Source of the DNA: Methylibium petroleiphilum PM1
Lineage (GTDB): Bacteria > Pseudomonadota > Gammaproteobacteria > Burkholderiales > Burkholderiaceae_C
NCBI RefSeq assembly: GCF_000015725.1
Contig: NC_008825.1
Coordinates: 3,162,001-3,226,000 of the forward strand
Direction: 5' to 3'
Length of the DNA stretch: 64,000 nucleotides
The position numbers and the translations under genes were made by a program. The notes under the pieces were generated by a model. The model was not told the origin of the DNA. It searched no databases and was given only the letters and a program-made list of their open reading frames with translations. Every line of letters starts with the position of its first letter. Within the stretch, counting starts at the first letter, position 1. Below are positions 1 through 64,000 of this stretch, in pieces.

Positions 1-78
1 GCCGCCGACCACGGCTGGGCCGACGCAGACCACGCCGGCCTCTGGCTGGAACTGGCACGACGCAACGGCATGAAGTGA
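1..78 (+). CDS. 3' end of an unidentified gene (26 codons)
   Basis: The reading frame is open from base 1 and ends in TGA at 76-78, giving a C-terminal tail rich in Ala, Asp and Trp. The rest of the gene lies outside the window. I do not recognise the product from this tail. It ends 30 bp before a tRNA gene on the same strand. Confidence 0.6.
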   Translation, partial: AADHGWADADHAGLWLELARRNGMK

Positions 79-90
79 GCGGCGATCGGC

Positions 91-96
91 TACAAT
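91..96 (+). promoter_or_regulatory. Putative -10 box of tRNA-Ala
   Basis: TACAAT lies 13 bp before the first base of the tRNA, within the usual -10 distance. No clear -35 hexamer is visible because the preceding gene ends there, so this is a weak call. Confidence 0.35.
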
Positions 97-108
97 CCGC
101 TCCGTCGT

Positions 109-184
<76 letters not shown>

Positions 185-226
185 TCCACAGAGTCCCGGA
201 CTTCCCGCCAAGTCCTCGACGAACAC

Positions 227-262
227 AAAAGCCCTGGAGCGCCGATGGCCCCAGGGCTTTTT
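227..262 (+). terminator. Rho-independent terminator after tRNA-Ala
   Basis: AAAGCCCTGG pairs with CCAGGGCTTT across a short loop and is followed by a T run. It sits 42 bp after the tRNA and before the convergent cupin gene. A-rich flanks on both sides could let it work in both directions, so it may also end the cupin transcript. Confidence 0.75.
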
Positions 263-293
263 CATGCCCGGCCTTGCCGCCCCGGCACCCCAC

Positions 294-695
294 TCACCTC
301 ACCGGCATGACCGCCGGCACGCCCTGGTCCTTCAGCAGGAACACGACGAACTTCGCCGGTTCGGTCTGGCTCGCGTTGCGGCCCACGACGTGGATGTCAT
401 CCGGCGCTTCGTAGAAGCCTTGTCCCGGCTCGAGCGTCACCGCGGGGCCGCCCTTCACCTGCATCACGATCGCTCCCTCGAGCACATAGACGAAGGCATG
501 CGCGTTGTGTCGATGGATGGCGTCAGCCCCGCCCGGCGGGTACTTCACCGTGAGCACCAGCCCTTCCTTGCCGGTCAGGTCGGCCAGCGGCCTGGACATG
601 ACCTGCTCGACGTGGGCAGGCGGGGCCGCCTGGGAGCCCGGCGCAGCGAGCATGGCGCCAGCGAGCAGGAGGGGAGCAGCGAGCGTCTTCGTCAT
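294..695 (-). CDS. Secreted small cupin-domain protein
   Basis: The protein has 133 aa starting at ATG 695, with GGAG just upstream. A longer upstream frame exists but lacks a good start. An N-terminal signal peptide (MTKTLAAPLLLAGAMLAAPG, cleavage near SQA) suggests export. The body is one cupin barrel: a PPGGADAIHRHNAHAFVYVL segment carries the metal-ligand histidines, followed by LEPGQGFYEAPDDIHVVG. It is the last gene of a probable Rrf2 regulator - FAD oxidoreductase - cupin unit, 49 bp after the oxidoreductase. Cupins of this kind bind metals or small molecules; the substrate cannot be told from the sequence. Confidence 0.8.
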   Translation of the reverse strand: MTKTLAAPLLLAGAMLAAPGSQAAPPAHVEQVMSRPLADLTGKEGLVLTVKYPPGGADAIHRHNAHAFVYVLEGAIVMQVKGGPAVTLEPGQGFYEAPDDIHVVGRNASQTEPAKFVVFLLKDQGVPAVMPVR

Positions 696-744
696 GAGGA
701 ACTCCAAACGGAAATGAAATGCCGCGCTGATGCACCGCCGCGCA

Positions 745-1953
745 TCACGGCACGATGACGTGGTCGGGGTTGGCAATCGCGAAGGCGGCCTCGCGATCCG
801 CCTGGGGCGGATAGATCCACTGCGTGTTGATCGTCTGCTTCGTGGCCTTGCCGACCTCGCGCGTCAGCTTGATCTGGCGGTCCCAGCCTTCGGTGAAGAG
901 GGCGCCCCAGGGCCCCAGATCGAGACAGGTCACGTACTTCGGCTGGCTGTAGGGGTGGGTGGGCAGGCCGACCAGTTCGGCGGCAGCGTTGTGGCCCGCC
1001 ACGCGGCCCAGGCTCAGCGCGTGCTGGCAGGACATCGCCGCGTGATGGCCCTCGTCGTCGGTGGCCGCCAGCGCGACATCGCCGGTGACGAACACGTCCG
1101 GCACGCTGCGAGCCCGCAACTGCGGGTCGGCGTGCACGCGCCCGTAGCGATCGTGTTCGCCCTCGATCTGCGCGGCCAGCGGGTGGGCACGGGCACCGGC
1201 GGTCCACACCACGGTGTGGGTCGCGATGCGTTCGCCGCTGGAGAGGGTCACGCCGTCGGTGTCGATCGCCACGACCCCCGCGGAGGTCCTCACCTCCACG
1301 CCGCACTCGGCCAGGGCCGACTCGATCACCGGGCGAGGCACCGGCCCGAGATCCGGACCGATGACCGGTGCCTGCTCCACCACCACGACACGGATCTTCG
1401 CGCCCGGACCGAGGATGTCGCGCAAGCGCCGCGGCATCTCGGTCACGGTCTCGATGCCGGTGAAGCCGCCACCGGCCACCACGACCGTGTTGCGCGCGGC
1501 CGTCTCCGGCCGCTCGGCCAGCGAGCGCAGATGGGCGTCGAGGGTCATCGCGCTGGCCAGTTGATCGACATTGAAGCTGTGCTCGGCGAGACCGGGCACG
1601 TCAGGCAGGAACAGCCGGCTGCCGGTCGCCAGCACGAAGCGCTCGTAGGGCAGCGTGCTGCGCCGGCCGTCGGCGCCGGTCACGTCCACCTCGTGCCGCT
1701 CCGTGTGGACGGCGTCCACCACCCCGGCAAGGTGGCGGACACCGACCGCCGCGAACAACGGCGCAAGGTCCGGCGCCATCTCCTCGAACGCGGTCTCGTA
1801 GAGGCGCGGGCGGATGTGCAGATGGGGCGTGGGCGACACGACGAGGATCTCCACGTCGCGCTCCCGACCGGCCAGCGACACGGCCCGAGCGGCCGACAGC
1901 GCCGCCCACGTCCCGGCGAAGCCCGAGCCTGCGATCACGATCTTCTGGGTCAT
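745..1953 (-). CDS. FAD-dependent NAD(P)H oxidoreductase, NDH-2-like
   Basis: The protein has 402 aa. The first dinucleotide-binding motif is IVIAGSGFAG near residue 5 and binds FAD. The second is VVVAGGGFTGIE near residue 157 and binds NAD(P)H. The C-terminal FAD motif is VPDVFVTGDVALA. This layout is that of type II NADH dehydrogenases and related pyridine nucleotide-disulfide oxidoreductases without a redox disulfide. No transmembrane helix is evident. It lies 135 bp after a Rrf2-type regulator gene on the same strand, which suggests regulation by redox, nitrosative or iron-sulfur stress. The electron acceptor is unknown. Confidence 0.85.
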   Translation of the reverse strand: MTQKIVIAGSGFAGTWAALSAARAVSLAGRERDVEILVVSPTPHLHIRPRLYETAFEEMAPDLAPLFAAVGVRHLAGVVDAVHTERHEVDVTGADGRRSTLPYERFVLATGSRLFLPDVPGLAEHSFNVDQLASAMTLDAHLRSLAERPETAARNTVVVAGGGFTGIETVTEMPRRLRDILGPGAKIRVVVVEQAPVIGPDLGPVPRPVIESALAECGVEVRTSAGVVAIDTDGVTLSSGERIATHTVVWTAGARAHPLAAQIEGEHDRYGRVHADPQLRARSVPDVFVTGDVALAATDDEGHHAAMSCQHALSLGRVAGHNAAAELVGLPTHPYSQPKYVTCLDLGPWGALFTEGWDRQIKLTREVGKATKQTINTQWIYPPQADREAAFAIANPDHVIVP

Positions 1954-2088
1954 TCGATGCTTTCTTGATGAGGATAAAAGTGGCGAGGTTCCGGCGCTCG
2001 AAGAAGACGCGCAGGCATGCGGCGGCGCTCCCGATGGGCCGGCAGGCCTCCGGGCAAGCGGTGCCGATCAGGGGGTGGGACGCTCAGT

Positions 2089-2643
2089 TCACGGGTCGTG
2101 ATCGCGCCGCAGCGGCGCGATCGGCACGGTCCTGGCGGTGCCGCGCGACTGGCCGCGGTCGCTCAGCCACGCCTGCACGTCCGGGCCGAAACGCGTCGGC
2201 GCCTTGCGGCCCAGCGTGAGGGCCAGGCCGGCGAGCGTTTCCTGGGCCAGGGCGTCGCGCATCGACTTCTCCGCACGCAGCATCACGGCGTGGATCGCGC
2301 AGACGCCGCCGGTCGCCCAGCGCGGCGCTTCGCCCTCGAAGACGGCGCAGCGACCGCGGATCTCCTGGCAGTCGAACAGGGGCTTGTCGCCCTCGATCGC
2401 GTCCACCACGTCCAGCACCGTGATGCGCTCCGCCGGCCGCGCCAGGCGGTAGCCGCCGCGCACGCCGGCGCTGGCCGCCACGATGCCGGCCTTCTCCAGC
2501 TTCGGGAAGATCTTCGCCACGAAGCTGGGCGAGATGCCCTGCAGTTCCGCCAGGTCGCGGCTGCTCGGTTGCGTCTCGCCGGCATCCACCAGCCAGAGCA
2601 GGCAATGGAGGCCGTATTCGACACTGCTGGTGAGGTGCGCCAT
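2089..2643 (-). CDS. Rrf2-family transcriptional regulator
   Basis: The protein has 184 aa. The N-terminal winged helix (residues 1-80) includes SSRDLAELQGISPSFVAKIF and the wing VRGGYRLARP. Three cysteines follow at the position where Rrf2 proteins such as NsrR and IscR bind an Fe-S cluster: CQEIRGRC and a later GVC, with spacings of 6 and 14 residues. The C-terminal tail of about 35 residues is longer than usual. It is the first gene of the group with the FAD oxidoreductase and cupin and is probably their regulator. The stretch just upstream (2644-2675) contains an AT-rich ACTATATTTGTCC that could be promoter or operator. Confidence 0.87.
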   Translation of the reverse strand: MAHLTSSVEYGLHCLLWLVDAGETQPSSRDLAELQGISPSFVAKIFPKLEKAGIVAASAGVRGGYRLARPAERITVLDVVDAIEGDKPLFDCQEIRGRCAVFEGEAPRWATGGVCAIHAVMLRAEKSMRDALAQETLAGLALTLGRKAPTRFGPDVQAWLSDRGQSRGTARTVPIAPLRRDHDP

Positions 2644-2835
2644 AACGCAGACTATATTTGTCCGCGTTCAATGGCGCAAGCGAAATCCGTCGCGGCGGCC
2701 CGCGCTACGGCGGCAGTCTGCGCGCGGGAGAATCTGCACGCATAGACACGCAGTGCGGTTCGAATCGCTGGCTCTTGGTCAATGGATGGAAGCGATCGAT
2801 GTCTGAGCAATGGCGCGTCAATTCGCACTGCCAAG

Positions 2836-2869
2836 AAAAACGGGCCAGCCCTTGTGAGGCTGACCCGTT
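2836..2869 (-). terminator. Original tRNA-Arg terminator, now orphaned
   Basis: On the minus strand, AACGGGTCAGCC pairs with GGCTGGCCCG and is followed by TTTTT. It lies just beyond the left tRNA-Arg fragment, at the place where transcription of the tRNA would have ended before the island inserted. It is now 23.6 kb from the intact tRNA. Confidence 0.7.
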
Positions 2870-2886
2870 GTTTCGTCGAGCAGATC

Positions 2887-2931
2887 TGGTGCGGCTGGCA
2901 GGAATCGAACCCACGACCCCTTGGTTCGTAG
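2887..2931 (-). repeat. Left attachment site (tRNA-Arg 3' fragment)
   Basis: These 45 bp are identical to tRNA-Arg nucleotides 33 (the U before the anticodon) to the CCA end. The 5' half of the tRNA is absent, so this is not a gene. The repeat begins at the anticodon loop, a common crossover site for tRNA-targeting tyrosine integrases. Confidence 0.92.
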
Positions 2932-3169
2932 TTTCGGCCACGCCGCTAAGTTGTTGATTTATCAGGGGTTGAAGCCGTCCGTTCCCACTCATTTTGCCCT
3001 GTTTTGGACAGTTCCGCCCAGGAAAGTCACCCAAAAGTCACCCAGACCAAATCGCCGCCGAACGGGACTGCCAATAGGGTTTCCGGTCCCACTGGGACCA
3101 GAACTCGGCGCCCGGATTGCGAGACCACTTGCTGTCTGCACCGGGCTGTGCCTCTGACGGCTTAGTTCC
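2932..3169. other. Gene-free left end of the island
   Basis: I see no credible coding sequence here. The stretch holds a tandem 11-bp repeat at 3023-3044 that matches sequence near the other end of the island. It presumably contains the attachment-site arm for the lost integrase. Confidence 0.6.
3023..3044 (+). repeat. Tandem AAAGTCACCCA x2, putative integrase arm sites
   Basis: There are two adjacent perfect copies of AAAGTCACCCA about 90 bp inside the left attachment repeat. A near-match pair (AAAGTCACGCA and CGAGTCACGCA) lies in the same orientation inside the right end at 26369-26391. Their placement at both ends fits arm-type binding sites of a tyrosine integrase; this role is inferred. 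Confidence 0.5.
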
Positions 3170-3877
3170 CTATCGATCGCCGTGCTTTGAGTCGCGCGCT
3201 GAAAGCACAGCAATAGCTCCCGCCTCAATGACGCGTCGAGCATCCGGCGCATCCATCCGATGACCCGTAGCGATGTAGTCTGCCTTGGCCTGCACGAGAG
3301 CATCGGCCACTACGTCGACCGAGAAAGTCGAGAGTTCAGGCCTGCGTTGCATCGCTATACGCGCTGCCTGCCGAGCCTGCTGGGCGCGGAACTGCGCCAA
3401 GCTGTCGCGAGCACGAGTGCGATCCCGCGTAAACATGCGTTCCGTCCCGTCGCTCAACGGGCTCTGCCACTGGCTCGCCGGCTGGGGGTGGCGATCGATC
3501 GATCCTGCTGCTCGCCCGCGCAATCGCTGTGCCTCGGCACTGATCCGATCTGCGGCCAGACTTTTGGCTTCCCTCTCTGCCGCCAATCGGGCCTCAACAT
3601 CCGCGACGAAGGCTGCCGTATCCGCAATCATCAGGGCACGCTCTTCAGGGGTCAGGCGCCGACCGTCGAAGCCTGCGATGGTCGCGCCGTGCCTGGTGGC
3701 CTCCTCATGCCCGGACAGGCGCCCGTAGCATCCGGAACCAATGACGCGAATGGTGCCGGTGGAATCACGGATCACGTGCACAGCCTTGGCAATGGCTCGG
3801 CCGCAGCCTGGTGCTTGGCAGACCAGCTTGCGCGACTCGTCCACGCTTGCGACAAACAGGAGCTGCGCGACATGCAT
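3170..3877 (-). CDS. Cys-motif protein of unknown function
   Basis: The protein has 235 aa from ATG 3877 (MHVAQLLF), with AGGAG about 17 bp upstream. A GTG at 3913 would add 12 residues. Residues 20-60 hold CQAPGCGRAI and, about 25 residues later, GSGCYGRLSGH, which look like a small metal-binding Cys module. A central helical, Ala/Arg/Glu-rich stretch follows. No known family is recognised. It is first inside the left end of the island, followed upstream on the same strand by other minus-strand cargo genes. Confidence 0.6.
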   Translation of the reverse strand: MHVAQLLFVASVDESRKLVCQAPGCGRAIAKAVHVIRDSTGTIRVIGSGCYGRLSGHEEATRHGATIAGFDGRRLTPEERALMIADTAAFVADVEARLAAEREAKSLAADRISAEAQRLRGRAAGSIDRHPQPASQWQSPLSDGTERMFTRDRTRARDSLAQFRAQQARQAARIAMQRRPELSTFSVDVVADALVQAKADYIATGHRMDAPDARRVIEAGAIAVLSARDSKHGDR

Positions 3878-3944
3878 GTGGACCACTATAGGTCTCCTGC
3901 CCGGAAGGCGCACTTCTGCCGCGCGTCGCCGCTCCAGAGGGGGT

Positions 3945-4610
3945 CTATGCCGACGTCGGTTTCATCGGCACGCAGTCCTCGAACCCAACGTAGGCGCGCT
4001 CCATCTCGGCTGCTGTTGCGACATCAGCGGTCGACGCGAGCCGCGCGAGCAAGCGGCAGGCGATGTGTGAGATGCCATTCGAGTTACGCACGACCTGCGC
4101 GGCAAGTTCCACGGGGAAGCCGTCGGTGCGCTGCAGCGGGTGGATGCCACCATGGACGAACGAGTTCATTGCCTTCCACTGGTTGACCCGAATCTCTTCC
4201 AGCGGAATCACCAGACCCATGAGCTGTGGATTGAGTCCTGCGCGTGCCTTGATGGCATCCAGCATTCGCTCCGGGCCGTCGAGGTTTTTGGCTGCCTGTT
4301 CGCTGTCCGGATCAAGCGGGCGATTGAGCCGATCGACCTTCTCGCTGGGGGCAGCATAAAGCGCCCAGGCACCACGCAGTACAGCTTCGTACTGTGAGCG
4401 CAGCAGCGCGCAGGCAGAGTTTGGCGCCCCTGAACTGAACAAGACTCGAAGTGCAGCGCCGTGCTCCAGCGCGAGAAGCGCCGCCCGTCGCGCGGCCAGC
4501 CCACGCGGGTCGTCGCGCAACTCGGCAACTTGCTGGAGCACCGAAGCAAGTCGACCCGCGAACACGCCGGATCGTTCGAGAAGCCTGTCGAAGTCGAGTT
4601 GGGAGGTCAT
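3945..4610 (-). CDS. DUF6988-like protein
   Basis: The protein has 221 aa and is mainly helical. The segments ALLRSQYEAVLRGAWALYAA (near residue 67) and NSFVHGGIHPLQR (near residue 150) resemble the family annotated as DUF6988, found in accessory regions. The paired helices and the conserved FVHGGIHP are reminiscent of HEPN/Abi-like proteins, but I cannot see a canonical RxxxxH pair. ATG 4610 lacks a strong ribosome site. Function unknown; assignment to the family is from memory. Confidence 0.6.
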   Translation of the reverse strand: MTSQLDFDRLLERSGVFAGRLASVLQQVAELRDDPRGLAARRAALLALEHGAALRVLFSSGAPNSACALLRSQYEAVLRGAWALYAAPSEKVDRLNRPLDPDSEQAAKNLDGPERMLDAIKARAGLNPQLMGLVIPLEEIRVNQWKAMNSFVHGGIHPLQRTDGFPVELAAQVVRNSNGISHIACRLLARLASTADVATAAEMERAYVGFEDCVPMKPTSA

Positions 4611-4712
4611 CGCGCGGTGGCGATGGTCCCACGAAAGTGGGCGGAGAAGTCAGTCTGAGCTCGCAACTGCCACCCGCTTGCCTGGCTCAATCAACCGGGT
4701 GTGTAGCCCTGC

Positions 4713-5585
4713 CTACTCGCCCCTGCTGAAGCGTTGGCGTGCCTGCTTCACAAGCGCCGTAAGCGACTGACGCTGTTTGTCATCGAGGCTCGGAGGCACG
4801 TGCACGCGGTAGTACTTAAACCCGGTGTCGTAAGCCATCATTTCAAGTCCCGCCTCGGTCATGGCGTCATGCGTCTCCTGCTCCTTGGGGAGCTTGATCG
4901 ACATGATGACGTGCGCTTTCCTCGGCACAAACGTCACGAAGTTCATCGCAGCTCCATCAACCCCGATCCCGATGTAGTGCTTGTTGTACTTAAGGGTCGC
5001 CTTAGGCTCAACCTGGCGCACGACCTTTTGCAGCAGGTCCTCGACGATCACCAACGATTTCTGTGAGCCCTTCTTCTCCCACAGGCTACGGTCAGCAGGC
5101 TCCGCAACCGGCTCGTCCTCGTCAACCAAGCCGTAGCTGATCTCGTCCAGCACCTTCACGAAGGTCAGCGCGTACCCCTCGCCGACTTTGTACACGGTCA
5201 TTTTCAGAGCGATCAAAGGGATCGCACCGTTGAACAGCTGGATCACGTTCAGGAAGCGCGACGTGATCTCTTCCGCGACGATGACCGCAGCATGCTCGTA
5301 CTGCGGATACCGCCTGCGCTCGATGTCCCAGTATTCGATGGTGCGGATGATGTGACTCTCGTCGGTCGCTCCGAGCTGGATCTCGACCTCGTACCGCTTA
5401 AGGGTGTCCGGGTCGTACAAGAGGAGGTCCAACCTGCCACCGGCTGCCTGCGTCCGCTCCTTGTCCTTCACCTCAAGCTCGCCGATGCCCAGGATCGTCG
5501 GGTCTTCAGCGATTTGATCCTGGACCCACTTCTCAGTGAGCGTGGGGTGCTTCCTCAGGTTGACGACTTCGAGCTTGACCGACAT
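4713..5585 (-). CDS. Putative PD-(D/E)XK-type nuclease-like protein
   Basis: The protein has 290 aa. ATG 5585 is chosen because GAGGAGG lies 7 bp upstream; a longer frame has no such site. Residues 50-70 read GGRLDLLLYD then YEVEIQLG, i.e. an Asp followed by E-x-E-x-Q as in divergent PD-(D/E)XK nucleases. HIIRTIEYWDIERRRYP follows. The C-terminal third is predicted alpha/beta without a recognised motif. It sits between a DUF6988-like gene and an HNH nuclease gene, all on one strand, which suggests a role in defence. Catalytic activity is inferred. Confidence 0.6.
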   Translation of the reverse strand: MSVKLEVVNLRKHPTLTEKWVQDQIAEDPTILGIGELEVKDKERTQAAGGRLDLLLYDPDTLKRYEVEIQLGATDESHIIRTIEYWDIERRRYPQYEHAAVIVAEEITSRFLNVIQLFNGAIPLIALKMTVYKVGEGYALTFVKVLDEISYGLVDEDEPVAEPADRSLWEKKGSQKSLVIVEDLLQKVVRQVEPKATLKYNKHYIGIGVDGAAMNFVTFVPRKAHVIMSIKLPKEQETHDAMTEAGLEMMAYDTGFKYYRVHVPPSLDDKQRQSLTALVKQARQRFSRGE

Positions 5586-5769
5586 GCGCTGCCTCCTCGT
5601 CGGGCATTGTGCGACACGGAGCCAGGACACCAACTCGCGCTCAGACAGCCCGGCCGCAGCGTCGTCAATGATCTGGCCTGCCAGTGGATGTGGTGTCCGG
5701 CCCGGCCATTGCCTTCACCGACGAAACTAGAATGCAATCAGGAAATTCCACCGAACTCCCAGCACTCGG

Positions 5770-6696
5770 CTACGCTGCCGCCAAAAATAGATCGAAGCGC
5801 TGGGCCAACCGATCGCGATCGGGGCTATCTGTGTTCCGGTGAGGGAGGTGCAGTTGGCCACCATGTAAGCGCTTTAGCGCTTCGAGCATTGGCCCGTCGT
5901 TCTGCGATAGCAGGCGCTCGGCGACGTGAACTCGGTAGTCCGGATCAATGCCAATCAGGTGAGCGTCGAACGCCGCGTGGTGAATCTTCGACAGCGGAAT
6001 ACCGTTCTGAACCACCGGTTGCCCCAGCCGTTCGTTCCTGTCCGCCACGATGTGGGCGGCATCGAGCAGCAAAGGTTCGGGCAGGCCGGACAGCGCGCAA
6101 CGGCCGCGGTATGCGGTAATGACAGCGTCGCGGAACGTCGCTTGATGCAGCCGCTGCTGCACCGTGCGAAGAGCATAGCGTCGCTCCACGGCATCGACAG
6201 GTGGTGCGGCGTCCACGGCGGTGACATCGGCGGCAAACGCGACCCCTGCCTTGCAAGCGACTGCGCCCCAATCAACGATGAAGGCCGGCATGACAGCCTC
6301 ATACCGTCCAGGAGAGACTCCGAGGAAGTAGATGATCGGCGTCTTCTGTTCCATCGCCTCGCGAAGCCATCGGTTCTCGGCCACATCGGCGTTCGTGCCC
6401 ATGAACGCGTAGTCGATGGTCTCTTGCCCAGAATAGATCTGGCCGTGGACCTCGCGCTGGTCGTCGTACCAAACGCGCGCACCAGGCTTAGGAAACACGG
6501 TTCGGATCGATAGCAGGTGCTCCATCTCCTTGGGCTTGAAGATCCCCCGTTGCGGGTTCACCAGGGGGAAGCGTTGACCATCGGAGACGAAGCCCTTGGC
6601 CAGATCGGCCGCGGTGAGCTGGTCGTGGACTGACTGGAGCCGGCGTATGTGATCAAACGCGGCCTTTCGCATTGATGGCTGGCGGGTGGCATCCAT
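5770..6696 (-). CDS. Putative HNH restriction endonuclease (COG3440-like)
   Basis: The protein has 308 aa. The C-terminal HNH domain (about residues 190-260) contains YRGRCALSGLPE, DAAHIVADRN and VQNGIPLSKIHHAAFD, giving the His-Asn-His set. The N-terminal part (RGIFKPKEMEHLLSIRTVF, then a YFLGVSPGRYEAVMPAFI strand pair) resembles the recognition domain found in predicted type IV enzymes that sense modified DNA. A downstream start at 6672 (MRKAAFDHI) is possible. No methyltransferase gene is adjacent, which fits a modification-dependent nuclease. The target is unknown. Confidence 0.7.
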   Translation of the reverse strand: MDATRQPSMRKAAFDHIRRLQSVHDQLTAADLAKGFVSDGQRFPLVNPQRGIFKPKEMEHLLSIRTVFPKPGARVWYDDQREVHGQIYSGQETIDYAFMGTNADVAENRWLREAMEQKTPIIYFLGVSPGRYEAVMPAFIVDWGAVACKAGVAFAADVTAVDAAPPVDAVERRYALRTVQQRLHQATFRDAVITAYRGRCALSGLPEPLLLDAAHIVADRNERLGQPVVQNGIPLSKIHHAAFDAHLIGIDPDYRVHVAERLLSQNDGPMLEALKRLHGGQLHLPHRNTDSPDRDRLAQRFDLFLAAA

Positions 6697-6767
6697 GGCG
6701 CGAGCTTATCCGCCACAGGTCACGACTGGGTTTCCCAGGGAGGCAATCGCGACCTACGGAGGCTCCC

Positions 6768-7193
6768 ATGGGCACCAAACGATGCTTGGCCTGCGCCGAT
6801 GACTTCGACCCCTGCCCTCGCGTCGCTGCACAGAACTACTGCAGCCGACCGGAATGCCAGCGCGAACGCCGCAGCCTCTGGCAGAAGGACAAGCGCGCGA
6901 ACGATTCCGACTATCGAGGAAATCAACTCGCGTGCCAGCGCCGATGGCGGGAGACGCACGGGGACTACTGGAAGAAGTACCGGGAACAACACCCCGACTA
7001 CGAGCAGCGAAACCGTGAGCTGCAACGCGGGCGCAATGAAGCCATCAAGGCCGCTCCGGTTGCAAAGATGGACGCGATAGCGCCTGCCGGTTCACTGCGC
7101 TCCGGCAGGTACCGACTACGCGCATGTGGCTCCAACGGCGTTGCAAAGATGGACGAGTGGATCGTGCAGATCGTCGTGCTGACAAGGGCTTAA
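6768..7193 (+). CDS. Small zinc-finger-like protein ahead of serine recombinase
   Basis: The protein has 142 aa from ATG 6768 with ACGGAGG just upstream. The N-terminus has CLACADDFDPCP then NYCSRPECQRERR, a probable Zn-binding module. The middle is basic and charged (RRWRETHGDYWKKYREQHPD). The pentapeptide VAKMD occurs twice, 81 bp apart at the DNA level. It opens the module that continues with the serine recombinase and two ParB-type genes, 178 bp before the recombinase. It could bind DNA as an accessory factor; this is inferred. Confidence 0.7.
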   Translation: MGTKRCLACADDFDPCPRVAAQNYCSRPECQRERRSLWQKDKRANDSDYRGNQLACQRRWRETHGDYWKKYREQHPDYEQRNRELQRGRNEAIKAAPVAKMDAIAPAGSLRSGRYRLRACGSNGVAKMDEWIVQIVVLTRA

Positions 7194-7371
7194 CTCTTGC
7201 GCACGGAATTGCAAACAGCCTACTCGATCGACTCCAACGGACAAGCCTGATAAGTTGCCGCTTCGCCCAACCACCGCGCACACCAGCTGCCTGCGTGAAA
7301 GGGCTTGTTCTCCAGCTCGTCCCGCGATCCTGCGGCGCCCGAGCCGGATGCTGGTTTCCCGGAGGTTCGGT

Positions 7372-8937
7372 ATGCCGTCGGATGCGATCAATGAGGGTCA
7401 GGCACAGGATGCTCCACGCATGCGAGCGGCAGAGTACGTCCGCATGTCGACCGAACATCAGCAGTACTCGACCGAGAACCAGGCGGACAAGATCCGCGAG
7501 TACGCTGTTCGCCGCGGCATCGACATCATCAAGACCTACGCCGACGAAGGAAAGAGCGGGCTGCGTATCGACGGTCGCCAGGCACTGCAAAGCTTGATCC
7601 GGGACGTCGAGGCAGGCACCGCCGACTTCGACATCATCTTGGTGTACGACGTGAGCCGCTGGGGCCGCTTCCAGGATGCCGACGAGAGCGCCTACTACGA
7701 ATATATCTGCCGCCGAGCTGGCATCCAGGTGGCCTATTGCGCAGAGCAGTTCGAGAACGACGGCTCGCCCGTCTCGACCATCGTCAAGGGCGTCAAGCGT
7801 GCAATGGCCGGCGAGTACAGCCGGGAGCTTTCGGCGAAGGTCTTCGCCGGCCAGTGTCGGCTGATCGAGCTGGGCTATCGGCAGGGAGGTCCAGCAGGCT
7901 ACGGTCTGCGTCGAACACTCGTCGACGTCAAAGGCGAAGTCAAGGCGGAGCTTTCGCGAGGCGAGCACAAGAGTCTGCAGACCGACCGAGTCATCCTGCG
8001 GCCCGGTCCTGACGAGGAGGTCACCATCGTCAACCAGATCTATCGGTGGTTCATCGACGATGGCATGTACGAATCGGAGATTGCCGGTCGCCTCAATGGC
8101 ATGCGCGTCCGCACCGACCTAGACCGCGAGTGGACGCGCGCAACCGTCCGCGAAGTGCTCACCAATGAGAAGTACGTCGGGCACAACGTCTACAACCGGG
8201 TCTCCTTCAAGCTGAAGAAGCTGCGGGTGGTGAATCCGCCGGAGATGTGGATTCGAAGGGATGCCGCTTTCCCGGGGGTGGTTCCGCCGGACGTGTTCTA
8301 TACCGCCCAAGGGATCATCCGAGCGCGAGCGCACCGATACACCAACGAGGAACTCATCGAACGACTCCGTGGCCTGTATCGCAACCGCGGCTTTCTCTCC
8401 GGTGTCGTGATCAACGAGACGGAGGACATGCCGTGCGCTGCCGTCTATGCCCACCGGTTCGGAAGCCTGGTGCGGGCGTATCAACTCGTCGGGTTTACGC
8501 CGGACCGGGACTACCGCTACGTCGAGATCAATCGCGCCCTGCGCCGCATGCACCCCGACGTGTTGCGGCAGATCGAGGGGCAGATCGCAGGCCTTGGCGG
8601 CATCGTTCAGCGCGATGCCGCCACGGACGTCCTCATCGTCAACGGCGAGTTCACGGTCTCGATCGTGCTGGCGCGTTGCCATGAGGCCGCCGGAATGCCG
8701 AACCGCTGGAAGATCCGGCTCGACTCCAGCCTGGCGCCAGACATCTCTGTCGCGGCCCGGCTGGAAAGCGGCAACCAGGCGGTGCGGGACTACTACCTCC
8801 TGCCAAAGGTCGACATCGGCAGCTCAAACATCAGTCTGGCCGAGAGGAATGCGGCCGAGTTCGAGAGCTACCGCTTCGAGACGCTGGACTACCTGTACGG
8901 CATGGCGGCCCGGTCCCGCGTGAGGTTGGCAGCGTGA
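7372..8937 (+). CDS. Large serine recombinase
   Basis: The protein has 521 aa. ATG 7372 (MPSDAIN) is chosen because CGGAGG lies 7 bp upstream. The catalytic domain (residues 15-160) begins AAEYVRMSTEHQQYSTENQ, where the Ser of VRMS is the expected nucleophile, and includes VYDVSRWGR. The recombinase/zinc-ribbon-like part follows (GYGLRRTL, WTRATVREVLTNEKYVGHNV). This length is typical for large serine integrases. Its stop overlaps the GTG start of the next gene (GTGA), so the three genes 7372-10708 are co-translated. The attachment sites are not visible. Confidence 0.88.
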   Translation: MPSDAINEGQAQDAPRMRAAEYVRMSTEHQQYSTENQADKIREYAVRRGIDIIKTYADEGKSGLRIDGRQALQSLIRDVEAGTADFDIILVYDVSRWGRFQDADESAYYEYICRRAGIQVAYCAEQFENDGSPVSTIVKGVKRAMAGEYSRELSAKVFAGQCRLIELGYRQGGPAGYGLRRTLVDVKGEVKAELSRGEHKSLQTDRVILRPGPDEEVTIVNQIYRWFIDDGMYESEIAGRLNGMRVRTDLDREWTRATVREVLTNEKYVGHNVYNRVSFKLKKLRVVNPPEMWIRRDAAFPGVVPPDVFYTAQGIIRARAHRYTNEELIERLRGLYRNRGFLSGVVINETEDMPCAAVYAHRFGSLVRAYQLVGFTPDRDYRYVEINRALRRMHPDVLRQIEGQIAGLGGIVQRDAATDVLIVNGEFTVSIVLARCHEAAGMPNRWKIRLDSSLAPDISVAARLESGNQAVRDYYLLPKVDIGSSNISLAERNAAEFESYRFETLDYLYGMAARSRVRLAA

Positions 8938-9833
8938 GCGATTCGCTGCCCCGGGAGATTCGCCAGATTCCGCTGGATCGCATCGACGTCTTGAATCCCC
9001 GCGAGCGCAACGCCAAGGCGTTTGCCGACATCGTCGCCAACATCAAGGCGATCGGCCTGAAGAAGCCGATCGTGGTGACACCGCGACCGTCTGACGATGG
9101 TTCCGATCGGTATCTTCTGGTCTGCGGCGAAGGCCGCATGAAGGCGTTCAACGCGCTCGGCCAGGCCACGATTCCCGCCCTTGTGGTCGAGGTTGACGAT
9201 GAGGATGCCTTCATCATGAGTCTGACCGAGAACGTTGCTCGGCGGCAATGGAGGCCGTTGGAACTGCTTGCAGGCATCGAGCAGTTGCTGGCGCGCGGCT
9301 ACAACCCTCGACAGATCAGCGTCAAGACGGGCCTGACCTTCAGCTACGTGCAGGGAATCGTCAGTCTGATCAAAGGTGGCGAGCAACGCCTGCTCGTCGC
9401 TGTCGAAAAGGGCGACGTGCCGCTCAACGCGGCCCTCGCAATCGTCGGCGCCGGTGATGACGACAAGGCTGTTCAGGCTGCGCTGCAGGAAGCCTATGAG
9501 GCCGGCACACTCCGCGGACGGAAGCTGATCGATACACGGCGCGTGCTTGAGCGGCGATCCAAGCTGGGCCGATCCATCGCTCGACGAATGCCCCGAGGGA
9601 CGAGCGACGTGACGACGTCGAGCCTGGTACGCACCTACCAGAAGGAGGTGGAGCGGCAGAAGGCGATGGTTCGGAAGGCCACCATCGCGCAGCAGCGACT
9701 ACTGTTCACCGTCAGTGCCCTGCAGGAGTTGTTCAAGGACGACAACTTCGTCAACTTGCTCCGTGCAGAGGGGCTGGACACACTGCCCAGGTACCTCGCC
9801 GAGCGGGTCTGGACGGACGGTCGGCGAACATGA
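8934..9833 (+). CDS. ParB N-terminal domain protein
   Basis: The protein has 299 aa from GTG 8934, overlapping the recombinase stop. The ParB/Srx-like N-terminal domain has VLNPRERNAKAFADIVANIK, VTPRPSD, CGEGRMKAF and LTENVARRQ, the usual nucleotide/DNA-binding motifs. A helix-turn-helix (RQISVKTGLTFSYVQGIVSL) follows and then a RepB-like C-terminal region. No ParA gene is near. In this setting it is more likely to act with the recombinase, for example in site choice or regulation, than in partition; that role is inferred. Confidence 0.83.
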   Translation: MSDSLPREIRQIPLDRIDVLNPRERNAKAFADIVANIKAIGLKKPIVVTPRPSDDGSDRYLLVCGEGRMKAFNALGQATIPALVVEVDDEDAFIMSLTENVARRQWRPLELLAGIEQLLARGYNPRQISVKTGLTFSYVQGIVSLIKGGEQRLLVAVEKGDVPLNAALAIVGAGDDDKAVQAALQEAYEAGTLRGRKLIDTRRVLERRSKLGRSIARRMPRGTSDVTTSSLVRTYQKEVERQKAMVRKATIAQQRLLFTVSALQELFKDDNFVNLLRAEGLDTLPRYLAERVWTDGRRT

Positions 9834-10708
9834 CCGCCATTGCCCTCGGCTTCGTGCCGGAGCCGATCACGGTGAGCCTCGACCGGATACTGCCATCGAG
9901 GAAGGTGCCTGCAGGCCTCGCAACGTCGAGGAAATTCCGCCAGGTCAAGTCGTCCATCGAGGAAGTCGGGCTGATTGAGCCGTTGTCGGTGGCCGCACTG
10001 GACGCCGTCAGCGGTCATCACCTGCTACTGGACGGCCACGTGCGGCTGGTTGCATTGCAGGCTCTCGGCCACGCGAGCGCGTCGTGCCTTGTGGCGAAGG
10101 ACGATGAAGGCTACACCTACAACAACCGGATCAATCGGCTCTCGACGGTGCAGGAGCACTTCATGATCCGGCGCGCGATCGAGCGCGGCGTCTCACAGGA
10201 GCGGTTAGCCAAGGCGCTCGGCGTGGACGTGTCCCAGATCGCGAAGAAGGTCAATCTGCTGGAAGGCATCTGCCCGGAGGCGGTCGAACTGTTCAAGGAC
10301 CGTCAGTTTTCGGTGGAGCTGGGGCGAGTGCTGCGCAAGATGAAGCCGACCCGGCAGATCGAGTGCGCCGAGCTGATGCTGTCCGCGAACAATCTGACGG
10401 TCGCCTACGCCGAGGCTCTTCTGGTCGCGACGCCGGCGCACGCACTGGTGTCGGACAAGCGTGCCCGAAAGATTTCTGGCGTGACGCCGGACCAGATGGC
10501 GCGGATGGAGCGCGAGATGGCGAACCTTCAGGGGCAGTACCGGTTGGTCGAGCAGTCCTATGGGCAAGACGTGCTCAACCTGGTGCTCGCCAAGGGATAC
10601 CTGATCAAGCTGATGGAGAACGCGCTGGTCGCGAAGTTCCTCAAGGCCAAACACCCCGACATGCACGAGCAGTTTGTGTTGATTGCCGCGGCCGTTTCAT
10701 TGGACTGA
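9830..10708 (+). CDS. Second ParB/RepB-type protein
   Basis: The protein has 292 aa; its ATG overlaps the preceding stop (ATGA). The N-terminal ParB-like domain (LDRILPSRKVP, SSIEEVGLIEPLSV, LLLDGHVRLVAL) is followed by a helix-turn-helix (ERLAKALGVDVSQIAKKV) and a helical C-terminal part like plasmid RepB proteins. Together with the previous protein it gives two ParB-fold proteins behind one recombinase. They may form a hetero-oligomer. Function in the module is unknown. Confidence 0.82.
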   Translation: MTAIALGFVPEPITVSLDRILPSRKVPAGLATSRKFRQVKSSIEEVGLIEPLSVAALDAVSGHHLLLDGHVRLVALQALGHASASCLVAKDDEGYTYNNRINRLSTVQEHFMIRRAIERGVSQERLAKALGVDVSQIAKKVNLLEGICPEAVELFKDRQFSVELGRVLRKMKPTRQIECAELMLSANNLTVAYAEALLVATPAHALVSDKRARKISGVTPDQMARMEREMANLQGQYRLVEQSYGQDVLNLVLAKGYLIKLMENALVAKFLKAKHPDMHEQFVLIAAAVSLD

Positions 10709-10733
10709 GCGTCGGGCAGTCAGCCCGTGCGCG

Positions 10734-11105
10734 CTACGCATCCGATCCCTGGCGATCTTCCAACTGGCGAGCCAACTCGACCCTTCTCACCGGGTCGCCA
10801 TCGAGCGCGATGTTCCACAGCAGTTCTCGCTCAGTGTCAGTCCGAGCGTGGTCCGGGCTCACAGCTGCCAACTGCACTGGCCGGTTCCCTGCTGGTCGGC
10901 CGCCGTACCGCTCCAGTTCCACGTCCATCAGCCAGTTGAGGAACGCAGAGTCGTCCGAGGGCTCGGCGTAGTAGCGCTTGCACTCTCGCACGTAGGCCTC
11001 CAGATCGGCCACGGTTGCGATGGCCGTCGGCTCGAAGCCCGTGATACGGGTCCACCGCCGGATGTCGACTTCGCTGAGCGTCAGCCGGTTGCCGTATCGA
11101 ATCAT
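10734..11105 (-). CDS. Small protein of unknown function, paired with NERD gene
   Basis: The protein has 123 aa from ATG 11105 (MIRYGNRLTLSEVDIRRW), with GAGGG about 10 bp upstream. It starts 13 bp after the stop of the NERD-domain gene and on the same strand, so the two are probably one operon. The sequence is acidic and helical (LEAYVRECKRYYAEPSDDSA). No family recognised. Confidence 0.6.
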   Translation of the reverse strand: MIRYGNRLTLSEVDIRRWTRITGFEPTAIATVADLEAYVRECKRYYAEPSDDSAFLNWLMDVELERYGGRPAGNRPVQLAAVSPDHARTDTERELLWNIALDGDPVRRVELARQLEDRQGSDA

Positions 11106-11118
11106 GGCCAGACCCTCA

Positions 11119-12183
11119 TTACCCGGTTCGCAGTTCATCCACATGCGGCAGCGCGATGACCGACGGTCGGATCTGCCCCGCCTCGTGAAAGTACACGCAA
11201 TCGTCCATGCCGACCGACGTGGTGGGCAAGAGATCGCCTCGCATACGTCCGAACGGCGCCAGACCCAAGAGTGGCACCAGGCCCCACAGCTTGCCACGCC
11301 ACCAGTGCAGCGAGGCCTTGCGGCAGGCCGGGAGCACGCCGATGCGCCGCCCGTCGACCCGAACCCAAATCAGGTCCCCGATGAGTTCGCGCCCGCCGTG
11401 CAGCCGGACGACATCCCACGTGCGGAGCTGGCCGACGACCTCCGCGATCCTGGTCGTCGTGGCAGGCGTCATCATCTCCAGGAGACCCTCGGTCAGCTTG
11501 GTGGCGGTGGCAGGCTTGGCGCATCGCTCGATCAACTTGGCCAGCAACAGCTCCGATCCGGACACGCCGCGGCCGAACCGCGAACCCGCAACTTGCAAAT
11601 CGTAGAGCGTCACCACACTCGGATGCGCCGCCAAACGCTCGTCGAGGTCGAGCCCCGGGTGGGTGAAGACGACGACCTGGCCGAACCGATCGCGCGGCAC
11701 GTCCAGACCGGTGGCTTGCAGATGCTGGCGCAGCGCTCGCACCTTGCTGTCGTTGTGCGTGACCAGGCTGTCGAATACCTGCACTTCGCCCGAGCGCCGC
11801 TGGTAGATCCACTGCTCGCCGTCGAGTCGCAAGGTGCCACTCCAGTGCTTGACTTCGATGATCGCGATGCGCCGCGGCGTCACGACGACCAGGTCGATCT
11901 CATAGCGCCCGGCAGCAGGATTGGCGGGGTCTCTCGGCACGCGCTTGCCGCCGAAGATGTGCCCGAAGCGGGACGACTGGTGCCGCCCCATGACGCGCCG
12001 AAGCGACAGTTCGCCCCGCGCGCCGGCCAGGACCTCCGGCAACTCGGCGTGGGGACGAACACGCATCATCTCGTGCCAGTCTTGCAGGCGCCGCTCCCAG
12101 CCGGGGTCGGCTGGCCGCAGTTCGGGCACGCCCGGCAGCCGAAAGTCTTCGAACCTGGCGTCGTCAGTTGGAAAGTCGGTCAA
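11119..12183 (-). CDS. NERD-domain (nuclease-related) protein
   Basis: The protein has about 354 aa. The proposed start is TTG 12183 (LTDFPTDDARF) with GGAG 9 bp upstream; the frame stays open further upstream but there runs into the gap before the recombinase gene. The NERD domain spans about residues 50-180: GARGELSLRRVMGR, YEIDLVVVTPRRIAIIEVKH (Asp ... Glu-x-Lys of the PD-(D/E)XK fold) and WSGTLRLDGEQW. A C-terminal region of about 150 residues has no recognised motif. NERD proteins are common in defence islands; catalysis here is inferred. Confidence 0.75.
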   Translation of the reverse strand: MTDFPTDDARFEDFRLPGVPELRPADPGWERRLQDWHEMMRVRPHAELPEVLAGARGELSLRRVMGRHQSSRFGHIFGGKRVPRDPANPAAGRYEIDLVVVTPRRIAIIEVKHWSGTLRLDGEQWIYQRRSGEVQVFDSLVTHNDSKVRALRQHLQATGLDVPRDRFGQVVVFTHPGLDLDERLAAHPSVVTLYDLQVAGSRFGRGVSGSELLLAKLIERCAKPATATKLTEGLLEMMTPATTTRIAEVVGQLRTWDVVRLHGGRELIGDLIWVRVDGRRIGVLPACRKASLHWWRGKLWGLVPLLGLAPFGRMRGDLLPTTSVGMDDCVYFHEAGQIRPSVIALPHVDELRTG

Positions 12184-12227
12184 GGGCGCTGCTCCGGCAA
12201 GTGAACCTGCCGGGATGCTTGCCCTGG

Positions 12228-12240
12228 ATCTCCAGGCTTC
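12228..12240 (+). repeat. 13-bp direct repeat, left of tyrosine recombinase
   Basis: ATCTCCAGGCTTC is repeated perfectly at 13308-13320, the two copies flanking the tyrosine recombinase gene and its palindrome. It could be a target or core duplication of a small recombinase unit. Confidence 0.45.
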
Positions 12241-12281
12241 AAGGGGTGGGTGCGCGGGCCGGGTACCGCCTCCGCCGCACC

Positions 12282-13238
12282 TCAAATGCCGATCCGCTCC
12301 ACCTCGTTGAGCTTGATCTGGTCGCCGCGCCGGTCGTACAGGCCCGTCGTGCGTGAAGACTCGTGATTGGCCATCTGCTGCGCGATCTCCAGCTTGCCGC
12401 CGTTCAAGAGGTACTCGGTGATGCCAGTCGCGCGGAACGAGTGACATCCAATGGCCGTGGCAATGCCGGCAGCTTCCGCGCGCCGCCGGATCATCCGGTA
12501 CACGTCGGCCTGGGACATCGGCCGCGACGTCAGCGTGTCGGTGGCAGCGCGCGCCGACCTGAACAGCGGCCCGCCGGGATCGTCGGCAATGCCGGCGGCC
12601 TCCAGGTAGTCGTAGAGCCACTCCTCCAGCCGGTGGTGGCACGGCATCTCGTGGCGCTTGCCGCCCTTCTCGTCCAGCCGCACCCACAGGCGCCGCCGCT
12701 GCGTGTAGACATCCTCGACCCGCAGCCGCGTCACCGCGCCGACGCGCGCGAAGGTGTAGACCATGGTCCCGATCAAGGCCCGATCGCGCATGCCCACCAG
12801 GGATTCGGCGTCGATGGACTCGACCAGGTCGCGCACCTCGCTCGCCGACAGCACGGGCGTCTTACCGGTCTTCACCGAGTAGCGCGGCCCGCGCACGGCC
12901 GCCGCCGGGTTGATCGGCATCACCTGCCCCACCACCAGCCAGTCGAACAGCGCGCGCAGCGCCGCCAGGCGCTGCTTCACCGAGGGTGCGGCCAGGTCGA
13001 GCTGCTCGACGTACAGCGCGACGTGGACCGGCTGCACCTGCCGCACGTCGCCGATGCCGAAGCGCGCGCACCAGTCGGCGAAGTGCTGCCCGGCCCGCGC
13101 GTAAGCCTTGCGGGTGTTCGGGTTGCGGATGTGCGCGGTGAAGAACTCCAGCGTGCGCGCCTTGGCGCGGGCGTCAGGCGCGAGCAGCGCCGGCACGGAC
13201 GCGGCGGGCAGGAGTTCGAGCTGGGACGGTGCGAACAT
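12282..13238 (-). CDS. Tyrosine recombinase (XerC/D-like integrase)
   Basis: The protein has 318 aa, the size of Xer-type recombinases. The N-terminal SAM-like domain (residues 30-105) has NPNTRKAYARAGQHFADWC. In the catalytic domain (residues 128-310) the Arg is in FARVGAVTRLRVEDV, His-x-x-Arg in CHSFRATGITEYLLNGG, His in QMANHESSRTT and the Tyr nucleophile in GLYDRR. All required residues are present, so it may be active. A perfect 14-bp inverted repeat with 6-bp centre lies 14 bp in front of the start codon. It is unrelated to the truncated integrase near tRNA-Arg. Confidence 0.88.
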   Translation of the reverse strand: MFAPSQLELLPAASVPALLAPDARAKARTLEFFTAHIRNPNTRKAYARAGQHFADWCARFGIGDVRQVQPVHVALYVEQLDLAAPSVKQRLAALRALFDWLVVGQVMPINPAAAVRGPRYSVKTGKTPVLSASEVRDLVESIDAESLVGMRDRALIGTMVYTFARVGAVTRLRVEDVYTQRRRLWVRLDEKGGKRHEMPCHHRLEEWLYDYLEAAGIADDPGGPLFRSARAATDTLTSRPMSQADVYRMIRRRAEAAGIATAIGCHSFRATGITEYLLNGGKLEIAQQMANHESSRTTGLYDRRGDQIKLNEVERIGI

Positions 13239-13251
13239 GGCGGTCGAAAGG

Positions 13252-13285
13252 GCTGTGACTGATAACGTCCTTTATCAGTCACAGC
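13252..13285. repeat. lox-like palindrome before the tyrosine recombinase
   Basis: GCTGTGACTGATAA (13252-13265) is followed by CGTCCT and the exact reverse complement (13272-13285). The 14-bp arms with 6-bp spacer have the shape of a core recombination site for a tyrosine recombinase. It could instead be an operator for the same gene, since it overlaps the expected promoter. Confidence 0.65.
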
Positions 13286-13307
13286 GCCCGACATTCAACA
13301 TCCGCGC

Positions 13308-13320
13308 ATCTCCAGGCTTC
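13308..13320 (+). repeat. 13-bp direct repeat, right of tyrosine recombinase
   Basis: This is the second copy of ATCTCCAGGCTTC (first at 12228-12240). It lies between the palindrome and the IS5-family copy at 13343. Confidence 0.45.
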
Positions 13321-13342
13321 GGTCAAGACGCACACGGTCTAG

Positions 13343-14552
13343 GGAAGCGCTGATCAACCCGCTTCGTGACCGCGACTCGGCCGACAGCGGGCGTTGATGG
13401 CGACTCGTGAACTCAGAAGTGGCACCGATGAGCCCCTTCTGCGGCACTTCGAGGCCGCTCTCAGGCCCCCGTTCATGCAGCAGACGCACTGAGGCCTTGG
13501 GCCAGCAATCGGCGCCGGGCGATGTACAAGTTGGCCAGCGCAGCGTGCGCCTTCGCGCGAGCTTCGTTCTTGGAGATCCCGCGGTAGCTGACCTTGCGGT
13601 AGCCGAACAGGTTCTTGATGACGTGGAACGGGTGTTCGACGATGGCCCGCACCTGAGCCTTGCGCCGTTCGAACCACTCGTGCATCGCCTTGGCCGGCCC
13701 TTCGGGCATGGCCTTGAGTTGGCCGCGCTTCATGGCGATACGCCAATCCATGTCCTGGCGCAGCCTGCCCTCTTCCTGCGCCGTCGTGATCTCGTCTCGC
13801 CTCTGGATGCCGGTGTAGCCGCTGTCGCCGTGAACTTGGCTCTCCTGGCCATGCAGCAGTTCGTGCGCGTGCGCCACGTCAGCCTCGTTGGCCGCGGTGC
13901 AGACCACGCTGTGGATCAGACCCGACTCGGCATCCACGCCCGAGTGCATCTTCATCCCGAAGTGCCACTGGTTCCCCTTCTTGGTCTGGTGCATCTCGGG
14001 GTCGCGCTTGCCGTCCTCGTTCTTCGTCGAACTTGGCGCGGCAATGATGGTGGCGTCCACCACCGTGCCCTGGCGCATCAGCAGCCCACGCTCGGTGAGG
14101 TGCGCGTTGACCTCGGCCAGGATGGCCGACGTCAAGTCGTGCTGCTCGAGCAGGCGGCGGAACTTCAGCAGCGTTGTGGCGTCGGGTACGTTCTCCCGCC
14201 CAAGGTCGATGCCGATGAACTCGCGCATGGCCTGGCTGTCGTACAGCGCGTCTTCCAGTGCCTCGTCGGCCAGCGTGTACCACTGCTGCAGGAAGTACAT
14301 GCGCAGCATCCGCGGCACGCCAATCGGCGGTCGGCCCACCTTGCCGCTCTTCGGGTAGTGCGGCTCGATCAGCGCCTCAAGCCGCGCCCACGGAACCACC
14401 ACGTTCATCTCGGCCAGGAAGCGCTCCCGGCGCGTCTGGCGCTTCTTGCCGGCGTACTCGGCAGTGGCAAAACTCGTCTGCTTCATGGCAGCATCATCGC
14501 CGCTGAATTCGCCGCACGCCATCGTGGCCTGCACGGATAAATCAGTGCTTCC
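13343..14552 (-). mobile_element. IS5-family element, copy A (1,210 bp)
   Basis: The ends are imperfect inverted repeats beginning GGAAGCGCTGATCAA and GGAAGCACTGATTTA. It is flanked by the 4-bp target duplication CTAG (13339-13342 and 14553-14556), matching the YTAR target of IS5-type elements. It is inverted relative to copies B and C and identical to them in every reading frame. It inserted in the gap between the tyrosine recombinase and the nSTAND3 gene, without breaking a visible gene. Confidence 0.93.
13473..14486 (-). CDS. IS5-family transposase (copy A)
   Basis: The protein has 337 aa from ATG 14486 (MKQTSFATAEYAGKK). The DDE catalytic set is in GTVVDATIIAAPSS, VHGDSGYTGI and the C-terminal RAIVEHPFHVIKNLFGYRKV, the Y-(2)-R-(3)-E-like signature region. 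An N-terminal DUF772-like part has YFLQQWYTLADEALEDALYD. The frame is intact, so the element is likely active. Confidence 0.93.
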   Translation of the reverse strand: MKQTSFATAEYAGKKRQTRRERFLAEMNVVVPWARLEALIEPHYPKSGKVGRPPIGVPRMLRMYFLQQWYTLADEALEDALYDSQAMREFIGIDLGRENVPDATTLLKFRRLLEQHDLTSAILAEVNAHLTERGLLMRQGTVVDATIIAAPSSTKNEDGKRDPEMHQTKKGNQWHFGMKMHSGVDAESGLIHSVVCTAANEADVAHAHELLHGQESQVHGDSGYTGIQRRDEITTAQEEGRLRQDMDWRIAMKRGQLKAMPEGPAKAMHEWFERRKAQVRAIVEHPFHVIKNLFGYRKVSYRGISKNEARAKAHAALANLYIARRRLLAQGLSASAA

Positions 14553-14556
14553 CTAG

Positions 14557-14809
14557 GGCGATGCCATCCCCTTGCAACGCAATCATGTATGAAGTGCAAG
14601 CTTGACTGCCTTGAGGACTCTTAACGTTGGGAACTGATGGCCGTATTCCCGCGACCAGCCATCTAGTAGCCATCGGTCTCGGATACCTACTCAGGATCAC
14701 CAATCGGCGCTGGCCAATTCTGCGCGCGCGACTCGCAAGCCAATCCGGCCACCGGCACCAGCAACTGCTTTCCCACATGCAGCCGCAAGCTCAGCCAAAC
14801 AATGCTGGG
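14557..14809. other. Gene-free gap after the nSTAND3 gene
   Basis: This stretch lies beyond the nSTAND3 stop and before IS copy A. I see no convincing coding sequence or strong hairpin in it. Confidence 0.5.
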
Positions 14810-15358
14810 CTAGTCGTCGATGTCGTCGAAGATGCTGCGAGTACCGTGCTTCTCTTCCTGGACTCCGACGCTCCCCAGGGCGCGGGCACTGATCTTCGGC
14901 TCTGGTGGTTCTGCCTCCGAAATCCAGTCGTTCGCAGCCTTCTTCTCTCGCGTGATGATTCTCAACGCATCTTCGTCGCCACCAAACTGATCCTCCAGCG
15001 TGTTTAAAGACTCAAGGATGCCGTCTAGGTGCTCCTCCGGTGACTCTGACGAGTCATGACTGTCCTGGGCTTCCTTTCGCACCTCAGAAAACCTCGGCAG
15101 CAGAACGTCGCGCACTTGTAGTCTTAGGGTCTCAAATTCTTCGCCGACAAACATGCTCCGAATATCACTGTCTTTGAGCGCGTATAGGTCGTCCCCTTCA
15201 ATAGCATAGGCGGAAACCTTGTCAACGAACTTCTTCCGATACTCTTCCGGCAGCAACCCATAGCCGTGGAGTCGCACGGCGAGATCAACCTCAGGTACAA
15301 CACTGAGACGAAGCCCAGGGGTCGCAACTCGTTCAAGTAGCGTTGGCTCCTGCGCTAG

Positions 15359-16568
15359 GGAAGCACTGATTTATCCGTGCAGGCCACGATGGCGTGCGGC
15401 GAATTCAGCGGCGATGATGCTGCCATGAAGCAGACGAGTTTTGCCACTGCCGAGTACGCCGGCAAGAAGCGCCAGACGCGCCGGGAGCGCTTCCTGGCCG
15501 AGATGAACGTGGTGGTTCCGTGGGCGCGGCTTGAGGCGCTGATCGAGCCGCACTACCCGAAGAGCGGCAAGGTGGGCCGACCGCCGATTGGCGTGCCGCG
15601 GATGCTGCGCATGTACTTCCTGCAGCAGTGGTACACGCTGGCCGACGAGGCACTGGAAGACGCGCTGTACGACAGCCAGGCCATGCGCGAGTTCATCGGC
15701 ATCGACCTTGGGCGGGAGAACGTACCCGACGCCACAACGCTGCTGAAGTTCCGCCGCCTGCTCGAGCAGCACGACTTGACGTCGGCCATCCTGGCCGAGG
15801 TCAACGCGCACCTCACCGAGCGTGGGCTGCTGATGCGCCAGGGCACGGTGGTGGACGCCACCATCATTGCCGCGCCAAGTTCGACGAAGAACGAGGACGG
15901 CAAGCGCGACCCCGAGATGCACCAGACCAAGAAGGGGAACCAGTGGCACTTCGGGATGAAGATGCACTCGGGCGTGGATGCCGAGTCGGGTCTGATCCAC
16001 AGCGTGGTCTGCACCGCGGCCAACGAGGCTGACGTGGCGCACGCGCACGAACTGCTGCATGGCCAGGAGAGCCAAGTTCACGGCGACAGCGGCTACACCG
16101 GCATCCAGAGGCGAGACGAGATCACGACGGCGCAGGAAGAGGGCAGGCTGCGCCAGGACATGGATTGGCGTATCGCCATGAAGCGCGGCCAACTCAAGGC
16201 CATGCCCGAAGGGCCGGCCAAGGCGATGCACGAGTGGTTCGAACGGCGCAAGGCTCAGGTGCGGGCCATCGTCGAACACCCGTTCCACGTCATCAAGAAC
16301 CTGTTCGGCTACCGCAAGGTCAGCTACCGCGGGATCTCCAAGAACGAAGCTCGCGCGAAGGCGCACGCTGCGCTGGCCAACTTGTACATCGCCCGGCGCC
16401 GATTGCTGGCCCAAGGCCTCAGTGCGTCTGCTGCATGAACGGGGGCCTGAGAGCGGCCTCGAAGTGCCGCAGAAGGGGCTCATCGGTGCCACTTCTGAGT
16501 TCACGAGTCGCCATCAACGCCCGCTGTCGGCCGAGTCGCGGTCACGAAGCGGGTTGATCAGCGCTTCC
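15359..16568 (+). mobile_element. IS5-family element, copy B (1,210 bp)
   Basis: It has the same ends as copy A and is flanked by CTAG duplications (15355-15358 and 16569-16572). It is inserted in the C-terminal third of the nSTAND3 gene, antisense to it. Removal of the element plus one CTAG restores the frame across the junction. Confidence 0.95.
15425..16438 (+). CDS. IS5-family transposase (copy B)
   Basis: The 337-aa protein is identical to the copy A transposase, with the same start (MKQTSF), DDE motifs and stop. The frame is intact. Because the element is antisense to its host gene, it cannot drive the nSTAND3 remnant downstream from the transposase promoter. Confidence 0.93.
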   Translation: MKQTSFATAEYAGKKRQTRRERFLAEMNVVVPWARLEALIEPHYPKSGKVGRPPIGVPRMLRMYFLQQWYTLADEALEDALYDSQAMREFIGIDLGRENVPDATTLLKFRRLLEQHDLTSAILAEVNAHLTERGLLMRQGTVVDATIIAAPSSTKNEDGKRDPEMHQTKKGNQWHFGMKMHSGVDAESGLIHSVVCTAANEADVAHAHELLHGQESQVHGDSGYTGIQRRDEITTAQEEGRLRQDMDWRIAMKRGQLKAMPEGPAKAMHEWFERRKAQVRAIVEHPFHVIKNLFGYRKVSYRGISKNEARAKAHAALANLYIARRRLLAQGLSASAA

Positions 16569-17598
16569 CTAGATAAAGAGCAAGAAAATCCTTCGAACAG
16601 CGTGTTGAGAGAAATCGGGTTAGGACGCGCCATGCCCTCCAGGAGGCATACCAGCCGACCTTATTGCTCTCACTCTTCTTGTACTGGCGTAGCCGATCGG
16701 AAATCATTGCGAAATGCGATGGCGGCACGACGACCGCTTTCTCAATTCCGACGTTTCCGCAAGTTATTTGCGATGTCAAACTTTCAATCGAGCTTCCGGT
16801 CAAGAAGATTTCAAGCAGATCCGGGCTAAACGCCAGTGTCGCCGCGTACGCATCGCCTACGGTTGGATGTTTGAAGCGCCAAACCGGCTGATCATTCACA
16901 TGCACAACCGTCACAAGACTGCCGCTCAATGCGTTGAGTGCTTTTATGCAATCTCCAAGTGTGCTTCCCAGTCGCTCCAGCGCTTGAGGTTCGGATCCAA
17001 GAAGCGCAATCGGAATCTCTAGATGATCCTTTCGCATGTAGATCAGACCTAGCGCCGCTTTGCTGTGCGTGTCTAACCCCTGGATAACCTCGAGCAAGAG
17101 TTGCTCGCGCTTTTCGACGAACTCCTTCAGGAAGTAATCTGACGGAAACAGTCCCTGCGTAAAAAGTGGGTCTGCCAGGCGTCGCGCAGTCTCAGGAATG
17201 AACCGCGCGTGCGCAGCTACCTGCTCCAAATGCGGCTTCAGACTTGCAAGAAATTCTTTGGGCTGCTTTCCAAGCTTCAGGTGGTTGTACAGGATCTGCT
17301 GTCGCTCAGGCCCAGACAAGTCATGCACATCAATCACCACTTTGCTTTCTTTGAGCAATGGAAAGGCACCCTCCTTGAGATCGTACCGAGCACGGTTGTA
17401 GATGTAGTCGCGGGAGGTCATAACAACCTTCGCACCCTTCTTTAGCATCGACTTCACATGCAGAACATTGTGATTCCAACCGTGCACGAGGGGTGATTCA
17501 TACTGCGTCACGCCGAACGCATCATCGATCCAAAAGAACTGCGATGGCTCGCTAACGTTCCAGTGCTTGACCACGTCGGCGGGATCAGAAAGCTTTAG

Positions 17599-18808
17599 GG
17601 AAGCACTGATTTATCCGTGCAGGCCACGATGGCGTGCGGCGAATTCAGCGGCGATGATGCTGCCATGAAGCAGACGAGTTTTGCCACTGCCGAGTACGCC
17701 GGCAAGAAGCGCCAGACGCGCCGGGAGCGCTTCCTGGCCGAGATGAACGTGGTGGTTCCGTGGGCGCGGCTTGAGGCGCTGATCGAGCCGCACTACCCGA
17801 AGAGCGGCAAGGTGGGCCGACCGCCGATTGGCGTGCCGCGGATGCTGCGCATGTACTTCCTGCAGCAGTGGTACACGCTGGCCGACGAGGCACTGGAAGA
17901 CGCGCTGTACGACAGCCAGGCCATGCGCGAGTTCATCGGCATCGACCTTGGGCGGGAGAACGTACCCGACGCCACAACGCTGCTGAAGTTCCGCCGCCTG
18001 CTCGAGCAGCACGACTTGACGTCGGCCATCCTGGCCGAGGTCAACGCGCACCTCACCGAGCGTGGGCTGCTGATGCGCCAGGGCACGGTGGTGGACGCCA
18101 CCATCATTGCCGCGCCAAGTTCGACGAAGAACGAGGACGGCAAGCGCGACCCCGAGATGCACCAGACCAAGAAGGGGAACCAGTGGCACTTCGGGATGAA
18201 GATGCACTCGGGCGTGGATGCCGAGTCGGGTCTGATCCACAGCGTGGTCTGCACCGCGGCCAACGAGGCTGACGTGGCGCACGCGCACGAACTGCTGCAT
18301 GGCCAGGAGAGCCAAGTTCACGGCGACAGCGGCTACACCGGCATCCAGAGGCGAGACGAGATCACGACGGCGCAGGAAGAGGGCAGGCTGCGCCAGGACA
18401 TGGATTGGCGTATCGCCATGAAGCGCGGCCAACTCAAGGCCATGCCCGAAGGGCCGGCCAAGGCGATGCACGAGTGGTTCGAACGGCGCAAGGCTCAGGT
18501 GCGGGCCATCGTCGAACACCCGTTCCACGTCATCAAGAACCTGTTCGGCTACCGCAAGGTCAGCTACCGCGGGATCTCCAAGAACGAAGCTCGCGCGAAG
18601 GCGCACGCTGCGCTGGCCAACTTGTACATCGCCCGGCGCCGATTGCTGGCCCAAGGCCTCAGTGCGTCTGCTGCATGAACGGGGGCCTGAGAGCGGCCTC
18701 GAAGTGCCGCAGAAGGGGCTCATCGGTGCCACTTCTGAGTTCACGAGTCGCCATCAACGCCCGCTGTCGGCCGAGTCGCGGTCACGAAGCGGGTTGATCA
18801 GCGCTTCC
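17599..18808 (+). mobile_element. IS5-family element, copy C (1,210 bp)
   Basis: It is identical to copies A and B. The target duplication is TTAG (17595-17598 and 18809-18812), again YTAR. It is inserted between the P-loop and the Walker B motif of the nSTAND3 gene, also antisense. Confidence 0.95.
17665..18678 (+). CDS. IS5-family transposase (copy C)
   Basis: The 337-aa protein is identical to the transposases of copies A and B and intact. Three identical copies within 5.5 kb show that transposition was recent. Confidence 0.93.
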   Translation: MKQTSFATAEYAGKKRQTRRERFLAEMNVVVPWARLEALIEPHYPKSGKVGRPPIGVPRMLRMYFLQQWYTLADEALEDALYDSQAMREFIGIDLGRENVPDATTLLKFRRLLEQHDLTSAILAEVNAHLTERGLLMRQGTVVDATIIAAPSSTKNEDGKRDPEMHQTKKGNQWHFGMKMHSGVDAESGLIHSVVCTAANEADVAHAHELLHGQESQVHGDSGYTGIQRRDEITTAQEEGRLRQDMDWRIAMKRGQLKAMPEGPAKAMHEWFERRKAQVRAIVEHPFHVIKNLFGYRKVSYRGISKNEARAKAHAALANLYIARRRLLAQGLSASAA

Positions 18809-19538
18809 TTAGCACTGAAGACTTCCACTTGTCGGCAGACGCCATCGCCAGCATTGACGCAATGGTAGTCTTACCGGCTGCTGGCTCACCAATTAGGAGC
18901 ACAAAACCGTGGCGATCCAAAGCATCTACGGCATTGCGGTAGGCACTGGTCATCACGACTTTCGCCAAGTCTTCGCGCAATGAATCCAAGACGGCTCGCG
19001 CCTGTTCATATGCCCGTTCATCAAGAATCTGGCTTAGATCGCCGAGGCCGTAAACACGCGGTACGAGCGTGCGCAATCTCGTGTTTTCCCTGATCTGGTC
19101 GGTGATCCAAGTGCCGCCGAGGATTAGGACATTCTTTGCCCCGGCCGAAGTTAGCTCAGCCGCAATCCTTTCTTCCTGCTTGCCCGACACACCAGCGTTG
19201 GTCATCAACACGTAGACATCGCACAAGCCCTTTTCAGTGAGCCTACGTATCTTGGGCAACTCAGCCGCAATGTCTTCCTTTGCAAGAAGCGCGTTTGGCT
19301 TGCTAGTGAACTTGCACTGAATGACAAAGGATCCGCTCATCGTTTCGTTCTTGGTCGGCGTCCATGTGCCGCAGAACGCACCGTCACGCCCTCCATCGTT
19401 GGAGTCGAGAAACGACTTGACGGATTGCGCGAGCACTTCTCGCGCAATCGTGAGACACAACTGCTGGAAGCTGTTCCATCCGAGGCGGTGCAGGTCGTAC
19501 ATACTTGGCTGCGAGGCGTCCTTCCGACACAAGATCTA

Positions 19539-21365
19539 TCAGAGCATGGCACCGATCTTCCGCAGCCAGCCCTCTACCTCGCCGGTAGGGTCGCGCTGTT
19601 GGAGGCGCGCCGCTGTCATGCACGGGAAAGCTTGATTCGCCAACCGTTTCTTCGCCGTGCCGTCACTGATCGGATTGCCGACAGGGTTCGACGCAAACAA
19701 TGCCGCAGAGAGCAGCGCGGGAACGGCCCTGCCGGCGGCATCGCGCTGATCGGGCACGACGAACGTCACCCCGAACGCTTCTTGAATCGCGTCGGCATGT
19801 AGGTAGTTCTCAATTTCGTACTTCAAAGTCTGCAATGCCCAGGATCCGTCCGTGCGCAGGTTGACCGCGGCCACCGACGCGCCATAGGTTGCTACATCGC
19901 TGTCGTAGATATGAACCTCGGGACGGCCCAGTGCCTTTAGATAGTGTCCGGCAACCCAATGCTGCAGCGTCGAGCCGCCAAGAACGATGAACGCCACCCG
20001 TCCGTCGTTCCCCAAGTCGGGGATGGTCGCGTCGGCGAGATGAAGGGCGCGGCTCAGGCACTTGAAGGCGGTCACATCTGTCGGTCCCTCGACGCATAGC
20101 AGGACCTTGACCTTGCTGTCGGCGACGACGCCCAATGCCTGGGCCACCTCGGCGAAAACATCGACGCCTGCCTCGATTTTCGGATTGTCGTTGGCGTCTC
20201 GCGTGACGAACCGGATACTGTCAGTTGGCAGTTCGGCGGCGAACCCAGGACTATGGGTCGTTAGAAGCACCTGATATCCGCTCTCGCCGGCGAGCGCTTT
20301 GAATGACTCGATCAGGATCTTCTGATTGTTCGGATGCTGTGCAGTCTCGGGCTCTTCAATTGCGTAGATGATGCTGCGAGTATTGCCGCCGCTCGCCATA
20401 CGCCGCTCCGCGGCAGCCTTGAAAAAGCTTACAAGCACGAGTCGACGGACGCCACTTCCTCGCTTATTTAGAGGGATGCCGTCGTCGGTATCCATGTTGA
20501 CGGAAAAGAGCCCGGTCCACTTGGCCGTGGTCGGCGGCGTGAACTGTGGGGTCAGTTCCTTCGCAAGGTTGGGGTCGATGGCCTTCAGCGCCTTGTGCGT
20601 GCTTTGCGCGATCTCCTCGGCCTTCTCCTTAACCCTTTTCTGGATCAGATCGATTTCATCCTGCACCTCGGCGATTGCTGCAGCTACGGCCGCTTTCATC
20701 GGTGTTTGGACTTCCCCGTCGGAATCGCGGCTGCTTCGATCGCTTTGGAACAGCGCGAACATCGGCAAGTGGCTTTCGAGTTGCTCCCAGATACGTTTGC
20801 TGTCTTCCTTCGGCTTCGTTAGCGCCAGCGTGACCTCTGCAATCTTGAGGTCGGCTTCGGCGTCCCATAACGCCTTACGCATTCCGGGATTTCCCTTGAG
20901 TTGGACAGCGAGGCCTTTGGCCTTGATCAAGGCCTGCAGTTCCTTTTCTTTGAGATCAAGTAGCCCGGCGACACCGTCGGCGGTTGGATGGTGCGCAACC
21001 AGGAAGACCTCAACACTGGGAGTCTTCGTCTTGCAATCGTAGATCTTCTGGATCTTTAGTGTGCCGTCCGCTGTCAACAGATGTTCGTCAGCCAGCGTAG
21101 TAACGGCTCCCGCATCCAGCGTAAGTGACGCCGGCAGGTCCGAAAACTCGCAAGTTATGGAAAGCCTCGAATCGCCGCTATAGACATTGGCGTCGCCGGC
21201 TTCAATCTTCACAACGTCGTTATTGAAGAAGATTTCTAGGGCTTCGAGTACAGACGACTTTCCGATGTCGTTCTTGCCGACAAATGTTGTGAGCTCATCG
21301 AGCTGAACCGTTGCTTCCTCGCGATAGCAACGGAAGTTTTTGATCGCAACGGATTTCAGTCTCAT
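19539..21365 (-). CDS. OLD-family ATPase/TOPRIM endonuclease-like protein
   Basis: The protein has 608 aa from ATG 21365, behind a G-rich site. The N-terminal ABC/SMC-type ATPase has Walker A VGKNDIGKSS near residue 30, a signature-like GSGVRRLVLVSFF near 310 and Walker B IIYAIEEPE followed by LLTTHSP. The C-terminal TOPRIM-like domain starts VKVLLCVEGPTDVTAF near residue 425, with further acidic residues in HIYDSDVATYG. This is the layout of OLD nucleases such as GajA. No UvrD-like GajB partner follows. Instead the next gene, 36 bp on, is the Mrr/nSTAND3 gene, so the two are likely one operon and one defence unit. Confidence 0.82.
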   Translation of the reverse strand: MRLKSVAIKNFRCYREEATVQLDELTTFVGKNDIGKSSVLEALEIFFNNDVVKIEAGDANVYSGDSRLSITCEFSDLPASLTLDAGAVTTLADEHLLTADGTLKIQKIYDCKTKTPSVEVFLVAHHPTADGVAGLLDLKEKELQALIKAKGLAVQLKGNPGMRKALWDAEADLKIAEVTLALTKPKEDSKRIWEQLESHLPMFALFQSDRSSRDSDGEVQTPMKAAVAAAIAEVQDEIDLIQKRVKEKAEEIAQSTHKALKAIDPNLAKELTPQFTPPTTAKWTGLFSVNMDTDDGIPLNKRGSGVRRLVLVSFFKAAAERRMASGGNTRSIIYAIEEPETAQHPNNQKILIESFKALAGESGYQVLLTTHSPGFAAELPTDSIRFVTRDANDNPKIEAGVDVFAEVAQALGVVADSKVKVLLCVEGPTDVTAFKCLSRALHLADATIPDLGNDGRVAFIVLGGSTLQHWVAGHYLKALGRPEVHIYDSDVATYGASVAAVNLRTDGSWALQTLKYEIENYLHADAIQEAFGVTFVVPDQRDAAGRAVPALLSAALFASNPVGNPISDGTAKKRLANQAFPCMTAARLQQRDPTGEVEGWLRKIGAML

Positions 21366-21559
21366 CAACCCCCCTGAGCGGTCGCAGCGGACGATCGTCC
21401 TTTTTGGACCGATGGTATGCCATCACTGCGCTCGAGCCGCCAAAACTTACGGCTTGCGAGCCTTGGGCCAGCGAGTGACGATTCGAGTCGCTGCGCCTCG
21501 CAGAAGCTTCAAGCAAGACGTGAGGCATCAACACTGATTTGGTATCTCCACGCTGGCCG

Positions 21560-23142
21560 CTACGCCCACGCCTCCCCCAACGCCTTCGCCTGCTGCAACA
21601 CCAGTTCCACCGCCGCCTCCTGCTGATCCGGCGGGTACTTGTACTTGCGCAAGATGCGCTTGACCATCAACCGCAGCTTGGCCTGTACGCTCTCGCGGGC
21701 AGACCAGTCCACGGTCAGGTTCTTGCGCAGGCTCTCGGCCAGTTCGTGAGCGATCTTCTTCAGCGTTTCGTCGGTCAGTTCGCGCACTGCCGATTCGTTG
21801 TTTGCCAGCGCGTCGTAGAAGCGCACCTCGTCCTCATTCAGGCCCAGTTGCTCACCGCGTGACGCCGCCTCACGGAACTTCTTGGCTATCTCCACCAGCT
21901 CTTCCATCACCTGGGCGGCTTCGATGGACCGGTTCTGGTAGCGCTGAACTACGTGCGTCAGCATGTCGGAGAACTTCTTGCTCTGCACCACGTTGCTGGC
22001 GAAGCGTGACTTGATCTCGCCTTCGAGCAGCCGCTCCAGCAATTCCACCGCGAGGTTGCGCTCTGGCAGGTTGCGAACCTCGGCCAGGAAGGCGTCGTCC
22101 AGGATGCCGATGTTGGGCTTGTCCAGCCCCACGGCGTCGAAGATGTCGACCACCTCCTCCGAGACCACGGCCGCGCTGATGATCTGCCGGATGGCCAGTT
22201 CACGTTGCTCGTCCATCTTCTTCTGCGCGCTGATGTCCCGCTTGGTCAGGATCACCTTCACGGCCTGGAAGAAGGCCACCTCCTCGCGCACGGCCTTGGC
22301 CTCGTCGAGCGTGCAGCACAACGTGAAGGCCTTGCTCATCGCCAGCGCCAGGTCGGCGAAGCGCTTCTTACCGTCCTTCAGGCCCAAGACGTAGTTCGCC
22401 GCGCCGGCCAACGTCTTGTGGCCGCCGGTGAGGAAGTCGCTGTAGTCGAAGCCATGCCCGTTCGTGCCAGCGAGCATGCCGCGCAGCGCATCCAGCTTCT
22501 CGGCCAGCACGCTATAGGCCTCGTGCGCGTCCACCGTCGGCCGGCCGCGGCCCTGTGCTGCGGTGTACTCCTTCAACGCCGACTTCAACTCGTTGGCGAT
22601 GCCGATGTAGTCCACCACCAGGCCGCCCTGCTTGTCCTTGAACACGCGGTTCACGCGCGCAATCGCCTGCATGAGGTTGTGGCCCTTCATCGGCTTGTCG
22701 ACGTAGAGCGTGTGCACGCAGGGCGCGTCGAAGCCCGTGAGCCACATGTCGCGCACGATGACCATGCGCAGCGGGTCGGCCGGGTTCTTGAAGCGCTTCT
22801 CCAGCCGCTTCTTTACCTGGGCGCTGTAGATGTGGGGCCGCAGCAGTGCCTTGTCGCTGGCCGAGCCCGTCATCACAATCTTGATCGCGCCTTGCTCGGG
22901 GTCGGGGCTGTGCCAGTCGGGCCGCAGCTTGACGATCTCGTCGTAGACATGCACGCAGATCTCGCGGCTCATGGCCACCACCATGGCCTTGCCGGTCTGC
23001 GCCTTGTTGCGCTCCTCGAAGTGCGCTACCAGGTCGGCCGCCACCTGGGCGATGCGCGGCGCGGCGCCCACCACCTTCTCCAGTGCCGCCCAGCGACTCT
23101 TGAGCTTGGCCTGCTGGCCTTCTTCCTCGTCTTCGGCCAGTT
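21560..23142 (-). pseudogene. hsdR: HsdR (type I restriction subunit R), C-terminal fragment
   Basis: About 527 C-terminal residues remain of a protein usually near 1,000. The second helicase lobe is visible: [40 protein letters not shown] and the motif VI-like [16 protein letters not shown]. The nuclease domain and first helicase lobe are missing, cut by the IS21-family element at 23143. No hsdM or hsdS is in the window. A short product could start inside the IS end (ATG 23179), but it would lack restriction activity. Confidence 0.85.
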
Positions 23143-23203
23143 TGTTGACGATCGCCCAGAACTGACCCGCTGCGATCATTCAATACTGACCCACCCCTGT
23201 AGG

Positions 23204-24037
23204 CTACCCGAGGGTGCCTTGGTCTGTGGATATCTCTGCGGTTCTGGGGTCTTGGGTCGGTCCTTTCCTGCGTTGCGTCGTTGATCGGGTTCGTGCCGCA
23301 GCGGTGGTCGTGCTGCTGTGCCTGAAGCGCCAGGAGTCGTTGCCGCTCTCGACGATGTGGCAGTGGTGCGTGAGCCGGTCCAGCAGCGCAGTGGTCATCT
23401 TCGCGTCGCCGAAGACGCTGGCCCACTCGCCGAAGCTCAGGTTGGTCGTGATCACCACGCTGGTGTGCTCGTAGAGCTTGCTCAGCAGGTGGAACAGCAA
23501 GGCGCCGCCGGCCTGGCTGAACGGCAGGTAGCCCAGCTCGTCCAGGATGAGCAGGTCCACGTAGGTCAGCCGGTGCGCGATCTGCCCGGCCCGGCCTGCG
23601 GCCTTCTCCGCCTCCAGCGCGTTGACCAGTTCCACCGTCGAGTGGAAGCGCACCCGCTTGCCGTGCCGCTGGACCGCCTCGATGCCGAGCGCGGTGGCCA
23701 GGTGCGTCTTGCCCGTGCCCGGCCCGCCGATGAACACCACGTTGTGGGCGGCCTCAGTGAACGCCGTCGTGTGCAGCTTGCGCACCAGCGCTTCATCGAC
23801 CGCACTGCTGGCGAAGTCGAAGCCCGCCAGGTCCCGGTGCGCCGGGAACCGGGCCGCCGTCATCTGGTACGCGATCGAGCGCACGTTGCGCTCGGCGCCC
23901 TCGGCATCGAGCAACTGCTCGACGAACTGCTCGGGCTCCAGCGCCGCATGCCGGCAGCGCGCCACCAGCTCCGGCCAGTTCGCCGCCATGCCGTGTAGCT
24001 TGAGCGCCTTCAGGCGCGTGACGATCTCGGCGCTCAT
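23204..24037 (-). CDS. istB: IS21 helper ATPase IstB
   Basis: The protein has 277 aa; its ATG overlaps the istA stop (ATGA). The AAA+ ATPase has Walker [15 protein letters not shown] near residue 105 and Walker [23 protein letters not shown] is the usual C-terminal motif. IstB loads the transposase on target DNA. The Thr/Arg-rich tail (after WRFRHSS) is typical of the family. Confidence 0.93.
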
Positions 24038-25566
24038 GGCTGCTGGGCCTCCCGCAGGCTGTCGTAGCGCTGCACGTCGGCGCGGGGCTCTTCCTTGAGC
24101 GTCGGGGCGGGCTGCGTCAGCTCGCGCAGCGCCGGCGCCCCATCCTTCAGCCGCGCCAGCACGTTGAGCACATGCTCGGCACTCGGCCTGCCGGCTTCCA
24201 GCGCGATCTCCGCTGCGACGAGCACGGCCTCCAGCCCGTGCACCGGCACGGCCGCCAGCACCTGCGCCATGACCCGGTCGCCGCCGGCATGGCGCAGCAG
24301 GTGACGCTGCAGCGTCTGCAGCACCTCGGGCATGGCCTTGAAGGGCGCGCCGTTGCGCAGCGCCCCCGGCTTGGTCTGCACCAGCGCGATGTAGTGCTGC
24401 CAGTCGTAGAAGGTCAGCTCCCGCTCGAAGCTCCTCGTGTGCCGGGCCACCTCGACGCCCTCGGCCACCAGCACCACGGCCTCGGGGTAGGCGCGCAGGC
24501 TGAGCACTTCGTTGACCCAGCGGGTCGGCACGCTGTAGCGGTTGCGCTGGAAGTGCACCAGCGCCGTCGCCGACACCCGAACGGGCTGCTCGACGTAGCC
24601 GTCGAAGGGCTTCGGGCATGGCATGAGGCGGGTGCGCTCGTCCTGCAGCACGTCGGCCACGCTCAGCTCGGACCACTCGGGGTGTGCCGTCTCCTCCCAG
24701 CCCTGGCGGCAGCGCTCGGCCAGCCAGGCGTTCAGGCTGGCCAGGTCGCTCCAGCGCCGCTCGCCGGCCTCGCGCCACACCTGGCGCCGGCGGTCCTGCA
24801 CGTTCTTCTCGACCACGCCCTTCTCCCAGCCCGAGGCCGGGTTGCAGAACTCGGGCTCGAACAGGTAGTGCGAGCACATGGCCTGGAAGCGGGCGTTGAC
24901 GGAGCGCGCCTTGCCCACACCGACCTTGTCCACGGCGGTCTTCATGTTGTCGTAGATGCCCCGGCGCGGCACGCCACCCAGCGCCTCGAAGGCCCGGGCG
25001 TGCGCGTCGAACAGCATCTCGTGGCTCTGGGCAGGGTAGGCCGTCAACCAGAAGGCCCTCGAGGCCGCCAGCTTGGTGTGCGCCACCTCGAGCCGGCGGC
25101 GCAGTCCGCCCACGAAGACGTACTCGCAGCTCCAGTCGAACTGGAAGGCGTCGCCCAGCTCGAAGCTCATCGGCACGAAGGCCGCACGCCGCGGGGCGCT
25201 GGCCTGCCGCTCGCGCCAGCGGCGCACCCACACGACCACGCGCGGGTAGCTGCCCGCGTAGCCCAGCGCCCGGATCTGCTCGAACAGGGCCTTGGCCGTG
25301 CGCCGCTCGCGCACCGGGCGGTGCGCATCGGCACGCAGTGCCGCCTCCAAGTGCTCGGCCCAGGCGTCAAGCACGCTCGCCGTGCTGCGCTCGGGGTACT
25401 TCGGCTCGGTCACGCCTTCCTCGCGCAACCACTGCCGCACGGTGTTCCTCGACAAGCCCGTGCGCCTCGCCACCTCGCGGATGGACAGGCCATCTCGCAG
25501 GTGCATCCGTCTGATCTTGGCCAACATCGCCACGCTGATCACTCCTGGCTCTCCCCGCTCGTTCAT
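24034..25566 (-). CDS. istA: IS21 transposase IstA
   Basis: The protein has 510 aa. An N-terminal helix-turn-helix ([20 protein letters not shown]) is followed by the DDE core, beginning [16 protein letters not shown] with [12 protein letters not shown] and the Glu in [13 protein letters not shown]. The C-terminal part is basic. The frame is intact, so the element may still move. Confidence 0.93.
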
Positions 25567-25649
25567 CGAGCAGGGCAGTGTGTTTGCGTGGGTCAGTTTT
25601 GAACGATCGCAATGCCCTCAGGTGGGTCAGTTTTCAGTGATCGTCAACA

Positions 25650-26369
25650 GCGCGGACGGTCCTGAACCGTGCGGCTCGTGTCTGGAGGCGAAACGGCAAA
25701 CCGTGGCTCGGAGCAGCACCGCTTATCGAGATGCTGGACGAGGAATCGACCAAGAGGAAGCCGTACCCGATGAGCTGGGCGCAACAGGCCCAGCTTTTGC
25801 CTAAGCTACCAGGTCATCTTCAGCGAATGGCGCTGTTCTCCCTGAACACCGGGGCTCGTGACGAGAACGTCTGCGGGCTCAGGTGGGATTGGGAAGTGCC
25901 AGTCCCCGAGGTTGGTCGGAGCGTCTTCGTGGTTCCTGCCACTGCGTTCAAGAGCAAGCGCCCCCATGTGCTGGTTCTGAACGACGTAGCGTGGAGCCTC
26001 GTGGAAGGCCAGAGGGGGAAGCACAAGGAGTTCGTCTTCGTGTACCGCAGGGAGCGGGTGAAGCACATCGACATCGAGCCCGCCATGAAGTACCGGCGGG
26101 TCGGGACGATCAACAACACCGCGTTCCAGGCGGCTCGCACTGAAGCTGGGCTACCGCAGGTGCGGGTGCACGACTTCAGGCACACATTCGCCCAGCGCTT
26201 GAGGGATGCGGGTGTGCCGGAGGAAGACCGAGCGCTGTTGCTTGGGCATGCCGTAGCGGGCATGGCCCAGCACTACGCAACGTCGACCGTCGAGAGATTG
26301 ATTGAGGTGGCGAACAAGGTCAGCGAGACGAGGGACAGGACGACGATCCTGCGCGTGGTGAACGGATGA
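25650..26369 (+). pseudogene. Island tyrosine integrase, 5'-truncated by IS21 element
   Basis: The frame is open from the IS edge: RTVLNRAARVW is the end of the core-binding domain, then the catalytic domain follows. The Arg is in NTGARDENVCGLRW, His-x-x-Arg in HDFRHTFAQRL, His in LLLGHAVAGM and Tyr in QHYATST. About 240 residues remain of a usual 350-400. All catalytic residues survive but the arm-binding N-terminus is gone. It ends 80 bp before tRNA-Arg, the typical site of the integrase that inserted the island. Confidence 0.88.
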
Positions 26370-26391
26370 AAGTCACGCAACGAGTCACGCA
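26369..26391 (+). repeat. GAGTCACGCA-type pair, right integrase arm sites
   Basis: AAAGTCACGCA and CGAGTCACGCA lie directly after the integrase stop and 58 bp inside the right attachment repeat. They match the tandem AAAGTCACCCA at 3023-3044 in sequence and orientation. Confidence 0.5.
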
Positions 26392-26397
26392 GAAAAG

Positions 26398-26431
26398 AAA
26401 AATGGGCTAGCTCTCGTGAAGCTAACCCATT
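26398..26431 (-). terminator. Island-borne terminator for tRNA-Arg
   Basis: On the minus strand, ATGGGTTAGC pairs with GCTAGCCCAT around a short loop and is followed by TTTTTC. It lies 18 bp beyond the tRNA 3' end. It replaces the original terminator, which was displaced to 2836-2869. It could also end the integrase transcript from the other side. Confidence 0.7.
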
Positions 26432-26448
26432 GATCCATAACGACATTT

Positions 26449-26493
26449 TGGTGCGGCTGGCAGGAATCGAACCCACGACCCCTTGGTTCGTAG
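26449..26493 (-). repeat. Right attachment site (within tRNA-Arg)
   Basis: This is the 45-bp repeat identical to 2887-2931. It spans tRNA nucleotides 33-77, so the island end rebuilt the tRNA 3' half and the gene stayed intact. Confidence 0.92.
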
Positions 26494-26525
26494 CCAAGTA
26501 CTCTATCCAGCTGAGCTACAGCCGC
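26449..26525 (-). tRNA. tRNA-Arg (anticodon ACG)
   Basis: This is a 77-nt cloverleaf with encoded CCA. On the minus strand it begins GCGGCTGTAGCTCAGCTGG, the anticodon loop is CTACGAA (anticodon ACG) and the T-loop is TTCGATT. The A34 is normally modified to inosine and reads CGU, CGC and CGA. It is the integration site of the island. Confidence 0.95.
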
Positions 26526-26537
26526 ATCAAGCCCTGC

Positions 26538-26567
26538 AGTTTAGCACGAAGCGTTTTCGCGTCTCAA
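26538..26567 (-). promoter_or_regulatory. tRNA-Arg promoter
   Basis: On the minus strand, TTGAGA (26567-26562) and TAAACT (26543-26538) are separated by 18 bp, ending 12 bp before the tRNA. The -35 box overlaps the end of hemY. Confidence 0.6.
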
Positions 26568-27811
26568 CCCAGGGCCGCCGCGGCGCGGAAGCATTGCGCC
26601 GCGCGCTCTTCGTCCCGATCCTGCTCGGCCATTGCCGCCAGGTGCAGCCAGGCTTCGCGGCGCACCGTCGGCGTCAGCGCCTCGTCACGCGCCGCCTGTT
26701 CCAGCAGGGCCCGGGCCTTGCCCCAGAGCTGGCGCGCCATCATCGCGCGACCCACACCGTAGGCCAGCGCACCCTCGCCCGGACAGGACTGCAATGCAGC
26801 TTCCAGGCGCGGCAGCCATTCGGGCCCGATGCCGTCGACGGCGTCGGCCAGCGCGAAGGCCAGCATGTCGCGTTCCTCGCGCGGCAAGGTCGCCACGCGG
26901 TCCCAGAAGGGGCGCAGCCAGGTCCGTGCATCTTCGGTTGCTCCCAGCGCGACCAGTTGACGCGCTCCATGGGCGGCCACCACCACATCGCGCCGGTCGG
27001 CCGGGTCGAACTCGCGCCAGACCCGTTGGGTCTGGTCGGTGTCACGCGCGGTATCCAGGGCCTCGATGGCCAGCGTGCGCATCAACCCCTGCGCGGCAGC
27101 CGGCGAGAAGCCTTGATGCTTGGCGAGCAGGCGCGCCGTCTTCAGGGCCTCCAGCGGCTCCTGCGCCAGGCGCGCCGCCTTCAGTTTCAGGCGCAGCGCC
27201 TGAGTCCGCCGCGACACACCGGGCGGCAGCTGCGACAGCAGTTCCAGTGTGCGGGCGGCATCGCGGTCGTCGAGCGCCCACTCGGCAGCCAGCAACCGGG
27301 CCCCCTCTTCCGCCGGACGCGCAGCGGTGTTGCGGCGGGCCAGGTCGAGCGCCTGCGCGAGCTGTTCGTCGCGACGGGTACGGTCCTGAAGGCGGTGCAG
27401 GCTGCCGGCAGCAAGCAAGTGCCCCAGGACCGTGAACTCGGCATCCTGGCGCAGTTCCGGCGTGTCGGCCTGGATCGCCACCGCCCGCTGCGCGGCCTTG
27501 TGGGCGCGCCCGTAGCGGCCGCCGAAATACTGCGACAGCGCCTCGCGCAGCGCGCCCTGCGCAATGCGGTCGCGACGCGACACGCGCCATTCGCGCGCCC
27601 GCCGCGGCAGCCCGATCAGCAGCCCGACCGCCTGGATCAGCGCGTTCAGCACCAGGCAGAGGCCGACCAGGATCACCATGAAGAGGTTGAACGACAGGTC
27701 GACGCGCCACGGCGCCCAGTACAGCGTGACGAGGTTGTCGTTGCTGCCGAGCAGGCTGGCCGCCACCACGGCCACGATGGCCAGCAACAGCAACCAGATC
27801 ACGTTGCGCAT
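26564..27811 (-). CDS. hemY: HemY-like inner-membrane TPR protein
   Basis: The protein has 415 aa. Two N-terminal membrane helices (VIWLLLLAIVAVVAASLLG and NLFMVILVGLCLVLNALIQA) are followed by a long cytoplasmic region of TPR-like helices. The ALSQYFGGRYGRAHKAA segment is typical of the HemY family. It is the last gene of hemC-hemD-hemX-hemY, 13 bp after hemX. The role in heme synthesis is organisational and not enzymatic as far as known. Confidence 0.88.
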   Translation of the reverse strand: MRNVIWLLLLAIVAVVAASLLGSNDNLVTLYWAPWRVDLSFNLFMVILVGLCLVLNALIQAVGLLIGLPRRAREWRVSRRDRIAQGALREALSQYFGGRYGRAHKAAQRAVAIQADTPELRQDAEFTVLGHLLAAGSLHRLQDRTRRDEQLAQALDLARRNTAARPAEEGARLLAAEWALDDRDAARTLELLSQLPPGVSRRTQALRLKLKAARLAQEPLEALKTARLLAKHQGFSPAAAQGLMRTLAIEALDTARDTDQTQRVWREFDPADRRDVVVAAHGARQLVALGATEDARTWLRPFWDRVATLPREERDMLAFALADAVDGIGPEWLPRLEAALQSCPGEGALAYGVGRAMMARQLWGKARALLEQAARDEALTPTVRREAWLHLAAMAEQDRDEERAAQCFRAAAALG

Positions 27812-27824
27812 CGGAGCCGGCGCC

Positions 27825-28952
27825 TCAGCGGCCCGCCGCCGCGGTCGTCAGCGCCGCCAGCGTGTCGTCCGGGCGCGGCACGCCGGCCTGGCGCGCCTGC
27901 GGCACCACGCTGCGCAGCAGTTCGGTCAGCAACTGCGTCTTGCGCGCGCCGCGGTCGAAGTAGTTGTCGACGGCCGCGACCGCAGCCTGCAGATCGGACT
28001 GCGCCGTGTCGAACTGGCGACTCATCAATGCCAGCCGCGCGTTGAGCAACCGGAGCTTGAGGTTCTCGCGCAGGAAGAATCCCTGCTCGGGCGCCAGCAG
28101 CATGGCCTGCGGCTGGTCGATGCGCGTCACGCGCAGCAGGGTGCGCGTCTCCGCCCACAGGCCCTGCCACCAGTCGCCCAGTTCCGCGCGCAGGCCGCCG
28201 ACCGGAGCCGCCGACGCTGCGGCACTGGCCGGCGAGGGGGCAACGCGCGCGACCGCACGCGGCGCCTTCGCTTCGGCCAGGCGCTGCGGATCGAGCACCT
28301 GCAGCGGCGCCTCGTCGACCAGCCGCGCGGCCTCGTCGAGCTTGATCGCCAGCGAGGCGATGTCGGCCACGCTCACGGCCTTGACGCGATCGAGGTCGCG
28401 CGCGATCGCGCGTCGCACCGGTTCGAGCCGCGGCTGGCTGACGCGCGCGAGGCGCTCGTCGGCCGCCTTCAGCGCCGCCACCAGCGGCGCGGCGCTGCCG
28501 GTGATGGCGGTCTGCTGCAGCGCGACGCGGATGCCGGCATCGATGTCGACCACCAGGTTCTCGTCCCGTGCACGCGACAGCGACTGGATCAGTTCTTCGA
28601 GCTGGCCACGCTGCGCGGTGATCTCGGCCAACCGGCTCTCCGTCAGCGTGACCTTGGCCACCGCGTCGCGCGACAGCTCCTGGGCCTGCTTGGCCAGCAG
28701 CTGGGCCTCGGCGGCCTGACCGGCGCTGTCCTGCTGGCGTCGAACCAGCTCCTGCTCCAGCGTGCGCACCCGGCGCTGGCCGTACCAGGCCATCGACAGT
28801 GCGGTCACGCTGACCAGCAACAGCAGCAGCATCAGCCCCAACTGCAAGCGCCGCGACCGCGTCGAACGGGTCGCTGGCTGGACGACGACCGGCACAGCGT
28901 GCGGAGGATGGGGCGCGGGCGGCGCGACAGGGGGCTCTGGGGACTCGCTCAC
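27825..28952 (-). CDS. hemX: HemX-like membrane-anchored coiled-coil protein
   Basis: The protein has 375 aa from GTG 28952, overlapping the hemD stop (GTGA). A Pro-rich N-terminus precedes one membrane helix (LGLMLLLLLVSVTALSMAW, residues 37-56). A coiled coil of about 60 residues and a C-terminal helical domain (LRVTRIDQPQAMLLAPEQGF) follow. It resembles HemX proteins encoded with hemD. It is not a uroporphyrinogen methyltransferase: no SAM-binding motif is seen. Confidence 0.82.
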   Translation of the reverse strand: MSESPEPPVAPPAPHPPHAVPVVVQPATRSTRSRRLQLGLMLLLLLVSVTALSMAWYGQRRVRTLEQELVRRQQDSAGQAAEAQLLAKQAQELSRDAVAKVTLTESRLAEITAQRGQLEELIQSLSRARDENLVVDIDAGIRVALQQTAITGSAAPLVAALKAADERLARVSQPRLEPVRRAIARDLDRVKAVSVADIASLAIKLDEAARLVDEAPLQVLDPQRLAEAKAPRAVARVAPSPASAAASAAPVGGLRAELGDWWQGLWAETRTLLRVTRIDQPQAMLLAPEQGFFLRENLKLRLLNARLALMSRQFDTAQSDLQAAVAAVDNYFDRGARKTQLLTELLRSVVPQARQAGVPRPDDTLAALTTAAAGR

Positions 28953-29776
28953 GGTGCTAACGATTCTATCGGCCGCTCTCCATCGGACCGTGACACACCG
29001 ATCGCGGCGACCACCGCCTCCAGCGTCGGGGGCGCCTCGATCACCCGGCCGAAGCCAGCCCTGCGCGCGCGCTGGGCGATGCGCGGATGCGTCGCCAACG
29101 CCTGCGCGGTCCGCCAGTCGGGTGCGGTGCCGGCGGCCGCGGCCAGCGCGTCGAGCTGATCGATGGCCTCCGAACTGCTGAACAGCCACACGTGCTCGAC
29201 CGGTGCCGCCAGTGCAGCGGCCCACAGCGCCTGCCCCGCTGCATCCAGCCGCGGTGGCGCGCGACGGTAGGCGGCCACGAGGTCGATGCTGGCCCCGGCG
29301 TCGCGCAGCACCTGCGACAGCCACTCGCGGCCCTGGCCCTGCGCCTCCCCGTCGACGCTGCCGCGCACGATCAGCACCGAGCGGCCCTGCCACGGGCCCT
29401 GCGGGCCGAGCACGGCCCACAGGGCCTCCGAATCGAAGCGCCCCGCGTCGGGCGGCGGCTCGACGATCGCGCCCGGCGCCACGCCGGCCGCACGCAAGGC
29501 CGCGCTGGTGCCCGGCCCCGGCGAGCCGAAGCGCAGCGTGGCCTGCCACTCACAGCCGGCCGGCCGCTGCGAAAAGAACTGCGTCACTGCATTCGGGCTC
29601 ACGAACACCAGCAGGCTGCGCTGCGGCAGCGTCTGCCATGCCAGCCGCACCGGCGCCGGGTCGGCCGGCGCCTCGATCGCGATCAGCGGCAAGGCCGCCG
29701 CCGCGACCCCGCGCTCGGTCAGCCGCGCCACCCACTCGCGTGCCTGCTCCTCGGGACGGGTGACGAGCACGCGCAT
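28949..29776 (-). CDS. hemD: Uroporphyrinogen-III synthase
   Basis: The protein has 275 aa from ATG 29776 (MRVLVTRPEEQA). The enzyme closes and inverts ring D of hydroxymethylbilane to give uroporphyrinogen III. HemD has low conservation, but the start VLVTRP, the VFVSPNAV segment, LIVRG and WLFSSSEAIDQL are typical. It lies 29 bp after hemC. Confidence 0.88.
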   Translation of the reverse strand: MRVLVTRPEEQAREWVARLTERGVAAAALPLIAIEAPADPAPVRLAWQTLPQRSLLVFVSPNAVTQFFSQRPAGCEWQATLRFGSPGPGTSAALRAAGVAPGAIVEPPPDAGRFDSEALWAVLGPQGPWQGRSVLIVRGSVDGEAQGQGREWLSQVLRDAGASIDLVAAYRRAPPRLDAAGQALWAAALAAPVEHVWLFSSSEAIDQLDALAAAAGTAPDWRTAQALATHPRIAQRARRAGFGRVIEAPPTLEAVVAAIGVSRSDGERPIESLAP

Positions 29777-29805
29777 GCGGCGGAGACCCGTCGAGACAAG
29801 ACCGT

Positions 29806-30759
29806 TCAGAGCGCCGCCAGCAGCGCGTCGCCACCGCGCTGGCGCAACTGCTGCGCCACCGCGAGGCCCAGCGCCTCGGCCGCGGCGGTGTCGGCCACAG
29901 CCGCGCCGGCCTCGGCGTGCACCAGCGCGGGCGCGGCCTCGGCCACGCTGCCGAGCGCCGCCCGCAAGACCAGCCGGCCGTCGGCCTGCCATTGCGCATG
30001 CGCCGCCAGCGGCATGCTGCAGCTGCCGCCCAGTGCGCGCGAGACCGCGCGCTCCGCATGCACCGCCAGCCAGCTCGGCTCGTGCGTCAGCGCCCGCAGG
30101 GCGGCCCACAGCGCCGGATGGCGCTCGGGCGCATCGGCCCGCAGCTCGATGCCGAGCGCCCCCTGGCCCGCAGCGGGGATCATCGCGTCGGCCTCGAACA
30201 CGCTGCGGATGCGCTCGGCCAGGCCCAGGCGCTTCAGGCCGGCGGCGGCCAGCACGATGGCGTCGTACTGACCCTCGTCGAGCTTGCGCAGGCGGGTGTC
30301 GAGGTTGCCGCGCAGCGGCTCGATGCGCAGGTCGGGCCGGCGCGCCCGCAACTGGCTGAGCCGCCGCAGGCTCGAGGTGCCGACCACCGCGCCGGCCGGC
30401 AGCGCGGCCAGGTCGGCGTAGCGTGGGGAGACCCAGGCGTCGCGCGGGTCCTCGCGCTCCAGCACCGCGGCCAGCACGAAGCCGGCCGGCAGGTCCATCG
30501 GCACGTCCTTCAGCGAATGCACGGCGAGGTGGGCGTCACCGGCCTCCAGCGCGGTCTCGAGTTCCTTGACGAACAGGCCCTTGCCACCGACCTTGCTGAG
30601 CGTGCGGTCCAGGATCTGGTCGCCGCGCGTCGTCATCCCCAGCAGCTCGACCGGCTCGACCAGGCGCGAGCCGAGCAGGGCACGCACATGCTCGGCCTGC
30701 CACAGCGCCAACCGGCTCTCGCGGGTCGCGATGACCCAGGCTTGTGTGCTCGCTTCCAT
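29806..30759 (-). CDS. hemC: Hydroxymethylbilane synthase (porphobilinogen deaminase)
   Basis: The protein has 317 aa, the normal length. It begins [41 protein letters not shown] with the Asp of the active site, and [18 protein letters not shown] follow. The dipyrromethane cofactor Cys is in [12 protein letters not shown] near residue 250. It is the first gene of the heme operon, divergent from ppc. No Shine-Dalgarno sequence precedes ATG 30759, and a -10-like box ends 7 nt upstream, so the transcript may be leaderless. Confidence 0.95.
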
Positions 30760-30765
30760 GCGGGA

Positions 30766-30820
30766 ATGCTAGCAGCGCCTCGGGCCGCACCGAAGCCGCT
30801 GGCATGAGCGCTGCTAGCAT
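30766..30820. promoter_or_regulatory. Symmetric divergent promoter region hemC/ppc
   Basis: ATGCTAGCAGCGC (30766-30778) and its exact reverse complement (30808-30820) are 29 bp apart. Read outward, each arm contains TGCTAGCAT, an extended -10-like box, one facing hemC and one facing ppc. The arms could be paired promoters or a binding site for one regulator. Confidence 0.5.
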
Positions 30821-30867
30821 CCTTGCGCCTTCGGGCCAGCCCCTTCCACTCGACCCTCCTTCCGCCC

Positions 30868-33672
<2,805 letters not shown>

Positions 33673-33678
33673 ACCGGC

Positions 33679-34548
33679 TCAGCGTGCCGGGTCGGCCGAT
33701 CCGGCCGGGGACGGCGCGGCCGCCGCTTCGTGGGCGTGCTCGTGGTGCGCTTCGCCGCTGGCGTGATGGTGCTCTTCCGTCAGCGTGGACATGAGCGCCA
33801 TCGCGCCCAGGCCGGCGGCCAGCCAGGCGAGCTGGGTCAGCGTCTCGCGCCACGCCAGCCGGCGCTGCAGCTGCGGGATCAGGTCGGCCACCGCCACGTA
33901 GATGAAGCTGCTGGAGGCAATGACCAGCAGGTAGGGCACCCAGGGATCGAAGGGCTGGATCACGAAGTAGCCCAGCACACCGCCGACCACTGCCGCAAGC
34001 CCGGAGATCGCGTTGTAGACCAGCGCACGGGCACGCGAGAAGCCGGCGTTGAGCAGCACCATGTAGTCGCCCACCTCCTGCGGGATCTCGTGGGCGATCA
34101 CCGCCACCGCGGTGGCCACGCCCAGGTGCGGGTCGGCGAGGAAGGCGGTGGCGATCAGCACGCCGTCGCAGAAGTTGTGGATGCTGTCGCCGAGCAGCAC
34201 GCTCCAGCCGCCGCGGCCGGCCTGCTCGGCGTCGAAGTGGTGGTGGTGGTGGTGGCCGTCGCCCTCGTGGTGGTGGCTGTGGCGGTAGAGCTCGACCTTC
34301 TCGAGCAGGAAGAAGAACAGCAGGCCGCCGAGCAGCGTGGCGAACAGCGCCTGCGGCGAGCCGCCGGTCTCGAAGGCCTCGGGCAGCAGCTTGAGCAGCG
34401 CGGTGCCGAGCAGCACACCGGCCGACAGGCTGACCAGGTGGCGCACGATCAGCGACAGCACCGAGACCGTCAGGCCGGCCGCGATCACGACCGACAGCAC
34501 GCCACCGGCGAAGGTGGCCAGCACGATCCACAACAGGGTCATCGACAT
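33679..34548 (-). CDS. ZIP-family metal transporter
   Basis: The protein has 289 aa from ATG 34548. About eight membrane helices are seen. The signature helices are DSIHNFCDGVLIATAFL and IAHEIPQEVGDYMVLLNAGF, which hold the metal-binding His, Asp and Glu. The cytoplasmic loop has a run of six His within HHHEGDGHHHHHH, and the C-terminus has more His (EEHHHASGEAHHEHAHE). The substrate is probably zinc or a similar divalent ion. It is convergent with ppc, with stops 6 bp apart. Confidence 0.9.
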   Translation of the reverse strand: MSMTLLWIVLATFAGGVLSVVIAAGLTVSVLSLIVRHLVSLSAGVLLGTALLKLLPEAFETGGSPQALFATLLGGLLFFFLLEKVELYRHSHHHEGDGHHHHHHFDAEQAGRGGWSVLLGDSIHNFCDGVLIATAFLADPHLGVATAVAVIAHEIPQEVGDYMVLLNAGFSRARALVYNAISGLAAVVGGVLGYFVIQPFDPWVPYLLVIASSSFIYVAVADLIPQLQRRLAWRETLTQLAWLAAGLGAMALMSTLTEEHHHASGEAHHEHAHEAAAAPSPAGSADPAR

Positions 34549-34606
34549 GTTCTTCTTTCTTCTCTCACTCTCGCTCGCTGCTCGGACCGCAGTGTGCGTC
34601 GTCGGG

Positions 34607-34636
34607 CAAAACAAAGCCGCGCCCGAAGGCGCGGCT
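34607..34636 (-). terminator. Terminator after dienelactone hydrolase gene
   Basis: On the minus strand, AGCCGCGCC-TTCG-GGCGCGGCT is followed by TTGTTTT. It lies 24 bp past the stop of the dienelactone hydrolase gene and ahead of the ZIP gene. Confidence 0.75.
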
Positions 34637-34659
34637 CGCTCTGGGGGCCGGCGGCCGGA

Positions 34660-35532
34660 TCAGGCCACGCCGTTCGCCCTGAACCAGACCAGGCAGCGCT
34701 TCCAGCCATCGTCGGCCGCCTCCTTGCGGTAGCTCGGTCGGTAGTCGGCATGGAAGGCGTGCGGCGCGTCGGGGTAGACGACGAACATCGACTGCTTCGC
34801 CGCGGCGTTCCCGGCCGCCAGCGCCGATTTCATCTTATCAACGGTGTCAAGCGGGATGCCGCCGTCCTTCTCGCCATAGAGGCCGAGCACCGGGCCGTTC
34901 AGGCTGCCGGCGACGTCGACCGGGTGCTTCGGCGCGAGCGGCGTGGCCTCGCCGACCAGGCGGCCGTACCAGGCCACGCCGGCCTTCACCTGCGGGTTGT
35001 GCGCGGTGTAGAGCCAGGTGATGCGCCCGCCCCAGCAGAAGCCGGTGACGCCGAGCCTGGCGCGGTTGCCGCCATTCGCGGCCGCCCACGCGACGGTGGC
35101 GTCGAGGTCCTGCATCGTCTCGGCGTCGCCCTTCTTCGACACCACCTCGGCGATCAGCTTCGGGATGTCGCTGTAGGCCTTGGCATCGCCCTGGCGCACG
35201 AACATCTCGGGCGCGATCGCGAGGTAGCCTTGCTTCGCGAAGCGCCGCGCGACGTCGGCGATGTGCTCGTGCACGCCGAAGATCTCGCTGATCACCAGAA
35301 CGATGGGCAGGTCGCTCTTGCCGGCCGGCGCGGCGCGGTAGGCCGGCAGCGCGAAACCACCGACCGGGATGCTCACCGGTCCGGCCGTCAATCCGGCCGT
35401 GTCGGTGGTGACGGTCTGCGCCGAGACCGGCAGCACCGCGGCGGCGAAACCCGAACCCAGCGAAGTGGCGACGAAATCGCGTCGGCTGAACTCACGGGTC
35501 GGGGTCAGGCTGTCGAGATCCTGCTTCAGCAT
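34660..35532 (-). CDS. Exported dienelactone hydrolase family protein
   Basis: The protein has 290 aa from ATG 35532 with GGAGCG upstream. The N-terminus has a Tat-type signal ([20 protein letters not shown]). The alpha/beta hydrolase core includes [13 protein letters not shown], the nucleophile in [10 protein letters not shown] (Cys as in dienelactone hydrolases), Asp in GEKDGGIP and His in [12 protein letters not shown]. It probably cleaves lactone or ester bonds in the periplasm. It is divergent from ppx. Confidence 0.88.
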
Positions 35533-35630
35533 CGTTCGCTCCAGTGTCGGGATGCGGCGGATTCTAGGAAGAGGCTGTCGGCCCTGCCGCAGTGGGGGCA
35601 GCGTCACCGATTGCAGGGACAATCCCGACC

Positions 35631-37169
35631 ATGCCGACGAACGCCCTGCCCGAGTTCCCCGAAGCCGCCCCGCTGGCCGCCATCGACATCGGCTCCAACA
35701 GCTTCCGCCTCGAGATCGGCCAGCTGACCCGGGGCCGCTACAAGCGCATCGACTACCTGAAGGAGACCGTGCGGCTCGGCGGCGGGCTCGACGCCGACGG
35801 CCGCCTGAACGAGGAGGCGCAGCTGCGCGGCCTGGCCTGCCTGGCGCGCTTCGCGCTGCGGCTGCGCGGCTTCGCGCCGGCCCAGGTGCGCGCCGTGGCG
35901 ACCCAGACGCTGCGCGAGGCCCGGAACCGCGACGCCTTCCTGGCGCGAGCGCGCACCGTGCTCGGCCACCCGATCGAGGTCATCTCGGGCCGCGAGGAAG
36001 CCCGCCTCATCTTCGCCGGCGTGGCGCGACTGCAGCCGAGCGAGCGGCCGCGCATCGTGATCGACATCGGCGGCCGCTCCACCGAGATGATCCTCGGCCA
36101 GGGCCGCACGCCGCGCCAGGCCGAGAGCTTCCAGGTCGGCAGCGTGAGCCTGTCGATGCGCTACTTCCCCGACGGCCGCTTCACCGCTGACGCCTTCCGC
36201 GCCGCGCAGGTGGCGGCCGGCGCCGAGCTCGAGGAGGCGCTGCAGCCCTTCGCACCGGGACAGTGGATCGAGGCGCTGGGCTCCTCGGGCACGGTGGGTG
36301 CGGTGTCACAGCTGCTGGCGGCCAACGGCATCAGCGACGGCGTCATCACCCCGGTGGGCCTGCGCTGGTGCATCGAGACCTGCCTTGCCGCCGGTCACCA
36401 GGACGCGCTGGACCTGCCAGGACTCAAGCCCGAACGCCGCGCGGTGCTGGGCGGCGGCCTGTCGATCCTCTACACGCTGGCACTGCAGTTCGGCATCGAC
36501 GCGCTGCAGCCTGCACGCGGCGCCCTGCGCCAGGGCGTGCTGTTCGACCTGGCCGAGCGCCTGGAGGCGGCGCAGGCCCCGGCCCGCCACGCGCACCGGC
36601 AGGACATGCGCGACACCTCGGTGCACGAACTGCAGCGCCGCTTCGGCAGCGACCTTTCCCAGGCCGCGCGCGTGCAGCGCCTGGCCGGTTCGCTGTACCG
36701 GAGCACCTCGACGCCGCGCAACGGGCACACCGAGGCCGCGCGCGAGCTGGCCTGGGCCGCCGCGCTGCACGAGATCGGCATGTCGGTGTCGCACCACGAC
36801 CACCACCGCCACAGCGCCTACCTGTTGGCGCACGTGGACGCGCCGGGCTTCTCGCAGAGCCAGCAGCGGCGCGTGGCGGAGCTGGTGCTCGGCCACCGCG
36901 GCAGCCTGCGCAAGCTCGACTCCACGCTGGACCAGGAGGCCACGCTGTGGCCGGTGCTCAGCCTCCGCCTCGCGGCGCTGTTGTGCCATGCGCGCAACGA
37001 CGTGCCGGAGCGGGTGGTGGCGTTGCGGCGCACCGACGACGGCGCGCTGCTCCGCATCGACCGCGCCTGGGCCGACGGCCATCCCCGCACGATGCACTTG
37101 CTGGGCGAGGAGGTACGGGCCTGGGAACGGGCTGGCCGCCTGAAGTTGGCGGTCCGCACGGACGGCTGA
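35631..37169 (+). CDS. ppx: Exopolyphosphatase (Ppx/GppA family)
   Basis: The protein has 512 aa from ATG 35631. It releases phosphate from polyphosphate or the 5' phosphate of pppGpp. The ASKHA fold shows [16 protein letters not shown] near residue 14, [34 protein letters not shown] and [13 protein letters not shown]. The C-terminal HD-like region ([19 protein letters not shown]) is the part that senses or turns over nucleotides. It is convergent with sixA and ppk1, so both polyphosphate enzymes are side by side. Confidence 0.92.
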
Positions 37170-37200
37170 GCGCCGCCGCGGTGAGAGCCGCTGCGCCTGC

Positions 37201-37662
37201 TCAGAGCAGGTCGGGCCCCTGCACCGCCTGCAGCACGACCTGCACCACGCCTTCGCGCTCTCGGTGCCGCAGCCACCAGACGGCGCCCTTGCGGATCGAC
37301 CAGTAGCGCTCGGCTTCGGCCAGCAGCCGCGCCGCCACGAAGCCCAGCGTGGGCTGGTGGCCGATCACCAGCACCGGCTCGTTCGAGTCCGGCCAGCGTG
37401 CAGCGGCCAGCAGGTCGTCGGGCGTGCCCTCGGGGGCGAGCGCCGCCACGGTCCTGAAGCTGCGGTCGAGCGCGCGCGCCGTCTGCTGAGCCCGCAAGGC
37501 CGGGCTGACGAGCACGCGCGTCGATTCGGCCAGGCGCTGGTTCAGCCACTCGGCCATGCGCTGCGCCTGCCGTTCGCCCTTGGCGGTGAGCGCCCGCTGG
37601 GTATCGGCCTGCCCCTCGCGCAGCAGGTGCGCTTCGGCGTGACGCCAGAGGATCAGGTCCAT
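37201..37662 (-). CDS. sixA: SixA-type phosphohistidine phosphatase
   Basis: The protein has 153 aa. The catalytic motif LILWRHAEAH is near the N-terminus (RHG-type His), with VSPALRAQQTARAL and the second His in LVIGHQPTLGF. SixA removes phosphate from His of phosphorelay proteins. It lies 19 bp after ppk1 on the same strand, a pairing common in beta-proteobacteria. Confidence 0.9.
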   Translation of the reverse strand: MDLILWRHAEAHLLREGQADTQRALTAKGERQAQRMAEWLNQRLAESTRVLVSPALRAQQTARALDRSFRTVAALAPEGTPDDLLAAARWPDSNEPVLVIGHQPTLGFVAARLLAEAERYWSIRKGAVWWLRHREREGVVQVVLQAVQGPDLL

Positions 37663-37681
37663 GCCGCGTCCGGAGGCCCGC

Positions 37682-39778
37682 TCAGGCCGGGTGGTAGCGC
37701 GTCATCAGCGCCTGCTGGGCGCTGGGGCCGTCGGCGCCGATGCGCTCGTAGCGACCGTCGGCGAGCTGGCGCCAGGCATCGCGACGATCGTGCAGGTAGG
37801 GCAGCAGGCACTCGTCGATCACGCGCTGCCGGTCGCGCGCATCGCGCACCGGCCAGGCCACCTCGATGCGGCGCATCATGTTGCGCGTCATCCAGTCGGC
37901 GCTCGACAGGTAGAGCACTTCGTCGTCGTCGGTCGGCCCCCAGCGGAAGTACAGGATGCGGGTGTGCTCAAGGAAGCGCCCCACCACCGAACGCACGCGC
38001 ACACGCTCGGTGAACCCCGGCAGGCCCGGCGGCAGCATGCAGGCCCCGCGCACGACGAGATCGATCTCGACGCCGGCCTGCGAGGCCTCGGCCAGCGCCA
38101 GCATCAGCGGCTCGTCGGTCAGCGAGTTGATCTTCACGACGATGCGCGCGGCCTGGCCGCTGCGCGCCGCCTCGGTGCAGCGCTGGATGAATCGCAGCAT
38201 CTGACGGTGCAGGCTGCTCGGCGCGAGCAGCAGCTGCTTCGGCGCCTTGCCGCGCGTCAGGCTCGCGAGCTGCTGGAAAACCAGATCGATGTCGGCAGTC
38301 AGACCGCCGTCGGCCGTCAGGCAGCCGATGTCGGTGTAGAGGCGCGCCGTCCTGGGGTTGTAGTTGCCGGTCGACAGATGGCCGTAGCGCCGCAGCAGCG
38401 GGCCGCGAGCACCCGCTTCGCGGCGTGTGATCAGCAGCAGCTTGGCGTGCGTCTTCAGGCCGACGATGCCGTACACCACCTGCGCACCGACCGCCTCCAG
38501 GCGCTCGGCCCAGTTGATGTTGGCCTCCTCGTCGAAGCGTGCCTTCAGCTCCACGACCGCCATCACCTCCTTGCCGCGCCGCGCCGCCTCGAGCAGCAGG
38601 TCCATCAGGACCGACTGCGCACCGGTACGGTAGATGGTCTGCTTGATCGCCAGCACGTCGGGGTCGTGCACCGCCTCGCGCAGCAGCTGCACCACCGGCT
38701 CGAAGCTTTCGAATGGGTGGTGCATCAGCACGTCGCCCTGGCGCAGGCGCTCGAACATCGAGCCCTGGGTCCCCTCGCCGTGCGGCAGCCCTCTCGGCCA
38801 GGCCCATTCGTAGGGAGGGAAGCGCAGCGCGTCGGCTTCGGCCTGGTCGATCAGCTGGTTCAGCCGCACCAGGTTCACCGGCCCGTTCACGTGGTACAGC
38901 GCCGCATCGGGCAGGCCGAACTGCTGAAGCAGGAACTCGCTCAACTCCTCCGGACAGGTGGCCACCACCTCGAGCCGGATCGCCTGACCGAAGTGACGCG
39001 TCGACAGCGACGAGCGCAGCGCCTGGCGCAGGTTGGTCACGTCGTCGTCGACGTCGAGGTCGGAATCGCGCGTCACGCGGAACTGCGAGAAAGCCTCGAC
39101 GGTGCGGCCGGGAAACAGCTCCTCGAGGTGGGCGCGGATCACGCTGGACAGCATCACGAAGGCCTGCCGCCCCGGCGCCAGCGGCTCGGGCAGGCGGATC
39201 ACGCGCGGCAGCACGCGCGGCACCTTCACGATGGCGATCGAGTTGTCGCGCCCGAAGGCATCGCGCCCGCCGAGCTTGACGATGAAGTTGAGCGACTTGT
39301 TCGCCACCTGCGGGAAGGGGTGGGCCGGGTCCAGGCCGACCGGGACCAGCAGCGGCCGCACCTGGCGCTGGAAGAAGCCGTCGACCCACTGGCGCTGCGC
39401 GGCGTCGCGCTCGGCATGGTTGAGCACCACGATGCCCTCGCGCTGCAGGGCCGGCATCACCACCTCGTTGAAGGCGGCGTACTGCGCATCGATCAGCGCA
39501 TGGGCCGCGGCGGCCACCTCCGCCATCTCGCGCGAGGTGATGCCCGAACCGGGGAGCCTGGACGCCTCCAGGTAGTCGGCGAAACGCACTTCGAAGAATT
39601 CGTCCATGTTGGACGAGACGATGCACACATAGCGCAGCCGCTCCAGCAGCGGCACGTCCTCGCGCAGGGCCTGGGCCAGCACGCGGCGGTTGAATTCCAG
39701 GATGGCCTGCTCACGGTTGAGCAGCGGGGGGGGCGGCGGGATCAACGGCTCGACGGGGGACTTCGGGAGGGCGCTCAT
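37682..39778 (-). CDS. ppk1: Polyphosphate kinase 1
   Basis: The protein has 698 aa, the usual length. It makes polyphosphate from ATP, reversibly. It begins with NREQAILEFNRRVLAQA and SSNMDEFFEVRFA. The autophosphorylated His is in YGHLSTGNYNPRTARLY near residue 450, and the second catalytic His is in VVGRFLEHTRILYF near 605. It is convergent with ppx and is followed by sixA. Confidence 0.95.
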   Translation of the reverse strand: MSALPKSPVEPLIPPPPPLLNREQAILEFNRRVLAQALREDVPLLERLRYVCIVSSNMDEFFEVRFADYLEASRLPGSGITSREMAEVAAAAHALIDAQYAAFNEVVMPALQREGIVVLNHAERDAAQRQWVDGFFQRQVRPLLVPVGLDPAHPFPQVANKSLNFIVKLGGRDAFGRDNSIAIVKVPRVLPRVIRLPEPLAPGRQAFVMLSSVIRAHLEELFPGRTVEAFSQFRVTRDSDLDVDDDVTNLRQALRSSLSTRHFGQAIRLEVVATCPEELSEFLLQQFGLPDAALYHVNGPVNLVRLNQLIDQAEADALRFPPYEWAWPRGLPHGEGTQGSMFERLRQGDVLMHHPFESFEPVVQLLREAVHDPDVLAIKQTIYRTGAQSVLMDLLLEAARRGKEVMAVVELKARFDEEANINWAERLEAVGAQVVYGIVGLKTHAKLLLITRREAGARGPLLRRYGHLSTGNYNPRTARLYTDIGCLTADGGLTADIDLVFQQLASLTRGKAPKQLLLAPSSLHRQMLRFIQRCTEAARSGQAARIVVKINSLTDEPLMLALAEASQAGVEIDLVVRGACMLPPGLPGFTERVRVRSVVGRFLEHTRILYFRWGPTDDDEVLYLSSADWMTRNMMRRIEVAWPVRDARDRQRVIDECLLPYLHDRRDAWRQLADGRYERIGADGPSAQQALMTRYHPA

Positions 39779-39856
39779 TTCCAGAGTCTATGAAAGACAT
39801 GAGGCAGATTCGTGACAGTCCCGTGTCCTGCGGCGGACGAGCCGGCGCGCGACCAA

Positions 39857-39883
39857 CAAAAAAGGGGCTGCGGATGCAGCCCC
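39857..39883 (-). terminator. Porin gene terminator
   Basis: On the minus strand, GGGGCTGC-ATCC-GCAGCCCC is followed by TTTTTT. It lies 41 bp beyond the porin stop and 79 bp before the ppk1 start. Confidence 0.88.
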
Positions 39884-39923
39884 TCGACAGAACCCCGACG
39901 CGTCGGGGTGCTCACACGGTCGA

Positions 39924-41027
39924 TCAGAAGTCGTGCTTGATGCCGACGCCCAGGATCTTGGTCTTCTCGCCGGGGATCGGGCCACGGTCCGCGGCGATCG
40001 ACAGGGCGGGGTTCGCGCCGGTGTCGACATCCGAGTACACGAACTGCGCGTACAGGGTCGTGCGCTTCGACAGGGCGTAGTCGTTGCTGATCACGAGGTC
40101 CTTGGACTTGCCGGTGAACACGTCGTCTTCGCCGTGATAGAACGCCACGGTCATCGTGTTCTGCGGATTCCACGCCCAGTCCACGCCGACGCCGAAGTAA
40201 TCGGAGTCGGAGCTCTTGGCGCCCGTCGCATCGTCGGTCTCGGCCTTCGCGTAGTACACCTTGCCGGTCAGCGCGCCGAACGGAACCGCGAGGCCGAGGG
40301 AGAAGCGCTTGCTTTCCGCGTCGCCCGCCGCGATGCCCTTGATCTGCTGGTAGGAGCCCGACACGGTCACAGGACCAGCGTACGTGAGGCCCAAGGCCAC
40401 GGTGCTGCCCTCGGAGCCGCCGCCCGCCACTTCGCCCAGGCCATAGCCGGCACGCAGCGTGACCGGGCCGAAGGCGTTGGTGTACGAGATCATGTTGCCA
40501 GTGAAGATCCCGAGGAAGTTGTTCCCGGTCACGCCGTTGCCGGCCGGGTTCTGCGTCAGGGCGTAGGGCAGCAGGGACGAGAACGATTCCTTGAAGCCGC
40601 GCGGGTCGGTGCCCAGGTCGGCCAGGATCGCCGGGCTGTACTGGCGACCCAGCAGCACGGTGCCCCAGTCGCCGGACAGGCCGACGTTGGCCTGACGACC
40701 GAAGAGCTGCAGGCCGCCGCCGAAGCGCGTGCCGCCCGTGCTGCCGTCGAAGTCGCCTTCGAGGTTGAACACGGCCTTCAGGCCACCGCCGAGGTCTTCA
40801 TTGCCACGGAAGCCCCAGATGCTCGGCAGGATGCCGCCATTGGCCAGGGACGTGCGCGAGCTGTCACCGGTGCCGGTCGCGACCTTGTCCTGGTACTCGA
40901 CGCCCGTGTCGATGCGACCGTAGATCGTCACATTGCTTTGGGCACTGGCCACGCCGGCCGTCGCCAGCACGGCTCCTGCGATGAGCGAGCGTTTGACAAG
41001 GGTGTGAGCCATCGTCTTTTTCGTCAT
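39924..41027 (-). CDS. Gram-negative porin (general diffusion type)
   Basis: The protein has 367 aa from ATG 41027 with GAGGAGAC 4 bp upstream. The signal peptide ends in ATAGVASAQ and the mature part begins SNVTIYGRIDTGVEYQ, the start of beta-proteobacterial trimeric porins. WGFRGNEDLGGGLKAVFNLE and VGLSGDWGTVLLGRQYSP are classic. The C-terminus ends in KILGVGIKHDF, with the terminal Phe needed for outer-membrane assembly. It is followed by a strong terminator. Confidence 0.95.
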   Translation of the reverse strand: MTKKTMAHTLVKRSLIAGAVLATAGVASAQSNVTIYGRIDTGVEYQDKVATGTGDSSRTSLANGGILPSIWGFRGNEDLGGGLKAVFNLEGDFDGSTGGTRFGGGLQLFGRQANVGLSGDWGTVLLGRQYSPAILADLGTDPRGFKESFSSLLPYALTQNPAGNGVTGNNFLGIFTGNMISYTNAFGPVTLRAGYGLGEVAGGGSEGSTVALGLTYAGPVTVSGSYQQIKGIAAGDAESKRFSLGLAVPFGALTGKVYYAKAETDDATGAKSSDSDYFGVGVDWAWNPQNTMTVAFYHGEDDVFTGKSKDLVISNDYALSKRTTLYAQFVYSDVDTGANPALSIAADRGPIPGEKTKILGVGIKHDF

Positions 41028-41518
41028 GGTGTCTCCTCGTTATGGGAAGGTCTTGGATCAGTTTCGACATGTCGCGGCCAAAACCGCAGGTGTTAGCGCG
41101 CAATCGCTATGCCAGTTGCTCAATCCGCGCCGAAGAGGCCCGTCTGCGCCGCAATGGCGCAGACGAAGGGGCGAATGAGCAGCCCGAACCCAGGAAACAA
41201 GGGATAACACCAAGGGGGGGCGCAAGCATGTGTTCCCACGGCCCATGACACATTTCCGTTCCACCTGTCACACAGTGATCGGCGGGTGGAACAACCGTTC
41301 AGCGCACTTCGACTGCGGCGGCAGAGCGCGATGCGCGGCCCACCGCAGCGCTCCGCAAGCACCGTGACAGCCAGCCGGGGCAGCCTTCGGCCGCACCGAT
41401 GGCTTCCCCTATGATCTGCCCGGTTCCGGCCACGCCGGGGCAGCGGCGGGAGCCGCGGGCGTGCTGTCACCCGCCCTGATTCGCCACGGGAACTGCAACA
41501 ACAAGATCGGAGCGTCCG
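41028..41518. other. 491-bp intergenic region porin/OmpW
   Basis: There is no gene here. It is the divergent upstream region of both outer-membrane protein genes. It holds a perfect 10-bp inverted repeat CGTCTGCGCC / GGCGCAGACG with a 5-nt loop at 41141-41165, about 115 bp before the porin start, which could form a hairpin in a long porin leader. No clear promoter boxes were settled. Confidence 0.6.
41141..41165. repeat. Perfect 10-bp inverted repeat upstream of porin
   Basis: CGTCTGCGCC, GCAAT, GGCGCAGACG. No T run follows on either strand, so it is not a standard terminator. It may be a leader hairpin or a regulator site. Confidence 0.55.
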
Positions 41519-42187
41519 TTGAAACTCGAGACCCAAGGCCGCATCGGCCGTGCCCTTGTCGTGTCCGGCCTGCTCGGCAGCGTCACGACGGCCACCCTCG
41601 CGGCCGGCGAAGACTGGCGACTGCGCGTCGGCCCCGGCCGCATCGCCTTCCACGAACAGATCACCCTCAGCATCGGCGGCGCGCCGGTCCCCGGCGCCGG
41701 CGCCAAGCTGTCGAACGACACGACGCTGCTGGCCGAGATCGGCTACCGCTTCACGCCCGAATGGTCGGCCGGCCTGACCGTCGGCATCCCGCCCACCACC
41801 GACATCGACGGCACCGGCAGCGCCGCGGCCTTCGGGCGGTTGGGAGAGATGAAGTACGGGCCGCTGGCGCTGACTGGGCAGTACCAGTTCAACGCCGGCG
41901 GCAGGCTGCAGCCCTATCTCGGCGCGGGCGCGGTGTACTACCTCGTGATGGACGAGAAGGACGGTGCGGTCGCCGGCCTCACGGTCGACAACGCCTGGGG
42001 CTCGGTGCTGCAGGCCGGCGCGGACTACAAGCTCTCACCGACGCTGGGCCTGTTCGTCGACGTGAAGAAGCTCTTCCTCAAGACCACCGCCAGCGGCAGC
42101 CTGCCGGCGCTCGGTGGCGCCCCCGTCAAGGCCGACGCGAAACTCGACCCGCTGGTGATCCAGGCCGGGTTGCTGCTGCAGTTCTGA
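41519..42187 (+). CDS. OmpW-family outer-membrane protein
   Basis: The protein has 222 aa from TTG 41519 with GGAGCG 6 bp upstream. A signal peptide (LVVSGLLGSVTTATLAAG) is followed by an eight-strand barrel: WRLRVGPGRIAFHEQ, SAGLTVGIPPTTDI, LALTGQYQFNAGGRLQPYLG and the C-terminal IQAGLLLQF with terminal Phe. OmpW barrels carry small hydrophobic compounds. Its last 153 bp overlap the convergent glycosyltransferase gene. Confidence 0.87.
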   Translation: MKLETQGRIGRALVVSGLLGSVTTATLAAGEDWRLRVGPGRIAFHEQITLSIGGAPVPGAGAKLSNDTTLLAEIGYRFTPEWSAGLTVGIPPTTDIDGTGSAAAFGRLGEMKYGPLALTGQYQFNAGGRLQPYLGAGAVYYLVMDEKDGAVAGLTVDNAWGSVLQAGADYKLSPTLGLFVDVKKLFLKTTASGSLPALGGAPVKADAKLDPLVIQAGLLLQF

Positions 42188-43177
42188 CGGCACCAGCAGG
42201 TCGATGAACTGGTCGCACACTGAGGACCAGTCGAACTGCTGGGCACGCGCCCGCGCGCCCGCACGCGGCAGCTCCAGCGCGCGCAGCGCGGCGGTGCACA
42301 GGTCCTCGTGCAGCACGCCGCCTCGCGAGTCGCCGACCACGTCGAGCGGGCCCGCGACCGGGTAGGCCGCCACCGGCGTGCCGCAGGCCATGGCCTCCAG
42401 CATCACCAGACCGAAGGTCTCGGAGCGACTCGGAAACACGAACACGTCGGCCGCGCTGTAGATCGCCGGCAGCGCGCGGCGCGGCACGACGCCGCGCCAG
42501 TGCACCTGTGGGTACTGGCGCCGCAGGGTCGCCTCGACGGGACCGACGCCGTAGACGAGCTTGCTGCCGGGCAGGTCGAGCCGCAGGAAGGCCTCGAGGT
42601 TCTTCTCGTACGACACCCGCCCGACATACAGGAAGATCGGCCGCGGCAGGTCGAACTCGCTGCCCGCCACCGGCGTGAAGAGGCGCAGGTCGACGCCGTG
42701 CGACCACGACCGCAGGTGGCGGAAGCCGCGCGCCTCGAGCTCCTGCCGCATGCCCTCGGAGGGCACCATCACGCCACTGGAGGCGTCGTGGAAGCGGCGG
42801 AACCAGGCATAGCTCCAGCTCGAGGGCACCCGCAGCGCCTTGGCCAGGATGTCGGGGAAGCGGGTGTGGAAGGCCGTGGTGAAGGCGAGGCCGCGCCGCA
42901 GGCAGTGCCGGCGCGCCGCGCCGCCGAGCGGCCCTTCGGTGGCGATGTGGATCGCATCGGCGCCGGCCGCGTCGATGCGGCGCGCCACCTCGGCGCCGGG
43001 GCGCCACGCCAGCTCGATCTCGCGGTAGCCGGGGCAGGCGAAGCGGCGGAAGCCCGAGGGGTCGATCACCTCGACCTCGTGCCCCCGCTGGCGCAGGCCG
43101 TCCACCAGCTCGACCAGCGTCGTGACGACGCCGTTCACCTGCGGATGCCAGGCGTCGGTGACCAGCAGCAGCTTCAT
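42035..43177 (-). CDS. Glycosyltransferase family 4 protein
   Basis: The protein has 380 aa. It begins MKLLLVTDAWHPQVNGVVTT, the acceptor-side loop of GT4 enzymes, and has FLYVGRVSYEKNLEAFL and SRSETFGLVMLEAMACGTP with the E-x7-E motif. It starts 4 bp inside the metallophosphoesterase stop (ATGA), so both are one unit, likely for lipid or envelope sugar work. The normal fold ends near residue 330. The last 50 residues (from about QPGLDHQRVEF) are translated antisense to ompW and look like read-through, suggesting loss of the original stop. Confidence 0.88.
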   Translation of the reverse strand: MKLLLVTDAWHPQVNGVVTTLVELVDGLRQRGHEVEVIDPSGFRRFACPGYREIELAWRPGAEVARRIDAAGADAIHIATEGPLGGAARRHCLRRGLAFTTAFHTRFPDILAKALRVPSSWSYAWFRRFHDASSGVMVPSEGMRQELEARGFRHLRSWSHGVDLRLFTPVAGSEFDLPRPIFLYVGRVSYEKNLEAFLRLDLPGSKLVYGVGPVEATLRRQYPQVHWRGVVPRRALPAIYSAADVFVFPSRSETFGLVMLEAMACGTPVAAYPVAGPLDVVGDSRGGVLHEDLCTAALRALELPRAGARARAQQFDWSSVCDQFIDLLVPSELQQQPGLDHQRVEFRVGLDGGATERRQAAAGGGLEEELLHVDEQAQRR

Positions 43178-44121
43178 GCAGCGACTCCGCGGCCGGCGGC
43201 CGCGCCGACACCCTGCGACGCCGTCGCGGCGTCACCGGCAGCCTGTGCACCCCATGCGGCGCGGTCGCTCCAGTCCAGGATCTCCAGCCGGCCGTCGAGG
43301 TGTTCGACCAGCGCGGTGAGGCTCTCGACCCAGTCGCCGTCGTTGGCGTAGAGGATGCCGTCGATGTCGCGCAGCTCCGCGTGGTGGATGTGGCCGCAGA
43401 CCACCCCCTGGACGCCGCGCCGGCGCGCCTCGCGCGCGACCGCCTGCTCGAAGTCGCCGATGAAGCTGACCGCGCGCTTGACCTTGAGCTTCAGGTATTT
43501 CGACAGGCTCCAGTACGGCAGCCCGAGCCGGGCCCGCAGCGAGTTGAAGTGCCGGTTCAGCCGAAGCGTGAACTCGTAGGCCGAGTCGCCCACGTAGGCC
43601 AGCCACTTGGCGCACTGGATCACGCCATCGAAGTGGTCGCCGTGGGTGATCCACAGCTGCCGGCCATCGACGGTGGCGTGCACGCAGTCGTCCACCACCT
43701 CGATGCCGCCGAAGCTGTGGCCGAGGTACTTGCGCGCGAACTCGTCGTGGTTGCCAGGCACGAACACCACGCGGGTGCCCTTGCGCGCCTTGCGCAGCAG
43801 CTTCTGCACCACGTCGTTGTGCGCCTGCGGCCAGTACCAGCTGCGCCGCAGCTGCCAGCCGTCGATGATGTCGCCGACGAGGTAGAGGTGGCGGCTGTCG
43901 ACGGCCTTCAGGAAGTCGAGCAGTGCGGCGGCCTGGCAGCCCGGCGTGCCCAGGTGCACGTCGGAGATCCAGACGCTGCGGACCCGCAAACGCCCTTCCC
44001 CCTCGTCGTCCGACGGCGACAGCGGCGACGCGAGGGGCGCGAGGGGCGCGAAGTGTGCGGTGCCCGACGGAGCCGCCGCTTGCGTGTCCACGGTTCGGAA
44101 GGAAAGAGACGCCCATCGCAT
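43174..44121 (-). CDS. LpxH-like metallophosphoesterase
   Basis: The protein has 315 aa. The five metal-binding motifs are visible: WISDVHLGTPG, LVGDIIDGWQLR, PGNHDEFARKY, ITHGDHFDGV and CGHIHHAELRD. The motif set fits UDP-2,3-diacylglucosamine diphosphatase-like enzymes of lipid A synthesis (an LpxH2-type paralogue). The N-terminal 45 residues are low-complexity, so a start further in is possible. It is upstream of, and overlapping with, the GT4 gene. Confidence 0.85.
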   Translation of the reverse strand: MRWASLSFRTVDTQAAAPSGTAHFAPLAPLASPLSPSDDEGEGRLRVRSVWISDVHLGTPGCQAAALLDFLKAVDSRHLYLVGDIIDGWQLRRSWYWPQAHNDVVQKLLRKARKGTRVVFVPGNHDEFARKYLGHSFGGIEVVDDCVHATVDGRQLWITHGDHFDGVIQCAKWLAYVGDSAYEFTLRLNRHFNSLRARLGLPYWSLSKYLKLKVKRAVSFIGDFEQAVAREARRRGVQGVVCGHIHHAELRDIDGILYANDGDWVESLTALVEHLDGRLEILDWSDRAAWGAQAAGDAATASQGVGAAAGRGVAA

Positions 44122-44261
44122 GGACCGCCATGGTCACGCCGGCCGATGACGCGCCGGCGTCCGGCGCATGACGTTTCGATGACCGCAGCGCCGCCGACAG
44201 CCCTTCGGCGCGGCAGAACTTTGGCAGGGGCGACGGCGGCGAGCGTTGTTATCGTTCCGGC

Positions 44262-45254
44262 ATGCCGTTCCTTTCCCTGCCTGTGGTCTTCCCCACGCGC
44301 CGCATGACTGCGCTGCTGGCGCTGCTGATGCTGTCGTCGGCCTCCCCCGCCGCACCCTATGCCTACATCACCAACCAGGGCGATCACAGCGTGTCGGTGA
44401 TCGATCTGGCGAACGACCGCGTGACGGCGACCATCCCGGTGGCCCGCTCGCCGGCCGGCGTGGTGGCGGTCGGGCGGGTCGGCAAGGTGTTCGTCACCGC
44501 GCCGGACAGCAACGCCGTGTCGGTGATCGACATGCGCACGCAGCGTGTGATCGACACGCTGCCGGCCGGCCAGGGCGCGGTCGGCATCGACGCCTCGGCC
44601 GACGGCCGGCGCGTCTATGTGGCCGACTGGTTCGGCCGGCATCTGCTGGGCTTCGACACCGCTACGCACCAGGAAACCCTGCGGGTGCCGCTGGGCCGCG
44701 CGCCGGCCGGCGTGGCGGTGGCGGCCGACGGCGCGACCGTCTATGTGGCCGAGCGCGACGACAACCTCGTGGCGCTGGTCGACGTGGCCAGCGCTTCGGT
44801 GCGGGCGCGCGTGCCGGTCGGCGAACATCCGTTCGCGCTGCTGCTCGACGGCCCGCGCCAGCGGCTCTACGCGCTGAACGTCTACAGCGACGACCTGACG
44901 GCCATCGACGTGCGCGATGTGGCAGCGCCGCGCGTGATCGGCCGCGTGAAGGTGGGCAAGGCGCCCTACGGCGCCGCGCTGGCCCAGGGCGGCCGGCGAC
45001 TGTACGTCACCAATCAGCGCGACGACACCGTGTCGGTGGTCGATCCCGACACACTCACGCTGGTACAGACCCTGACGGGCTTCGGCTACCCGGAAGGCGT
45101 AGCCTCCTCGGGCGACCACGTGCTGGTGGTGAACTGGATGGACGAGAATGTTTCGGTGCTCGACGCGGCCACCGGACAGCTCTTGCGCCGCGTGAACACC
45201 GGCAGCAACCCGCGCGGCTTTGGCGCCTTCGTCGGTGCACCGGTCGCACCCTGA
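44262..45254 (+). CDS. YncE-like beta-propeller protein
   Basis: The protein has 330 aa, or 316 from the ATG at 44304 that gives a cleaner signal peptide (MTALLALLMLSSASPAA). Seven repeats of the YVTN type are visible: AYITNQGDHSVSVIDLAND, VFVTAPDSNAVSVIDMRT, VYVADWFGRHLLGFDTAT, VYVAERDDNLVALVDV and YVTNQRDDTVSVVDPDT. It is probably periplasmic. An MxaD-like gene follows 58 bp downstream, a pairing seen near PQQ-dependent alcohol oxidation genes, though none of those are in the window. Confidence 0.85.
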   Translation: MPFLSLPVVFPTRRMTALLALLMLSSASPAAPYAYITNQGDHSVSVIDLANDRVTATIPVARSPAGVVAVGRVGKVFVTAPDSNAVSVIDMRTQRVIDTLPAGQGAVGIDASADGRRVYVADWFGRHLLGFDTATHQETLRVPLGRAPAGVAVAADGATVYVAERDDNLVALVDVASASVRARVPVGEHPFALLLDGPRQRLYALNVYSDDLTAIDVRDVAAPRVIGRVKVGKAPYGAALAQGGRRLYVTNQRDDTVSVVDPDTLTLVQTLTGFGYPEGVASSGDHVLVVNWMDENVSVLDAATGQLLRRVNTGSNPRGFGAFVGAPVAP

Positions 45255-45312
45255 ATCGACGCACGGCTCTCGCCCTGCGCCTTGTGTTCCCCCAACAGAC
45301 AGGAGACTTTCG

Positions 45313-45834
45313 ATGTTTTCACGGTGGCTCGCCCTCGCGGCACTGACACTGGCGTCCGGCGTGGCGCTGGCCCACGGCCCGACGCGCCAGAAGGTGGTCG
45401 AGAAGATCACGATCGACGCGCCGGCCGACGCGGTGTGGGCACAGATCAAGGACTTCGACGCGCTCGCCAAGTGGCATCCCGCCGTGGCCGAGAGCCCGGC
45501 CGACAAGGGCAACACCGAAGGCTCGGTGCGCACCATCAAGATCAAGGGCGGCGGCAGCCTCGTCGAGTCGCTCGAGCGCTATAACGCGGAGGGCAAGAGC
45601 TACAGCTACCGCGCCAAGGACGGCGGCGCGCTGCCGGTCACCAACTACACCTCGACGATCACCGTCAGCGGTGACGGCACCAAGAGCACCGTCGAATGGC
45701 GCGGCGCCTTCTACCGCGGCTTCCCGAACAACGACCCGCCGCCGGACCAGAACGACGAAGCCGCCGTCAAGGCGGTGACCGGCGTCTACCAGGCCGGCCT
45801 GGCGAACCTGAAGTCGCTGGCCGAGAAGAAGTGA
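45313..45834 (+). CDS. MxaD-like exported SRPBCC protein
   Basis: The protein has 173 aa from ATG 45313 with AGGAGA 6 bp upstream. The signal peptide is LALAALTLASGVALAHG. The SRPBCC (START-like) ligand-binding fold has VVEKITIDAPADAVWAQIKD, WHPAVAESPADKG and STVEWRGAFYRGFPNNDPP. MxaD proteins help in electron transfer from methanol dehydrogenase in some methylotrophs. The role here is unknown. Confidence 0.83.
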   Translation: MFSRWLALAALTLASGVALAHGPTRQKVVEKITIDAPADAVWAQIKDFDALAKWHPAVAESPADKGNTEGSVRTIKIKGGGSLVESLERYNAEGKSYSYRAKDGGALPVTNYTSTITVSGDGTKSTVEWRGAFYRGFPNNDPPPDQNDEAAVKAVTGVYQAGLANLKSLAEKK

Positions 45835-45922
45835 GCGCCTGAGGCACCGGCTTGCACGCGGTTGCCTTCAAACGTACAAGATGGGCAGCGTCGGGCGCGC
45901 CATCAGGCCGGCGGGGCGCTCT

Positions 45923-46130
45923 GCTGCGCTCATGTCCCCCGCCGCCGGCCTTCGGCCGTCGCCTCCTCCTCTACTTCGCTCCGCAAAGCGCCCCACCGGC
46001 CTGATCCACGACCGTCATGGGTGTTCGACCGTTGCAACTCGCCGTTGTGTCTGCCAAGGACGTCGGGTGGCCGACGAAGCGAAGTAGAGGAGGAGGCCAG
46101 GCGCAGCCTGGCCGGGGGACATGAGCGCAG
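45923..46130. repeat. Large imperfect inverted repeat (arms of about 55 bp)
   Basis: The left arm (45923-45980) and right arm (46078-46130) pair: TGCGCTCATGTCCCCC with GGGGGACATGAGCGCA and GCCTCCTCCTCTACTTCGCT with AGCGAAGTAGAGGAGGAGGC. The centre of about 97 bp is unrelated. The rest of 45835-46181 has no gene. It looks like a MITE- or REP-like intergenic repeat, or a large bidirectional hairpin between convergent genes. Confidence 0.75.
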
Positions 46131-46181
46131 TCGGCCGCCCGATGGCCTTGGCCGCCGCGCCGACGAACAACGCAATCCGTA

Positions 46182-47192
46182 TCAGAACACCAGCAGGCTC
46201 AGCCCGTAGAACACTGCTGCGATCAGCGCCGAGGCCGGGATCGTGAAGATCCAGGCCCAGACGATGCGGCCTGCGACGCCCCAGCGCACCGCCGACAGGC
46301 GGTGCGTCGAGCCCACGCCGACAATCGCGCCGGTGATGGTGTGCGTGGTCGACACCGGGATGCCCATGCCGGTGGCGAGGAACAGCGTGATCGCCCCACC
46401 GGTCTCCGCGCAGAAGCCGCCCACCGGCTTGAGCTTGGTGATCTTCTGCCCCATGGTCTTGACGATGCGCCAGCCGCCGAACATAGTGCCGAGCGCGATC
46501 GCGATGTAGCAGGACCAGATCGCCCACCACGGCGGTGACGTGTCGCCGGCCGCCGCGTAGCCCGAGGCGATCAGCAGCATCCAGATGATGCCGATGGTCT
46601 TCTGCGCGTCGTTACCGCCGTGGCCCAGGCTGTACATGCCGGCCGACACCAGCTGGGCGCGGCGGAACCAGCGATCGATGCGCAGCGGTGTCTTGCCGCG
46701 AAACATCCAGGCCACCAGTACCATCAGGCCCGAGCCAAGCACGAAACCGAGCAGCGGCGAGACGAGGATGAAGGCGACCGTCTTCATCACGCCGGCCAGC
46801 ACCAGAGCGTCGGGCCCGGCCTTCGCGATCACGGCACCGACGATGCCGCCGATCAGCGCGTGCGAGCTCGACGACGGGATGCCGTAGTACCAGGTGATCA
46901 GGTTCCAGGCGATCGCGCCGACCAGCGCGCCGAACACGACGTTCGGATCGACGATGCCGGGCTGCACGATGCCCTTGCCGACGGTCGCCGCCACCGACAG
47001 GTGGAACACGAAGATCGCGACGAAGTTGAAGAAGGCCGCGAACACCACCGCCTGCTGCGGCTTGAGCACGCCGGTCGACACGACGGTGGCGATCGAGTTC
47101 GCCGCGTCGTGGAAGCCGTTCATGAAGTCGAACGCGATCGCCAGCAGCACCAGCAATGCCACGACCCAGAAGCTGATTTGGACCGCCTCCAC
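46182..47192 (-). CDS. PiT-family inorganic phosphate transporter
   Basis: The protein has 336 aa from GTG 47192. It begins with the first PiT repeat FDFMNGFHDAANSIATVVST and has the second signature YSLGHGGNDAQKTIGI near residue 195. About ten membrane helices are present. It takes up phosphate, usually with a metal and proton. It is 8 bp after the DUF47 gene, its usual partner. Confidence 0.93.
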   Translation of the reverse strand: MEAVQISFWVVALLVLLAIAFDFMNGFHDAANSIATVVSTGVLKPQQAVVFAAFFNFVAIFVFHLSVAATVGKGIVQPGIVDPNVVFGALVGAIAWNLITWYYGIPSSSSHALIGGIVGAVIAKAGPDALVLAGVMKTVAFILVSPLLGFVLGSGLMVLVAWMFRGKTPLRIDRWFRRAQLVSAGMYSLGHGGNDAQKTIGIIWMLLIASGYAAAGDTSPPWWAIWSCYIAIALGTMFGGWRIVKTMGQKITKLKPVGGFCAETGGAITLFLATGMGIPVSTTHTITGAIVGVGSTHRLSAVRWGVAGRIVWAWIFTIPASALIAAVFYGLSLLVF

Positions 47193-47200
47193 GAACGGTC

Positions 47201-47848
47201 TCAGGAATTCTCGAGGACGATGCCCTCGATCAGATTGGCCACGTCCTCGCAGCGGTCGGTGATCGACTCGAGCATCTCGTAGATCGCCTTGAGCTTGATC
47301 AGCTCGCGCACGTCGGGCTCCTCGCGGAACAGCTTGCTCATGGCCGAGCGCATCACGCGGTCGGCATCGCTCTCGAGGTGGTCGATCTCCTCGCAGGTCT
47401 TCATCGCCGCCTCTACCGCGCTCGGCTCGCTGATGCGGGGCAGCAGGGCCACCACGTCGCGCACCCGCTCACAGCAGCGGGCGCTGAGCTGACCCAGGCG
47501 CAGCGTCTCCTCGGTCATGCGGCGCACGTCGTAGAGGCTCATCGTCTCGGTCGTGTCCTGCAGCAGGTCGAGCACGTCGTCCATCGCGTTGATCAGGCCG
47601 TGGATCTGCTCGCGGTCGAGCGGCGTGATGAAGGTCTTGTGCAGCAGGCGGTTGACCTCGGCGGTCACCTTGTCGGCCTTCTTCTCGGCGGAGATCACGG
47701 CCTCGGCGTAGCGCTCGCGCTCGACGGCGTCGCCGTAGTGCTCGATCATGCCGATGAACGCTCGCGCGCCCTCGACGATGTGCTCGCCGTGCTGGTTGAA
47801 CAGCTCGAAGAAATTGCCTTCACGCGGCAGCAGCTTGCCGAACAGCAT
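47201..47848 (-). CDS. PhoU-like DUF47 protein, PiT partner
   Basis: The protein has 215 aa and is all helical, as in PhoU-like proteins. Conserved stretches are FFELFNQHGEHIVEGARA, AEKKADKVTAEVNRLLHKTF, DREQIHGLINAMDDVLDLLQ and MLESITDRCEDVANLIEGIV. It regulates PiT transporters. It is followed by pit and preceded by a Pho-box-like sequence (47901-47918). Confidence 0.92.
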   Translation of the reverse strand: MLFGKLLPREGNFFELFNQHGEHIVEGARAFIGMIEHYGDAVERERYAEAVISAEKKADKVTAEVNRLLHKTFITPLDREQIHGLINAMDDVLDLLQDTTETMSLYDVRRMTEETLRLGQLSARCCERVRDVVALLPRISEPSAVEAAMKTCEEIDHLESDADRVMRSAMSKLFREEPDVRELIKLKAIYEMLESITDRCEDVANLIEGIVLENS

Positions 47849-47900
47849 GGACGCTCCAGATGCAGGTGCGGCGCCGAGGGCCGGCGCCGCGCGAGGCGGA

Positions 47901-47918
47901 TTGTCACATTACTGTCAC
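47901..47918 (+). promoter_or_regulatory. Pho-box-like direct repeat
   Basis: TTGTCAC-ATTA-CTGTCAC has the 7-4-7 layout of PhoB sites. It is 52 bp upstream of the DUF47-pit start. It reads opposite to the direction of transcription of those genes and overlaps the end of the deoxynucleoside kinase gene, so the function is not certain. Confidence 0.45.
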
Positions 47919-48655
47919 AGCTCGATCAGCCCCCCGGCGACGGTGTCGCCGATCTGTCCATCGGCACCTCGACCGGGCGGATCCGGCGGGTCGAAGAGCT
48001 CGAACGGGCCCTTGAAGCCATCGATGCGATCGAGCAGCCGCCGGAAGTCGGCCGGGTTCTCGCTGGGGTGGAAGACCTCGGTGTTGATCGCCAGCACCGG
48101 TGCGCCCCGGTGGTTGGCGAAGTAGCGCACGTAGCCGCGACACAGCGAGCCGAGGTAGTCCTCGGTGATGTGGCGCTCCATCTCGATGCCACGGCGGCGG
48201 ATGCGCGCCATCAGCACGTCGGGCTCCGCCTGCAGCCAGATGACCAGGTCGGGCTGGGGCGCCTGCGCGCTGTGACGCTTGTAGATCTGGCGGTAGAGCG
48301 CGAGGTCCTCGTCGCCCAGCGTGAGCATCGCGAAGATCGCGTCCTTGGCGAACAGGAAGTCGCTCACCACGCCGTGGTCGAACATGCCGCCCTGCCCCAG
48401 TTCCTTCATCTGCTCGACGCGCTGGAACAGGAAGCTGAGCTGGGTCTGCAGCGCCAACGGGTTGCCGCGACCGCGGCCCTGCGGCGTCCCCATGTGCTCG
48501 TAGAAGCGCGCGAGGTAGGGGTTCTCGGCCGGCTGCTCCAGCACCAGCCTCGCGCCCCAATGGGCCGCCAGCGTGCGGGCGAGCGTGGTCTTGCCCACGC
48601 CGATCGGCCCTTCCACCACCACGTGCGCGAAGCGCATCCCGGCCGCAGCGCTCAT
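47915..48655 (-). CDS. Deoxynucleoside kinase family protein
   Basis: The protein has 246 aa. The P-loop VVVEGPIGVGKTT is near residue 12. LALQTQLSFLFQRVEQM, FDHGVVSDFLFAKDAIF and RRRGIEMERHITEDYLGSL are typical of dGK/dAK-like enzymes that phosphorylate deoxynucleosides. It is in the same direction as pcnB-folK, the usual Burkholderiales arrangement. Its ATG overlaps the stop of the DUF486 gene. Confidence 0.87.
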   Translation of the reverse strand: MSAAAGMRFAHVVVEGPIGVGKTTLARTLAAHWGARLVLEQPAENPYLARFYEHMGTPQGRGRGNPLALQTQLSFLFQRVEQMKELGQGGMFDHGVVSDFLFAKDAIFAMLTLGDEDLALYRQIYKRHSAQAPQPDLVIWLQAEPDVLMARIRRRGIEMERHITEDYLGSLCRGYVRYFANHRGAPVLAINTEVFHPSENPADFRRLLDRIDGFKGPFELFDPPDPPGRGADGQIGDTVAGGLIEL

Positions 48656-49008
48656 GACGACCGGAACATGAAGTACACCGCCGCCACCAGGCACAGGCCA
48701 GCCCACAGGTAGTCGAGCTTCAGCGGCTCGCGCAGGTAGAACACCGCGAACGGCACGAACACGCTCAGCGTCACCACCTCCTGGATGATCTTCAGCTGAC
48801 CGACGCTGAACTGCTGCACGCCGATGCGGTTGGCCGGCACCATGAGCATGTACTCGAACAGGGCGATGCCCCAGCTCAACAGGGCCGCCACGTACCAGGG
48901 CCGGTCGGCCAGGTTCTTCAGGTGGCCGTACCACGCGAAGGTCATGAAGACGTTGGACGCGGTGAGCAGCAGGATGGTCTGCAGCGGGATGGGCAAGGAC
49001 AGGTTCAT
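48652..49008 (-). CDS. DMT-type small membrane protein (DUF486)
   Basis: The protein has 118 aa with four membrane helices. The motif NVFMTFAWYGHLKNL and FSVGQLKIIQEVVTL are those of the DUF486 family, half-size relatives of drug/metabolite transporters. It is inserted between folK and the deoxynucleoside kinase gene and overlaps the latter by 4 bp. Confidence 0.87.
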   Translation of the reverse strand: MNLSLPIPLQTILLLTASNVFMTFAWYGHLKNLADRPWYVAALLSWGIALFEYMLMVPANRIGVQQFSVGQLKIIQEVVTLSVFVPFAVFYLREPLKLDYLWAGLCLVAAVYFMFRSS

Positions 49009-49017
49009 GCGCGGCTT

Positions 49018-49509
49018 TCAGTCGGAGGGGCAACGCTCGACGGTCTGGTCGGCGACACCCGGCAGCCAGTCCGCCACGGCGCCGCGGCCGGGCAGCGCCA
49101 GCGCCGGCGCGATCTCGGCCAGCGGGAGCAACACGAAGGCGCGCTGGTGGAGGCGCGGATGCGGCAGCGTCAGCGTCGGCGTGTCGAGGCGGGTATCGCC
49201 GTGCAGCAGCAGGTCGAGGTCGAGCGTGCGCGGCGCGTTGCGATAGGGGCGCTCGCGGCCGTTCACCTGCTCGATGGCCTGCAGCGCGGACAGCAGCGCG
49301 TGGGGCTCGAGCGCGGTGTCCAGCGCCGCGACGGCGTTGAGATAGTCGGGGCCGCTGGAATCGATCGGCGCGCTGCGGTACAGGGAAGAGACTGCCACCA
49401 ACCGCGTGTCCGGCAGCGCTGCCAGGGCGTCGAGCGCGACCTGCAGCGTGAGCCGCGCATCGCCCAGGTTGGCGCCGAGACCAACGTAGGCCCGCCGCAG
49501 CACCGTCAT
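49018..49509 (-). CDS. folK: 2-amino-4-hydroxy-6-hydroxymethyldihydropteridine pyrophosphokinase
   Basis: The protein has 163 aa. It transfers pyrophosphate from ATP to the pterin in folate synthesis. Motifs are [48 protein letters not shown] (signature) and [19 protein letters not shown]. Its start is 2 bp after the pcnB stop. Confidence 0.95.
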
Positions 49510-49511
49510 GT

Positions 49512-51119
49512 TCAGGCGTCTCCGTCGCCTGCCGACGCGCCCACCGGCACCTCGCCGGCGCCGGTCGCACCGCCGGCCGGCTTGCGACGCCGGCGCCGGC
49601 GCTTCTTCGCCGGTGCGTCGACGGCGCTGGCCAGAGCGGATTCGCCGCCACCGCCGGTGTGATGTCCACCGCTGCGGCCCATGCCACCGCCAGCCGCACG
49701 ACGGCCCTGGTCTTGCTCGCGCGCCAGATCGAGCAGGGCGCGGCGCTCCTCGTCGTCGCCGAGCGAGAAGTCTTCCCACCACTCGGCCAGTTCGGGCTCC
49801 ACCTCGCCGGTGTCGGCGCGCAGGCGCAGGAAGTCGAAGCCGGCGCGAAAGCGCGGCTGCTCCACCAGGCTCAGCGGCGTGCTGCCGCTGCGGCGCTCGA
49901 AGCGCGGCTGCATCATCCAGATCTCGCGCATGTCGGTGCCGAGCTTGCCGCGGCCCGAGATGTCGCCGATGCGCATGTCGAACACGCCGTCGATCGCCAG
50001 CTGCAGCGCCGGGAACGGCGGCTCGCCCTGGGCCTTGGCGCGCTCCCAGCCTACCAGCACCTCGTGCCACAGCAGGCAGGCGAGCAGAAAGCTCGGCGCG
50101 ACCGGCTTGTCCTCGCCGACCCGGCGGTCGGTGTCGGCCAGCGCGGCGTCGATGAAGGCGGCGCGCGCCGGGTTGCGCCCGGCATCGGCCAGCACCGCGT
50201 CGAGCAGCGGGAAGATGCCCGGCGCGTCGGGGCCTGCGCCCAGCAGTCCCTGCTTGCGCAACTGGGCAATCGAGGCCAGCGCATGGCCGGTCTGCAGCAG
50301 CTTGATCATCTCGTCGAACAGCCGCGAGATCGGCACCGCCTCGAGCAGGGCCGCGCAGTCGCGCATCGGCGCGCGCGTCTTGGGCTCGATCTCGAAGCCC
50401 AGCTTGGCGGCGAAGCGCACCACCCGGATGATGCGCACCGGGTCCTCGCGGTAGCGCGTGACCGGGTCGCCGATCATGCGCAGCAGGCGCTTCTTCGCGT
50501 CGGCGATGCCGCCGTGGTAGTCGACGACGATCTGCGTCTGCGGGTCGTAGTAGAGCGCGTTGACGGTGAAGTCGCGCCGCGCGGCGTCTTCGTGCTGGGG
50601 GCCCCAGACGTTGTCGCGCAGCACGCGGCCGCTGGCGTCCACCACGTGGCTCTTGCCGGACAGCTCGGCCTTGGAGGTCTTCTCGTTGCCGGCCACCTGC
50701 TCGGCCGCGGCCGCGTCGAGGTAGGCGCGGAAGGTCGACACCTCGATGACCTCGTGCTCGCGCCCGCGGCCGTAGACCACGTGCACGATGCGGAAGCGCC
50801 GCCCGATGATGAAGGCGCGGCGGAACAGGCCCTTGACCTGCTCGGGCGTCGCGTTGGTGGCGACGTCGAAGTCCTTGGGCCGCAGGCCCAGCATCATGTC
50901 GCGCACCGCGCCGCCGACGATGTAGGCCTCGTAGCCGGCCTCGTGCAGCGTGGCCACGACCTTCAGCGCGCGGTCGTCGACCAGCGCCGGATCGATGCCG
51001 TGCTCGGCCTGCGGCACCTCGACGCGCTTGCCGGCCTTGGCCTGGCCCTTGCCGGGGCGTGCCGCCGGCGTGCCGTCGTCGCCCTTGCCGAGCAGCTTGT
51101 TGATGAGTCTCTTGATCAT
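49512..51119 (-). CDS. pcnB: Poly(A) polymerase I
   Basis: The protein has 535 aa from ATG 51119 ([11 protein letters not shown]), overlapping the HAD gene stop (ATGA). The nucleotidyltransferase core has [33 protein letters not shown] (catalytic Asp pair) and the RNA-binding [20 protein letters not shown]. The C-terminal tail is low-complexity, basic and Gly/Ala-rich ([13 protein letters not shown]). It adds A tails that speed RNA decay. Confidence 0.93.
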
Positions 51120-51784
51120 GGGAACAGTTTCAGTAGGGGCCACCCGCGTTCACGGGCGATCGCCTCGAGCGCCGGCGAGGGGTTGGTCGCGACCGGGTGG
51201 GTCGCGAGCTCGAGCAGCGGCAGGTCGTTGGTCGAGTCGCTGTAGACGGTGACGCGCTCGGAGTCTTGCACACGCCGGCCCATGCCGTGCAGCCACTGCT
51301 GCACACGCACCGTCTTGCCCTCGCGGAACGACGGCGTGCCGTGGATGCGGCCGGTGACGGCGCCGGCCGCGTCGCGCTCGAGTTCGACCGCAATCAGCGT
51401 CTCGACGCCGAAGGCGGCCGCGATCGGCCGGGTGACGAACTCGTTGGTCGCGGTGACGATGGCCGTCAGCTCCCCGCGCCGCTGGTGCTCGCGCACCAGT
51501 GCCAGCGCCTCGGGCCGGATCGCCGGGCGGATCAGCTCGCGCATGAAGCGCTCATGGGCGGCGGCCTGCTCGGCCGCCGGGCGCTCCCGCCATGCGCGGG
51601 TGGCGAACTCGACGTAGGCCGCGATGTCGAGCGTGCCGTCCTGGTACTGCGCATAGAAGGCGTCGTTGGCGCGCCGTTGCTCGGGACCGTCGGCCCAGCC
51701 CAGCGCCACGACGAACTCGCCCCAGGCATGGTCGGAATCCAGCGGCAGCAGCGTGTGGTCGAGATCGAACAGGCAGAGATTCAT
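51116..51784 (-). CDS. HAD-IB family phosphatase (SerB-like)
   Basis: The protein has 222 aa. HAD motif I is [19 protein letters not shown] at the N-terminus, motif II is near [13 protein letters not shown], motif III/IV is in [10 protein letters not shown] and [15 protein letters not shown]. This is the pattern of phosphoserine phosphatase-like proteins; the substrate is unknown. Its start overlaps the hda stop and its stop overlaps pcnB. Confidence 0.9.
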
Positions 51785-52461
51785 GCACCTTCCTTCGTGG
51801 TCTGCTCGGCCAGCATGCGCTTGAGCAGGGGCACGGTGACCGCGCGCTGCTCGCTGAGCGCAAATTCGTCCAGCGCGTCCAGCAGCGCCATCAGCGAGCC
51901 GAGATCACGCGCGAAACGGGTCAGTAGATAGCCCGTCACGTCGTCCGACAGCGCGATGCCGCGGCGGCCTGCCTCGCGCTGCAGCGTGACGCGCATCTCC
52001 GCCTCGGCGAGCGGCAGCAGCTGGAACACCGGCCCCCAGCCCAGGCGCGTGCGCAGGTCCTCGCGCACCGGCAGGTCGACCGGCGGCAGGCGCCCGGCCG
52101 CGACCACCGGCACACGGTGCGTCGCGGCCTCGACGAACAGCGCGAAGGCGGCGTGCTGCCGGGCAGCGTCGAAGTCGTCGCAGCCGTCGAGCAGCACCAG
52201 GTCGACGCCTTCGCCCCAGGTCCAGGGCGTCTCGAGCGACGGACCGAAGGCACCGACGCGCCGGCCCTGCACCGCCGCCTCGCGGGCCAGCGCACGCAGC
52301 AGGTGGGACTTGCCGGCACCGGCCGGCCCCCACAGGTAGAGCGGGGTCGGCGAGGCCGATGCCGCGCGCACGGCGCCGACGGCCGCCGCATTGGCGCCCA
52401 CCGCGAAGTTCTCGAAGCTCTGCGCCGGGCCGGGCCCGAGCTGCAAGGGCAGTTGCTTCAT
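51781..52461 (-). CDS. hda: DnaA-related inactivator Hda
   Basis: The protein has 226 aa. It begins MKQLPLQLGPGPAQSFENF with the clamp-binding QLPL motif. The AAA+ part has the Walker A LWGPAGAGKSHLLRALA near residue 45 and a Walker B-like VDLVLLDGCDDFD. The region DDVTGYLLTRFARDLGSLMA is the DnaA-like lid. Hda with the sliding clamp promotes DnaA-ATP hydrolysis. It follows the AI-2E permease gene and precedes the HAD gene. Confidence 0.92.
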   Translation of the reverse strand: MKQLPLQLGPGPAQSFENFAVGANAAAVGAVRAASASPTPLYLWGPAGAGKSHLLRALAREAAVQGRRVGAFGPSLETPWTWGEGVDLVLLDGCDDFDAARQHAAFALFVEAATHRVPVVAAGRLPPVDLPVREDLRTRLGWGPVFQLLPLAEAEMRVTLQREAGRRGIALSDDVTGYLLTRFARDLGSLMALLDALDEFALSEQRAVTVPLLKRMLAEQTTKEGA

Positions 52462-52471
52462 GCGGACGGCA

Positions 52472-53533
52472 TCACCCCTGGTACAGCGGACTGCTGAGGT
52501 AGAGCGCCTTCAGGCGCTGGAAGGCCACCACGCCGACCGCGCTGACCGGCAGCGCCACCAGCACGCCGATGAAGCCGAACAGCTGGCCGAAGGCCAACAG
52601 CGCGAAGATGACGGTGATCGGGTGCAGGCCGATGCGCTCGCCGACCAGCCGCGGCGTGAGGTAGAAGCTCTCGACCACCTGGCCCAGGCCGTAGACGACC
52701 GCCACCGCGACGATGCCGTACAGCCCGCCGAACTGCAGCAGGCCGACCAGCAGCGCCAGCGCCAGGCCGAGCCCGAAGCCCACGTAGGGGATGAACACCG
52801 CGACGCCGGTGAACACGCCCACCGGCAGGGCCAGGTCGAAGCCGAACAGCGCCAGGCCGATGCTGTAGAAGGCCGCCAGGATGCCCATCACCAGCAGCTG
52901 GCCCCGCAGGTACTGCCCGAGCATGCGGTCGCAGTCGCCCATGAAACTGTCGAAGCCGGGGCGACGGCGCGGCGGCACCAGCGCCTGCACGCGGGCCACG
53001 ATCTGCGGCCAATCGACCAGCACGTAGTACAGCACCAGCGGCAGCAGCACCGCGCCGCCCAGCAGGCCCAGCATGAAGCTGCCGCCGATGCGCAGGGAAT
53101 CCAGCGCGGTGGCGATCCAGCTCTCGGTGTTGTCGCCCACGTGGCCGAGGATGAAGGCCTTGATGCTGGCCACGTCGAGCGACACGTCGACGCCGAAGCG
53201 CGCCAGCGTCGGCTGCAACCAGCGATCCAGCCGCGTCAGCAGCTCCGGGATCTGGTCGCGCAGCACCGGCAGCTCCTTCACGAAGATGGGCACGATCAGC
53301 AACAGCACCGCCAGCAGCACCAGCAGGGCCAGCACCTCCACCAGCAGGGCGGCCAGCGGCCGCGGCACGCGTCGGCGCGTCAGCCCGTCGACCAGCGGGT
53401 TGAGCGCATAGCCCAGCACCGCGGCAATGACGAAAGGCGTGAGCACCGGCCCCAGCAACCACAGCGCGAGCGCCAGCGCAGCTCCGATGACGAGCCAGGC
53501 CAGGCTCTGCTTTTGGGCGGCGGTCAGGGTCAT
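52472..53533 (-). CDS. AI-2E family permease
   Basis: The protein has 353 aa and about eight membrane helices with a long soluble segment after the second. The segments GYALNPLVDGLTRRRVPR, FDLALPVGVFTGVAVFIPYV and GERIGLHPITVIFALLAFGQ are typical of this family. The substrate is unknown. It is the first gene of the hda-pcnB-folK group. Confidence 0.9.
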   Translation of the reverse strand: MTLTAAQKQSLAWLVIGAALALALWLLGPVLTPFVIAAVLGYALNPLVDGLTRRRVPRPLAALLVEVLALLVLLAVLLLIVPIFVKELPVLRDQIPELLTRLDRWLQPTLARFGVDVSLDVASIKAFILGHVGDNTESWIATALDSLRIGGSFMLGLLGGAVLLPLVLYYVLVDWPQIVARVQALVPPRRRPGFDSFMGDCDRMLGQYLRGQLLVMGILAAFYSIGLALFGFDLALPVGVFTGVAVFIPYVGFGLGLALALLVGLLQFGGLYGIVAVAVVYGLGQVVESFYLTPRLVGERIGLHPITVIFALLAFGQLFGFIGVLVALPVSAVGVVAFQRLKALYLSSPLYQG

Positions 53534-53720
53534 GGGTGAGGTCGTGAACGGGCGACGAGGCGGGCGACGCGCAGCCGGCGTCGGCGAGTGGGCGGCCCCT
53601 GCCTGGCGGGCCGCTCCGGTGAAAGTCGGATTTTATGGGGCGCCCCGGCCGAGCCGGACCCGGAGGTGTTTCGCGCCGGCCCATGCCGGCCACGGCGCGC
53701 CGGGATCGCTCGGCGGCGGA
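53534..53720. other. Intergenic gap before AI-2E permease
   Basis: I see no gene or clear terminator here. It is GC-rich and is presumably the promoter region of the AI-2E/hda group, lying after the SirB1-like gene. Confidence 0.4.
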
Positions 53721-54590
53721 TCAGTGCAGGCGCGGCCGGCCCTGCGCCCGCAACTCGGCTGCGCGCTCGGCGATCGCGCGCCGGTCCTCGGCCTGCGGGC
53801 TGTGCGCCACATACGCGTCCAGGTCGTCGGCAGCGGCCTCCCAGACGCCCAGTTCGGCCTGGGTCAGGCCACGATCGCGCCGCTCGTCCCATTCGCGCGG
53901 CAGCAGCAGCACCAGCCGCTGCTGCACCGCCAGCAGGCGGGGCCAGTCCTCGGCCGCGCGGTGGATCTCCTTCAGGTTGCGCAGCAGCCGCGCGAGCACC
54001 TCGCGCGGCGACGCCGCCTGCAGGAACAGGCCCAGCGGCATGTCGAACTCGCCCTGCAGGCCCTGGCGCCGCTTGTAGGGCACCAGGCGCTCGTCGAGTT
54101 CGTCGCGCGACAGCGACTGGCCGGAGAAGGGATCGAGGATCACCTCGCCCTGCGGCATCCTCACCTTGACCAGGAAGTGGCCGGGGAAGGACACCCCGCG
54201 CGCGGTAAGCCCCACCTGTCCGGCGAACTCGAGATAGATGATCGCGAGCGAGATGGGGATGCCGCAGCGGGTGCGCAGCACCTCGTGCACATAGCTGTTG
54301 CCGCTGGCGTAGTAGTCGTTCAGGTTGCCGGCGAAACCCAGCTCCTGGAAGAAATAGCGGTTGAGGAAACGCAGCTTCTGGACCGGTGGCGCATCGGCCG
54401 GAATCCGGCGCTTGAGCCGATCGGCCAGCACGTCGAGTTCCGCCAGCACCGACTGGCTGTCGAGCAACGGGTGCTCGTCCTGGGCGATCGAGATGGCAGC
54501 CTCGGTGAGCGAGAGGCTGGCGTCGTCGGCCACCAACGCGGCGAAATGCTCGAGCGCGGTGGGCACCTCGACGGAAAACGGTGCGGACAT
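53721..54590 (-). CDS. SirB1-like transglutaminase-fold protein
   Basis: The protein has 289 aa. The middle has RYFFQELGFAGNLNDYYASG, RCGIPISLAIIYLEFAGQVG and FPGHFLVKVRM, the core of the SirB1/tetratricopeptide family. The C-terminal third has TPR-like helices (RLLRNLKEIHRAAEDWPR). The activity is not known. It is commonly next to murJ in this group. Confidence 0.88.
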   Translation of the reverse strand: MSAPFSVEVPTALEHFAALVADDASLSLTEAAISIAQDEHPLLDSQSVLAELDVLADRLKRRIPADAPPVQKLRFLNRYFFQELGFAGNLNDYYASGNSYVHEVLRTRCGIPISLAIIYLEFAGQVGLTARGVSFPGHFLVKVRMPQGEVILDPFSGQSLSRDELDERLVPYKRRQGLQGEFDMPLGLFLQAASPREVLARLLRNLKEIHRAAEDWPRLLAVQQRLVLLLPREWDERRDRGLTQAELGVWEAAADDLDAYVAHSPQAEDRRAIAERAAELRAQGRPRLH

Positions 54591-54656
54591 GCACCGAGTC
54601 TAGAGCGGATCGTCAGCAGCGGCGAGCCGACCCCGGCCCGCCGCCCGGGCGCGGCC

Positions 54657-54860
54657 TCAGTTGCTCAGTCCCTTCTTCGCTTCCTTGGTGGCGTCCTTGA
54701 TCTTGTCGCCGGCCTTCTCGACCTGATCGCCCACCTTCTCGGCGGCGTTGTCGATCTGCTTGCCGGCGCGCTCGGCCGGACCTTCGGCGGGCTGGCAGGC
54801 GGCCAGCGCGAACAGGGTGCTCAGGGCCATCACGGCCAAAGTGGAACGGGCGGTGTTCAT
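54657..54860 (-). CDS. Small lipoprotein, Lys/Asp-rich
   Basis: The protein has 67 aa from ATG 54860 with GGAGAAG 4 bp upstream. The lipobox is LFALAAC near residue 22. The mature part is an amphipathic charged helix with repeating units (AEKVGDQVEKAGDKIKDATK), like stress-related CsbD/entericidin-type lipoproteins. No function assigned. Confidence 0.72.
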   Translation of the reverse strand: MNTARSTLAVMALSTLFALAACQPAEGPAERAGKQIDNAAEKVGDQVEKAGDKIKDATKEAKKGLSN

Positions 54861-55016
54861 GGGCTTCTCCTCGGTGTGCTTGGGTGCCGGTTGGATTCGG
54901 TTCTGCGAGGCCACCGCGCATGTGCTGCGACCTGGAGGCACTGTAGGCAGCCGGCTCCGACCTGTCGGCCGGACGCTGGCGCGACGCCCTGTAGGCGGCG
55001 TCCTACCGGGACGGCC

Positions 55017-56582
<1,566 letters not shown>

Positions 56583-56692
56583 GGAGGGGATGGGTTGGCC
56601 GATCGCGGGTCGAGAGCGGGGCAGCCGGGCAAGGCAGGTGCGCGAGTATAGAAGTGCCTACTAACGTGGGTTCACGCCGGCCCTCGGCCCCA

Positions 56693-56720
56693 TGGACGAC
56701 CTCGGGGCCGGTGATATACT
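56693..56720 (+). promoter_or_regulatory. rpsT promoter
   Basis: TGGACG (56693-56698) and TATACT (56715-56720) are 16 bp apart, giving a leader of about 25 nt before the S20 start. Confidence 0.6.
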
Positions 56721-56752
56721 CGCAGGCTTTCCCCCCGGAACCCCGTCACACA

Positions 56753-57046
56753 ATGGCCACCTCTTCCAAAGTCAAGAAATCGGTCCGCATCGCGTCGGGC
56801 CGCAAGCGCGTGCGTCAGGACGTCCGCCTGAACGCCGCCAACACCTCGCTGCGCTCGAAGTTCCGCACCGCCATCAAGGGCGTGCTCAAGGCCGTGGCCA
56901 CCGGCGACAAGGCCAAGGCCGGTGAAACCTTCAAGTCGGCCCAGAAGGTGATCGATTCGATCGCCGACAAGGGTCTGTTCCACAAGAACAAGGCCGCTCG
57001 CTACAAGAGCCGCCTGTCGGCCAAGATCAAGGCGCTGGCGGCCTGA
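56753..57046 (+). CDS. rpsT: 30S ribosomal protein S20
   Basis: The protein has 97 aa and is Lys/Ala-rich. It begins [20 protein letters not shown] and has [18 protein letters not shown] and [19 protein letters not shown]. It binds 16S rRNA early in assembly. It is a single-gene transcript with its own promoter and terminator. Confidence 0.95.
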
Positions 57047-57072
57047 AACCGCATCCGGGTGGGAAACGAGAG

Positions 57073-57095
57073 GGGCTCCGCAAGGAGCCCTTTTT
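57073..57095 (+). terminator. rpsT terminator
   Basis: GGGCTCC-GCAA-GGAGCCC is followed by TTTTT, 26 bp after the rpsT stop. It is close to the end of the convergent DUF3579 gene. Confidence 0.9.
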
Positions 57096-57104
57096 CATGG
57101 GTCT

Positions 57105-57467
57105 TCAACGGTCGGGGGCCGGCGGCACATCCGGCAGCAGGCAGGCGTCGACCACCTGCAGCTGGTTGTCGCGCGCGAAGTTCATGACGAAGTCCCAGGC
57201 CATCGGCTCCAGCTCGCGCAGCGCCTCGTTGACGACCACGCACTTGACGCCGTTGATCACGTTGGGTACGCAATAGGGCGAGTAGCCGATGTAGGCCGCG
57301 CGGCCCTTCTGCGCGCCGCCGGGACGGAAGCTGGACATCGCGCCGGCCAGCCGCTCGGCCCAGTCGCTGGGGCGGAAGCTGCGCCCGTCCAGGGTCAGGC
57401 CCTGGATGAAGACTTCTCTCGGTTTGGAGCGTTCGGGTGTGGGCACGGACAGGCGCAGACGGGACAC
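57105..57467 (-). CDS. DUF3579 protein
   Basis: The protein has 120 aa from GTG 57467; a later start near REVFIQGL is possible. The conserved core is REVFIQGLTLDGRSFRPSDW, AAYIGYSPYCVPNVINGVKC and RELEPMAWDFVMNFARDNQL, the family signature. It is found in Burkholderiales beside rpsT and argD. No function is known. Confidence 0.87.
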   Translation of the reverse strand: MSRLRLSVPTPERSKPREVFIQGLTLDGRSFRPSDWAERLAGAMSSFRPGGAQKGRAAYIGYSPYCVPNVINGVKCVVVNEALRELEPMAWDFVMNFARDNQLQVVDACLLPDVPPAPDR

Positions 57468-57592
57468 CGCTGGGAGCGGCCAGGGACGACGCTATTGTGC
57501 TGCAGTGCAGCAGGTGCAATCGGCAAATCGGTGCGAGCCAGCGAGACGCACGGCGTCGCTGCGTTGTCGTCGGGCATCCGTAGAATCTCGCA

Positions 57593-57624
57593 GGCGCAGC
57601 ATCCGTGATGGACTGCGCCTTTTT
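57593..57624 (+). promoter_or_regulatory. Terminator-like hairpin in argD leader
   Basis: GGCGCAG pairs with CTGCGCC, followed by TTTTT, 18 bp before the argD start. No plus-strand gene ends nearby, and a -10-like TAGAAT lies 7 bp upstream (57581-57586). This fits an attenuator in the argD transcript. Confidence 0.45.
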
Positions 57625-57642
57625 CATTCAAGGAAGCCGCTC

Positions 57643-58875
57643 ATGAACGCGCCCGAAGCCCCGAAGCCGCCGCCGTCTCCCCACGTGATGAACACCTACG
57701 GCCGCCTGCCGTTCGCGCTGTCGCATGGCCAGGGCTGCCGCGTGTGGGACACCGAAGGCCGCGAGTACCTCGACGCGCTGGGCGGGATCGCCGTCAACAC
57801 CCTGGGCCACGCCCACCCGAAGCTGGTGCCGGCGCTGACCGACCAGATCGGCAAGCTGATCCACTGCTCCAACTACTATCAGGCGCCGATGCAGGAGCAG
57901 CTGGCCGCCAGGCTGTGCGAGCTGAGCGGGCTGACCAATGCCTTCTTCTGCAGCACCGGCCTGGAGGCCAACGAGGCCGCGCTGAAGATCGCGCGCAAGT
58001 TCGGTCACGACAAGGGCATCGACCGCCCGGAGATCATCGTCTACGAGAAGGCCTTCCACGGCCGCTCGATCGCCACGCTGTCGGCCACCGGCAACCCCAA
58101 GGTGCAGGCCGGCTTCGGGCCGCTGGTGGAGGGCTTCGTGCGGGTGCCGCTGAACGACGTGGCGGCGATCGAGGAAGTCGCCCAGACGCGGCCGAACGTG
58201 GTGGCGGTCTTCCTGGAAGTGATCCAGGGCGAGGGCGGCATCAACCCGGCGACCGTACCCTACCTTCAGGCCCTGCGCCGCCTATGCGACGAGCACGACT
58301 GGCTGCTGATGCTGGACGAAGTGCAGTGTGGCATCGGGCGCACCGGCAAGTGGTTCGCCCACCAGTGGGCCGGCATCCACCCCGACGTGATGCCGCTGGC
58401 CAAGGGCCTGGGCTCGGGCGTGCCGGTCGGCGCGGTGGTGTGCGGCCCGCGCGCGGCCGGCGTGCTCGGCCCGGGCAACCATGGCACCACCTTCGGCGGC
58501 AACCCGCTGGCGATGCGCGCCGGCATCGAGACGCTTGCCGTGATGGAGCAGGACCGCCTGCTGGAGAACGCCGCGACAGTGGGTGAACGGCTGCGCGCCG
58601 GACTGGCGCGCGAACTGGCCGACCTGAGCGGGCCGAACGGCGTCACCGAGATCCGCGGCCAGGGCCTGATGATCGGCATCGAGCTGGCGCGCCCGTGCGG
58701 CGAGCTGCTCGGCCGCGCCGCCGAGGCCGGCCTGCTGCTCAGCGTGACCGCCGACCGCGTGATCCGGCTGGTGCCGCCGCTGATCCTCAGCGCAGCCGAG
58801 GCCGATCGGGTCGTGGCGATCCTGTGCCCGCTGATCCGCCGCTTCCTCGCCGAGCCGCCGAAGCCGGCCGCCTGA
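57643..58875 (+). CDS. argD: Acetylornithine aminotransferase
   Basis: The protein has 410 aa from ATG 57643 with AAGGAAG upstream. This class III PLP aminotransferase makes N-acetylornithine in arginine synthesis. Motifs are YLDALGGIAVNTLGHAHP, CSTGLEANEAALKIARK, EKAFHGRSIATLSATGN, LLMLDEVQCGIGRTG and MPLAKGLGSGVPVG with the PLP lysine. The N-terminal extension of about 15 residues is Pro-rich. It is followed 39 bp later by argF. Confidence 0.93.
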   Translation: MNAPEAPKPPPSPHVMNTYGRLPFALSHGQGCRVWDTEGREYLDALGGIAVNTLGHAHPKLVPALTDQIGKLIHCSNYYQAPMQEQLAARLCELSGLTNAFFCSTGLEANEAALKIARKFGHDKGIDRPEIIVYEKAFHGRSIATLSATGNPKVQAGFGPLVEGFVRVPLNDVAAIEEVAQTRPNVVAVFLEVIQGEGGINPATVPYLQALRRLCDEHDWLLMLDEVQCGIGRTGKWFAHQWAGIHPDVMPLAKGLGSGVPVGAVVCGPRAAGVLGPGNHGTTFGGNPLAMRAGIETLAVMEQDRLLENAATVGERLRAGLARELADLSGPNGVTEIRGQGLMIGIELARPCGELLGRAAEAGLLLSVTADRVIRLVPPLILSAAEADRVVAILCPLIRRFLAEPPKPAA

Positions 58876-58914
58876 GCCGTGCACCGCCCCTCGACCTCCG
58901 CCCGACCGAGCGCC

Positions 58915-59877
58915 ATGAAACCCGGCTCCAGCCTCATGAAGCACTACCTGCAGTTCAAGGACCTCCGCGCCGAGGAGTACGCCTACCTGTTCGAGCGCGC
59001 CGCGATCATCAAGCGCCGCTTCAAGAACTACGAGAAGTACACGCCGCTGTTCGACCGCACGCTGGCGATGATCTTCGAGAAGGCCAGCACCCGCACACGC
59101 GTGAGCTTCGAGGCCGGCATGTACCAGATGGGCGGCTCGGTGGTGCACCTGACCACCGGCGACAGCCAGCTCGGCCGCGCAGAGCCGGTGGAGGACAGCG
59201 CACGCGTCATCAGCCGCATGGTCGACCTGGTGATGATCCGCACCTTCGAGCAGGCCAAGCTCGAGCGCTTCGCCGCGCATTCGCGGGTGCCGGTGATCAA
59301 CGGCCTGACCAACGAATTCCACCCCTGCCAGATCCTGGCCGACCTGTTCACCTACATCGAGCACCGCGGTACGCAGGACGGCGGCGCGAAGGCGGCCGAC
59401 TGCCTGCGCGGCATGGTCGTGGCCTGGGTCGGCGACGGCAACAACATGGCGCACACCTGGCTGCAGGCCGCCGAGATCCTGGGCTTCACGGTGCACGTCA
59501 GCACACCCGGCGGCTACGAGATCGACCCGGTCGTGGCCGGCATCTCGGGCACCCACTGCTACAAGGTCTTCGCCGACCCGATGGATGCCTGCCGTGGCGC
59601 CCACCTGGTGACCACCGACGTGTGGACCAGCATGGGCTACGAAGCCGAGAACGAGGCCCGCAAGCAGGCCTTCGCCGATTGGTGCGTGGACCGCGAGATG
59701 ATGGCCGCGGCGCGCCCGGATGCGCTGTTCATGCACTGCCTGCCGGCCCATCGCGGCGAGGAGGTCGAGGCCGAGGTGATCGATGGCACGCAGTCTGTGG
59801 TCTGGGACGAGGCCGAGAACCGCATGCACGTGCAGAAGGCCCTGATGGAGTACCTGTTGCTCGGCCGCATCGGCTGA
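58915..59877 (+). CDS. argF: Ornithine carbamoyltransferase
   Basis: The protein has 320 aa from ATG 58915; ATG 58936 (MKHYLQFKDL) is a possible shorter start. Motifs are FEKASTRTRVSFEAGM (carbamoyl-phosphate site), EFHPCQILADLFTYIEH, WVGDGNNMAHTWLQ and FMHCLPAHRGEEVEAEVIDG (ornithine site). It makes citrulline, the next substrate for argG near the end of the window. Confidence 0.95.
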   Translation: MKPGSSLMKHYLQFKDLRAEEYAYLFERAAIIKRRFKNYEKYTPLFDRTLAMIFEKASTRTRVSFEAGMYQMGGSVVHLTTGDSQLGRAEPVEDSARVISRMVDLVMIRTFEQAKLERFAAHSRVPVINGLTNEFHPCQILADLFTYIEHRGTQDGGAKAADCLRGMVVAWVGDGNNMAHTWLQAAEILGFTVHVSTPGGYEIDPVVAGISGTHCYKVFADPMDACRGAHLVTTDVWTSMGYEAENEARKQAFADWCVDREMMAAARPDALFMHCLPAHRGEEVEAEVIDGTQSVVWDEAENRMHVQKALMEYLLLGRIG

Positions 59878-59914
59878 GCCGGCAGGCTGCGGCGTCGCCC
59901 GACGGTGCACTGCC

Positions 59915-60658
59915 ATGAAGCTCGCGCTGCTGACCGACCTGCACGCCAACCGCGAAGCCTTCGAGGCCTGCCTGGGCGCGGCCGCATCCTGCGGGGCGAC
60001 CGACTACGCGATCCTCGGTGACCTGGTCGGCTACGGCGCCGACCCGGCCTGGGTCGTCGACCGGGTGCGCGCGCTGGCCCGCAATGGCGCCATCGTGCTC
60101 AAGGGCAACCACGACGAGTCCGCCGCGCAGGGGCCGCGACCGACGATGGTCGACGACGCGCGCCGTGTCATCGCCTGGACCCGGGCGCGGCTCGACGCCG
60201 ATCAGCTCGCCTTCCTCGACGCCCTGCCGTTCACCGTCGAGCGGGACGGCTGCGGCTTCGCCCACGCCAACACCTGGGCTCCGGCCGGCTGGGAGTACGT
60301 GACCAGCCGGCACGACGCCGTGCGCTGCCTGCAGGCCACTGCAGCGCGCCACGTGTTCATCGGCCACGTGCACGAACCGCGGCTCTACCACCTGGCCGGC
60401 ACCGGCAAGTCCGGTGATTTCGTGCCGGTGCCCGATGTCGAGATCCCGGTGCCGGCGCACCGGCAGTGGCTGGTGCTGCCGGGTTCGGTGGGCCAGCCGC
60501 GCGACGGCGATCCGGCAGCCTGCTGGGCGCTCTTCGACACCGACACGCGCAGCCTGTGCTTCCACCGCGTGCCCTACGACCACGAGACGGCGGCCGCGAA
60601 GGTGCGCGAGGCCGGCCTGCCGGATCGCCTGGCCGATCGGCTGATCGAGGGTCGATGA
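59915..60658 (+). CDS. Metallophosphoesterase family protein
   Basis: The protein has 247 aa. It begins LALLTDLHANREAFEACL and has AILGDLVGYGADPAW, LKGNHDESAAQ and FIGHVHEPRLYHL, the calcineurin-like motifs with metal ligands. YfcE/Ap4A-type relatives hydrolyse phosphodiesters or phosphoproteins. Its stop overlaps the ATG of a Ser/Thr kinase gene, so a phosphatase-kinase pair is likely. Confidence 0.88.
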   Translation: MKLALLTDLHANREAFEACLGAAASCGATDYAILGDLVGYGADPAWVVDRVRALARNGAIVLKGNHDESAAQGPRPTMVDDARRVIAWTRARLDADQLAFLDALPFTVERDGCGFAHANTWAPAGWEYVTSRHDAVRCLQATAARHVFIGHVHEPRLYHLAGTGKSGDFVPVPDVEIPVPAHRQWLVLPGSVGQPRDGDPAACWALFDTDTRSLCFHRVPYDHETAAAKVREAGLPDRLADRLIEGR

Positions 60659-62106
60659 GCGGCAGCGCCGGTCCCGTGCCGCTGCAGCCGGGCGCCGTGG
60701 TCGACGGCTTCCGGCTCGAGGAGCACCTGCACCAGGGCGGCATGGCCAACCTGTGGCGCGTCACCCACCCGGACCACGCGCAGCCGATGCTGATGAAGCT
60801 GCCGCGCATCAAGGGCGGCGAGGACCCGGCCACCATCGTCGGCTTCGAGGTCGAGCAGATGATCCTGCCGCGTCTGCAGGGGCCGCACGTGCCGCGCTAC
60901 GTGGCGCAGGGCGATTTCACCGCGCAGCCCTACCTGGTGATGGAACAACTGCCGGGCGAGTCGCTGCGCCCACGGCTGGACCGCGCGCCGCTGCCGATCG
61001 ACGAGGTGGTGACCATCGGCGCCAAGGTCGCCACCGCGCTGCACGACCTGCACCGCCAGCACGTGATCCATCTCGACGTGAAGCCGAGCAACATCCTGTT
61101 CCGCCGAGCGGCCGACGGCAGCGAGGCCGAGGCGGTGCTGGTGGACTTCGGCCTGTCACGCCACGACCACCTGCCCGACCTGCTGGACGAGGAGTTCACG
61201 CTGCCGATGGGCACCGGCCCCTACATGTCGCCGGAGCAGATCCAGTTCGTGCGCGACGAGCCGCGCAGCGACCTCTACGCGCTCGGCGTGATGCTCTACC
61301 ACCTGACGACCGGCGAGCGCCCGTTCGGCCAGCCGACCAGCATCGCCGGCCTGCGCCAGCGGCTCTACCGCGAGCCGGTGCCGCCGCGCGTGCTGCGCCC
61401 CGACTGTCCCCCGTGGCTGCAGGAGATCCTGCTGCGCTGCCTCGAGCCGCGCGCCGACCAGCGCCACGACACCGCAGCCCAGCTGGCCTTCGACCTGATG
61501 CACCCGCAGCAGGTGCCGCTGACCGCCCGGGCCGAGAAGCGCGAGCGCTCCGGGCGCCTGCGGGCGCTGCGTCGCTGGTTCGCGTCGGTCGGGTCGGAGC
61601 CGCAGGCCAGCGGCGGCGCCAGCGCCGACCTGCCGCGGCACGCGATCCTGATGGCGGCGGTCGACGTCGGCGGCACGCCGGGGCTGCTGGAGACGCTGCG
61701 CGACACCGTGCAGCATTTCCTGCAGGCCGAGGCCGGTGCACGACTGGCCTGCGTGGGCGTGATGAAGACCACCCGCATCGGCATGGACGAACTCGTGGAC
61801 GCCGAAGGCAGCAGCCTGCACGTCAAGCAGCTGGTCGCACTGAAGCACTGGGCCCGGCCGCTGCAGCAGGCGCTGGGTCTCGACGGCCTCGATCGCAGTG
61901 GCCGCGTGACATTCCACGTGCTCGAGGCGCCCGATGCGGCGAACGCGATCGTCGAGTTCGCGCGCCGCAACGAGGTGGACCACATCATCATGGGCGCCCG
62001 CAGCGCCTCGCCGCTGCGTCGCTACCTCGGCAGCGTGTCGGCCCAGGTGGTGGCGGAGTCGGACTGCAGCGTGACCGTGGTGCGCGACCCGGCCGGCCGC
62101 GGCTGA
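60655..62106 (+). CDS. Ser/Thr protein kinase fused to a universal stress domain
   Basis: The protein has 483 aa. The kinase domain (about residues 20-280) has HLHQGGMANLWRV as a degenerate Gly-rich loop, MLMKLP with the ATP-binding Lys, HLDVKPSNILF (His-Leu-Asp where most have His-Arg-Asp), VDFGLSRH (DFG) and MGTGPYMSPEQIQ. A basic linker follows (EKRERSGRLRALRRW). The C-terminal 150 residues form a UspA-like domain ending in DHIIMGARSASPLRRYLGSV and AESDCSVTVVRD, the ATP-binding G-x2-G-x9-G-like end. It probably senses stress or nucleotides and counters the adjacent phosphoesterase. Confidence 0.85.
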   Translation: MSGSAGPVPLQPGAVVDGFRLEEHLHQGGMANLWRVTHPDHAQPMLMKLPRIKGGEDPATIVGFEVEQMILPRLQGPHVPRYVAQGDFTAQPYLVMEQLPGESLRPRLDRAPLPIDEVVTIGAKVATALHDLHRQHVIHLDVKPSNILFRRAADGSEAEAVLVDFGLSRHDHLPDLLDEEFTLPMGTGPYMSPEQIQFVRDEPRSDLYALGVMLYHLTTGERPFGQPTSIAGLRQRLYREPVPPRVLRPDCPPWLQEILLRCLEPRADQRHDTAAQLAFDLMHPQQVPLTARAEKRERSGRLRALRRWFASVGSEPQASGGASADLPRHAILMAAVDVGGTPGLLETLRDTVQHFLQAEAGARLACVGVMKTTRIGMDELVDAEGSSLHVKQLVALKHWARPLQQALGLDGLDRSGRVTFHVLEAPDAANAIVEFARRNEVDHIIMGARSASPLRRYLGSVSAQVVAESDCSVTVVRDPAGRG

Positions 62107-62112
62107 GCCGCG

Positions 62113-63045
62113 TCAGCGCAGCACACCGGCCAGCGGCGCCAGCGGCGGCGGCAGGTCCGTCTCGCCCAGCGCCTCCAGCAGGTTGATCTCGATGGTGCGG
62201 CAGATCGCCTCGAGCGGCAGGTGGTTGGGCTTCAGGCCGAACGGGTCCTTGATCTCGTCGCCCACGGCGTCGAGGCCGAAGAAGGTGTAGGCGACGACGA
62301 GCACCACGAAAGGCGTCAGGTAGCCGATGAGATCGACCAGACCGAACGGCAGCAGGAAGCAGTAGACGTAGGCAGTGCGGTGCAGCAGCAGCGTGTAGGC
62401 GAACGGGATCGGCGTGCTCGCGATGCGCTCGCAGCCGGCGGCCGCGGCGGCCAGCCCCGAGACGTGGGTGTCGATCTCGGCGGCGATGCGGGCATCCACC
62501 TGCCCGGCGCGCAGCGCCTCGCCGAGGCCGCGCCCCACGCCGCGCAGCAGGTGCTCGGTGCCCAGGCTCGCGGCCCGGAAGGCGCGGGCCTCGTCCGCGC
62601 CGAGCAGGCGCTCGATGTCGGGGCCGGCATCGCTGTCGCGCAGCTGGTGGCGCAGGGCGTGGGCGAAACCGATGGTCCGCCGCACCAGCACGGCCCGCGC
62701 GTCGTCGGCCGGGTCGGGCGCCGCGGGGGTCTGGAACAGCGTCTGCACCTCGCGCGCGAGGCTGCGCGAACGGTGCACCACATCACCCCAGAGCCGGCGG
62801 GCCTCCCAATAGCGGTCGTAGGCCGCGGTGTTGCGGAAACCGAGGAAGATCGCCAGCGCCAGTCCGATCAGCGAGAACGGCACCGGGGTCAGCGTCACCT
62901 TCCACTGGAACAGCATGCCGTGGCTGAATGCGACGGCAGTCGCGAGCACGGTGCAGGTGGCCAGGCTCCAGAAGATGCGCGGCAGGATCGACCCGCGCAG
63001 CGCGAAGAACAGCCGCAGGGCGTTCGGGCGGTCGACGACGATCAT
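62113..63045 (-). CDS. Bestrophin-family membrane channel
   Basis: The protein has 310 aa. The segments SLIGLALAIFLGFRNTAAYDRYWEARRLWG, FGLVDLIGYLTPFVVLVVAY and DAVGDEIKDPFGLKPNHLPL (split here into known family motifs) mark bestrophin/YneE proteins. About four helices are present. They are ion channels (chloride in animals, often sodium in bacteria). Confidence 0.9.
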   Translation of the reverse strand: MIVVDRPNALRLFFALRGSILPRIFWSLATCTVLATAVAFSHGMLFQWKVTLTPVPFSLIGLALAIFLGFRNTAAYDRYWEARRLWGDVVHRSRSLAREVQTLFQTPAAPDPADDARAVLVRRTIGFAHALRHQLRDSDAGPDIERLLGADEARAFRAASLGTEHLLRGVGRGLGEALRAGQVDARIAAEIDTHVSGLAAAAAGCERIASTPIPFAYTLLLHRTAYVYCFLLPFGLVDLIGYLTPFVVLVVAYTFFGLDAVGDEIKDPFGLKPNHLPLEAICRTIEINLLEALGETDLPPPLAPLAGVLR

Positions 63046-63091
63046 GGCGCGGACGGGCTCGGTGGCCGGCCGGGAGCACGCAGGTCGCGCA

Positions 63092-63472
63092 TCAGGCCGG
63101 CGGCTTGTGCCAGAGGCCGCTGCGCCGCGCCTCGTCGACCTTGGCCTGCCCGGCCGGCTGCATCAGGCCGGCGGCCTCCAGCGCCTCGGCACGGCGCTGG
63201 TGCGGACCGGACCAGGCACTCTTGGGCTTGCGCGGCGCGAACCACAGCAGCGAGCGGCGCTCGTCGAGCCGGCCCTGCTTGCTGTCGATCCAGCCGAAGC
63301 ACAGCGCCTCGTCGATCGCCTCGTCCAGCGTCGGCGCCTCGTGGTCGCTGCCCTTGCGGGCCATCACCAGCCACACGCCGTTGGCCTGGCCCTGATGCCG
63401 GCTCAGCCAGCGGCGCCATGCAGCGCGGTCGGCCGCTTCGACGGCGTGGGGGGGCAGGGTGTCTCCAGGCAT
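63092..63472 (-). CDS. YdeI/OmpD-associated family protein
   Basis: The protein has 126 aa. The segments WLSRHQGQANGVWLVMARKG, LDEAIDEALCFGWIDSKQGR and FAPRKPKSAWS are characteristic of this family. The function is unknown; family members have been linked to stress or peptide resistance. It is divergent from argG. Confidence 0.85.
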   Translation of the reverse strand: MPGDTLPPHAVEAADRAAWRRWLSRHQGQANGVWLVMARKGSDHEAPTLDEAIDEALCFGWIDSKQGRLDERRSLLWFAPRKPKSAWSGPHQRRAEALEAAGLMQPAGQAKVDEARRSGLWHKPPA

Positions 63473-63514
63473 CGCGGGCTTTCTCGGTCGGGGGCGGTTC
63501 GGGGGCGCGCCTAA

Positions 63515-64000
<486 letters not shown>

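Follow-up and report, generated by a model that had tools for sequence, protein, structure and literature searches.

In the window, the 64,000-nucleotide stretch of the Methylibium petroleiphilum PM1 genome analysed here, an Mrr-nSTAND3 gene lies directly behind an OLD-family gene, and the initial annotation had proposed the two as a two-gene unit and candidate defence system. Comparison with other loci leads us to favour a different reading, namely that the second gene is probably a self-contained, Avs/NLR-like Mrr-STAND defence gene, which is portable and recurs directly downstream of other defence genes, most notably ABC-class ATPases. Intact Mrr-nSTAND3 relatives are widespread, and their varied, unrelated upstream defence genes give the STAND gene the look of an interchangeable accessory.

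Both genes are carried by an island of about 23.5 kb in tRNA-Arg (Table 1), and a sister species (G665) shows an empty site without this island. The ATG of the Mrr-nSTAND3 gene is found at position 19502, 36 bp past the OLD stop codon, which agrees with the spacing given initially. Its frame has been split into three pieces by two recent, identical 1210-bp IS5-family copies (B and C), while the OLD gene is intact; 12 full copies of this element occur in the genome. The family was assigned from a scan of an identical copy, and the target site duplications (TSD) were read from the junctions. As the three pieces align in order with a 755-aa intact relative (L011), the annotated length of 754 codons is that of the gene before the insertions, not of the present one. 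All three annotated motifs are found across the pieces, namely the Mrr motif (D..GGRD..QCK), the P-loop and the IDD Walker B, together with nSTAND3 (PF20720), so that the domain content was read correctly, but not as a single gene, and a working pair at this locus is not supported, given the two cuts in the Mrr-nSTAND3 gene. Upstream of the OLD gene lie an HsdR remnant and a further element, which we take from its translations to be IS21-like with an istB-like frame.

Table 1. Features of the island and its borders in the window (positions in the window; identities are to the intact relative L011)
Feature	Position	Strand	Remarks
Perfect 45-bp repeat matching the tRNA-Arg 3' end, left copy	2887..2931		other island border
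Third IS5-family copy, adjoining the Mrr-nSTAND3 gene	13343..14552	-	TSD CTAG
Mrr-nSTAND3 piece 3: end of C-terminal region, conserved tail RSIFDDID	14810..15358	-	50% identity
IS5-family copy B in the Mrr-nSTAND3 gene	15359..16568	+	TSD CTAG, 4 bp
Mrr-nSTAND3 piece 2: Walker B (IDD), remaining STAND core, start of helical C-terminal part	16569..17598	-	PF20720 2.3e-22; PDC-S73 1.9e-9; 69% identity
IS5-family copy C in the Mrr-nSTAND3 gene	17599..18808	+	TSD TTAG, 4 bp
Mrr-nSTAND3 piece 1: Mrr nuclease domain and P-loop	18809..19502	-	PF20720 1.2e-11; PDC-S73 7.2e-20; 74% identity
OLD-family ATPase-nuclease gene, class-1-like, intact	19539..21365	-	608 aa from ATG; ORF, AAA_15, conserved motifs
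Type I restriction HsdR, C-terminal remnant	21560..23179	-	T1RH-like_C 2.7e-124; PADLOC REase_I 2e-164
IS21-like element (presumed)	23204..25566	-	approximate ends; rve, Mu-transpos_C_2; istA-like 24034-25566, istB-like frame before it
Tyrosine integrase fragment adjoining the tRNA	25731..26369	+	PF00589 7.7e-15
tRNA-Arg(acg)	26449..26525	-	integration site; includes the right-hand 45-bp direct repeat (26449-26493)

The description of the first gene as a 608-aa ABC-type ATPase with a TOPRIM-like end is borne out by a Pfam match to AAA_15 (E=8.4e-81) and by residues invariant in 14 of 14 aligned OLD rows. These comprise the acidic, TOPRIM-type E426, D430, D488 and D490 (window numbering) as well as the G30-K36 region, NKRGSG, EEPET and H371, presumably the P-loop, signature, Walker B and H-loop of the ATPase. 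The Pfam TOPRIM model was not reported for the window protein at E<=0.001, and PF20469 was reported for the relatives L018 and L024. Judged by these residues, the protein is a predicted OLD-family nuclease with an ABC-type ATPase and a C-terminal TOPRIM part (E and DxD). Among solved structures the class 1 protein TsOLD (6p74) is its best relative (E=9.6e-20), ahead of GajA (about 1e-12) and AriA (E=5.3e-4), and, following the class definitions of PMC12796447, we regard it as class-1-like. Its top PADLOC match, which counts against this reading, is the AriA model PDLC02979 (222 bits, residues 2-376) and not Old (108 bits); the AriA model looks like a general ATPase model since true GajA is also matched by it (137 bits). 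PARIS combines the AriA ATPase with an AriB TOPRIM protein, as two genes or fused, and no separate AriB gene was found at the window locus. A structure model of the OLD protein built from six sequences was poor (pLDDT 66, pTM 0.38), hence its best Foldseek matches, GajA chains, lend weak support. Five phage records match the OLD protein, none of them covering 80% of it. Nearest to class 1 as the window OLD is, a STAND nuclease gene nevertheless follows in 6 of the 14 aligned rows (window included), whereas seven rows have no STAND gene alongside (three by tblastn, four by annotation) and the contig of the fourteenth, L109, ends before this neighbour could be judged; an OLD nuclease of this kind can apparently also stand alone.

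In the STAND family, D36, D40, Q62 and K64 of the Mrr domain are invariant in all 66 aligned members, and the same is true of Walker A (G210, K211), Walker B (D255, D256) and H474-P475. A C-terminal tail of the RSIFDD[VI]D type terminates 84 of 86 full-length members; among 3681 ORFs it ends just one other, the split-off end of the same gene in L093. That the tail might be a partner tag was rejected, as it is there whatever the partner. The structure prediction suggested initially, poor for OLD, reached a pLDDT of 83.6 for an intact STAND relative, L026, whose predicted fold was matched by Foldseek to Avs4 (8dgf, E=8.3e-8), an Avs5 (3.6e-6), NLRC4 and Apaf-1. TM-scores by query length did not exceed 0.29; at so low a value the match is one of domains, not of the whole protein. 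A sequence search of the STAND protein against solved chains gave no credible match (best 0.0047, a syntaxin). The only PADLOC match of L026 at E<=1e-10 was PDC-S73 (PDLC05079; 115.6 bits, 7.4e-34; best stretch residues 2-373 of 757), and Avs models were absent from these results as well as from those of the three window pieces at E<=0.01. The intact relatives combine an effector, a STAND ATPase and a C-terminal sensor region, the arrangement that characterises Avs/AVAST proteins.

Neighbours were called by a simple ORF rule in 92 loci, drawn from the 80 top-ranking relatives out of 204 and supplemented by loci from other searches, a sample that is biased to close relatives and in which related loci are not independent. 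A co-oriented upstream gene was present in 70 of the 92 loci and a downstream one in 30; of the 22 loci that lack the former by this rule, 20 extend over 2 kb further upstream. The side-by-side search proposed initially did recover the arrangement, as an OLD gene lies directly upstream of the STAND gene in 12 of the 70 loci, spread over four phyla and viral contigs. The same order and strand are seen in Ignavibacteriota (L054; OLD 60% and STAND protein 56% identical to the window) and in Verrucomicrobiota (L079; 39% and 42%), a recurrence that suggests more than chance. ABC-class ATPases altogether occupy the upstream place in 26/70 loci (27 with a weak match in L021) and the downstream place in 0/30 (Fisher p=2.8e-5); with two near-copy loci removed, the counts are 24/68 and 0/29 (p=5.9e-5). 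A search of all 30 downstream proteins with 24 ABC-class partners gave no match at E<=1e-3. The median gap between the upstream gene and the STAND gene is 32 bp for 24 ABC-class loci, compared with 78 bp for the others. STAND relatives also stand behind Lamassu-like SMC, PDC-S06, complete Gabija, type I R-M, AbiE or HipA genes, and the upstream genes further include housekeeping, integrase and unknown genes.

There was no indication that OLD and STAND genes diverged together. Their identities are uncorrelated over 11 loci (Mantel p=0.41), and the six loci with a window-type OLD, a weak test with so few loci, yield a Spearman coefficient of 0.14 (exact Mantel p=0.27). Paired members form no clade on either tree, and placing the OLD-upstream loci in one clade on the STAND tree is rejected (p-AU 1.6e-49). 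On that tree the OLD label requires 9 changes (gains or losses), at least 7 of them forced by well-supported branches, against a shuffled mean of 10.6 (as low in 42/500), while the 'paired' label on the OLD tree needs 5 changes compared with 4.8 when shuffled (as low in 376/500). The label 'other ABC ATPase upstream' likewise changes at least 7 times on well-supported branches of the STAND tree, and is clustered (as low in 3/500 shuffles). Because the identities are uncorrelated, no clade is formed and STAND relatives also occur behind other genes, OLD and STAND are not a co-evolving pair; the two-gene unit proposed initially is not supported, a single paired clade being rejected on both trees and the pairing having been gained or lost several times.

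We surmise that the STAND protein acts by itself. Upon infection, a phage trigger would be recognised by its helical C-terminal sensor, leading to nucleotide exchange and oligomerisation of the STAND core. The Mrr domains, brought together in this way, would cleave DNA and so halt the infection. A place behind ABC-class defence genes (OLD, Lamassu-like SMC, PDC-S06) probably serves co-transcription, and the STAND gene would probably add a second, independently triggered layer of defence. The preference for upstream ABC ATPases could also mean a specific interaction, not layering, and it makes directly testable whether STAND proteins can sense other immune proteins. Names of defence systems commonly assume a constant set of genes, and in this case a well-conserved STAND nuclease is seen with one neighbour after another; should it contribute a function, an extra layer may have been overlooked in some of the systems catalogued as 'complete'.

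An alternative that we consider unlikely, though deserving of attention, is a two-component system, in which OLD or another ABC ATPase would be the sensor or co-nuclease, the STAND protein would read the ABC head state or the DNA product, and any ABC family would serve. The enrichment of ABC-class genes on the upstream side only, their tight spacing and the precedent of WonAB, where both genes are needed (PMC12137116), are consistent with it. It is weakened by the missing co-divergence over the 11 loci and, on few loci, over the six with a window-type OLD, by the existence of non-ABC partners and of each gene without the other, and by residues 351-773 of the STAND protein, which retain mean identities of 55-79% across ten closely related proteins whose partners differ. 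In a bolder reading, to which we give little credence, the STAND nuclease would be a plug-in module docked behind unrelated ABC-ATPase defence genes and firing on a state common to them (an engaged ABC head dimer or a DNA product), with the near-invariant tail as a docking or self-locking peptide; were this true, it would be a universal second line that senses the engagement or defeat of an ABC system acting first.

Still more doubtful is a chance neighbourhood, where ordinary defence genes gather in the same islands and lie side by side for no functional reason. In its favour are the swapping of partners, the integrases and housekeeping genes among the neighbours, and the copies that stand alone, as well as an OLD label hardly more clustered than shuffled on the STAND tree and a 'paired' label unclustered on the OLD tree. 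However, mere chance is weakened by the upstream/downstream control, which differs both for ABC-class genes and for co-oriented genes at large, by the constant order and strand, and by the clustering of the 'other ABC' label. A Gabija variant with the STAND nuclease in place of GajB, as inferred initially, is highly improbable, for although it would share with Gabija an OLD-type ATPase-TOPRIM first gene, a DNA-acting second gene and the Foldseek matches of the poor OLD model, the window OLD reaches 78 bits with the best listed GajA model against 914 bits for the true GajA of locus L094, lies nearer to TsOLD than to GajA, and has as neighbours the Mrr-nSTAND3 pieces (no helicase domain reported by Pfam) and the HsdR remnant, with no UvrD-like GajB beside it, so that the variant was rejected on the GajA score and on the gene order of L094, which retains GajA and GajB and then adds the same kind of STAND gene.

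Returning to the self-contained STAND gene, an N-terminal effector, a STAND ATPase and a C-terminal helical region are shared with Avs4 and Avs5, and nSTAND3 also occurs in Avs5 (SIR2-nSTAND3; PMC12931631). It differs in its length (about 755 aa versus 1534 in the Avs4 chain), in its effector (Mrr versus SIR2 in Avs5), and in its frequent ABC-class upstream neighbour and conserved C-terminal tail. WonAB resembles the window locus in that an OLD-family ABC ATPase precedes a gene with a restriction-type, PD-(D/E)xK nuclease fold; by description it is set apart, as the passages of PMC12137116 consulted mention no STAND core in WonB and state that the structure and domain make-up of WonA are unlike those of OLD, Gabija and PARIS. 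A literature search, in which few subscription papers were covered, found no paper naming the OLD and Mrr-nSTAND3 combination. In this respect the initial annotation stands for the combination but not for its second gene, as the STAND gene alone already matches PDC-S73, a PADLOC-DB single-gene candidate with no partner listed (PDC-S presumably stands for 'phage defence candidate, single').

The initial annotation had described an OLD nuclease gene and an Mrr/nSTAND3 gene of the window as a two-gene unit. This held for the intact OLD ORF and for the STAND gene (an Mrr-type nuclease fused to an nSTAND3 ATPase) starting 36 bp downstream of it, whereas the STAND gene itself was found in three pieces, separated by two identical 1210-bp IS5-family elements. 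A further copy adjoins the gene, 12 identical full copies are present in the genome, and 4-bp target duplications are read at the junctions. These appear to be simple, recent insertions, and a full-length STAND protein cannot be made from the present gene. The three pieces are collinear with the intact, plasmid-borne 755-aa protein of locus L011.

Features of the window around the OLD and STAND genes
Feature	Position	Strand	Remark
Left flank, contiguous with right flank in sister species G665	164-2931		87% identity
Direct repeat, left	2887-2931		45 bp, perfect
Island	2931-26385		about 23.5 kb
Recombinase block	7255-10708		large serine recombinase, then two RepB/ParB-like genes
NERD-domain frame	11119-12687		PF08378, 1.9e-14; start unsure
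Tyrosine recombinase	12282-13238		adjoins NERD-domain frame
IS5-family copy A	13343-14552	-	duplication CTAG; beside STAND gene
STAND piece 3	14810-15358	-	C-terminal end, no family match; 50% identical to L011
C-terminal tail	14810-14850		
IS5-family copy B	15359-16568	+	duplication CTAG
STAND piece 2	16569-17598	-	IDD Walker B, remainder of nSTAND3; 69% identical to L011
IS5-family copy C	17599-18808	+	duplication TTAG
STAND piece 1	18809-19502	-	ATG at 19502; Mrr-type motif and P-loop; 74% identical to L011
OLD gene	19539-21365	-	608 aa
Right flank	26385-30080		92% identity to G665
Direct repeat, right	26449-26493		45 bp, perfect

The OLD protein is an ABC-type ATPase by its Pfam AAA_15 match (E=8.4e-81), and TsOLD (6p74) is its nearest solved structure by sequence (E=9.6e-20), followed by PtuA (6e-13), GajA (about 1e-12) and AriA (5e-4). 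The TOPRIM residues E426, D430, D488 and D490 are invariant in 14/14 aligned rows, and the Pfam TOPRIM model, which has no match in the window OLD at E<=0.001, does match its relatives in L018 and L024. PADLOC ranks AriA (222 bits) before Old (108) and GajA (78), which speaks against calling the protein simply 'class 1 OLD' (classes as defined in PMC12796447); since a true GajA also reaches 137 bits with the AriA model, we read the latter as a general ATPase model. The OLD protein is presumably an active nuclease by itself. Its plasmid relatives in L010, L111, L113 and L114 adjoin restriction or methylase genes, and an HsdR remnant lies directly upstream of the window OLD.

Scanning genome contigs with six intact STAND relatives yielded 204 stretches encoding relatives, of which the best 80 were kept. 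Three viral loci (mutual near copies), six loci on plasmids and four in genomes belonging to the window's order were added, whereas L059, which duplicates L017, and the short-flank loci L001-L007 were excluded. The resulting 92 loci are biased to the best scorers, rely on simple ORF calls and include metagenome-assembled genomes. An upstream neighbour was defined as a co-oriented gene that encodes at least 150 aa and ends within -250 to +350 bp of the STAND start, with the same distances applied downstream; 70/92 loci have an upstream and 30/92 a downstream neighbour. Among the 22 loci lacking the former, two (L042, L073) lie at a contig edge and 20 retain more than 2 kb of upstream sequence.

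That OLD and STAND genes stand side by side in other genomes, as the proposed unit implied, was borne out: OLD forms the largest upstream cluster (12/70, L101-L103 being near copies), from Pseudomonadota, Ignavibacteriota, Verrucomicrobiota, Nitrospirota and viral contigs. Seven of these OLDs score 533-911 bits against the profile of the window's OLD subfamily, and five are distant (L024, L064, L070, L078, L098; 56-89 bits). L054 is nearest to the window pair (OLD 60%, STAND protein 56% identical over piece 2). The upstream proteins were scanned with Pfam, 40 singly and all 70 as a set, and ABC-class ATPases emerged as the main class (overlapping sets of SMC_N 24, AAA_21 24, AAA_23 22, AAA_15 17 and AAA_13 10). 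Cluster and scan together give 26 such proteins, 12 OLD and 14 others, with L021 as a possible 27th by a weak phmmer match. Seven of the 14 were taken to PADLOC and matched PDC-S06 (L022, 389 bits; L030, 259), LmuB-like (L052, 229; L033, 116; L026, 106; L032, 81) and Ppl-like (L023, 98) models. Other upstream genes encode AbiEii, HipA, RES, KAP, Schlafen AlbA, pol-beta/HEPN, type I S and R proteins and helicases. Integrases, a resolvase, an aminotransferase, an inositol phosphatase, part of a glutamine synthetase and proteins without Pfam match occur there as well. In L094 (1846-7512), a complete Gabija (GajA 914 bits, GajB 838 bits) precedes a 577-aa STAND frame that stops 18 bp short of the contig end. 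In two Bradyrhizobium records (L012, L081) an AbiEii-type gene precedes the STAND gene at a distance of 4 bp, with AbiEi annotated ahead of the AbiEii-type gene in L012.

ABC-class ATPases occupy the upstream slot in 26/70 cases and the downstream slot in 0/30 (Fisher p=2.8e-5; 24/68 and 0/29, p=5.9e-5, minus L102 and L103), and this one-sided enrichment argues that position relative to the STAND gene matters. A STAND tree of 88 rows (the window and 87 loci, without the copies L102 and L103 and the short or split matches L019, L020 and L086) was built from the piece-2 region by a quick method with SH-aLRT support, and some long branches meet in it. On this tree the label 'OLD upstream' changes 9 times and 'other ABC upstream' 10 times, at least seven in each case being forced by supported (starred) branches; the former is barely clustered (42/500 shuffles as low), the latter clustered (3/500). 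With six long-branch rows removed, a single clade was rejected for the 11 OLD-paired rows, a group defined before any tree (p-AU 1.6e-49), and for the six rows with window-type OLD, defined post-tree by OLD score (p-AU 1.8e-83). Paired and single OLDs likewise interleave in a 14-row OLD tree (5 changes, p-AU 7.8e-7), which counts L109 as single though its contig ends after the OLD gene. Moreover, OLD and STAND identities are uncorrelated across 11 loci (55 comparisons, Spearman 0.00, Mantel p=0.41) and also among the six whose OLD is of the window type (0.14, p=0.27); L024 shares 70% identity with the window in the STAND protein and 22% in OLD. A class-level search found OLD relatives at E<=1e-60 in 6/369 genomes including the window's own, and tblastn detected no STAND gene within the approximately 1.5-kb OLD flanks of the other five. 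At order level, piece-2 relatives occur in 5/300 genomes, again including the window's own, one of which (G154) carries the pair.

The best-supported reading predicts that the STAND gene, which recurs behind other defence genes, encodes a self-sufficient Avs/NLR-like nuclease that would function alone. A bold alternative is that the STAND protein would read a signal common to ABC ATPases. A dedicated complex is disfavoured, because partners are exchanged without co-divergence.

Regarding the predicted self-sufficient nuclease, the model of the intact relative L026 (66 sequences, pLDDT 83.6, pTM 0.66) has Avs4 (8.3e-8), Avs5 (3.6e-6), NLRC4 and Apaf-1 as best Foldseek matches, all with low TM-scores. 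D36, D40, Q62, K64, G210, K211, D255, D256 and H474-P475 are invariant in 66/66 members. Ten close relatives are most alike in the ATPase part (mean identity 85-93% over residues 151-350). In the nuclease part, residues 51-150 show 70-71%, and the least conserved stretch is 551-773 (55-67%), as would be expected if the C-terminal end were the sensor. Behind a low-confidence linker in the L026 model sits a C-terminal tail of the RSIFDD[VI]D or F[DS]D[IV]D type, strictly present in 58/86 full-length members and in 84/86 by the relaxed pattern [IVLTM]F[DSER]D[IVL] (missing in L015 and L020). It occurs irrespective of the upstream partner and should therefore, we infer, bind something common or the STAND protein itself.

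Avs5 is described as SIR2 plus nSTAND3 (PMC12931631), and shares nSTAND3 with the STAND gene but differs in its effector, which is an Mrr-type nuclease in the latter. STAND proteins with Mrr_cat instead of TIR are listed among P4-satellite hotspot genes (PMC9122126), WonAB pairs an OLD-ABC ATPase with a nuclease and is placed in a larger family of ABC-ATPase sensors with nuclease effectors (PMC12137116), and nucleases linked to OLD-ABC ATPases are reported around BREX (PMC12839542). We found no description of partner exchange by the Mrr-nSTAND3 gene in the literature, searched mostly outside subscription papers.

The pair lies in an island inserted in tRNA-Arg(acg) and absent from G665. Both borders carry a direct repeat of the tRNA-Arg 3' end, and an integrase fragment lies at the tRNA. 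The island also holds an HNH protein, a three-gene recombinase block and a NERD-domain frame beside a tyrosine recombinase.
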